Assembly: GCA_902805615.1 (NCBI GenBank)
Contig: CADCTQ010000335.1
Coordinates: 1-35,604 of the forward strand
DNA length: 35,604 nucleotides
Direction: 5' to 3'
From: an uncultured Cytophagales bacterium
Lineage (GTDB): Bacteria; Bacteroidota; Bacteroidia; Cytophagales; 172606-1
The notes below the pieces were generated by a model, which did not search any database, was not told the DNA's origin, and saw only the letters and a list, made by a program, of their open reading frames with translations. Positions 1 through 35,604 of this stretch are shown here, piece by piece (positions within the stretch are counted from its first letter, which is position 1; each line of letters opens with the position of its first letter). A program made the translations under genes and the position numbers.

Positions 1-264
1 TCTAAAGGTTTACAATTTCTGCCTAAATAGACTTTGACTCTGCCAATTCCTCAATAACAGCTAACAATCGTATAGTCCCAATGTATCAAAAACGGGCTAG
101 ACTCGAAACGGTGGACCATTTTGCGGGCCTGGCTTGCCGGTGAAAATAAACGAAATACAGTGTACAAGAGACACCAACCCTCCCGCAAACCTGATCGGTT
201 GTAATTTCCTTTTCCACCTGACACTTCTCCCCGCCCACCGGTTTGTCACAACGGTAGATAAATT
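1..264. other. Intergenic stretch at left edge, no gene recognised
   Basis: I see no convincing coding frame here. The 68-aa plus-strand ORF at 134-340 runs through the terminator hairpin and into the 3' end of the opposite-strand gene, so I treat it as a shadow. The stretch is more AT-rich by eye than the rest of the window. No RNA gene or clear promoter was recognised. Confidence 0.5.
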
Positions 265-291
265 AAAAGCCCGGTTTCGCCGGGCTTTTTT
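265..291 (-). terminator. Rho-independent terminator after the small hypothetical gene
   Basis: A perfect 6-bp GC stem (GCCCGG / CCGGGC, loop TTTCG) is extended by A/T pairs and flanked by A and T tracts. Read on the minus strand it lies just beyond the stop codon of the 294-653 gene and is followed by TTTTAATTT. It could also work in the other direction. Confidence 0.8.
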
Positions 292-293
292 GC

Positions 294-653
294 CTACGCC
301 GTTTCGGTTTTTTTGCCGCGCGGCGCGGCTACTACGTTGAAACCGAACTCGCCGATCTTCCGGGGTTCGTTCCGGTAGATGCCCTTGAGCACGTCGCGGC
401 TCTGGCGGACGATGGCGTCAACGGGCTCCAGCAGGGCGTCGCGCTGCTCGTAGGCCTGCTCCATGAGTCTTTTCAACTCTTCGGCGCGTTTGTGGGCGGC
501 CAGGGCCTGGGCAACCCGCGGGCCTTGCGTCTGCCAGTCGAGGACGGCCAGGGGCGAAGCCTTGCCCAACCCCTGGTGCTTCTGGTAAATGATTTCAGCC
601 AGGGCCAACAGTTCTTCTACGTTGGGGGAAATGGTAACTTTGATCTGGGGCAT
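294..653 (-). CDS. Conserved hypothetical protein (about 119 aa)
   Basis: The ORF track starts at 704. I prefer the internal Met (MPQIKVTIS) at 653 because the 17 residues before it are low in coding character. The protein is small, soluble and mostly helical in appearance, with no signal peptide or membrane segment. It has a charged middle (HKRAEELKRLMEQAYEQRD) and a short basic tail (PRGKKTE). From memory it resembles a family of small uncharacterised Bacteroidota proteins with a conserved 'SPL..LDW' segment, SRD motif and 'GEFGF' near the end. That resemblance is recollection, not a search result, and I assign no function. It stands alone on the minus strand with its own terminator and is not linked to the glycan locus. 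Confidence 0.7.
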   Translation of the reverse strand: MPQIKVTISPNVEELLALAEIIYQKHQGLGKASPLAVLDWQTQGPRVAQALAAHKRAEELKRLMEQAYEQRDALLEPVDAIVRQSRDVLKGIYRNEPRKIGEFGFNVVAAPRGKKTETA

Positions 654-1139
654 ACTGCGGATCATTGGTGAATAAAAATAAACCCGTAGCGGCGCACCGG
701 GCAAATGCCGTCCGCCGTACCCGCCAAAGATAAGCCCTCCCGCCTGCCCGCTGCCCGCCGGAACCGCCCCGGTCCTTACAACCGTCAGATTTGCCCGGGA
801 GTTACGGGCAGGAAGTTGCCGGAATCATTCTTCAACCAGCCGGTACCAATCCCCGATTGCGCCTTTCGCATCGCCAAAACGCCCCTACCAAAATGCATAC
901 CGGCCGCAGAGAGATTCATATCACCAATCCGGAGCTTCATAGAGGTGATTCTGATTACAAAACCGCCGCCATTGATCTTCCGGCCGGCGATATTGATCCG
1001 CCGGCCGGGGCATCCTGCTTTCATGTCACCGCTTGCAGCCGTGAAACCGGCGCAATCCATGCTGCATCCGCCGGGTTGAATGGCAATACCGGGAAACGGA
1101 CGGGCAAGCCCACCGCCAGGCAAACCTGGGTAAGCACGC

Positions 1140-1245
1140 AAAGGGATCAGGATTCACAGGATGGAAGGATAAACAGGATTTCGGCGCAAAGCGGTACGCG
1201 TACGCCTTGCGGTCTTTGCGTCTCCTTTGCGCCCCTTGCAGTTCA
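1140..1245. repeat. Degenerate dispersed-repeat-like segment
   Basis: The sequence contains 'aggattcacaggatgg', 'ggataaacaggatt' and 'tctttgcgtctcctttgcg'. Phrases of this kind (GGATTNACAGGAT and CTTTGCGTCTTTGCG) recur between genes in many Bacteroidota genomes. That is recollection of a general pattern. Only this single copy is visible here, so copy number cannot be judged. Confidence 0.35.
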
Positions 1246-1325
1246 GTGCTAACCAGTACATGTATTGAAAAAGCGTTTGTGCTGGCCCAAAATCCCACGT
1301 TTAGCGCCTGGTAGAGCAACCCCAG

Positions 1326-1472
1326 CCCACGGTTTCAACCGTGGGAGAACGGGCATAATGAGATTGCGCAACGGTTTTAACCGTTTCATTGGCAAAATGA
1401 CGCAATTCGAAGGAGTAAACGGTTAAAACCGTTGGATACCCATCGGTTCCGGTACCCAAGGTTAAAACCGTG
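1326..1472. repeat. Cluster of REP-like palindromes (ACGGTTTTAACC type)
   Basis: Four related units are visible. The first is a palindrome CCCACGGTT-tc-AACCGTGGG at 1326-1345. The second is AACGGTTTTAACCGTT at 1370-1385. The third is its exact reverse complement, AACGGTTAAAACCGTT, at 1418-1433. The fourth is a partial copy (AAGGTTAAAACCGTG) at 1458-1472. Units two and three therefore form a larger inverted pair. The arrangement resembles REP/BIME elements, which RAYT (IS200-like) transposases mobilise in other bacteria. No such transposase gene is in the window. Confidence 0.65.
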
Positions 1473-1669
1473 TATAAGATTAGCGCCCTGCCTAGTGGAT
1501 ACGCAGTGTGTAGATACGCAGTGAGCAGCCAGGCCGTGAGCGGGCACGGTTCCTTACGCGCTGGTCTCGTATCCCCGGCAGCGGTGGTATCGCGGCGCGT
1601 GGGCCTGGCCCAATGGCGAGGGGCGGGTTGATTAGCGGGGGGAAGCATCATTGGGCCTAGACTTTTTTG

Positions 1670-1698
1670 GTTCTTTTTGGGGCAATGCCAAAAAGAAC
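1670..1698. repeat. Perfect 11-bp stem-loop, dispersed-repeat type
   Basis: GTTCTTTTTGG, a 7-nt loop (ggcaatg) and CCAAAAAGAAC form a perfect 11-bp hairpin. No coding gene ends immediately next to it, so it is unlikely to be a gene terminator. Similar GTTCTTTTTGG...CCAAAAAGAAC palindromes are, from memory, common intergenic repeats in Bacteroidota. Confidence 0.55.
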
Positions 1699-1943
1699 AA
1701 ACCCTACTCACGCAACTATAAACCCTTCACTATCCCCTTACAAATCATCCCATCTCCTCCCCTCACAACCGCTACATCACCAACCCTAAACCCCTCAAAT
1801 ACGCATATCCGCTAATCTCATGCAAACCCGTGGGCTGGGAGGCGTCTACTCCTGAAGTCATGCGACAACATACCCTCTCTTGTCAATCCAAGTCCACGCA
1901 CGCCTGCCGGGAGGTTGTTTACGTCGCAAATGATACCCGCCAC

Positions 1944-2171
1944 CTAGCCCTTCTGGCTGGGTTGAGTCTGTTTATGCATCTGGTCGGCCATTACCTCGTC
2001 GGGCAACAGGTTGCCGGCGGCGGCCATCATCTGGTTCTTAAAGCCCGGCACCACTTTGTCATCGCCGGCCAGCAGGGCCTTGCAGCCGTCTTTGGTCACC
2101 TTGGCCGGGTCGTCCATGCTGCCTTCCTTCAACATCTTGGACGCTTCCATCTGGGCTTTGCGGAAAAAACG
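1944..2171 (-). pseudogene. 3' remnant of a short-chain dehydrogenase/reductase gene
   Basis: The readable frame begins around 'RFFRKAQMEASK' and continues through 'DDPAKVTKDG', 'ALLAGDDKVV' and 'NLLPDEVMADQM' to a stop at 1944. This matches the C-terminal third of classical SDR oxidoreductases of the kind ending '...FF.kAdMedTKvg..DDPaeVA..G..ALmaG...VV'. The Rossmann nucleotide-binding half (TGxxxGIG) and the catalytic YxxxK are absent, because the sequence upstream passes directly into the terminator of the giant gene. Only about 75 of some 260 residues survive, so it cannot be an active enzyme. Most of the gene was probably deleted when the neighbouring locus was inserted or rearranged. 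The family assignment is from motif memory. Confidence 0.65.
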
Positions 2172-2220
2172 CTGTTGAATGCGCTCTTCTTGGTGTCCAT
2201 TTTTTGGATGAAGCCAAAAT

Positions 2221-2247
2221 CCCCCTCCGGATGGGTGCCGGAGGGGG
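2221..2247 (-). terminator. Terminator of the giant secreted-protein gene
   Basis: CCCCCTCCGG / CCGGAGGGGG form a perfect 10-bp stem with a 7-nt loop, 12 nt beyond the stop codon at 2260. On the minus strand the stem is followed by ATTTTGG, a short U-run. This would end the susCD-giant gene transcript. Confidence 0.75.
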
Positions 2248-2259
2248 AAATGGGTGCGG

Positions 2260-5200
2260 CTACCGGCTGATGCGTACCTTTTGCACCGACTGCGTTCCGC
2301 CGGTGACTACCCGGAGCAGGTACACCCCGCCGGGCAGCGCGACGGTCGGCACCACAATCCGGTTGGGACCGGCCTGGACGTCGTACGTACCCGATTGGGC
2401 GCTGCGGGACAGCACATCCGTGAAGATTACCTGAGCCTTCCCAGCGGATGGGGCGGTGAACTGGATGGTGATCCGGTCGGTGGCCGGGTTGGGGTACACC
2501 CGCACCGGCAATGACCGGTTCCCGGCGGGACCAGGCGCCGGAGCCGCAGCCGTTCTGGCCGCGGACGGGGCCGGTGCCACCGGGTCGGTTACCCGCAGCA
2601 GGTCCAGGTTGGAGTTCTTCTCACCCGTGGTCGTGAGGCGGATTCTGTGCGTGCCTTCGGCCAGGTACGCGGTTGCTTCCACGAACGACCACTGCTCCCA
2701 GGAGCCCGTAAAGTTGAATACCAGGTTGGGGTTCACGGTCGTCCCGTTCACGCTCAGGGCGAAGCCTTGCTCCTGTTTGAGCCCGTTGGCGTACCGGAAC
2801 CGGAGCCGGTGCAGTCCGGTATGGCTGGCCCGTACCGTCCACTCCACGTAGTTGCCCTCGTTGCTGGGAAACTTCACGAAGCCCGTCCCGGAGTAGCCGG
2901 GCTGGTTGCTGAATACGGCCGCCCGGTACAGGCTGGCCGCTTCGGCCTCGTAGGAGGCGCTGTCGGGCGGCAGGGTCATCACGCGCAGTTCCGGCGTGGC
3001 CGCCGACCAGTTGCCGGCCGCATCGCGGGCCCGCACCCGGAAAGTGTAGCCCTGGCCGGCCGGCAGCCCGGTTGCCACGTAATCCGTCCCGCTGACCACG
3101 GCCAGCCGCAGGGTATCGCGGTACACTTCATAGGCAGTAACGCCCACGTTGTCGGTGGCGGCCGTCCAGGCCAGGGAGATGCCGTAGGGCGTCCGGGCCG
3201 GGGAGGTCAGGTCAGCCGGCGCCGTGGGCGCCTGGGTGTCGGTAGTGGTTACGGCAATCGCGGCGCTGGCGGCCGAGGCGTTGCCGGCCCGGTCGGTGGC
3301 GGTTACGTGGAACGAGTAGGCGGTACTGGCCGCCAGTCCCTTCACCGTAAAACCGGTTTCCGCCACGGGGTCGTCATTGACTTTCACCGAATCGCGGTAC
3401 ACGTCGTACCCGGCCACGCCCACGTTGTCGGTGGCCGCCGTCCAGGCGAGGGTCACCGTGCTGTCGGTCCGCGCCGGGGCGGCGAGGTCCGCGGGGGCCG
3501 CCGGGGCTTGCGTATCCGGCGTGACGACCACCAGCACGCGGCTGGCGGCAGACAGGTTGCCGGCCTCGTCCCGGGCCCGCACCCAGAAGCGGTACGTCCG
3601 GGCGGAGGCCAGGCCGGTTGCCACGAAACGGGTTTCCGTCACGTTTGCCGCGTTCACTTTCACCGAGTCCTGGTACACGTCGTAGCCGGTCACGGCCACG
3701 TTGTCGGTGGCCGCCGTCCAGGCCAGGGTCACCGTGCTGTCGGTCAGGGCCGACGCGGCGAGGTCAGCGGGAGCCGCGGGCGGCTGCCCATCGGCGGTGT
3801 TGAGGGCCACCCGCCGGGAGAGCCGGTTGTTGGAATTGTCCTGTTCGGCGTACCGCCCGATGTCATTCACGAAGGCGCCCAGCGTCAGGCTGTCCACGGT
3901 GGGAGCCCGCCACGACTGGTCGCTGTTCTGCACCAGCTCCACGGTTTCGCCCGGCTGAATGGCCGCGTTGTAGGTATCCGAATAGCCGACGTTTCCGCCG
4001 TCGATGCTGAAGGCGACGCCCGTGGTGATGCCCGCCGGCGTGGGCAGCGTGCCCCGGTTGCGCACCACGGCCACCAGCCGCAGCAGGTCGCCCGGGCGGG
4101 GTTCGGCGGGCAGGGTTTTGACGTCGGTAACGACCAGGTCCGGTCCCGGGCTGACGGGGCTGCCCAGCAGGCCCAGGAATTCGAGGTGGCTCACGGTGAT
4201 GCGCTTGTTCTCCTTGCCCACGATCCGGATGGTGTGCGTGGCGTCGGTGAGGCCCGTCTTTTCGTACACCAGCTTGTTGGGGCCTTCCAGGGCGGCGGCG
4301 GGAATGTCCACGGTGCGGTCGAGCACGTTGTCAATGTACACGTCGGCCAGGCCCATGTCGGCAGCCACGTTGGAGAACCAGCGGAAGCCGGTGCCCTTGA
4401 TGGTCATCTGCGCGTTTTCGCCCGCCCGGCTCGTTTCGTGGGCGTCGCCGCCCGCGTTGGTCACGAAGGCGGACGTGTACAGGATCGCCGGGCTGGTGTG
4501 GCTCACGAAGCGCCACTCGGGCTGCGGGGCGGCCACCCGGCCGGTATCGAGCCGGAAGTAATCGTACTCCCCGCCCTGCACCTGGCCGAAGTCCACCTGC
4601 ACGGCAATGATGTTCTTTTTGCCCGGCACCAGCGTAATGTTCTGCCGGGCTTCCTTCCAGCCGTTGTTGCTGTTGGTGATCTGAATGCGGGTGGAGAACT
4701 GCCCGGCGTTGAGTACTTCGTTCACGCGGACCGAACGTTCGGAGTCGAACGTGGAGCGGTAGCGGATGGTGAGCACGTAGTTGGCCTGTACGGCCGTGAA
4801 ACCGAAAATCTCGCAGCGGGTGGTGGTGAAGTTGTTGGTCACCATCTGCCCGTTGGAAGCGGTGGCGTTGCTTACCGCCTGCGGGAACTGCGAACCGGCC
4901 GGAATGCACCGTTCGGCTTCGAAGACCGGGCCGCCGGCCGTGACCGGCATGGCGGGCGTAGTGACCGTGGCCGGGTTGCTGCGGGGCGACTGGTTGCCCG
5001 AATCGTCGAAGGCTTCCACCGTGTAGCTGTAGGCCGTGGCTTCCTCCACCGTAAAGTCGGTGAAGAACGTAACGGCGGCCGGCGCAAGGTTGAGGTAGGT
5101 GCCGTTGCGGTAGATGCGGTAGCCCGCTACGCCCACGTTGTCGGCCGAGGGCTGCCAGGACAGGTCTACCTGCCGGAAGGAACGGGGCGTGGCCCGCAGG

Positions 5201-8200
5201 CTGAGCGGGGCCGTGGGGGCCTGGGTTTCCTTGCGGTTGAGGATGTACTGCACCGACTCGCCGGGGGCCAGCGTCTCGGTGAACGTCAGCGTGTCGCCGC
5301 CGAAATCCACGCGGGAATGGGCCTGCAGGTAGACGTCCCCGCTGCCGTACCGGTCGCCGGTGTAGGTACCGCCGCCCGGCATGGCTACTTTTACCTCCAT
5401 GGTTAGCGTCGAGGTCTCGAAGTTCACGAAGTTCATCAGGTACTTGTCCGACCGCGCACCGGTGACCGACCGTCCCAGTGCGGCGGTGTTGACGGCCCGG
5501 AAGTAGGCTTTTTTGCCGGCCAGGGCGGCCGCGTTCCCGTACACGTACGCCAGCGGTTCGCCGTGGGTGGCGTAGGCCAGCGCCAGGCGGCGGTAGGTGT
5601 TGAGCCGCGACAGGCTGGGGTCGTTGCGGTTGGGCCGCACCCGGGCATTCTCGGGGTTGAGCTTGCTCAGGGCCACGTCGGCCGTCCACATGTTGAAGGG
5701 GGCCGGGTCAAAGTCGGCGTGGTACATGATGTGGTCCACGTAGCCGATGCTGGCCCGCATTTCCCGGTCAAACACGGCGTCGAAGCGGTTTTTGTAGGTG
5801 CCGTACCGGGCGTTGTCGGTGGCGTCGTCGTTGCTGCCGGTTTCACTCATGGCCATGTCCTTGGGGAAACCGTCGCCGGTGTAGTCGGCGTAGGTGCGCA
5901 GGGTTTCTACCAGCGAGCCGCCCAGGCCGCCCACGCCCGAAGTGCTGTAGCTGTGGCCGTTGGTCAGGTCGCTCAGGTCTTCGATGGGCCGGCGCTGGGC
6001 GGGGTCGCGTTCCCAGCCGTTGGGGGTGCCGTTGGTGGGCCAGTACGCCCAGCCGGGGGCTACGATCTTGAGGTGCGGGGCGTACACGGCTTTTTCTTCC
6101 CGGGCCATGCGGGCCACGGCCACGTTGCCCGCCTGCGAGGTGTTGAACAGGCCCGGCTCGTTGGAGATTTCCAGGGCGGCAAACAGGTCGCCGTAGTCGG
6201 CCAGGTACTGCCGGAAGCGCCGCCGGCCGGCTTCGGTCATCGTGCCGCTGCCGGCTTCCCGGTTGATGAAGCCGCCCGGGAAGGTGATCGGCATGGCCAC
6301 CAGGTTCAACTGCTTGAGGGTTTGCAGGTACGCCCGGCGGTCGGCGGTGAGGCCGTCTTCGGCCGTGATGCCGATCCGGATCCAGTTGCCGCTGTAGGCA
6401 ATGCCGCTCCACTTGGAAAGCAGGAAGGCGTTGCGGGCGTTGATCTCGCCGTTCGAACGGAAGTCGTTGCCCAGGTGGACGTACCGGCCGTGGAGGGGTT
6501 CCCGGGCTTTTTCGGCCAGTGTCTTCAACGTTACGTGGTCCCACTCCCACCAGTGGTATTGGTCGCCGGTGTTGTCGGCAAACAGGCCCCGGTCGGCTTC
6601 CAGCTTCAGTTCGTTGACGCCGGTTTTGAGGAATTCTTTGGGAATGTAGAGGCGGTAGGTCTCCTTGAACTTATACGTGAGCCCGTTGCCGTTGAGGCCG
6701 GCAATCTGGATCATCCCCGCCAGGGTGTTGTTGGAGAACACGGCCATCTGGGGCGTGGACTGGAAGGCGTCCAGGATGCGGAAGCTTAGTTCCACCCCGA
6801 ACTCGGGAATCGCCAACAGGTTGTAGGTGAGTTTCAAAGCCCCGTTCTTGTCGAGCTTTAGCCCCTTGGAGATGAGCTTCCAGTCGCTGCGCGTGTTCCA
6901 GTCGGCGGGCACGGCCAGCGAATCGGTGCGCCGGGCCGCGGCGTAGTCGGCAAATTCCGCCGAACGGTTGTCGTCGCGGCCGATGCGCCACAGGACCGTA
7001 CCGGGCACCACGGGTTCGGCCGGGACCGGGCTGATGGTGTAGGCGCCGTTGGCCGAAAGCGGGTAACCGGCCGGCCGGGAGGCCGCGGCATCGGCTTTGA
7101 CGCGTACCTGCACGGCGCCGAAGGCGTACACCTCGTCGCCCACCGGCTGCGGGTTATCCGTCACGGGCTGCCAGGTCTGGCCCTTGTTCACCGAGTATTC
7201 GTAAAAGCCGGCGCCCGGGTACTTGCCCGCATCCGTCCAGGCAAAGGTGTCTTTCGCGTCGTCCACCACGGGGCCGGCGGGCACCACGTCGGCGGCGGGT
7301 TCGAGGCGGAAGTAGTCGTAGTCGGCCCCCTGCGTGTCGCCGAACTCGGTTCTCAGGACGAGGGTGTTGTTCTCATTGGCCCGCAGGGGCAGGAGCTGCT
7401 GGTAGACGGCAAAGCCGTTGCCCGAATTGAGCAGGGTGATTTTGGTCACCTGCCCGTTGACGATCAGGGACTTGACCTTGTTCTCGTCGGCGCGGTAGCG
7501 GATCGAAAGCAGGTACTCCCCGTCCCCGAAGGCGTAGAACGCCGGCAGCGTGAGGGCCGTGGTGGTGGTATTGTTGCCCACTTCCTTGCCCCCGGAAGCC
7601 CCGCTGTTGTTGTAGATTTTGGGAAACTCCGACGTGGCGGCAACCAGGCTTTCGGCCTCGAACAACGGTCCCGCCGGGGCCGACGGTACGGTGGTGGTGG
7701 TCAGCGAACTCCCGGTGGCAAAGCCGTCGGCGTCCCGGGCTTTCACGGTAAAGGTGTAGGTGGTGCCCGCCGCAAGGCCGGACGCGGCGAAGGTGGTTCC
7801 GGTGGTGGAGCCGAGCAGGGTCGTGCCGTTGAGTACGTCGTAGCCGGTTACCCCCACGTCGTCGGTGGCGGCCTCCCAGGCCAGGTCCACGGTGGTGGTC
7901 GTTTTGGCGGTGGCGCGCAGGTTGCCCGGCGCCGACGGGTAGGGCGGCACGAACGGGCTCAGGCGGTTGCCGGGAATGGGTCTTTCCAGGACGGCATCGG
8001 GCAACTGCCAGCCCACCGCCAGGTTATCCCCGCCGGTGGCTTCCTTGCAGAGGGCTTCGATGTAGTACTTGTTGCCGGCCTGCAACGGGATGAGGGCTGA
8101 TTTCTGGGAAGGGAACTTGGTCCACTCGCGGGAAGCGGTGAAGCCGGTCACGGAAGCAATTCTCGTTTTGTTGGCCGGGTCGGCATTGGTGCTCAGCCAC

Positions 8201-9399
8201 AACTCACCGTTGTCGTCGGAAGTCATCCAGAAGGTATAGTTGCCGCTTACCGGCGGACACACGTACCCCCGGATGCGCGTCGCGTAGTTGTCGCCGATGT
8301 TGACGGGGGCTTCGAACGAAGGAATCAAAACGGAGGTATTGGGTACCGTGTTGACGGGAATGCTCGAAATGGCGTTGCCGGCCAGGTTGGTCCACACTTC
8401 CCGCAAGATATTTCCCGTAACGGTGCAGGGCGTCTGCACGGGTACGGTCGTTGCCGTCACGGCCGCACCGGGGGTGGACAACCGCCCCCCGGCGTCCCGG
8501 GCCCGCACGGAGAAGGAAAAGGTGCCGCCCGACCGCAGGCCCGTCACCGTAAACGTAGTGTCGCCGTCGGTGGTGCCGGCCAGGGCCGTGCCGTTGTACA
8601 CGTCGTAGCCCGTGACGGCCACGTCGTCGGTGGCGGCCCGCCAGGCCAGTTGCACCGAAGTGGTTTCCACTGCCACCACCTTCAGGCCCGCCGGGGTCAT
8701 CGGGTATTCGGGCACGAAGGGCGAAAGGCGGCTCCCGGGAATGGGCCGCTCAAAAATGCCGCCGGGCAACTGCCAGCCCACGGCCAGGTTGTCGCCGCCG
8801 GTGGCTTCCTTGGCAACGGCTTCGATGTAGTAGGCCGTTCCCGCTTCGAGGGGGATGGGGGCCGACTGCTGGGAAGGGTACTTGCCCCACTCCCGGGAAG
8901 CAGTAAAGTCGTTGACGGCCGCAATGCGGACCTTGCCGGCCGGGTCGGCGGCCGTGCCCAGCCACAGTTCGCTCTTGTCGTCGGAGGCGATCCAGAACGT
9001 GTAGTTGCCGCTCACCGGCGGGCACAGGTAGCCCCGGATGCGGGTGGCGTAGTTGTCGCCGATGTTGAGCGGCGCTTCGAACAGGGTCAGGTAGTTGATG
9101 CTTTTAGGGGTGGTACTCACCGGCACGTCCGACACGTTCACGCCGGGGATGCCGTCCCAGAACTCGCGCAGGATGGTACCCGTGGCCGCGCAGGGAGCGG
9201 CCGCTGGCCGGGCGGCCCGGTACGGGGAACGCGCTTCCAATGGGACCTTTTTGTCGTCCGCCGGACGGGTGGGCGCCGGTCCGGCCTCCGCGGCCGCCGG
9301 GGCGAAAAGGTGGGCAAAGAGGGCCAGCAATACCAGCAGTTTGTGCCGCGTACGGGTGCTGGGACGGGCAGGATGGGGGGTGTAAGGGTTCAGGTGCAT
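2260..9399 (-). CDS. Giant T9SS-secreted multidomain protein, probable clan GH-A glycoside hydrolase (paralogue 1)
   Basis: The track starts at 9462, but that Met lies inside the terminator of the upstream gene. The Met at 9399 gives a good signal peptide (basic stretch, then LLVLLALFAHLFAPAAAEA). In track numbering the modules are: two PA14-like modules each followed by fibronectin III (about 92-597), a CBM-like 'FEAES' jelly roll (600-722), a galactose-binding-like module starting LWRIGRDD (820-977), a probable TIM barrel (990-1410), FN3, another CBM, a jelly roll, CARDB (1772-1887), three FN3, a CBM6-like domain and a T9SS tail ('VRVYPNPATDRI') ending KVRISR. In the barrel, ISNEPGLF (Glu near 1102) and MSETG (Glu near 1206) fit the acid/base and nucleophile of clan GH-A. 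The substrate is unknown. The gene is last in the susCD locus and its core is nearly identical to the adjacent paralogue. Confidence 0.85.
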   Translation of the reverse strand: MHLNPYTPHPARPSTRTRHKLLVLLALFAHLFAPAAAEAGPAPTRPADDKKVPLEARSPYRAARPAAAPCAATGTILREFWDGIPGVNVSDVPVSTTPKSINYLTLFEAPLNIGDNYATRIRGYLCPPVSGNYTFWIASDDKSELWLGTAADPAGKVRIAAVNDFTASREWGKYPSQQSAPIPLEAGTAYYIEAVAKEATGGDNLAVGWQLPGGIFERPIPGSRLSPFVPEYPMTPAGLKVVAVETTSVQLAWRAATDDVAVTGYDVYNGTALAGTTDGDTTFTVTGLRSGGTFSFSVRARDAGGRLSTPGAAVTATTVPVQTPCTVTGNILREVWTNLAGNAISSIPVNTVPNTSVLIPSFEAPVNIGDNYATRIRGYVCPPVSGNYTFWMTSDDNGELWLSTNADPANKTRIASVTGFTASREWTKFPSQKSALIPLQAGNKYYIEALCKEATGGDNLAVGWQLPDAVLERPIPGNRLSPFVPPYPSAPGNLRATAKTTTTVDLAWEAATDDVGVTGYDVLNGTTLLGSTTGTTFAASGLAAGTTYTFTVKARDADGFATGSSLTTTTVPSAPAGPLFEAESLVAATSEFPKIYNNSGASGGKEVGNNTTTTALTLPAFYAFGDGEYLLSIRYRADENKVKSLIVNGQVTKITLLNSGNGFAVYQQLLPLRANENNTLVLRTEFGDTQGADYDYFRLEPAADVVPAGPVVDDAKDTFAWTDAGKYPGAGFYEYSVNKGQTWQPVTDNPQPVGDEVYAFGAVQVRVKADAAASRPAGYPLSANGAYTISPVPAEPVVPGTVLWRIGRDDNRSAEFADYAAARRTDSLAVPADWNTRSDWKLISKGLKLDKNGALKLTYNLLAIPEFGVELSFRILDAFQSTPQMAVFSNNTLAGMIQIAGLNGNGLTYKFKETYRLYIPKEFLKTGVNELKLEADRGLFADNTGDQYHWWEWDHVTLKTLAEKAREPLHGRYVHLGNDFRSNGEINARNAFLLSKWSGIAYSGNWIRIGITAEDGLTADRRAYLQTLKQLNLVAMPITFPGGFINREAGSGTMTEAGRRRFRQYLADYGDLFAALEISNEPGLFNTSQAGNVAVARMAREEKAVYAPHLKIVAPGWAYWPTNGTPNGWERDPAQRRPIEDLSDLTNGHSYSTSGVGGLGGSLVETLRTYADYTGDGFPKDMAMSETGSNDDATDNARYGTYKNRFDAVFDREMRASIGYVDHIMYHADFDPAPFNMWTADVALSKLNPENARVRPNRNDPSLSRLNTYRRLALAYATHGEPLAYVYGNAAALAGKKAYFRAVNTAALGRSVTGARSDKYLMNFVNFETSTLTMEVKVAMPGGGTYTGDRYGSGDVYLQAHSRVDFGGDTLTFTETLAPGESVQYILNRKETQAPTAPLSLRATPRSFRQVDLSWQPSADNVGVAGYRIYRNGTYLNLAPAAVTFFTDFTVEEATAYSYTVEAFDDSGNQSPRSNPATVTTPAMPVTAGGPVFEAERCIPAGSQFPQAVSNATASNGQMVTNNFTTTRCEIFGFTAVQANYVLTIRYRSTFDSERSVRVNEVLNAGQFSTRIQITNSNNGWKEARQNITLVPGKKNIIAVQVDFGQVQGGEYDYFRLDTGRVAAPQPEWRFVSHTSPAILYTSAFVTNAGGDAHETSRAGENAQMTIKGTGFRWFSNVAADMGLADVYIDNVLDRTVDIPAAALEGPNKLVYEKTGLTDATHTIRIVGKENKRITVSHLEFLGLLGSPVSPGPDLVVTDVKTLPAEPRPGDLLRLVAVVRNRGTLPTPAGITTGVAFSIDGGNVGYSDTYNAAIQPGETVELVQNSDQSWRAPTVDSLTLGAFVNDIGRYAEQDNSNNRLSRRVALNTADGQPPAAPADLAASALTDSTVTLAWTAATDNVAVTGYDVYQDSVKVNAANVTETRFVATGLASARTYRFWVRARDEAGNLSAASRVLVVVTPDTQAPAAPADLAAPARTDSTVTLAWTAATDNVGVAGYDVYRDSVKVNDDPVAETGFTVKGLAASTAYSFHVTATDRAGNASAASAAIAVTTTDTQAPTAPADLTSPARTPYGISLAWTAATDNVGVTAYEVYRDTLRLAVVSGTDYVATGLPAGQGYTFRVRARDAAGNWSAATPELRVMTLPPDSASYEAEAASLYRAAVFSNQPGYSGTGFVKFPSNEGNYVEWTVRASHTGLHRLRFRYANGLKQEQGFALSVNGTTVNPNLVFNFTGSWEQWSFVEATAYLAEGTHRIRLTTTGEKNSNLDLLRVTDPVAPAPSAARTAAAPAPGPAGNRSLPVRVYPNPATDRITIQFTAPSAGKAQVIFTDVLSRSAQSGTYDVQAGPNRIVVPTVALPGGVYLLRVVTGGTQSVQKVRISR
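2967..3790 (-). repeat. Three tandem fibronectin III repeats within giant gene 1
   Basis: Three consecutive FN3-coding units of roughly 270 bp are close to identical in places. The string 'cacgttgtcggtggccgccg' begins at 3421 and again at 3697 (period 276 bp), with a diverged third copy near 3147. This suggests recent duplication of linker modules. The protein motif is 'TDSTVTLAWTAATDNV' in two of the three units. Confidence 0.7.
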
Positions 9400-9435
9400 A
9401 GCGAATGGGTGGGGAATTGTAATGAGGCAGGAAGG

Positions 9436-9470
9436 TAAAAAGGGCTGCGGCGAATCATGCACCGCAGCCC
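9436..9470 (-). terminator. Terminator between the two giant genes
   Basis: GGGCTGCGG / CCGCAGCCC form a perfect 9-bp stem with an 11-nt loop. On the minus strand the stem is followed by TTTTTACC. It lies 19 nt past the stop of giant gene 2 and upstream of the start of giant gene 1, so the two genes may be partly or wholly uncoupled. Confidence 0.75.
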
Positions 9471-9488
9471 CGTACTTACCCGGATTGG

Positions 9489-12400
9489 TTACCGGCTGAT
9501 GACAACCTTGAGCGGCGTGACCGAACCGTCATCCGCCACTACGTTCACCAGGTAGAGCCCGGTGGACAATTCCCGGGTGCCGACCACGATCCGGTTGTCG
9601 CCGGCGTGCAACACCTCGTTCACCGCTTTCACGGGGCGGCCCACGGCGTTGGTGAGGGTCACTTTTACGCCTTGTGCCGCCGGCGAGAAGTAGTGCAGGG
9701 TAAACTGGTCGCCGGCCGGGTTGGGATAGAGGCGTACCTCCCCTGCCCCACTGCGGGCTTCGGCCCCCCCGCTGGCGTCCAGCCGGGCGGTTGGCGAACC
9801 GAGTTCCACCAGCGAGAAGTCATCGCCGTAGGCAGCGCCCGAACCCAGGTACTTGTAGAGGAATACCGTGCCGCTGGTGTTCGTCGCGCCGGTGGTAAAT
9901 TCCACGACGGCTTCGCGGTAGGTGGTGCTGCCGATGGTGGCGAACTTGTTGGCCCCGCCGTACGCTTTGATCCCCAGGATCACGGAATCTCCCGCCGTGG
10001 TCACCCGGGCAAAACCCCGCAGTTCGTAGCGGGTGTTCGGCCTGAGGGTCACTACCTGTTCAAGGGTAGCCGGGTTGGCCCCTACCCGGCCGGCGTAGGT
10101 GCCGGTGCGGGCATTGGTGTTGGCGACGCCGGCATCCTGCCAGGTGGTCCAGGGCGTGAGCGTACCCGTTTCGAAGCCGGGGTTCCCGATCAGGTTGGTT
10201 TGCACCGTAGACGTACTGAAGAGCTGGCTCTGGGGAATTACTTGCCTGGCCTGGCTGGCGCTGGCCCATTGCAGGTTGGCCAGGGCACCATTGCCGTTCT
10301 CAAAGTACTCCATGCGGATGGCGTAACGCCGGCCGGCCGTGAGGGCAATGGTGCCGTTCCACTCGGTAGCCCCCTGGCTCACCCACTTGTCCACGAGCAG
10401 CTGGCCGTTCACCCACAGCCGCACGCCGTCGTCGGTGGTGGTGTAGAAGGTGTAGGTCTGGGAGAACCGGGGCAGCACCTCGCCCGTCCAGCGCGCGGAG
10501 AAGGTCTCTCCGGCAATGCCCGGGTCGGGCGAACCGGTTCCCCAGTTGAAGTTCACCGTCTTGTCTATCCGGCTGAGCTTGAACTCGGTCAGGTACATCG
10601 AGTCGTAGTATTCACCCTTCAGGCCGTCGCCCGGCGCGGGGGTGCTGAAAAGCTGGCTCTGGGGAATCACTTGCTTGGGCTGGCTGGCGCTCGACCATTG
10701 CAGCGTAGCCAGGGCGCCGGCCGTGTTCTCGAAGTACTCCATGCGGATGGCGTACCGCTGGCCGGCCGTGAGGGCAATGGTGCCGTTCCACTCGGCGGCC
10801 GCCTGGTTCACCCACTTGTCCACGAGCAGTTGGCCGTTCACCCACAGCCGTACGCCGTCGTCGGTGTTGACGAAGAAGGTGTAGGTCTGCGAATACCGGG
10901 GCAGGACTTCGCCGGTCCAGCGCACCGAATACGTATCAACCCCTATCGTCGAGGCGGGTGAACCCGTGCCCCAGTTGAAGTTGACGGTCCGGTCCACGCG
11001 ACTCAGCTTGAAGGCCGTCAGGTCCATGTTGTCGTAGTACTCACCCTTCAGGCCGTCGCCGCCGCCGCCGGCCGGGCCCACGGTCACCGCGTTGCTGGCC
11101 GCCGACTGGTTGCCGGCGCGGTCAACCGCTCTTACCGTGTACACGTAACTGCCGCCGGCCGCCAGCCCCCGGTCGGTGTACGTGGTGGCGGTCGTGGGCG
11201 TCGCGTTCACTTTGACGGCATCGCGGTACACGTCGTAGCCTTTCAACTCCACGTCGTCGGTGGAAGCGTTCCAGGAGAGCACCACCGTGCTGTCGGTGCG
11301 GTTGCTGCTGATCAGGCTGGCCGGCGCGGTGGGCCGGATGGTATCGGCAAAACCGATGTAGAGCGGTTCGCTGTAGCGGTTGTTGGTGCGGTCCTGCTCG
11401 GTGTACCGCCCGATGTCATTTACGAACGCCTCCACCCGCACGTTCACGTTGGGCGGCCCGGTCCAGGTCTGGTTCTGCGCCAGTTCCACCGACTCGCCGG
11501 GCTGGATCGCCGCCGTGTACGTATCCGAGAAGCCGGTGCTGCCGCCGTCCACGCTGAACAGCACGCCCGTGGTGATCCCGGCCGGCGTGGCCAGGGTGCC
11601 CCGGTTCTGGGCCACGGCCACGAACCGGATCTGGTCGCCGCCCCGCGGGTTGGCCGGCACGGTTTTGATGTCGGTCACCACCATGTCGGGGCCCGGGGCC
11701 ACCGGGCTGCCGAGGATGCCCAGGAACTCCAGGTGGCTCACGGTGATGCGCTTGTTCTCCTTGCAGACGATCTTGATCGTGTGCGTGGCGTCGGTGAGGC
11801 CGGTCTTTTCGTAGACCAGCTTGTCGGGCCCTTCAAAGGCGGCGGACGGGATGTTGACCGTGCGGTCGAGCACGTTGTCGATGTACACGTCGGCCGTGCC
11901 CATGTCGGAGACCACGTTGGAGAACCAGCGGAAGCCGGTGCCCTTGATGGTCAGTTGCGCGTGTTGCCCGAGGGTGGCCGTTTCGTGGGCGCTGCCCGCG
12001 GTGTTGTTGAGGAAGGCCGGCGTGTACAGCACCGAGGAACTGGTGTGGCTCACGAAGCGCCACTCGGGCTGCGGGGCGGCCACCCGGCCGGTATCGAGCC
12101 GGAAGTAATCGTATTCCCCGCCCTGGGTCTGGCCGAATTCCACCTGCACGGCAATGATGTTCTTCTTGCCCGGCACCAGGGTAATGTTCTGCTGCACTTC
12201 CCGCCAGGCGTTGTTGCTGTTGACGAGTTGAATCTGGCCGAAGAACTGCCCCGCGTTGAGCACTTCGTTGACCCGGATGTTGCGGGGCGAATCGAAGGTG
12301 GAGCGGTAGCGGATGGTGAGCACGTAGTTGGCCTGCACGGCCGTGAAACCGAAAATCTCGCAGCGGGTGGTGGTGAAGTTGTTGGTCACCATCTGCCCGT

Positions 12401-15400
12401 TGGAGGCGGTGGCGTTGCTCACCGCCTGCGGGAACTGCGAACCGGCCGGAATGCACCGTTCGGCTTCGAAGATCGGGCCGCCGGCCGTCACGGGCATGGC
12501 GGGCGTCGTGACCCCGGCCGTGTTGCTGCGGAGCGACTTGTTGCCCGAATCGTCGAAGGCTTCCACCGTGTAGTTGTAGGTGGTGGATTCTTCCACGGTA
12601 ATGTCGGTGAACACGTTCAGGGCAGCGGGTACCACGTTGATGGACACCCCGTTGCGGAAGATGCGGTAGCCCGACACGGCCACGTTGTCGGAGGAGGGCC
12701 GCCAGGCCAGGTCCACCTGCCGGAACGAACGGGCGGTGGCCGTGAGCGTGGCCGGCGGGGTGGGCACCTGGGTTTCCTTGCGGTTGAGGATGTACTGCAC
12801 CGACTCGCCGGGGGCCAGCGTTTCGGTGAACCTCAGCGTATCGCCGCCGTGTTCCACCCGCGAAACGGCTTCCGAATACACGTCCCCGTTGCCGTACCGT
12901 TCCCCCGTGAAGGTGCCGCCGCCCGGCATGGCTACCTTCACCCGCAGCGTCAGGGTCGAGGTTTCGAAGTTGACGAAGTTCATCAGGTACTTGTCGGAAC
13001 TGGCCCCGGTGCTGGCGCGGCCCAGCGTGGCCGTGTTGACGGCCCGGAAGTAGGCTTTCTTGCCGGCCAGTTCGGCCGCATTCTCGTACAGGTAGGCCAG
13101 CGGTTCGCCGTGCGTGGCGTAGGCCAGCGCCAGGCGGCGGAACGTCTTGAGGCGGGGCTGGGCGGGCTCCCGGCGGTTGGGCCGCACCTGGGCGTTCTCG
13201 GGGTTCAGTTTTCCGGTCGCCACGTCGGAGACCCACATGGTGAAATTGCCGGGCGAAAAGGCGGCGTGGTACATGATGTGGTCCACGTAGCCGATGTTGC
13301 CCCGCATCTCCCGGTCGAACACGGCGATGTAGCGGTTGGCGAAGGTGCCGTAGCGGTTGTCGTCGGCGGCGTCGTCGTTGGCCCCGGTCTCGCTCATCAC
13401 CATGTCTTTGGGGAAACCGTCGCCGGTGTAGCTGTCGTAGGTGCGCAGCGTTTCCACCAGCGAGCCGCCCAGGCCGCCCACGCCCGAGGTGCTGTAGCTG
13501 TGGCCGTTGGTCAGGTCGCTGATTTCCTCAATGGGGCGGCGCTGGGCGGGGTCGCGTTCCCAGCCGCTGGGAATGCCGTTGGTGGGCCAGTACGCCCAGC
13601 CGGGGGCCACCACCTTCACGTGCGGGGCGTAGGCGGGTTTTTCGGCCTGGGCCATCTCCACAATGGCTTTGGTGCCCACCTGCGAGGAGCCGAACAGGCC
13701 CGGTTCGTTTTCGGTTTCCACCGCCGCCAGCAGGTCGCCGTAGTTGGTCAGGTAGTCGCGGTAGCGCTGCCGCACGGTGGTGTTGATGGTGCCGGCCAGC
13801 ACGTCGCTGCTGCGGGTGGTGCTGCCCTCGAACGGGATGGTCATCGGCAGGATGTTCAACTGGCGCATCGTGAGCAGGTAGGCGCGGATGCCCGGGTTGA
13901 ACGACTGGGTGATGTCGGCCCCGTCGCGCATCCAGTTGCCGCTGTAGGCAATGCCGCTCCACTTGGAAAGCAGGTACGCCGACCGGGCGTCGAAGTACGG
14001 GTCTTCGCGGAAGTCGTTGCCCATGTGGACGTACCGGCCGTGGAGGGGCTCCCGGGCTTTTTCGGCCAGTGTCTTCAGGGTCACGTGGTCCCACTCCCAC
14101 CAGTGGTACTGGTCGCCCGAGTTGTCGGCAAACAGGCCCCGGTCGGCTTCCAGCCGCAGTTGGTTGACGCCGGTTTTGAGGAATTCTTTGGGAATGTAGA
14201 GGCGGTAGGTCTCCTTGAACTTGTAGGCGAGGCCGTTGCCGTTGAGGCCGGCAATCTGGATCATCCCCGCCAGGGTGTTGTTGGAAAACACGGCCATCTG
14301 GGGCGTGGACTGGAAGGCGTCCAGGATGCGGAAGCTCAACTCCACGCCGAACTCGGGAACCGCCGACAGGTTATAGGTGAGTTTCAAAGCGCCGTTCCGG
14401 TCGAGCTTGAGCCCCTTGGCAATGATCTTCCAGTTGGTGCGCGTACTCCAGTCGCCCGGTACGGCCAGGGAGTCGGTACGCCGGGTGGTGGCGTAGTCGG
14501 TGAATTCGACCGAGGAGTTGTCGTCCCGGCCCAGCCGCCAGAGGACGGCGCCCGGCACGATGGGCGGGCCGGAAACGGTGGTGATCGTATACGCCCCGTT
14601 GGCGGAAAGCGGGAAGCCGGCCGGGCGGGAGGTTGCCGCGTCGGCTTTGAGGCGCACCTGCACGGCGCCGTAGGCGTACACCTGGTCGCCCACCGGCTGC
14701 GGCTTGGCCGTGACGGCCTGCCAGGTCTGGCCCCGGTTCACGGAGTATTCGTAGTTGGCAATGCCCGGGTACCGGGGAATGTCCGTCCAGGAGAAGGTGT
14801 TGGTGGCGTCGTTGACGACCGGGTTGGTCGGCATCACGTCGGCGGCCAGTTCGAGGCGGAAGTAGTCGTAGTCGGCGCCCTGCGCGTCGTTGAAGTCGGT
14901 CCGGAGCACAATCGTGTTGTTCTCGCTGGCCCGCAGTTGCAGGAGTTGCTGGTAGATGGCAAAGCCGTTCCCGGAGTTAGCGAGGGTGATGCGGGTGGTG
15001 ACCCCGTTGACGACCAGCGACTTGGCCTTGTCTTCGTCGGAGCGGTAGCGGATCGCAAACACGTACTGCCCGTTGCCGAAGGCGTAGAACGGCGGCAGCG
15101 TGAGGGACGTGGTGGTGGTATTGTTGCCGACTTCCTTGCCGCCCGAAGCCCCGCTGTTGGCGTAGACCTTGGGAAACTCCGAGGTGGCGGCGATCAGGTT
15201 TTCGGCTTCGAACAGCGGACCGGCCGGCGCGGTGGGCACGGTGGTGGTGGTCAGCGTGGCGGGAGTGGATGCCCGGCCGTCGGTGCCCTTGGCTTTCACG
15301 GCAAACGTGTACGTGGTGCCGGCCGTCAGGCCCGTCGCCTGGTAGGTGGTGCCGGCGGTGGTGGTGAGCGAATCGGCGCCCCGGTACACTACGTACCCGC

Positions 15401-16151
15401 TGATGCCGGCGCTGCTCGTGGAAGCGTTCCAGGCGAGGCTTACGGAAGTGCCGGTTTTGGCCGTGTAGCGCAGGTCGCCCGGCGCGGTCGGGTACTCGGG
15501 TTCGAACGGTGAAAGGCGGCTCCCGGGAATGGGCCGCTGCTGGGTGCCGTCGGGCAACTGCCAGCCCACGGCCAGGTGGTCGCCGCCGGTGCCTTCTTTG
15601 TGCAGGGCCTCGATGTAATAGGCCGTTCCGGCCTGCAAAGCGATGGGCGCCGACTGCTGGGAAGGAAATTTGCCCCACTCCCGGGAAGCGGTAGAGCCGG
15701 TCACGGAAGCAATGCGGACCTTGCCGGCCGGGCTGGCACTCGTGCTCAGCCACAGTTCGCTCTCGTCGTCGGAAGCAATCCAGAAGGTGTAATTGCCCGT
15801 GGCGGGCGGACAGACGTATCCCCGGATGCGCGCGCCGTAATTGTCGCCGGTGTTGGTGGGCGACTCAAAAGAGGTAATGTACCCGTTGCTGCCCGGCGTC
15901 GTGTTTACGGGAATCGCCGTGACGGCCGTACCCGCAATGCCGTTCCACTGTTCGCGCAGGATGGTGCCCGTGGCGGCGCAGGGCACGGCCTGGGCCGACA
16001 CGGCCGACTTGTTGGTTCGCGCCAGCAAACGGGTATATCGTTTGGTGCCGGCCAGGGTCACCAGGCCCAGGGCCGTAATGAGCAGCAGGGCCCCCAGGTT
16101 GCGGAGGGTCAGCCGGGAAAAAGTTCGTGGAGGCGTAAATTGTTGAGACAT
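9489..16151 (-). CDS. Giant T9SS-secreted multidomain protein, probable clan GH-A glycoside hydrolase (paralogue 2)
   Basis: I place the start at 16151 (MSQQFTPP), 10 codons inside the track ORF, just ahead of a hydrophobic signal-anchor-like segment (LGALLLITALGLVTLAG). Modules in track numbering: PA14-like (63-227), FN3 (230-313), CBM-like 'FEAEN' (320-443), a galactose-binding-like module opening LWRLGRDD (547-702), a probable TIM barrel (710-1137), FN3, CBM, jelly roll, CARDB (1493-1608), FN3, two classical PA14 domains in tandem (1708-1988), a CBM4/9-like domain opening NLIGNPGFETG (1992-2127), and a T9SS tail ('VRLYPNPAGDQF') ending KVVISR. ENEPGLF (Glu near 824) and MSETG (Glu near 929) are the likely catalytic acids, spaced about as in paralogue 1. 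It lies directly downstream of susD. It probably acts on a polysaccharide at the cell surface, but the family and substrate were not identified. Confidence 0.85.
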   Translation of the reverse strand: MSQQFTPPRTFSRLTLRNLGALLLITALGLVTLAGTKRYTRLLARTNKSAVSAQAVPCAATGTILREQWNGIAGTAVTAIPVNTTPGSNGYITSFESPTNTGDNYGARIRGYVCPPATGNYTFWIASDDESELWLSTSASPAGKVRIASVTGSTASREWGKFPSQQSAPIALQAGTAYYIEALHKEGTGGDHLAVGWQLPDGTQQRPIPGSRLSPFEPEYPTAPGDLRYTAKTGTSVSLAWNASTSSAGISGYVVYRGADSLTTTAGTTYQATGLTAGTTYTFAVKAKGTDGRASTPATLTTTTVPTAPAGPLFEAENLIAATSEFPKVYANSGASGGKEVGNNTTTTSLTLPPFYAFGNGQYVFAIRYRSDEDKAKSLVVNGVTTRITLANSGNGFAIYQQLLQLRASENNTIVLRTDFNDAQGADYDYFRLELAADVMPTNPVVNDATNTFSWTDIPRYPGIANYEYSVNRGQTWQAVTAKPQPVGDQVYAYGAVQVRLKADAATSRPAGFPLSANGAYTITTVSGPPIVPGAVLWRLGRDDNSSVEFTDYATTRRTDSLAVPGDWSTRTNWKIIAKGLKLDRNGALKLTYNLSAVPEFGVELSFRILDAFQSTPQMAVFSNNTLAGMIQIAGLNGNGLAYKFKETYRLYIPKEFLKTGVNQLRLEADRGLFADNSGDQYHWWEWDHVTLKTLAEKAREPLHGRYVHMGNDFREDPYFDARSAYLLSKWSGIAYSGNWMRDGADITQSFNPGIRAYLLTMRQLNILPMTIPFEGSTTRSSDVLAGTINTTVRQRYRDYLTNYGDLLAAVETENEPGLFGSSQVGTKAIVEMAQAEKPAYAPHVKVVAPGWAYWPTNGIPSGWERDPAQRRPIEEISDLTNGHSYSTSGVGGLGGSLVETLRTYDSYTGDGFPKDMVMSETGANDDAADDNRYGTFANRYIAVFDREMRGNIGYVDHIMYHAAFSPGNFTMWVSDVATGKLNPENAQVRPNRREPAQPRLKTFRRLALAYATHGEPLAYLYENAAELAGKKAYFRAVNTATLGRASTGASSDKYLMNFVNFETSTLTLRVKVAMPGGGTFTGERYGNGDVYSEAVSRVEHGGDTLRFTETLAPGESVQYILNRKETQVPTPPATLTATARSFRQVDLAWRPSSDNVAVSGYRIFRNGVSINVVPAALNVFTDITVEESTTYNYTVEAFDDSGNKSLRSNTAGVTTPAMPVTAGGPIFEAERCIPAGSQFPQAVSNATASNGQMVTNNFTTTRCEIFGFTAVQANYVLTIRYRSTFDSPRNIRVNEVLNAGQFFGQIQLVNSNNAWREVQQNITLVPGKKNIIAVQVEFGQTQGGEYDYFRLDTGRVAAPQPEWRFVSHTSSSVLYTPAFLNNTAGSAHETATLGQHAQLTIKGTGFRWFSNVVSDMGTADVYIDNVLDRTVNIPSAAFEGPDKLVYEKTGLTDATHTIKIVCKENKRITVSHLEFLGILGSPVAPGPDMVVTDIKTVPANPRGGDQIRFVAVAQNRGTLATPAGITTGVLFSVDGGSTGFSDTYTAAIQPGESVELAQNQTWTGPPNVNVRVEAFVNDIGRYTEQDRTNNRYSEPLYIGFADTIRPTAPASLISSNRTDSTVVLSWNASTDDVELKGYDVYRDAVKVNATPTTATTYTDRGLAAGGSYVYTVRAVDRAGNQSAASNAVTVGPAGGGGDGLKGEYYDNMDLTAFKLSRVDRTVNFNWGTGSPASTIGVDTYSVRWTGEVLPRYSQTYTFFVNTDDGVRLWVNGQLLVDKWVNQAAAEWNGTIALTAGQRYAIRMEYFENTAGALATLQWSSASQPKQVIPQSQLFSTPAPGDGLKGEYYDSMYLTEFKLSRIDKTVNFNWGTGSPDPGIAGETFSARWTGEVLPRFSQTYTFYTTTDDGVRLWVNGQLLVDKWVSQGATEWNGTIALTAGRRYAIRMEYFENGNGALANLQWASASQARQVIPQSQLFSTSTVQTNLIGNPGFETGTLTPWTTWQDAGVANTNARTGTYAGRVGANPATLEQVVTLRPNTRYELRGFARVTTAGDSVILGIKAYGGANKFATIGSTTYREAVVEFTTGATNTSGTVFLYKYLGSGAAYGDDFSLVELGSPTARLDASGGAEARSGAGEVRLYPNPAGDQFTLHYFSPAAQGVKVTLTNAVGRPVKAVNEVLHAGDNRIVVGTRELSTGLYLVNVVADDGSVTPLKVVISR
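10204..11055 (-). repeat. Tandem PA14 duplication (429-bp unit) within giant gene 2
   Basis: Two adjacent PA14-coding units are offset by 429 bp: 'ctgaagagctggctctgggg' at 10216 and 'ctgaaaagctggctctgggg' at 10645. They remain very similar at DNA level throughout. At protein level both read GLKGEYYD..., VNFNWGTGSP, DDGVRLWVNGQLLVDKWV and VIPQSQLFS. Paralogue 1 has no counterpart at this place, so the duplication belongs to this gene. Confidence 0.8.
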
Positions 16152-16508
16152 AAACGGGGGGTAGTGTTGAACGTAATACAATCAGGTTACAGGCTTTTTG
16201 GGCTGCTATCGTATAATCTCATGTTGAATAAATCCTATTTTTTCTCCGCAAAGGAAGTACTCTCCCAGTAGCTGCTCCTGGAGAAGCAGCCCGGGCAAGA
16301 CGAACCGTACGCAAGGGAACCGGCATGACTGCCTTCAGCGAAAGGCGGCTAAAAAACGCAGTCCCCGGCGGGCAAGAGGGTAACCCGCCGGGAAGCAGCG
16401 CCGCCTCGGTCAATCAGGTTGGAGAATCAAACGGGGCACGCAAGGGTACTGTCATTTTTCTTTCCATAGCGGGTATTTTCTCACGCAAATCCTATTCTTT
16501 TAGTACTC
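16152..16508. other. Intergenic region between susD and the giant genes
   Basis: No protein-like ORF is present. It contains two copies of an AAATCCTATT(T/C)TTT phrase (near 16227 and 16486), a small hairpin (GCTGCT...AGCAGC, 16271-16290) and the perfect stem-loop listed separately at 16364-16392. I found no convincing TAnnTTTG promoter for the giant gene. TTCCTTTG near 16250 on the minus strand is one base off the consensus but lacks a spaced TTG. Confidence 0.45.
16351..16392 (-). terminator. Possible terminator downstream of susD
   Basis: CCCGGCGGG / CCCGCCGGG form a perfect 9-bp stem with an 11-nt loop (16364-16392). On the minus strand a T6 run follows 7 nt after the stem. The delayed T-run makes it a weaker call than the other terminators. 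It lies about 215 bp beyond the susD stop and would give transcriptional polarity between susCD and the giant genes. Confidence 0.4.
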
Positions 16509-16613
16509 GGTATTAGGGATTAGGGATTAGGGTATTGGTGGTGCCCGGCGGCGCTGCTGCCCCAATCCCTCATTACCCCAATACCCAATACCCAATCCTT
16601 AATCCCTAATACC
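16509..16613. repeat. Inverted repeat of TTAGGGA-type units overlapping the susD stop codon
   Basis: The left arm (16509-16538) reads GGTATTAGGGATTAGGGATT then AGGGTATTGG. The right arm (16585-16613) is its near-perfect reverse complement, with about two differences. Extra CCAATACCC units lie at 16574-16590. The loop is about 46 nt. The right arm covers the last codons and TAG stop of susD (16606-16608). GGGATTAGGGATTAGGG strings are, from memory, common intergenic repeats in Cytophagales. The RNA could fold into a long hairpin that protects the susCD message or ends it. Confidence 0.75.
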
Positions 16614-18138
16614 CGTTGTTCTGCGTCATGGCGGGGTTGAGTTGGATTTCGTTGGTGGGGATGGGCATGGCCTGGTGAATGCCCGGCGTAAAGCCCCGGG
16701 GGGTGAGCAGGTCGTCGGCAACGCCCCAGCGCAGCAGGTCAAACCAGCGGTGGCCTTCCCCGCACAGTTCGAGGAACCGTTCGTCGCGGATGGCCTGCCG
16801 CAGTTCCGCCGCACCGGCCACGGTTCGGTCGGCCTCCGGCGAAGGGGTGCCCGGGCTGAGCCCGTAGGCCCGGCGGCGCACCTTGTTCACGTATTCGAGG
16901 GCCACGGTGGCGTTGCCCCTTTCGAGCTGCGCCTCGGCGTACATCAGGTACACGTCGGCCAGCCGCATCAGGGGCATGTTGATCTCGTTGTTGAACAGCC
17001 CCGGGCCCGTGTTGACGGCGCTGCGGTCGGCGCGGATGAACTTCTTGGGCGAGTACCCCGTGCCGTTGGTATTCTTGTAGGGCTGCCAGTTGGCATTGTC
17101 GCCCATTTTCACGCTGTCTTTGCCGGGAATGAACGCCGTGTGGCGCAGGCGGGGGTCGGTGCCGAACTGCGTGACGGTGGCCGGCGACAGGCTCACGTTG
17201 CCCCAGCCCAGCGGGTCGGGGGCGTGGCGGGTGGCGTAGGCGTGGCCCGGCCCGCCGTCCCACGACATCATGGGGGACTTGTCGGAGAACTGCACCTCGA
17301 AGATGGATTCGGGGCTGTTTTCGGCTTTGCCGTTGAAATTGTCGCCGTAGTTGGGCAACAGGCTGTAGGCGGGGTTGCCGATGACTTCCTCGAACTTGGC
17401 CGCGGCCCCTTCCCAGTTCTGCTGGTACAGGTACACCTTGCCCAGGTACGCCGTGGCGGCGCCTTTGGTCACGCGGCCCAGCCCGTTGCCCGTCCAGGCC
17501 ACCGGCAGCAGTCCCTCGGCCGTCCGCAGGTCGGCAATGACCTGGGCGTACACTTCACTGACCGGGGCCCGCTTCACGTACATCTGGTCCCGGTTCACCG
17601 GCGTGCCGGTCACCACCGGGAAGCCCGGGGCGGCCCCATCCACGATCACCGGCTGCTGCCCCCAGATGTTGACGCCCAGGAAGTGGGCAAAGGCCCGGAT
17701 GAAATACGCCTGCCCAAGGATGTATTCCTTGTTCTGTTGAGTGATCTGCTCGGGCACCTTCATCTTCTCCACGTTTTCGATCACGTCGTTGGACCGCAGC
17801 ACCATTTTGGCCACGCCGTACCACGCCGAGCGGAGGGTGGCATTTTCGGAGGAGACGCTGAACTGCTTGATCTCGTTCCAGCCGGCGTCGCCCTTCCACA
17901 CCAGGTCGTACTCGTCGGTGATCTGGTGGAGGAAAAAGTGGATCTGGTCGCCCCACAGGTCAATGTCCTTGAGCGGCGCGTACACCCCCGTCAGGGCCAG
18001 GTTGGCATTGTCGGTGTCCACGTAGAGCGAGGAGGCGCCCAGGTTGTTGGGGTCGGGCGTCTCGAGGAACTCATCTTTGCAGCCCGGGGCGGCCAGCAGG
18101 GTAATCAGCAGGGGGGTAAGTATATAGCGTTTTTTCAT
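16606..18138 (-). CDS. SusD/RagB-family outer-membrane glycan-binding lipoprotein
   Basis: The track ORF starts at 18303, but the lipoprotein signal begins at the internal Met at 18138 (MKKRYILTP...), with the lipobox APG-C followed by KDEFLE, which is typical of SusD. The mature protein is about 490 aa, the usual length. The N-terminal TPR-like helices are followed by SusD landmarks such as AYFIRAFAHF, 'AKFEEVI', the 'LMRLADVYLMYAEAQLERGN' region and a C-terminal 'RDERFLELCGEGHRWFDLLRWG'. It would sit on the outer face of the outer membrane as the lid of the SusC transporter and deliver oligosaccharide to it. The start lies 37 bp after the susC stop, so the two are co-transcribed. The stop codon falls inside a TTAGGGA-type inverted repeat. 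Confidence 0.93.
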   Translation of the reverse strand: MKKRYILTPLLITLLAAPGCKDEFLETPDPNNLGASSLYVDTDNANLALTGVYAPLKDIDLWGDQIHFFLHQITDEYDLVWKGDAGWNEIKQFSVSSENATLRSAWYGVAKMVLRSNDVIENVEKMKVPEQITQQNKEYILGQAYFIRAFAHFLGVNIWGQQPVIVDGAAPGFPVVTGTPVNRDQMYVKRAPVSEVYAQVIADLRTAEGLLPVAWTGNGLGRVTKGAATAYLGKVYLYQQNWEGAAAKFEEVIGNPAYSLLPNYGDNFNGKAENSPESIFEVQFSDKSPMMSWDGGPGHAYATRHAPDPLGWGNVSLSPATVTQFGTDPRLRHTAFIPGKDSVKMGDNANWQPYKNTNGTGYSPKKFIRADRSAVNTGPGLFNNEINMPLMRLADVYLMYAEAQLERGNATVALEYVNKVRRRAYGLSPGTPSPEADRTVAGAAELRQAIRDERFLELCGEGHRWFDLLRWGVADDLLTPRGFTPGIHQAMPIPTNEIQLNPAMTQNNGY

Positions 18139-18175
18139 GTTGCGCAGGATTAGCGGGAAATGGGAGTGGGAATGT

Positions 18176-21100
18176 TTACAAGCCGATCTGGATGCCGAAG
18201 AGCAGCGTGCGGGACTGCGGGTAGATGCCCACGTCAATGCCTTTGTCGGTGTTGCCGCGGGGGTTGTTGTCGGGGTTGCCGGCCGCGTCGAATTCGGGGT
18301 CAATGCCCGAGTACCGGGTGAACGTGAACAGGTTGTCGCCGCTCACGAACAGCCGCAGGCTCCCAAGCTTTGCCTTGGCGGCCAGGGCTGCCGGCAGCGA
18401 GTAGCCCAATTGCACGTTCTTGACGCGCAGGTACGAGCCGTCTTCCACGTAGAAATCAGAAACGTTGGTGCGGTTCTTATTGGGGTCGTCGCGGTGAATT
18501 CTCGGCAGGGTCGCCCCCGGGTTGTCGAACGTCCAGCGGTCCAGGGCCGCGGTGCTCATGCTGTAGTCGCCCTTGAGGTTGGTGAGGATGGACTTGAAGC
18601 TGTTGTAGCGGTCCAGGCCCTGCACGCCTTGCAGGAAAAGCGACAGGTCGAAGTTGCGGAACGAGGCGCCGGCGTTGAAGCCCAGCACCCACTTGGGCCA
18701 GGGGTTGCCGATGAAGGTCCGGTCGGCCGCGTTGATCCTCCCGTCAGGCACCCCGATGATTTTGCCGTCCGCATCGAAACTGCCGATGTCGCGGTACTTG
18801 AAGTCGCCCGGGCCGGTGCCCTTGTTCTGGTAGTAGGTGTTGGCGTCGGCGGTGAGTTCGTTGGCCGCGTTCACCTCGTCTTCGCCCCCGAAGATGCCTT
18901 CCACCTGGTAGCCGTAGTAGTAGCCCAGGGGCTGGCCCACCTCGGTGCGGGCCACGAACCCGTCGCCGTCCCAGTTGCCGCTGGTGATCACGTCGTCGGC
19001 GTTGAGGCGCTTGACGGTGTTTTTGTTGTAGCTGGCGTTGGCCGACACGTTGTAGGCGAAGGGCTTGCCGGCCGGGCTGCGGTAGCCCACCGAAAACTCA
19101 AATCCCTTGTTCTGCATCTGCCCGATGTTGAGGATGGGGTCGGCCACGGACTGGTAGGCGGCGTTGGAGAGGTAGCCCGACGACCGGGGCACGCTCACGG
19201 GGGTAAGCAGGTCGTGCGTGTTTTTGACGTAGTAGTCGGCCGTGACGGTGATCTGGTTGTCGAGCAGGCTCAGGTCCAGGCCAATGTCGGTCTGCTCGAT
19301 TTCTTCCCACTTCACCTGCGTGTTGGGAAAGCGGGTGGGCCGCACGCCCTGCACGGCGTCCTGGTTGGCCCCGAAGCTGTAGGTGGTGTTGTTGGTGGTG
19401 TAGGTGGCGTAGGCCAGGTAGCGGGGAATGCCCTGGCTGTTGCCCAGGATGCCCCAGCTGCCGCGCAGCTTGAGGTCGGAGACGAGGGGAAAGTTCTGCA
19501 TGAAGCTTTCCTGGCTGATGCGCCAGCCGGCCGAGAACGAGGGGAAGATGCCGTAGAAGTTTTCGCGGCCGAACTTGTTGGAACCGTCGCGCCGGATGTT
19601 GGCCGTGAGCAGGTATTTGCCCCGGTAGGCGTAGTTGAGCCGCCCGAACTGCGAGAGGAGGCGGTCGTAGTCTTTGGTGCCGAACGAGGTGCGCGACGCG
19701 GTGGCCGCGCCGTTGAGCACGTCGAGGGTGCCGGCAAAGCCCGAACCCAGGGCCTCGAAGGCCAGCAGGTCGCCCCGCAGCACTTCGTAGCCGGCCATGG
19801 CCTTCAGGTTGTGGCGGCCCAGCGTCCGGTCGTAGGTCAGCACGGCGTTGCCGATCAGGGTGATGGATTCGTTGTACTTCTGGACCAGCGAGGAAGTGTT
19901 GTTGACGGCGGCGCCGCCGCCCAGGTATTTGTCGTTGAAGGTGCGGTTGTTGTCGAAGCCGAAGTTGCCGCCGAACGAGGCGCGCAGGTTGAGGCCCTCC
20001 AGGATTTGCAGGTCGGCGTACAGGTTGGTGTTTACCCGGTGGCCCTTGTTGAGGCGGTACACGCGCAGTTCGCTGGCCAGCGGGTTGCCGCCTTCGTAGC
20101 CGTACAGGTTGCGGTCCACGGTGCCGTAGCCGCCGTAGGCGTTGTCGGAGTTGTAGAGGGGCAGTGCCGGCGAGGCGCGTACGTACGCGTCGCGGTCAAT
20201 GCTCTGGGGGTCGTTCTTGGTGATCCCGGCCATCAGCGACTCGCCGATCTTGAGCCGCTTGCCGATGGTAAAGTCGGAGTTGGCCCGCAGGGTGTAGCGT
20301 TCAAACCAGGTACCCACCTGGGTGCCTTTCTCGCGGAAGTAGTTGCCCGACACGTAGAAGGTGGCTTTTTCCCCGCCGCCCGACACCGACAGGTCGTAGT
20401 TCTGCACGGCGCCGCGGTCGTAGAGCACGTCTACCCAGTCGGTCGAAACCGCCGGCAGGTTGGCCGGGTCGGCAAAGGCCGGAACGCGGGGCTTGCCGGC
20501 CAGGTCGTTTGCTTCGTTGCGCAGCAGGGCGTATTGCTCAGTATTGAGCATTTGGGGCAGGCCGATGGGACTGCTGGTGCCGGCGTAGCCGTTGAAATTG
20601 ACTTTCGGCGTTCCCTTGGTGCCCCGCTTGGTGGTGACGATGATGACCCCGTTGGCGGCGGCGGCCCCGTAGATGGCGGCGGCCGAAGCGTCCTTGAGGA
20701 TCTCGATGGCTTCCACGTCGTTCATGTTGAAGTTGGGCCCGGGCGCAGTCCGCACGCCGTCAATGATCCAGAGCGGCTCGGAGCCGCGGATGGAGCCGGC
20801 GCCGCGGATGAAAATTTCGGCCCCGCTGCCCGGCGCGCCGCTGTTGCGGGTCACGTACACGCCGGGGGCCCGGCCCTGGATGGCCTGGTTGAGGGTGGGC
20901 ACGGCCAGGCGCTGGATGTCTTTGGCCGATACCGACGACACGGCGCCCGTCAGGTCCGATCTCTTCTGCTCCCCGTACCCTACCACCACGACTTCGCCCA
21001 GCGATTTGACGTCGGCAACCAGGGCCACGTCAATGACCGAGCGGTTCCCCACCGGTTCTTCGCGGGTGACGTAGCCGATGGAAGAAAAAACCAGGGTGCC

Positions 21101-21694
21101 GCTGCGGTCCGGCACGTCCAGGCTGTAGTTGCCGTCGGCGTTGGTGGTCGAGCCGGTGGTGGTGCCCCGGAGCAGTACGGTCACCCCGGGCAGCCCCTCG
21201 CCCTGCTCACCCGTCACGCGGCCCGTAATGCCCACCGTGGCGGGGGCGGCGTGCCCGGGCAGCAGCCCGCCCGGCCCGGCCGGGTTGCCGCCGGCATGGT
21301 TGAGCAGGGGGCCGTCGGCGGGGCTGTCGGTCTTGCTCCCGGCGTTGTTGCCAGCGGCTTTCGGACGGGCCACCGACAGGATTACGTAGAAGGTGTCGCT
21401 GATGCGGTCGTACGACAGGCCGCTGTCCTGGAGCACCCGTTCCAGCTCCTCGGCCAGGGAATTGACGGCTTGCTTCTTGAGCTTCACCGTTTTGTTGTGC
21501 ACCAGCTTGCTGTCGTACATGATCGAGACTTTGTACTTGGCTTCGAGCCGGACGAGGGCGTCTTTCAGGCTGATGATTTCGCCCTGTACCTCCCAGGAGT
21601 GGGTAGACCGGATGGAAGCGGCAAGGGTTTGGGCGGGGAGTGGCAGGTGGTGCCCGCAGAGCAGCAGCAACAGGCAGGTAAATGGTTTTTTCAT
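18176..21694 (-). CDS. SusC/RagA-family TonB-dependent transporter with STN signalling domain
   Basis: The start at 21694 gives a signal peptide (MKKPFTCLLLLLCGHHLPLPAQ). Residues about 26-107 form a secretin/TonB N-terminal (STN) domain with 'KDALVRLEAKYKVSIMYD' and 'LSYDRISDTFYVI'. A carboxypeptidase-D-like regulatory domain (151-225, ITGRVTGEQGEGLPGV) follows. Then come the SusC signature 'LGEVVVVGYG' (about 232-242), the plug (NQAIQGRAPGVYV, LWIIDGV) and a 22-strand-type barrel ending GIQIGL. The protein imports SusD-bound oligosaccharide across the outer membrane, powered by TonB. The STN domain is the part that, in such systems, contacts a FecR anti-sigma factor in the periplasm. Its presence next to fecR and an ECF sigma gene makes transenvelope signalling likely. 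The substrate cannot be read from the sequence. Confidence 0.95.
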   Translation of the reverse strand: MKKPFTCLLLLLCGHHLPLPAQTLAASIRSTHSWEVQGEIISLKDALVRLEAKYKVSIMYDSKLVHNKTVKLKKQAVNSLAEELERVLQDSGLSYDRISDTFYVILSVARPKAAGNNAGSKTDSPADGPLLNHAGGNPAGPGGLLPGHAAPATVGITGRVTGEQGEGLPGVTVLLRGTTTGSTTNADGNYSLDVPDRSGTLVFSSIGYVTREEPVGNRSVIDVALVADVKSLGEVVVVGYGEQKRSDLTGAVSSVSAKDIQRLAVPTLNQAIQGRAPGVYVTRNSGAPGSGAEIFIRGAGSIRGSEPLWIIDGVRTAPGPNFNMNDVEAIEILKDASAAAIYGAAAANGVIIVTTKRGTKGTPKVNFNGYAGTSSPIGLPQMLNTEQYALLRNEANDLAGKPRVPAFADPANLPAVSTDWVDVLYDRGAVQNYDLSVSGGGEKATFYVSGNYFREKGTQVGTWFERYTLRANSDFTIGKRLKIGESLMAGITKNDPQSIDRDAYVRASPALPLYNSDNAYGGYGTVDRNLYGYEGGNPLASELRVYRLNKGHRVNTNLYADLQILEGLNLRASFGGNFGFDNNRTFNDKYLGGGAAVNNTSSLVQKYNESITLIGNAVLTYDRTLGRHNLKAMAGYEVLRGDLLAFEALGSGFAGTLDVLNGAATASRTSFGTKDYDRLLSQFGRLNYAYRGKYLLTANIRRDGSNKFGRENFYGIFPSFSAGWRISQESFMQNFPLVSDLKLRGSWGILGNSQGIPRYLAYATYTTNNTTYSFGANQDAVQGVRPTRFPNTQVKWEEIEQTDIGLDLSLLDNQITVTADYYVKNTHDLLTPVSVPRSSGYLSNAAYQSVADPILNIGQMQNKGFEFSVGYRSPAGKPFAYNVSANASYNKNTVKRLNADDVITSGNWDGDGFVARTEVGQPLGYYYGYQVEGIFGGEDEVNAANELTADANTYYQNKGTGPGDFKYRDIGSFDADGKIIGVPDGRINAADRTFIGNPWPKWVLGFNAGASFRNFDLSLFLQGVQGLDRYNSFKSILTNLKGDYSMSTAALDRWTFDNPGATLPRIHRDDPNKNRTNVSDFYVEDGSYLRVKNVQLGYSLPAALAAKAKLGSLRLFVSGDNLFTFTRYSGIDPEFDAAGNPDNNPRGNTDKGIDVGIYPQSRTLLFGIQIGL

Positions 21695-21724
21695 GAATGT
21701 TGACCCGGATTAAACTGTAGACAA

Positions 21725-21759
21725 ATTCGTTGTTGGTTATTCGTTGTTCGTTGTTCGTA
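21725..21759. repeat. Short tandem TTCGTTG repeats upstream of susC
   Basis: The string 'attcgttgttggttattcgttgttcgttgttcgt' consists of four imperfect 7-10 nt TTCGTTG(TT) units, 31-65 nt upstream of the susC start. On the transcribed strand this is an A/C-rich run (ACGAACAACGAACAACGAAT). It would fall in the 5' leader or promoter region. I could not find a clear TAnnTTTG box for susC, which is consistent with, but does not prove, use of the locus-encoded ECF sigma factor. Confidence 0.5.
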
Positions 21760-21946
21760 ATGCCCTGTTTTACAAGTAGCCGTGAAAGATCAGATGCGTA
21801 ATCATGAAGTCATTTCGGGATCATGATGAAAAGGATGGTTGGCGGGTTACGTGCGCCGGTTGGCTTTACGACGGGCAATGAGGGGCCAGGCACCCCGCGG
21901 GCGGCGCGGGGAGTACGGCAGGAAAAGGCATCGGGGTGGGTAATGG

Positions 21947-22981
21947 TTAGGTACCGGGGCTCCGGATTTCGACTCGGTTTTGGGTCTTGGTAATTTGCAG
22001 GTCAAACGTGCGGGCCAGGCCCGCCAGGAACACGTCAACGTTCTGGATGGGCGCCGCCCCCGACAACTGCCGGTCGAGCAGGGCGGGGTCGGCCACGGCT
22101 ACTTCCAGCCCGTAGGTATCGCGCAGCATGGCAACCACTTCCCGCAGGGGCGTATCGTCGAACAGGAGCTTCTTTTCCGTCCAGGAGGAGTACACCCGGG
22201 GGTTGACGCGTTTGTGCGTGACGCGGGCCGCCTCGTTTTTCCACGCCACCAGTTCCCCGGGTTTCATCAGGATCTGCGCCGGCGGCCCGGCGCCGGCCAG
22301 GGTCAGCCGGACGGAGCCGGAATTCAACACGACCCGGGCGCCTTCCCGGCGGTCGGCAACGGAAAACTCGGTTCCCAGCACTTCCACGCGGGCCTGGCTG
22401 GTGGCGTGCACCACGAAGGGCCGGTGCGTGCGGGTGTGTACCACCGAGAAAAACGCCTCGCCGTCGAGCCATACTTCCCGCGGGCCGGTCGCGGCCCAGT
22501 CGGCGTCGTAGCGCAGCTCCGAATTGCCGTTGAGGCGAATGACCGACCCGTCGGGCAAAGTAACGGTCAGCATCTGCCCGTAGGCGGTCTGGTGGGTAAC
22601 CGACGGGCCGGCCCCCAGCAGGCGGTACAGCAGCCCGGCCAGCAACAGCAAGCCGGTGCAGGCGGCGGCCACGCGGTACCAGCCCGGCCACCCGAGGGTC
22701 CGGGTCCTGGCGGCCGGCGGCCCGGGCACTGCTTGCTGCCCCCCGGTTTTCCGGAGAATGGCCTCGAACATCCGGTCGGCATCGGCTTTCTGCACGGGTG
22801 GGTACGCGTGCAACTGACGCCATACCTGCTGCATCACGTCGGCGTACTCCTCCTCCGGGTCTCGCTGCAAATGCGCCAAAAGGGTTTCCAGTTCTTCCCG
22901 GGTGCACCCGTCGGAAAGAAACTTATGGAGCAACTGCTGTTTGGTGGGCTGGGCGGTCAAGGGGCTTCCGGCTAAATACAC
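21947..22981 (-). CDS. FecR-family anti-sigma factor
   Basis: 344 aa, the usual length. An N-terminal cytoplasmic helical part (about 1-95, with 'KFLSDGCTREELETLLAHL') is followed by one membrane segment (about 104-122, VAAACTGLLLLAGLLYRLLG). The periplasmic FecR domain has 'LPDGSVIRLNGNSELRYD', 'VWLDGEAFFSV' and 'VEVLGTEFSV'. A C-terminal DUF4974-type STN-like end reads 'TPLREVVAMLRDTYGLEV' and 'FDLQITKTQNRVEI'. It would hold the ECF sigma factor inactive at the inner membrane and release it when the STN domain of the loaded SusC protein touches its periplasmic end. It lies 129 bp after the sigma gene and 252 bp before susC. Function follows from family and gene order. Confidence 0.92.
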   Translation of the reverse strand: MYLAGSPLTAQPTKQQLLHKFLSDGCTREELETLLAHLQRDPEEEYADVMQQVWRQLHAYPPVQKADADRMFEAILRKTGGQQAVPGPPAARTRTLGWPGWYRVAAACTGLLLLAGLLYRLLGAGPSVTHQTAYGQMLTVTLPDGSVIRLNGNSELRYDADWAATGPREVWLDGEAFFSVVHTRTHRPFVVHATSQARVEVLGTEFSVADRREGARVVLNSGSVRLTLAGAGPPAQILMKPGELVAWKNEAARVTHKRVNPRVYSSWTEKKLLFDDTPLREVVAMLRDTYGLEVAVADPALLDRQLSGAAPIQNVDVFLAGLARTFDLQITKTQNRVEIRSPGT

Positions 22982-23110
22982 CCCTAATACTGTTCTCCCG
23001 GAAGGAGGGATTACCCGGGCGAAAAATATTTTTCAGATTTTTACCCAAAGTATGGTTATTCCGGGAAGGTTCTGGTCAACAAAAATGGCAAACGGCTGTT
23101 GTTCAGCGAT

Positions 23111-23707
23111 TTACGCCATTGCCAGCCAGGCAGCCAGGGCCAGGGGAATGTCGGCGTGCCGGTGCAGGTACTCGCGGATGAACCGCGACGCTTTCACGAT
23201 CTGTACTTTCACGGTGTTTTTGGCAATGCCCAGTTGCCCGGCAATCTCCTCGTGGCTCAGGTACTGGTCCCGGCTCATCTCAAAGATCAGCTTGCGCTGC
23301 GGCGGCAACTGGCTGATGGCGGCCTTGATGATCGTTTCGTACTCGGCCAGAAAAATATCCGCTTCAATGGGGTCACACATCCGCTCCACGTGCCGGATCA
23401 ACCCTTTCTTCACGGACTGGTCGAGCGCCGCTTTTTTGAGGAAATCGAACACTTTGTTCTGGGTGATTTTGTAGAGGTACGCCCCCAGCGACAGTTCCGG
23501 ATTGAGACCGGCCCGGTTTTCCCATACCTTGATGAACACTTCCTGCACAATTTCTTCGGACAGGACCCGGGACTTGGTAAATTTCAAACTGAAGGCGAAT
23601 AACTTCTGGTGGTACAGGTCGAATACCTGCCGGAAAGCGGCAGCATCACCCGCCGAGAGCCGGGCAATCAGCGTGGGGTCAAGGGTGCGGGTAGAGATTT
23701 TCTCCAT
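23111..23707 (-). CDS. ECF-type RNA polymerase sigma factor (Bacteroidota FecI-like)
   Basis: 198 aa with sigma-70 region 2 (about 30-95: 'VFDLYHQKLFAFSLKFT', 'EEIVQEVFIKVWENR') and region 4 (about 133-185: LPPQRKLIFEMSRDQYLSHEEIAGQLGIAKNTVKVQI, the helix-turn-helix that reads the -35 region). There is no region 1.1 or 3, as expected for the ECF group. Length and motifs fit the expanded Bacteroidota family that pairs with FecR and SusC. It is the first gene of the locus and is probably needed for susCD expression. A candidate housekeeping promoter lies 30 nt upstream (separate entry). Confidence 0.93.
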   Translation of the reverse strand: MEKISTRTLDPTLIARLSAGDAAAFRQVFDLYHQKLFAFSLKFTKSRVLSEEIVQEVFIKVWENRAGLNPELSLGAYLYKITQNKVFDFLKKAALDQSVKKGLIRHVERMCDPIEADIFLAEYETIIKAAISQLPPQRKLIFEMSRDQYLSHEEIAGQLGIAKNTVKVQIVKASRFIREYLHRHADIPLALAAWLAMA

Positions 23708-23736
23708 GTATAGAATAATACAAAGAAGGAATTACA

Positions 23737-23767
23737 CTAAAGTAATCCTTTGTCCATTCACTTGCAA
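23737..23767 (-). promoter_or_regulatory. Candidate Bacteroidota promoter for the ECF sigma gene
   Basis: On the minus strand TTG (23765-23767), a 20-nt spacer and TACTTTAG (23737-23744) match the Bacteroidota pattern TTG, about 19 nt, TAnnTTTG with one mismatch. The -7 element ends 29 nt before the start codon. Confidence 0.4.
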
Positions 23768-23962
23768 CCTGTGCCAGCAAAGAAGCCCAAAACCCGGCTC
23801 TCTAAAGGGCAAAGGGCTCTTTTTGCCCAAAGCACCCGACCGGAAGCAGCCGGGGAATGAGACGCATCAGGGCGGATTTTTACGCGCGGCAACATTCCCT
23901 TCACGTGCGCTGCCTCAAAAGACTTCTCAAGCGCACTGCGGCCGTGTGCTACTCCCCTAAAT

Positions 23963-23981
23963 ATACCCAGAAGTAGGTATT
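23963..23981. promoter_or_regulatory. Left copy of a 19-bp conserved motif with inverted repeat
   Basis: ATACCCAGAAGTAGGTATT. It contains the inverted pair ATACC / GGTAT around an 8-nt spacer. It is 17/19 identical to the copy at 30681-30699. Its last two bases overlap the -33 TTG of the TIR-operon promoter, a position typical of an activator that contacts RNA polymerase. The regulator is not identified. Confidence 0.6.
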
Positions 23982-24009
23982 GCGGGGCATTCTCCGTTTC
24001 GTAACTTTT
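23980..24009 (+). promoter_or_regulatory. Promoter of the TIR / SLOG-HEAT operon
   Basis: TTG (23980-23982), a spacer of exactly 19 nt and TAACTTTT (24002-24009) fit the Bacteroidota consensus (TTG-19-TAnnTTTG, one mismatch). The -7 element ends 76 nt before the start codon at 24086. The 19-bp motif directly abuts the -33 element. Confidence 0.55.
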
Positions 24010-24085
24010 CTGAGTTACCCGCTCAGTATTCCACCGGTTCACCGATGACCACGCATTACACAGTAAAACCACCCATCCCAACGCA

Positions 24086-25294
24086 ATGAAAGAAGCAGCG
24101 CACGAGGGAGCAGTACCCGAAAGTTTTGGCGGGGGAGCCGCGGAGAGTTTTTTGCGCATCTACATCGTATCCCATCCGGCCTCGCCGCACCGGAGCTATT
24201 TCTTCAATTGGGCGCATCATACCCTCTGTAAGGACAGCACCAATCTTCCCTTCGGCCGCGGGCTGGGCATTCCCGTGTACGATTTCCCGGAAGTACCCGA
24301 TAAACGGGAAGTACTCTCGTCCCTCGCCGCCCGGGTGGAGAAGCTTTTCATCATCATCCTGCTTGATTCCTGGCTGCTGGCGGACGAAGACCTCCGCAAG
24401 TTATGCACGCTGCTGGGCGAAGAAAACCAAAGGAATCCCCACAGGGTTACCCTCTTGCCCGTCGCTTTGGCGTCAGAAAGCGAAATAAAAGCCAGGAACC
24501 CTCTACCGGAGATTGAATATTTGTCCTTTTGGGAAAACAAGGAAGCGGAAAACGTACAAAACAATGGGCTGCTGAAGAACCAGTTTTTAGTGAACCTGCT
24601 GCACAATATGGGCCGGTTTGTCGTAGATGTGTCGCCGGCCGGAGGTCAATTCCCCATCAAGCTGTTCATCAGCTGCAAAAGTGATGATGAAGGCGAACTC
24701 GCCCTGGCCATTGACAAGCGGATCAAAGAAGCGTACCAGGCGCTCGAAACCTACCTGTACGTGGTCAGAAGTGCTCCGGGCACGAATATTTTAACCAAGA
24801 TTGACATGGCGGTAAAAGATTCCGTCCTGCTGATCATCCATTCTGACAAGTATTCCACCAGCCGGTATTGCCAGCGGGAGGTCAGACTCGCCAAAAGCCT
24901 GTTAACACCAATCGTGGTGATCAACCGGTACGTCAACGGCGAGGAAAGAAGTTTCCCCTACATGTTTAACGTGCCCCATCTGCATTACTTCAACAACGCA
25001 TTTGACGACGTCTTTCTGGACAAAGTGGTCCTGCACCTTTTGTACGAAATTGTAAGGCATCTCTACCAGAAAAACAGCCTTCATTACGAAGCCAGGCGGT
25101 TACAACAATTTGGTTCAGACGTTGGGATACTGGCCACTGCCCCCGAGCTGCTGGTATTTCCGGTGCTGAAAAAGCAACAGTACACGAAAGTCATTTATCC
25201 CGAGCCGAAACTCACCGCCGAGGAGATCCAAATTCTTCAGGCCATGGATCACGGCATCCGGTTCATTACGCTCACCGAACTCATTTCCGCCTGA
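24086..25294 (+). CDS. Protein with two TIR-like domains, candidate defence/conflict signal enzyme
   Basis: 402 aa, soluble, no signal peptide. The first domain (about 22-165) opens 'LRIYIVSHPASPHRSYFF' and has the strand pattern of TIR (KLFIIILLDSWLLADEDLRKL), but the usual S-x-W-C-x-x-E box is degenerate. The second domain (about 190-300) is a clearer TIR: 'IKLFISCKSDDE' for the BB side, 'DSVLLIIHSDKYSTSRYCQREV', then LTPIVVINR. E265 in YCQREV is the candidate catalytic glutamate of NAD-cleaving TIR enzymes. The tail (300-402) is unassigned and ends near 'TAEEIQILQAMDHGIRFITLTELISA'. The gene sits 8 bp before a SLOG-HEAT gene. TIR with SLOG is a known pairing in nucleotide-signal immunity (Thoeris), so a role in phage defence is my inference. 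An alternative is a purely scaffolding TIR without enzyme activity. Confidence 0.75.
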   Translation: MKEAAHEGAVPESFGGGAAESFLRIYIVSHPASPHRSYFFNWAHHTLCKDSTNLPFGRGLGIPVYDFPEVPDKREVLSSLAARVEKLFIIILLDSWLLADEDLRKLCTLLGEENQRNPHRVTLLPVALASESEIKARNPLPEIEYLSFWENKEAENVQNNGLLKNQFLVNLLHNMGRFVVDVSPAGGQFPIKLFISCKSDDEGELALAIDKRIKEAYQALETYLYVVRSAPGTNILTKIDMAVKDSVLLIIHSDKYSTSRYCQREVRLAKSLLTPIVVINRYVNGEERSFPYMFNVPHLHYFNNAFDDVFLDKVVLHLLYEIVRHLYQKNSLHYEARRLQQFGSDVGILATAPELLVFPVLKKQQYTKVIYPEPKLTAEEIQILQAMDHGIRFITLTELISA

Positions 25295-25302
25295 AAGCCA
25301 CT

Positions 25303-27273
25303 ATGCCCATTCCAGAAGCAGTGCGAAGACTAACGGTCGGTTTATCCGTGTACCCCCACCCGGAAATGCACCGGTACGGGCTGCGGGACATCCATTTTTT
25401 CGACTACTCCCTGGAACTGGCGCCCTATTTATTCAGCATGGGGGCTAAAATTGCCCTTTGCCTGGAATGGACGGATGACACCGTCAGCCACCTGTACCGG
25501 CCCCTGGCGGAAATTGCCCGAAATTATGCGCCCGACGACGAAGGGGCTACGGCTCCCATCCTTTGCCTGGTGCCCTCGTTACCCGGCCCCTACCAGTCCC
25601 TGGCGGCATCCCTGCAAGACGTGCTGGAACTGGTGGTAGTGGATGCGGCAGCCGTGGTTGCCTCGGGGGTATTTGCGCATTACCAGCAAGCAGTTAATCC
25701 GCCCGTGCCGGTACAGGCCACCCCTGCCGCCGCGGTACGGGTCCAGTTCATTGAGTCCATTGATGCCCACATTGTGGCCGGAGGGGCCTTTTCGGAAGAG
25801 GACGGCGGGGTTGTGGAAGCGTTTTGCCTGGCGCTCTGGCAGCGCAAACCGGTTTACCTGCTGGGCGGTATGGGCGGAGGCGCCGGGGCCCTGGTGGACC
25901 TTCTTTTTGCCGGGCAGCGTAAGGCTTTGGTTACGCAGACCGGGCAAGCCGTTCCCCCAACCTACCAAGCGTTTTTACGCAAGTACACCGGGGGGAAAAG
26001 CATGGCGTCGGTTTTATCGAATCAACTGGGCGAGCCGGAAAACCGGGTTCTGTTTCAATCCATGAGCAATGTAGAACTGGCCGGGCTACCACTCAAGGGA
26101 TTATCCCGTTTCAATGCCCGGCGCACCGGAATATGGGAAAGACAATTCACGTCCGGCGAAGACCGCACGGCCGACCTCGATTTTTTGCTCCACCACGCAG
26201 CCGGAAATAAACAATATACGGCGTACTGTTTGCACCAACTTTTAAAGATTAGCAACAGCATCAGCCTCTATCCCCAGGTGCTGGAGGAGATTAGCCGGAT
26301 GGGCCCCCAAGCGGCGACTGCCCTCAAGGAGGCATTGGCAGACCAGGACCAGGACATCCGGCGAATGACAGTGGTAGCACTGGGGCAACGTGGCATGAGC
26401 ACAAAGCCCGCTGTTACTGCCTTGATAGAAGCGCTCAAGGATGAAGATGAAATGGTACGCTTTTACGCCGCCGAAGCCTTAGGACGAATCGAAACGGCTG
26501 CTCAGCCAGCCGTTCCTGCCTTAGCAGAAGCGCTCAAGGATGAAGATGAGAGGGTACGTTCCTCTGCCGCCCAAGCCTTAGGACGAATCGGAGGGGAAGC
26601 GGTGACTGCCTTGGCAGAAGCGCTCAAGGATGAAGATGAAATGGTACGCTCTTCTGCCGCCGAAACTTTAGGACGAATCGAAACGGCTGCTCTGCCTGCC
26701 GTTCCTGCCTTGGTAGAAGCGCTCAAGGATAAAGCTAAATCGGTACGCTCCTACGCCGCCCAAGCCTTGGGAGGAATCGGACCGGTTGCTCAGCCAGCGG
26801 TTCCTGCCTTGGTAGAAGCGCTCAAGGATAAAGATGAAGGGGTACGCTCTTCTGCCGCCCAAGCCTTGGGAGGAATCGGACCGGTTGCTCGGCCAGCCGT
26901 TCCTGCCTTGATAGAAGCGCTCAAGGATAAAGATGAAGGGGTACGCTCCTCTGCCGCCGAAGCCTTAGGACAAATCGGAGGGGAAGCGGTTAAAGCTTAT
27001 CTTACCAACCTGGCGAAAAGTTTGACAAGTGGAAGCAGCGAGACCAGGGCCGCTACTGCGCGGGAGTTAGGCATTATTGTCCCGTTACTGCAAAAGCATG
27101 TTCGGGAAGATGCTCTCCGTAAAAGCATTGATAGCATTGTTATTATACTGTCCGAAGTAGCAGAATATGATGAAGAAAGCAAAGTACGTTCTTCCGCTGA
27201 AAAAGCTTTGGAAAATATCACCGGGCCCAGTGGCAGGCATCAGCCTCAGGAAGTTCCCAGCCCGGTGCATTGA
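25303..27273 (+). CDS. SLOG-domain protein with C-terminal HEAT repeats, candidate signal sensor
   Basis: 656 aa. The N-terminal part (about 8-215) looks like a SLOG (SMF/DprA-LOG) Rossmann fold: 'TVGLSVYPHP', 'YSLELAPYLFSMGAKIAL', then HIVAGGAFSEEDGGVVEAF and KPVYLLGGMGGGAGALV. The two glycine-rich turns are where this fold binds nucleotides. A linker of about 120 residues is followed by one weaker HEAT unit and six nearly identical HEAT/PBS-lyase units (about 376-566, core EALKDEDEMVRSSAAEALGRI), then a short cap. In Thoeris the SLOG domain of ThsA binds a TIR-made ADP-ribose signal; here it may sense the product of the upstream TIR protein and act through the HEAT surface. I see no separate effector domain in the chain. 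The start is 8 bp after the upstream stop, implying translational coupling. SLOG is a motif-based call and needs a profile search. Confidence 0.72.
   Translation: MPIPEAVRRLTVGLSVYPHPEMHRYGLRDIHFFDYSLELAPYLFSMGAKIALCLEWTDDTVSHLYRPLAEIARNYAPDDEGATAPILCLVPSLPGPYQSLAASLQDVLELVVVDAAAVVASGVFAHYQQAVNPPVPVQATPAAAVRVQFIESIDAHIVAGGAFSEEDGGVVEAFCLALWQRKPVYLLGGMGGGAGALVDLLFAGQRKALVTQTGQAVPPTYQAFLRKYTGGKSMASVLSNQLGEPENRVLFQSMSNVELAGLPLKGLSRFNARRTGIWERQFTSGEDRTADLDFLLHHAAGNKQYTAYCLHQLLKISNSISLYPQVLEEISRMGPQAATALKEALADQDQDIRRMTVVALGQRGMSTKPAVTALIEALKDEDEMVRFYAAEALGRIETAAQPAVPALAEALKDEDERVRSSAAQALGRIGGEAVTALAEALKDEDEMVRSSAAETLGRIETAALPAVPALVEALKDKAKSVRSYAAQALGGIGPVAQPAVPALVEALKDKDEGVRSSAAQALGGIGPVARPAVPALIEALKDKDEGVRSSAAEALGQIGGEAVKAYLTNLAKSLTSGSSETRAATARELGIIVPLLQKHVREDALRKSIDSIVIILSEVAEYDEESKVRSSAEKALENITGPSGRHQPQEVPSPVH
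26425..27000 (+). repeat. Six near-identical tandem HEAT-coding repeats (99/90 bp)
   Basis: Repeat units begin at the 'gaagcgctcaagga' string at 26428, 26527, 26617, 26716, 26815 and 26914. The spacings are 99, 90, 99, 99 and 99 bp. The units share long identical runs at DNA level, including synonymous positions. The shorter unit lacks three codons and has GGEAV in place of the TAAQPAV-type turn, as does the last one. It is an in-frame protein-coding repeat, not a CRISPR array. Confidence 0.9.
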
Positions 27274-27317
27274 TGATCCGGGTAGCAGGCACCGGCGTTG
27301 CCGTGATTCCTGACCCG

Positions 27318-30300
27318 TCAGTCGAACGCGGCAAGCAGGGCAGATGCATCAATGACGCCGTAGCCCTGCCCCCGGTCCCAACGCCCGTTGTTGTTCTGCG
27401 TCTTCTGGAGAAGGGTGGAAATAATCTGGCTGCCGCTGGGGATTCTCCCTGCCTTCGCTGCCCGTGAAAGCAGTAATGCGATGGCGCCGGCAACGTGCGG
27501 AGCCGCCATGCTGGTGCCACTTTTGAGGGACACGTCCTGATCGGTGCCGCCTTCGGCCGCCCGAACCTGCACGCCCGGCGCACAGACAAGCGGCTTTTTC
27601 TGCCCGTCGCGGGTGGGGCCGTACGAAGAGAAACCACCCACCCGGATCGGCTTGAACGCGTCCACTGCGCCCACCGTGACCACGCTCTGTGCGGTTCCGG
27701 GAATGCTGAGCGTCATTTCCTCGTCTACGAAAGTCAGGAACGAGGTGGGCTCACCCGGACTGCGTTCGATCCAGCAGTGCACTTCTCCGCTGTCCCGAAC
27801 GGTCCCGCTGCGCATTTCGAGCGCCCAATCCCCCTGGCCCGCCGCGCGGGCCGGGTTACCCAGTTCGATCAGCAACTGGCTGTCGCCGTTATCAATATGG
27901 CGCTTGGTGAAGACCAGGCGATACGGGCTACCCCCGGGAAATGTTCCCTGGCGCTCAGGCGCCGCAGTGCCCACCCAATCCGACCAGTTTTCGGGTGGAT
28001 CAGGGGCAGGCGGTGTGGTTCCGGGCGGAACCGGCTGACGCAACCGGAATTCGATCTCGTCGGCACTGCTCCACCACAGCTCGATGCGCTCGGTGCGGCC
28101 TGCTTCCGGCGCCCGTCGCCAGCGTAACTCCTCCTGCGAGCCGGGCGGCAGGGTGACCTTGGCGTGGCCGCGCTTGTCGCGTTCATTCCCTGCTGACTTC
28201 ACCACCACGCGGCCTGGCTTACGCCCGGATTCGGAGAAGGCGTCGAATGCTACTTCGAGCGCCGACTTGCCGTCGTGCGCCCCGGCGTTCATGCCCTGAC
28301 TTACGTTTACGACCACGGGCAGGCCGAGGCTGGTCGCGAAGGTGTTGATGAAGGCAAGCGCCTCGACGTGGCTCTGCGAATAGCCAATCGGTCCGCTGCT
28401 GGCTGATACGATGATCAGCAGTTTCGCATCCGGAGCGACGCCGCCGAAGAAGTCCCCCACGGCCCGGCCCCCCGCAATGCTTGCCACGTGCGTTCCGTGT
28501 CCCCCACGGTTGCGTCCCAGGCCCGGAGGCACGATTCCCGTCTTCACGTAACCGTCAATCGCCCCTGCATCGTGAAACGTTCCGTAGGTGAATCCTTCCG
28601 GAGGGGGACCACCCGCAGCGGTTTGATCCCATATGCCCACGATGCGCGAGTTCCCATCGGCACCGAGAAACGTCTCGTGGAGCACATCAATGCCGTTATC
28701 AATCACTGCGATCAACGCCTGGTCACCCCGCTCCTTGTACGTGCCGGCCACGTGGGCATATTCGTCAGCTACTTTGATGAATGGCACTGACCGGTCACAT
28801 TCGATCTGTCCGGCGGGTCGGCTCTCCTCGATTGAAATTACCTGCGGATCGGCGAGCAGTTCTCTGACGCTTGCGTCCGAGCCGCGTGCGGAGAGGATTT
28901 TGCCCAGGCGCGAATGGATTACAAGGTCGGTAATGCCTGCGGGCTCCCGGGCGGCGTCTCCCAGCCGGATGAGCAGGGGTCTGGTTGGGGCGGGCGGCGC
29001 AACCGACTTTGACGAGAAGTCTTGCGCCGGGATGGGGTGAACCGTCACCTTGCCGGCGCGGTAGCGTTCCACGGTGCTGCGCAGGCGGGCGAGGAGGGCC
29101 GCCCCGGGTGAGGTGCGGTCCAGTTGGAGAACCTGGTCGTACTGGCGGAAGGTTGAAGACACTTCGAACGTCGTCATGTCCGGATGGTGGATGTACACGT
29201 CAAGGGCCCGCCCGGCCTCTTCGTATTGGTCGAGCGCCAGCAATGCTTCGACCCGCGATGCACAGTCCCACACAGCCAGGGGCGCATTTTGCGCAAGTTG
29301 ATCGAGATCCTCCACGATCTGCCGGGCAATCTCCCGGGCCCGGCCGGGTGGTGCGGCGTTGATGCCGTCGCGTTCTGCCCGCAGCATGCAACTCGCCGCG
29401 TTCACCCCGTGCCAGAAGTTGCCCGGGTCCTCCACGTATGCGGTTTCGTAGGCCGCAATGGCCTGGCGGAGCAACTCGTCTGCGCCGGGTGCGGCCGGCG
29501 CGTTCACGTAGCGTTGTTTGAAGGTACGACCGACCAGGCCGCGGGCCTCGAAGAGTTCCTGCCGCGAGGCGTTTGGGTCATCAATGATTGACTGGAGCAC
29601 GCGGAGGGCAGGGTCGTATTGCCCGGTTTCAATGAGTGCCTGACCGAACAGGCGTCGAACGCCGTCCTGTCTCGTTCCGGATGCAATCACCGCCTCCCCG
29701 TACCGGCGCATCAGCTCGAATGCACGCTCCCGGCGCAGCTTCTGCAGATCGTTGTAGGCATGTTGTGCGGGGTAGGCATACGGACGGTGTTTGAGATGGC
29801 TAACGATGGCGTCAACCAGTGCCTCCGCACTCACGTGGTCGTGCCGGGCGGTCGCCCGGGCAAGCGCGGCGGTGAAAATTTCCTCGTTCCATTCGATGCG
29901 CCGGGCGTTGGCCGGTACCCTCGTTTCAAACCCGCCACTTCCAACGGGTGGCAGCAGGCCGGCGAGCAGGCGTTTGGCTTGCTCTTCCCCCTCCTCCGCC
30001 GTGAAGTCGGCCTTGGGCAGCACCCAAAGCCTCGCCGGCAGCCGGGCTGCCTCCTGCTCGTCGAGGGCCGCGATCTGAACCACGATCAGGGTGCGCCGGT
30101 CGGCTAGTGCAATGTCAATCTCGCCGAGCGGTACCGTCGAGGCGAGGAGCGCCGGGGAAAGGATGATCAGTACGGCCTGGCATTGGTTCATTGCCTGCAC
30201 AATTGCGTGCCCACTGGCGTCAGCACCGGCCACCTGGGGTCTTGCCAGCCAGTATTCGTAGCCGTTGCTGGGCAGACCCCTCAGCACGCGCTCCTTTAAG

Positions 30301-30344
30301 AAGGGCGCATCTTCCCCGGCGTAGATGACATATACGGTTGCCAT
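27318..30344 (-). CDS. TIR - TPR - subtilisin-like serine protease fusion
   Basis: 1,008 aa with no signal peptide, so probably cytoplasmic. Residues 1-115 are a TIR domain (MATVYVIYAGED, QCQAVLIILSPALL, PLGEIDIAL with E75 as candidate catalytic Glu). Residues about 165-440 are helical and TPR-like, with a stretch matching the MAP3K TRAFs-binding/DUF4071 type ('GLVGRTFKQRY', 'NFWHGVNAASCML'). Residues about 520-1005 are an S8 peptidase: D549 in AVIDNGID, H619 in GHGTHVAS, the oxyanion Asn in SAGNE, and S945 in GTSMAAPHVAG. A beta-rich insert lies between His and Ser. The full triad suggests an active protease, restrained until the TIR/TPR part receives a signal. The gene converges on the SLOG-HEAT gene (44 bp between stops), so co-transcription is ruled out. 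Fusions of this kind are known from predicted conflict systems; the target is unknown. Confidence 0.88.
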   Translation of the reverse strand: MATVYVIYAGEDAPFLKERVLRGLPSNGYEYWLARPQVAGADASGHAIVQAMNQCQAVLIILSPALLASTVPLGEIDIALADRRTLIVVQIAALDEQEAARLPARLWVLPKADFTAEEGEEQAKRLLAGLLPPVGSGGFETRVPANARRIEWNEEIFTAALARATARHDHVSAEALVDAIVSHLKHRPYAYPAQHAYNDLQKLRRERAFELMRRYGEAVIASGTRQDGVRRLFGQALIETGQYDPALRVLQSIIDDPNASRQELFEARGLVGRTFKQRYVNAPAAPGADELLRQAIAAYETAYVEDPGNFWHGVNAASCMLRAERDGINAAPPGRAREIARQIVEDLDQLAQNAPLAVWDCASRVEALLALDQYEEAGRALDVYIHHPDMTTFEVSSTFRQYDQVLQLDRTSPGAALLARLRSTVERYRAGKVTVHPIPAQDFSSKSVAPPAPTRPLLIRLGDAAREPAGITDLVIHSRLGKILSARGSDASVRELLADPQVISIEESRPAGQIECDRSVPFIKVADEYAHVAGTYKERGDQALIAVIDNGIDVLHETFLGADGNSRIVGIWDQTAAGGPPPEGFTYGTFHDAGAIDGYVKTGIVPPGLGRNRGGHGTHVASIAGGRAVGDFFGGVAPDAKLLIIVSASSGPIGYSQSHVEALAFINTFATSLGLPVVVNVSQGMNAGAHDGKSALEVAFDAFSESGRKPGRVVVKSAGNERDKRGHAKVTLPPGSQEELRWRRAPEAGRTERIELWWSSADEIEFRLRQPVPPGTTPPAPDPPENWSDWVGTAAPERQGTFPGGSPYRLVFTKRHIDNGDSQLLIELGNPARAAGQGDWALEMRSGTVRDSGEVHCWIERSPGEPTSFLTFVDEEMTLSIPGTAQSVVTVGAVDAFKPIRVGGFSSYGPTRDGQKKPLVCAPGVQVRAAEGGTDQDVSLKSGTSMAAPHVAGAIALLLSRAAKAGRIPSGSQIISTLLQKTQNNNGRWDRGQGYGVIDASALLAAFD

Positions 30345-30680
30345 GTTGATTCCCGTTAAGAATGTTGTTTACGTGCTCAATGCAATGATTGGGGCAGGAC
30401 ATTTCTCCGCGCAACGAATCCCGCGGAAAAAGGCCCTGCCCCGCAGGAGAAACCCCGAACCGGCCCTACGCTTTACGGCCATCCCCGAACAATTGAAGAA
30501 CAGCCCCCGGGTCCTGCCGTACGACGCATCGCGGCGTGCTGCTGCCAACTTCAGGCGCACCGTACCGCCTGCCACCTCCACGACGGGGAACGGGTATCCG
30601 GTCACATCGAAGCGGTTGCTCTGCTGGTCAAGTTCCCCGGATTTGACGGCAGAAGATCAGCAGAGAAACGCCCGCTGTCA

Positions 30681-30699
30681 ATACCTGGAAGTAGGTATT
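30681..30699. promoter_or_regulatory. Right copy of the 19-bp conserved motif
   Basis: ATACCTGGAAGTAGGTATT, 17/19 identical to the motif at 23963-23981, with the same ATACC/GGTAT inverted pair. On the minus strand it is followed directly by a TTG as in the left copy, but no clear TAnnTTTG follows at 19 nt. On the plus strand a TA dinucleotide falls within 1 nt of the matching position (TATCAATC at 30719). The direction of action is therefore unclear. Confidence 0.55.
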
Positions 30700-30809
30700 T
30701 TTTAACAATTGCCGGTTGTATCAATCAAATCCCGAACCTGATCCACGTTTGCCGGGGAAGGACAGCCTCTCTGCCATTTTAAGAGAAAAACGAATTTCTG
30801 TAATCCTGC

Positions 30810-30844
30810 TGACACAGGGCTGTCACTGGGTAGGGTTTACTTTG
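30810..30844 (+). promoter_or_regulatory. Operator-like inverted repeat and -7-like box before the DUF2461 remnant
   Basis: TGACA-cagggc-TGTCA (30810-30825) is a perfect inverted repeat. Downstream, TTACTTTG (30837-30844) differs from TAnnTTTG at one base and ends 38 nt before the ATG at 30883. The inverted repeat covers the expected -33 position, where no TTG is present, so it may be an activator site. I recall similar TGACA-N6-TGTCA sites before small stress or detoxification genes in Bacteroidota, but cannot name the regulator. Confidence 0.45.
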
Positions 30845-30882
30845 CAGGGTAGAATCAATCAGTAACCCTAGCCCGTTTTCCC

Positions 30883-31155
30883 ATGCTTCAACATACCTCG
30901 GTTCAATTTCCGAAAAACCTTAGCCAGCACAACAATAAGGAGTGGTTTGACCAGAACAGGAAGCAGTACGGGCAGGCGAAAAGCGATTTTGAACGCCTGG
31001 CGGCAGCTCTTCCCGAGCGCCTGGGCAAAACCGACCCGACCATTGCCCATCTGATGCCCAAAGGCTGCCTGTTCCGCATCAACCGCGACGTACGGTTCAG
31101 CAAAGACAAATCGCCCTATCAAACGAACATGGGCATGTCAATTGCCAGGGGACAG
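30883..31155 (+). pseudogene. Truncated DUF2461 (TIGR02453) family gene
   Basis: The first roughly 90 codons match the start of DUF2461 proteins: 'NNKEWFDQNRKQY', 'AKSDFERL', DPTIAHLMPKGCLFRINRDVRFSKDKSPYQTNMG. Family members are normally about 220 residues and continue with a conserved glycine-rich, 'W.P....L...R.EI' second half. Here the frame changes character after NMGMSIARGQ and stops at 31257 without any of that half. The 3' part has been lost, and the end lies within or against the oppositely oriented hypothetical gene at 31161-31532. The open 124-aa frame may still be expressed but is unlikely to fold as a full domain. The family's own function is unknown. Confidence 0.7.
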
Positions 31156-31160
31156 GGCTT

Positions 31161-31532
31161 TTATTGCCGGATCACATCCACTTGCCAAACAATACTTTGC
31201 GGAGGGGATTTCTTGGCGGCGCATTCTCCGCAGGTCATGCCGGTTTCGGTGGCATAGCGGATAAAAAACAGGTTCCCCTCATCGGTTCCACTCAAGGAGA
31301 AAAATACGTACTGTTTCGAAGTGGTCGCCTCCAGTGGGAAGGAATGGTGCTTCAACACTTTTCCTCCCAGTTTCTGAATGTAACTCACCTTGTGTTCATC
31401 AATGAGCAAATTGAATTCATCAAATTCAAATTTGACCCGTCCTTTGTAAAACCAGTGGATGCCTCCTTTATACAGCCACCTCCCCTTGTAGTTTTGCAGG
31501 ATGAACGCAGCACTTTCGGATATTTCGTCCAT
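31161..31532 (-). CDS. Hypothetical protein (123 aa)
   Basis: I do not recognise a family. The protein begins MDEISESAAFILQNYKGRW and has a balanced, protein-like composition with alternating hydrophobic strands (KGGIHWFYKGRVKFEFDEFN, QYVFFSLSGTDEGNLFFIRYATE), which suggests a small mostly beta fold. A CGEC pair near the end could bind a metal or form a disulfide. No signal peptide or membrane segment is seen. It overlaps the tail of the DUF2461 remnant on the other strand. One of the two 3' ends is therefore probably a rearrangement product, and the last residues of this protein may not be original. Confidence 0.5.
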   Translation of the reverse strand: MDEISESAAFILQNYKGRWLYKGGIHWFYKGRVKFEFDEFNLLIDEHKVSYIQKLGGKVLKHHSFPLEATTSKQYVFFSLSGTDEGNLFFIRYATETGMTCGECAAKKSPPQSIVWQVDVIRQ

Positions 31533-31659
31533 ATTATTTCTTTAGCGACAAGATAAGGACCTTTTTACTGGCTTCAAAAAGGCAGGGGCTTGTCCCTTTC
31601 CCTTTTTATTTCCTTTTTTATCCCGTTTGCCTTCCTGGTCTGTCTCCGCCCGGGGGAAA

Positions 31660-31999
31660 TTCGCTTGAGCGGCCCGCTGCTGTCCTTCCCACCACGTTTT
31701 GTCCCACTCCCGGGGATTGGTGATGTCGCCCAGACCGGGACCGTCGATCCGGGCAAAGAACTCATTACCGGTGCCCGTCAGGATAACTACTTTGTTGTCC
31801 CGGTCCCGGGCGATCATGAAAAGGCTTCGACAAAATCATGGCGGTCTTTGCCGGTGAACACAATGGGGCCGTTGTTGGTGGTCAGCCGGACGGTTAAAAT
31901 ACCACTGGCGGACCGGTGCATCCGCAGGTGTTCATAGCGGGTAAAATAGGCAGGGCCGGATGCGATGGGGGCTGTCGGGCTGGCGGGGTTGTCTCTCAT
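31660..31999 (-). pseudogene. Frameshifted, truncated enoyl-CoA hydratase/isomerase-family gene
   Basis: Two overlapping minus-strand frames make one protein start. 31814-31999 gives 'YFTRYEHLRMHRSASGILTV...NNGPIVFTG...HDFVEAFS' and stops. 31660-31817 continues in another frame with 'IARDRDNKVVILTGTG', 'GDITNPREWDKTWWEGQQ'. The join lies at the ATGA overlap at 31814-31817. Together these match the N-terminal part of a crotonase-fold family with the VVILTGTG strand. After WWEGQQ the homology ends and a Lys-rich tail runs to a stop at 31542. The second half of the fold, including the oxyanion-hole GG region, is missing. The gene is both frameshifted and truncated, so it is dead as an enzyme. 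Family assignment is from motif memory. Confidence 0.65.
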
Positions 32000-32046
32000 T
32001 ATTCTTACTTTTTCCTCACAGTGCCGCAGGCCCGTTCCCACCGTTT

Positions 32047-32313
32047 TTACGCCGGGGGGTGGTTTAGCGTAACCGGTCCGGGCGCTTGGTGTCCCGGCCG
32101 GAGGAAACGCGCCACATCCCGGTCATTGTCCAAGTCACTGCAAAGGGTGTACTCCGCGTGAGAAAGCCCGTGGGTGTGGCAGTAGGCCGGCAGCGACTGG
32201 AACAAGGCCGGCGTTTTCCAGGAAAGCTGCCCAAAATCTTCGCCGCGAAAACTGACTCCCGGAACCTTTTCCTTTACGGTTTTTAACCCGATTCCGGTCT
32301 TATCTTTTCGCAC
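32047..32313 (-). CDS. Small hypothetical ORF, possibly a gene fragment (88 aa)
   Basis: The middle of this ORF has a protein-like composition ('FGQLSWKTPALFQSLPAYCHTHGLSHAEYTLCSDLDNDRDVARFL'), but I do not recognise a family. The N-terminus is Lys-rich and the C-terminal PGHQAPGPVTLNHPP looks non-coding. It lies in the decay zone just upstream of the enoyl-CoA hydratase remnant. It could be the end of another truncated gene or a chance ORF. Confidence 0.25.
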   Translation of the reverse strand: MRKDKTGIGLKTVKEKVPGVSFRGEDFGQLSWKTPALFQSLPAYCHTHGLSHAEYTLCSDLDNDRDVARFLRPGHQAPGPVTLNHPPA

Positions 32314-32494
32314 TTTTTATCGAGGGAAGACCACCCGTTGGGGTATTGTTGCAGCCGACTGAACGAAAAAGGTTAAATTACCCACTAATGCCCAACGTAA
32401 AGCGGGGAGATGTACTCCTGACGGACTACGGACTTGCATTCCTTTCTTACGGGGCGGGAACCACTCTTTTCTGCTCACCCTCTTTTGACAGTCC

Positions 32495-35400
32495 ATGAAA
32501 AAAAGACCTTTCCTCCCGTTGCAGGGCGCCGTTGCCGGTCGCTTTCCGGGCGGCTGGCTGTTGGTTTGGTCCGTAGCTGGCTGGCTGGCAGTGATGGGGG
32601 CAGTGCAGGGCCAGGAAAATGGGCTAACGTTCAAACACCTGTCTACGGCTGATGGCCTTTCCCACAGCAGCATCACCCATATCTTGCAGGACCGTCAGGG
32701 CTATATGTGGATTGCCACCGAAGACGGGCTCGACCGCTACGACGGGTACCGGTTTACCAGCTTCGCGGCGCAACCGGCCGGCAAGGGCAGCGTTTCCGGC
32801 AGTTGGGCCTCGCCGCAGCGTTTGTTTGAAGACCGGTCAGGCGGCATTTGGGTAAGCTTTGTTTCGGGTGGCGCGGCCCGGTACGATCCGGCCACGGAAG
32901 CCTTCGTCCATTACTTTCACGACCCCGCCAGGCCCCGGGGATTATCCCACGACAAAGTCACCTGCTTTTACCAAAGCCCTTCGGGCACCCTATGGCTGGG
33001 CACTCAGGAGGGGCTCAACCGGTACGTTCCGGCTACCGGCAGTTTCCGGCGGTATTTTCTGGAGAAAAATGCCAAAGGGCCGGCCAATCAAATCACCCGC
33101 ATCCTGGAAGACCGCCGGGGCCGCCTGTGGGTCGGAACCCAGTACGGCTTATACCTGCTTGATCCGGACACGGGCACCGCACGGGCCTTCTACCCCAACC
33201 CCGCTCAACCCAAACTGAGCAATACCCCCAACTGGCACAACTGGATTACCGAACTGTACGAAGACCGGCGGGGAAGATTTTGGGTGGGTACGCACCGGTC
33301 AGGCTTGTTGCGGCTGATGACCGAAAGCCCCGGAAGTGCGGAAGACTTCGCTTTTTCGCCCTGCCGGCAGGAGGGCCTGCAGCGTACGCTGATCACGTTC
33401 CTGCGCGAATCCGGGAGGGGCGATTTGTGGGTAGGTACCAACCGGGGCGTGGTGCGCCTGCGGGAGAGCCCTCAGCATGGGCAACGGGCGGAAAGATACC
33501 TGCACGAAACGGCCCGCCTGGATAAATACGACCACCACCGGGCCCAGTACTTTTACGAGGACCGCCGCGGGCACATCTGGGTGGCCTTCCCCAAACACGT
33601 ATTTCGCTTTGACCCCGACCGGAATGCTTTTTCTCCCGTCCTGCACAATCCCAACGACCCGGGCAGCCTGAGCAGCAATGCCGTGACCTCCCTGTACGAA
33701 GACCGGGCCGGGGTACTTTGGTTCGGAACCTTAAAGGGTGGCCTCAACCTGCTCAACCCCCACCGGAAGCCCTTCCGCCACTTTCGCCACCTTCCCGGTG
33801 ATTCCGGTTCCCTGGACCACCCGGACGTGTATTCGATCCGGGAGGACCGGCAGGGGGTCTTGTGGGTCGGCACGTACACCGGCCTGAACCGGTACGATCC
33901 GGGCACGGGACGGTTTGCCCTGTACCGGCGGACGTTGGCCGGGCAAAAGACCCCGCAACCCGAAACGGTGGGCGTCATTGCCGAAGACACCACGGGTTTT
34001 CTTTGGATCGGGTATTACGACGGGCAACTGGCCCGGTTTTTCCCCGGCAGCCAAAAGTTTATCTCCCACGATTACCATTCACACCAGCCGGGCACCAACC
34101 TCAGCTGGTCCATCCGGGCGTTGCACCAGGACCGGGACGGCCACTGGTGGATCGGGGCCTGTACGGCCGGGCTGGGCCGGTGGCACCCCCGGACGAACAC
34201 GTTTGCCTATTACATGCCGGATACCGCCAGCTACGTGAACTCCGGCGTATCGGTCAACCCCTCGCGTACCATCAACGACGTGTTTATCCGGGCGCTGCAC
34301 GAGGATAAGCAAGCGATATTGTGGCTTGGAACCCTTGCCGGCGGGTTAAACCGTTTTGACCGCCGGCAGGGAACGTTCCGCCGTTACCTGCACAATCCCC
34401 GCAACCGCCATTCCATCAGCAGCAATACCATCAACGCCATTTACGAAGATGACGCCGGCCGGCTGTGGGTAGGCACCACCAGCGGAGGGTTGAATCTTTT
34501 CGACCGGCGTACCGAAACGTTCCGGCACTATACCACCGCCGAGGGGTTGCCGAGCAACACCGTCTACGGCATCCTCGATGACGGGAAGGGCTGCCTGTGG
34601 CTGAGCACCAACCGGGGTTTGTGCCGGTTCAACCCGCAGACGCAAGCCTTCCGCAATTTTTACCAGTCAGACGGTTTGCAAAGCAATGAATTCAATCCGG
34701 GCGCTTACTTCCGGAGCCCGGGGGGTGTGATGTACTTCGGCGGCATGAACGGCGTAACGGCTTTTCATCCCGACAGCATTGCCGACAACCGGCAAGCGCC
34801 GCGGACCCTCATTACCAGCTTCAGCCTTTTCAACCAGCCCCTGACTGCCGGCACGTTGCGGCACGGCAAGGCAGTACTGTCCCGGCCGGTCTCCCAAACC
34901 CGGGCAATCACCCTCTCCCACGCGGACAACACGTTCTCGCTGGGTTTTGTGGGGTTGGACTACGCCGCTCCGGACCACCACCGGTACGCCTACCAGCTGG
35001 CCGGCTTCCGTCCGGAATGGACGTACGCGGATGCTTCGCAACGGGTGGCTACTTACACCAATTTAAGCCCGGGCCAGTACACCTTCCGCGTGAAAGCGGC
35101 CAACAGCGACGGCGCCTGGAGCACGTGTGCGTCCCTGCGCATTACCATCACGCCGCCTTTCTGGGCCACCTGGTGGTTCCGGACTGCCTGGGCAACGGGC
35201 GTTCTGGCGGGTTTGGGGTTGCTGTACCGGACCCGGACCAACCACCTCCGGCAGCAGAAGCAACGCCTGGAAAAGGAGGTAGCGTCCCGTACGCAGGAAG
35301 TTATGCAACAGAAGGAGGAAATCCGGGTGCAGCGCGACCACCTTCAGGAGCAGTTTAAAAACATCCGCGTCCTGAGTGAGATCGGGCAAAAAATCACCGC

Positions 35401-35604
35401 TTCCATCCGGCTCGAAGACATTTTTGAAACGGTATACGACCACGTGAATGAATGGATGGAGGCACCTTCTTTCGGCATTGGCCTGGTAAACCAGCATGAT
35501 CAATCCGTGGAATACCTGGCCAAAACGGGCCCCGGGCAGGTAACGACGCATGATCTGCTCCGGCTCGACGATCCGGAAAGGCTTTCGGTCTGGTGCATCC
35601 GGCA
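32495..35604 (+). CDS. Propeller/Y_Y_Y/GAF sensor protein, 5' part (runs off the window)
   Basis: This gene is missing from the ORF track because no stop occurs before the window ends. The ATG at 32495 (MKKRPFLPLQG) is followed by a hydrophobic signal segment (WLLVWSVAGWLAVMGAVQGQ). Residues about 35-790 form a two-component-regulator propeller with repeated 'ILEDRRGRLWVGTQYGL'-type blades. A Y_Y_Y domain follows (about 798-885: YAYQLAGFRPEW, 'YTNLSPGQYTFRVKAAN'), then one membrane helix (about 889-912), a coiled coil (about 913-955) and the start of a GAF domain ('LSEIGQKITASIRLEDIFETVYDHV'). The missing C-terminus should carry the output domain, most often a histidine kinase. The periplasmic propeller would sense a ligand outside the inner membrane. 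It is not adjacent to the susCD operon, so I do not link the two. Confidence 0.88.
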   Translation, partial: MKKRPFLPLQGAVAGRFPGGWLLVWSVAGWLAVMGAVQGQENGLTFKHLSTADGLSHSSITHILQDRQGYMWIATEDGLDRYDGYRFTSFAAQPAGKGSVSGSWASPQRLFEDRSGGIWVSFVSGGAARYDPATEAFVHYFHDPARPRGLSHDKVTCFYQSPSGTLWLGTQEGLNRYVPATGSFRRYFLEKNAKGPANQITRILEDRRGRLWVGTQYGLYLLDPDTGTARAFYPNPAQPKLSNTPNWHNWITELYEDRRGRFWVGTHRSGLLRLMTESPGSAEDFAFSPCRQEGLQRTLITFLRESGRGDLWVGTNRGVVRLRESPQHGQRAERYLHETARLDKYDHHRAQYFYEDRRGHIWVAFPKHVFRFDPDRNAFSPVLHNPNDPGSLSSNAVTSLYEDRAGVLWFGTLKGGLNLLNPHRKPFRHFRHLPGDSGSLDHPDVYSIREDRQGVLWVGTYTGLNRYDPGTGRFALYRRTLAGQKTPQPETVGVIAEDTTGFLWIGYYDGQLARFFPGSQKFISHDYHSHQPGTNLSWSIRALHQDRDGHWWIGACTAGLGRWHPRTNTFAYYMPDTASYVNSGVSVNPSRTINDVFIRALHEDKQAILWLGTLAGGLNRFDRRQGTFRRYLHNPRNRHSISSNTINAIYEDDAGRLWVGTTSGGLNLFDRRTETFRHYTTAEGLPSNTVYGILDDGKGCLWLSTNRGLCRFNPQTQAFRNFYQSDGLQSNEFNPGAYFRSPGGVMYFGGMNGVTAFHPDSIADNRQAPRTLITSFSLFNQPLTAGTLRHGKAVLSRPVSQTRAITLSHADNTFSLGFVGLDYAAPDHHRYAYQLAGFRPEWTYADASQRVATYTNLSPGQYTFRVKAANSDGAWSTCASLRITITPPFWATWWFRTAWATGVLAGLGLLYRTRTNHLRQQKQRLEKEVASRTQEVMQQKEEIRVQRDHLQEQFKNIRVLSEIGQKITASIRLEDIFETVYDHVNEWMEAPSFGIGLVNQHDQSVEYLAKTGPGQVTTHDLLRLDDPERLSVWCIR

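Follow-up and report, generated by a model that had tools for sequence, protein, structure and literature searches.

The window, a stretch of 35,604 nt from the draft genome of an uncultured Cytophagales bacterium, contains a susD gene with a gene for a SusC-like TonB receptor upstream of it and a giant PA14/fn3 gene downstream (Table 1). Sequence analysis of the window revealed an inverted repeat at 16509-16613 that overlaps the end of susD, its two arms being separated by 46 nt. On the susD strand it is predicted to fold into a stem of about 28 bp interrupted by single-nucleotide bulges, with a minimum free energy (MFE) of -55.3 kcal/mol (z = -2.85), and none of 200 shuffled sequences folded equally well. 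The inverted repeat is thus real, and the original prediction was right that it overlaps the susD end, that its right arm carries the susD stop codon and that a hairpin can form. The right arm also bears a G-quadruplex sequence motif on the susD-sense strand, and additional CCAATACCC units at 16578-16597. Eight matches to GGGATTAGGG with at most one mismatch occur in the window, where 2.5 are expected, and six of these lie within the hairpin. The GC-rich core between the arms aligns to a class found elsewhere in the genome (class A, see below) with a score of 14, the 99% random bound being 11. For the adjacent spacer (16250-16508), a second match in the genome was not found.

Table 1. Features at the 3' end of susD and in its downstream neighbourhood (window coordinates)
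Feature	Position	Strand	Remarks
Downstream giant PA14/fn3 gene	9489-16151	-	Domain matches
Remaining spacer between hairpin and giant PA14/fn3 gene	16152-16508	.	No terminator-like site
Left arm	16509-16538	+	G-rich on + strand, GGTATTAGGGATTAGGGATTAGGGTATTGG; units GGGATTA / GGGTATT
Class-A GC-rich core	16537-16563	+	GGTGGTGCCCGGCGGCGCTGCTGCCCC; window copy short of core by 3 nt
Right arm	16564-16613	-	C-rich on + strand, G-rich on susD-sense strand (GGGTATTAGGGATTAAGGATTGGGTATTGGGTATTGGGGTAATGAGGGATT); paired stem 16585-16613
susD stop codon TAG	16606-16608	-	Within right arm
susD gene	16606-18138	-	SusD_RagB and SusD-like_3 domains

The further claim, that a repeat-derived sequence had replaced the natural 3' end of susD, is not supported and has to be corrected. 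The protein ends with ...MTQNNGY (longer stretch ...IPTNEIQLNPAMTQNNGY), the last codons being GGG TAT TAG. The closest susD relatives found, both 53% identical, are from a Flammeovirgaceae MAG (L015) and a Fulvivirga MAG (L016); they end with ...MIQNDGY and ...MVQNNGY, respectively, in both cases with the codons GGC TAT TAG, and neither has a repeat after the stop codon. Related genes with such an ending and no repeat are what the original prediction had named as its refutation. QNPGY, QNDGY and QNEGY are common ends of more distant SusD proteins, and SusD paralogs encoded in the same genome end with QNKGF and QNPAYQ. A second copy of the susD 3' region for comparison was not found in the genome; a 92% identical copy on contig C75 covers the N-terminal part only. 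GGG TAT TAG is therefore an ordinary, inherited SusD ending, which by coincidence matches the repeat unit GGGTATTAGGG.

The hairpin at the susD end is one of roughly 200-250 similar G-rich repeat sites in the genome. Copies were counted by pattern searches of the genome (8.77 Mb; 694 contigs, 6.29% contamination) and in 100 contigs (1.12 Mb) sampled without bias, genes being called with a home-made, simple codon-usage caller. When as many as 3 mismatches were allowed, the commoner arm form GGGTATTAGGGTATTGGGG gave 173 genome matches versus 4 for the reversed pattern, in agreement with the earlier description of the sequence as repeat-derived. The sample held 33 arm loci versus 4 reversed-pattern control loci, which extrapolates to about 258 loci per genome, or about 230 after subtraction of the control rate. 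Although coding sequence makes up 79% of the sample, every one of the 33 loci is intergenic, an outcome with a chance probability of about 2e-23. A G/C-rich spacer that holds an inverted repeat merely by chance or composition could be suspected, as the exact 17-mer GGGATTAGGGATTAGGG from the window has just 1 copy in the genome (14 places with up to 2 mismatches). The two controls, the intergenic restriction and a polarity shared by 24 of 24 complete elements (see below) have already refuted this explanation, and we give it practically no chance. A telomere-like reading of TTAGGG is likewise rejected, since the unit has 7-8 nt and its copies occupy interstitial, intergenic sites. A literature search with the unit sequence returned only chance matches in unrelated papers.

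A complete element consists of an array of 7-8 nt units of the form GGG(T)ATT(A/G), a short cargo sequence, and an array of complementary units. The spacing of G-runs has its mode at 7 nt, followed by 8 nt; 192 of 253 runs are at least 3 G long, and the most frequent linkers are TATT, ATTA, ATT and TATTA. In the set of 24 complete elements, which were partly picked via matches to the class-A core so that class shares are biased, 12 including the window copy share the class-A core (consensus GGTGGTRCCCAGCGGCTGCGCTGATACC), a near-palindrome of the form CAGCG-GCTG-CGCTG. The remaining elements have other cores, of a GTACGCG...GTACC type or a GCATTTACTTGTCGCGCATT type, and some arms surround a larger AGGAACCACCCC...AAGGAGGGG element. 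A four-run canonical G-quadruplex motif is present on at least one strand in 18 of the 24 elements, versus 1.9 +/- 1.4 in dinucleotide shuffles.

As a separate observation, a second, larger nested palindrome, AGGAACCACCCCCGGCCCCTCCTTG...CAAGGAGGGGCCGGGGGTGGTTCC, is common, being represented by 25 half-sites in the 1.12-Mb sample (0 in the control), often between G-rich arms (L031:19419-19574, L043:2731-2889, L085, L098 and others).

Dispersed intergenic palindromes in inverted arrangement recall REP/REPIN elements and their RAYT transposases, and the class-A palindrome might be a REP that a Y1 (RAYT) transposase mobilises, with the G-rich arms as its flanks. The core is indeed a dispersed near-palindrome (11 genome matches with up to 3 mismatches, 0 reversed), and the genome encodes 5 Y1_Tnp proteins. 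However, neither arm nor core motif occurs in the flanking sequence examined for four of the 5 Y1 genes, these four bear their own, different palindromes, and the same arms enclose unrelated cores. The arms are also built of tandem 7-8-mers in variable number, unlike the fixed 20-40-bp palindrome of REP/REPIN elements (PMC3116915, PMC3733652), from which the lack of a link to the four Y1 genes is a second difference. On the four loci examined we reject the RAYT/REPIN connection, and hold such an origin to be very improbable.

The polarity of the elements is strict. Read on either strand, the G-rich array precedes the cargo and the C-rich array follows it in all 24 elements, with no C-first case (p = 1e-7), and 25 of the 27 single arrays in the 1.12-Mb sample obey the same rule, the nearer gene being the one 5' of the G-rich array (p = 6e-6). 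A plain hairpin does not account for this, because it would work equally well with the C-rich arm first, and neutral slippage alone leaves the G-first order unexplained. One conceivable source is template switching during replication of a G-rich array, by which the array folded back and created its inverted partner, a process that would produce G-first polarity and would agree with its strictness in two species with differing unit dialects (see below). Against this, alignment scores between the two arms of an element do not significantly exceed those between arms of different elements (p = 0.056), so that any fold-back event would have to date far back or have been obscured by exchange of units, and we regard this origin as improbable. 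Native arm pairs also fold no better than arms swapped among elements (MFE p about 0.20), so that the data demonstrate neither an exact fold-back origin nor selection on the individual bases of each hairpin.

Elements are found in all gene contexts at rates near the spacer background: the flanking genes are on the same strand for 18 of the 24, divergent for 5 and convergent for 1. At the 18 same-strand loci, the gap on the stop side, with a median of 1 nt, is shorter than that on the start side, with a median of 69.5 nt (Wilcoxon p = 0.003), and at 16 of them the arm edge overlaps the upstream stop codon or is located within 15 nt of it, so the clustering of copies at gene ends that had been proposed as a check was indeed found. 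The single convergent element (L197) spans the whole gap between two stop codons, and four others (L003, L056, L089, L093) occupy the stop-to-start gap almost exactly.

This placement at stop codons (16/18) could reflect maintenance of the hairpin, or of an RNA G-quadruplex formed by its 5' arm, as a dedicated 3'-UTR element that protects the susCD mRNA or uncouples it from the giant downstream genes. The stability of the hairpin (-55 kcal/mol, z = -2.85) would fit such a role, as would the polarity, by which a G-rich array leads in any transcript ending there, and most of the Xanthomonas (Xac) repeats discussed below are transcribed (PMC4692102). On the other hand, a divergent gene pair flanks 5 of the 24 elements, which is near the spacer background, swapped arms are equally stable, and the two orthologous spacers compared in relatives are devoid of the G-rich repeat. 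A U-tract, as would follow the G+C-rich hairpin of an intrinsic terminator, is also missing, there being no terminator-like site in 16000-16900. An Rfam search gave nothing above the gathering score, with only sub-threshold microRNA-hairpin matches. We consider a selected role of this kind unlikely, while granting it some real chance of being correct, and the data favour repeat turnover that fills spacers over a susCD-specific regulator.

Turnover of the units can be seen at two homologous loci (L003 and L072), the flanking genes of which are 94.5% and 96.2% identical. Within the element itself, 103 of 126 aligned bases are identical, and there are gaps of 4 and 7 nt; given the draft state of the genome and its contamination, the two loci may represent strains rather than paralogs. 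Units therefore turn over faster than the genes change, and the growth by slippage that had been suggested from the window is supported insofar as these indels show gain and loss of units.

The family is not shared evenly with relatives. Arm matches number 0 in congener G001 and 11 in congener G002, and no other genome among 396 of the phylum has more than one. The G002 copies use a GGTATTA/GGTACTG dialect, and are G-first in 8 of 11 cases, with one array type detected in 2 and a mixed arrangement in 1. The spacer before ruvA holds AATTGTC-type repeats in G001 and is plain and about 30 nt long in G006, while the spacer orthologous to L089 has a different palindromic repeat in both congeners. 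In a check for a transposon or MITE, these two orthologous spacers showed other repeats or a short plain spacer, and no clean empty site. Different species thus have different repeats in their spacers.

The palindromes in the congeners' L089-orthologous spacers (L224, L223) are of the type GATTCAGGCGTCCACGCCTGAAT. Palindromes resembling them, TTCAAGCGTGGACGCTTGAA, flank a Y1 locus (L213) of the genome studied here.

We interpret the hairpin at the susD end as a member of a family, amplified in this species, of intergenic inverted arrays of G-rich heptamers and octamers, the units of which turn over and spread to the edges of coding sequences, an interpretation to which we assign a probability of roughly two in three. 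The family and its architecture, polarity, intergenic restriction, stop-flush edges and unit turnover are observed directly; the dynamics are suggested by the unit indels, the stop-flush edges and the species-specific turnover. Each element consists of two facing arrays of about GGG(T)ATT(A/G) units around a short, interchangeable cargo, which at the susD end is a degenerate, GC-rich class-A palindrome. Through slippage or recombination, units in the arrays would be gained, lost or swapped, and the arrays would expand across non-coding spacers as far as the next coding sequence; the outer edge would so often be found at a stop codon because spreading halts there. At susD, the arm may have reached a natural ...GGG TAT TAG ending that already fitted the unit. 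If transcribed, the 3' UTR of the susCD mRNA is predicted to open with a G-quadruplex-capable array, followed by the hairpin of about 28 bp. A slowing of 3'-5' decay or of RNA polymerase is a probable side effect of this structure, which would not be a dedicated susCD switch; any effect of the RNA hairpin or G-quadruplex on transcript ends would be at most a general one.

The closest described kind is that of the G-quadruplex heptamer repeats GGGAATC and GGGGA(C/T)T, reported from Xanthomonas and Nostoc by Rehm et al. 2015 (PMC4692102). These are dispersed and overwhelmingly intergenic, vary in length among related genomes, and in Xanthomonas often form convergent (G-first) inverted pairs; copies on the coding strand overlap stop codons or are found within 50 nt of them, and those on the non-coding strand are close to starts (PMC4692102). 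The present family resembles them in its G-rich heptameric units with G-runs of at least 3 (spacing mode 7; 192/253), its intergenic bias (33/33 sampled loci), its convergent G-first pairs (24/24), its stop-side placement (16/18 within 15 nt) and its variation in length. It differs in its unit, GGGATTA / GGG(T)ATT(A/G) with 7- and 8-mers mixed as opposed to GGGNATC or GGGGAYT, in its Bacteroidota host, and in the conserved cargo cores between arrays. While 83% of the repeat sites are common to Xcc and Xac (PMC4692102), the family described here is amplified in one species of its genus. G-quadruplex formation in the Xanthomonas/Nostoc type is a matter of CD spectra; the present family is enriched in the sequence motif (18/24 vs 1.9 in shuffles). 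As the unit sequence differs and enclosed cores are additional, we regard the family as a variant of the Xanthomonas/Nostoc type and not, by sequence, a member of it. Looser kin are the TAACTGA repeats (MacGregor 2015; PMC4679880), intergenic repeats of some Bacteroidetes and Cyanobacteria among others. Like the present family they form short heptamer arrays in spacers and are sometimes missing from the orthologous spacers of close relatives, but the heptamer is another one, and they are direct, almost never inverted, and mostly located just upstream of starts (PMC4679880).

The poorly understood G-quadruplex-capable heptamer repeats are hereby extended to a Bacteroidota genome, in which the polarity and the close association with stop codons are the same. 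With species that have about 200-250 sites, a few or none, the genus offers a direct test of where such repeats come from and what they do. A bolder idea, to which we would give only a small chance, is that a general polar process marks spacer edges whatever the heptamer dialect of the species: the left-hand gene would be followed by a G-rich array pointing outwards from it, an exchangeable cargo and then the complementary array leading up to the right-hand gene, and whole spacers would become hairpins bounded by stop and start codons. If true, the polarity shared with Xanthomonas (PMC4692102) would point to a convergent, genome-wide phenomenon with common machinery.

Other repeats and unusual genes were noted in passing. 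An inverted heptamer family with TTGGTCA arms and its own conserved core, ATTCGGATGCGGYRACTTACGC, is also GG-first (L032:14931-15029, L045:963-1033). A 29-nt hairpin, GTTCTTTTTGG-CATTGCC-CCAAAAAGAAC, has 16 copies in the 1.12-Mb sample (0 in the control), several of them at contig ends; examples are at 1670-1698 in the window, L045:3964-3992 and L042:11-39. The giant PA14/fn3 gene downstream of susD and a second one at 2260-9399 (-) are tandem relatives in which some blocks are about 94-95% identical at an offset of 7547-7550 nt and others near 79%, a pattern suggestive of patchy gene conversion. At 26405-26990, within an ORF of 656 aa (25303-27273, +), direct repeats recur every 99 nt, the copies being 82-87% alike. 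A protein of 1008 aa encoded at 27318-30344 (-) combines TIR, TPR-S and subtilase (Peptidase_S8) domains in a defence-like layout.
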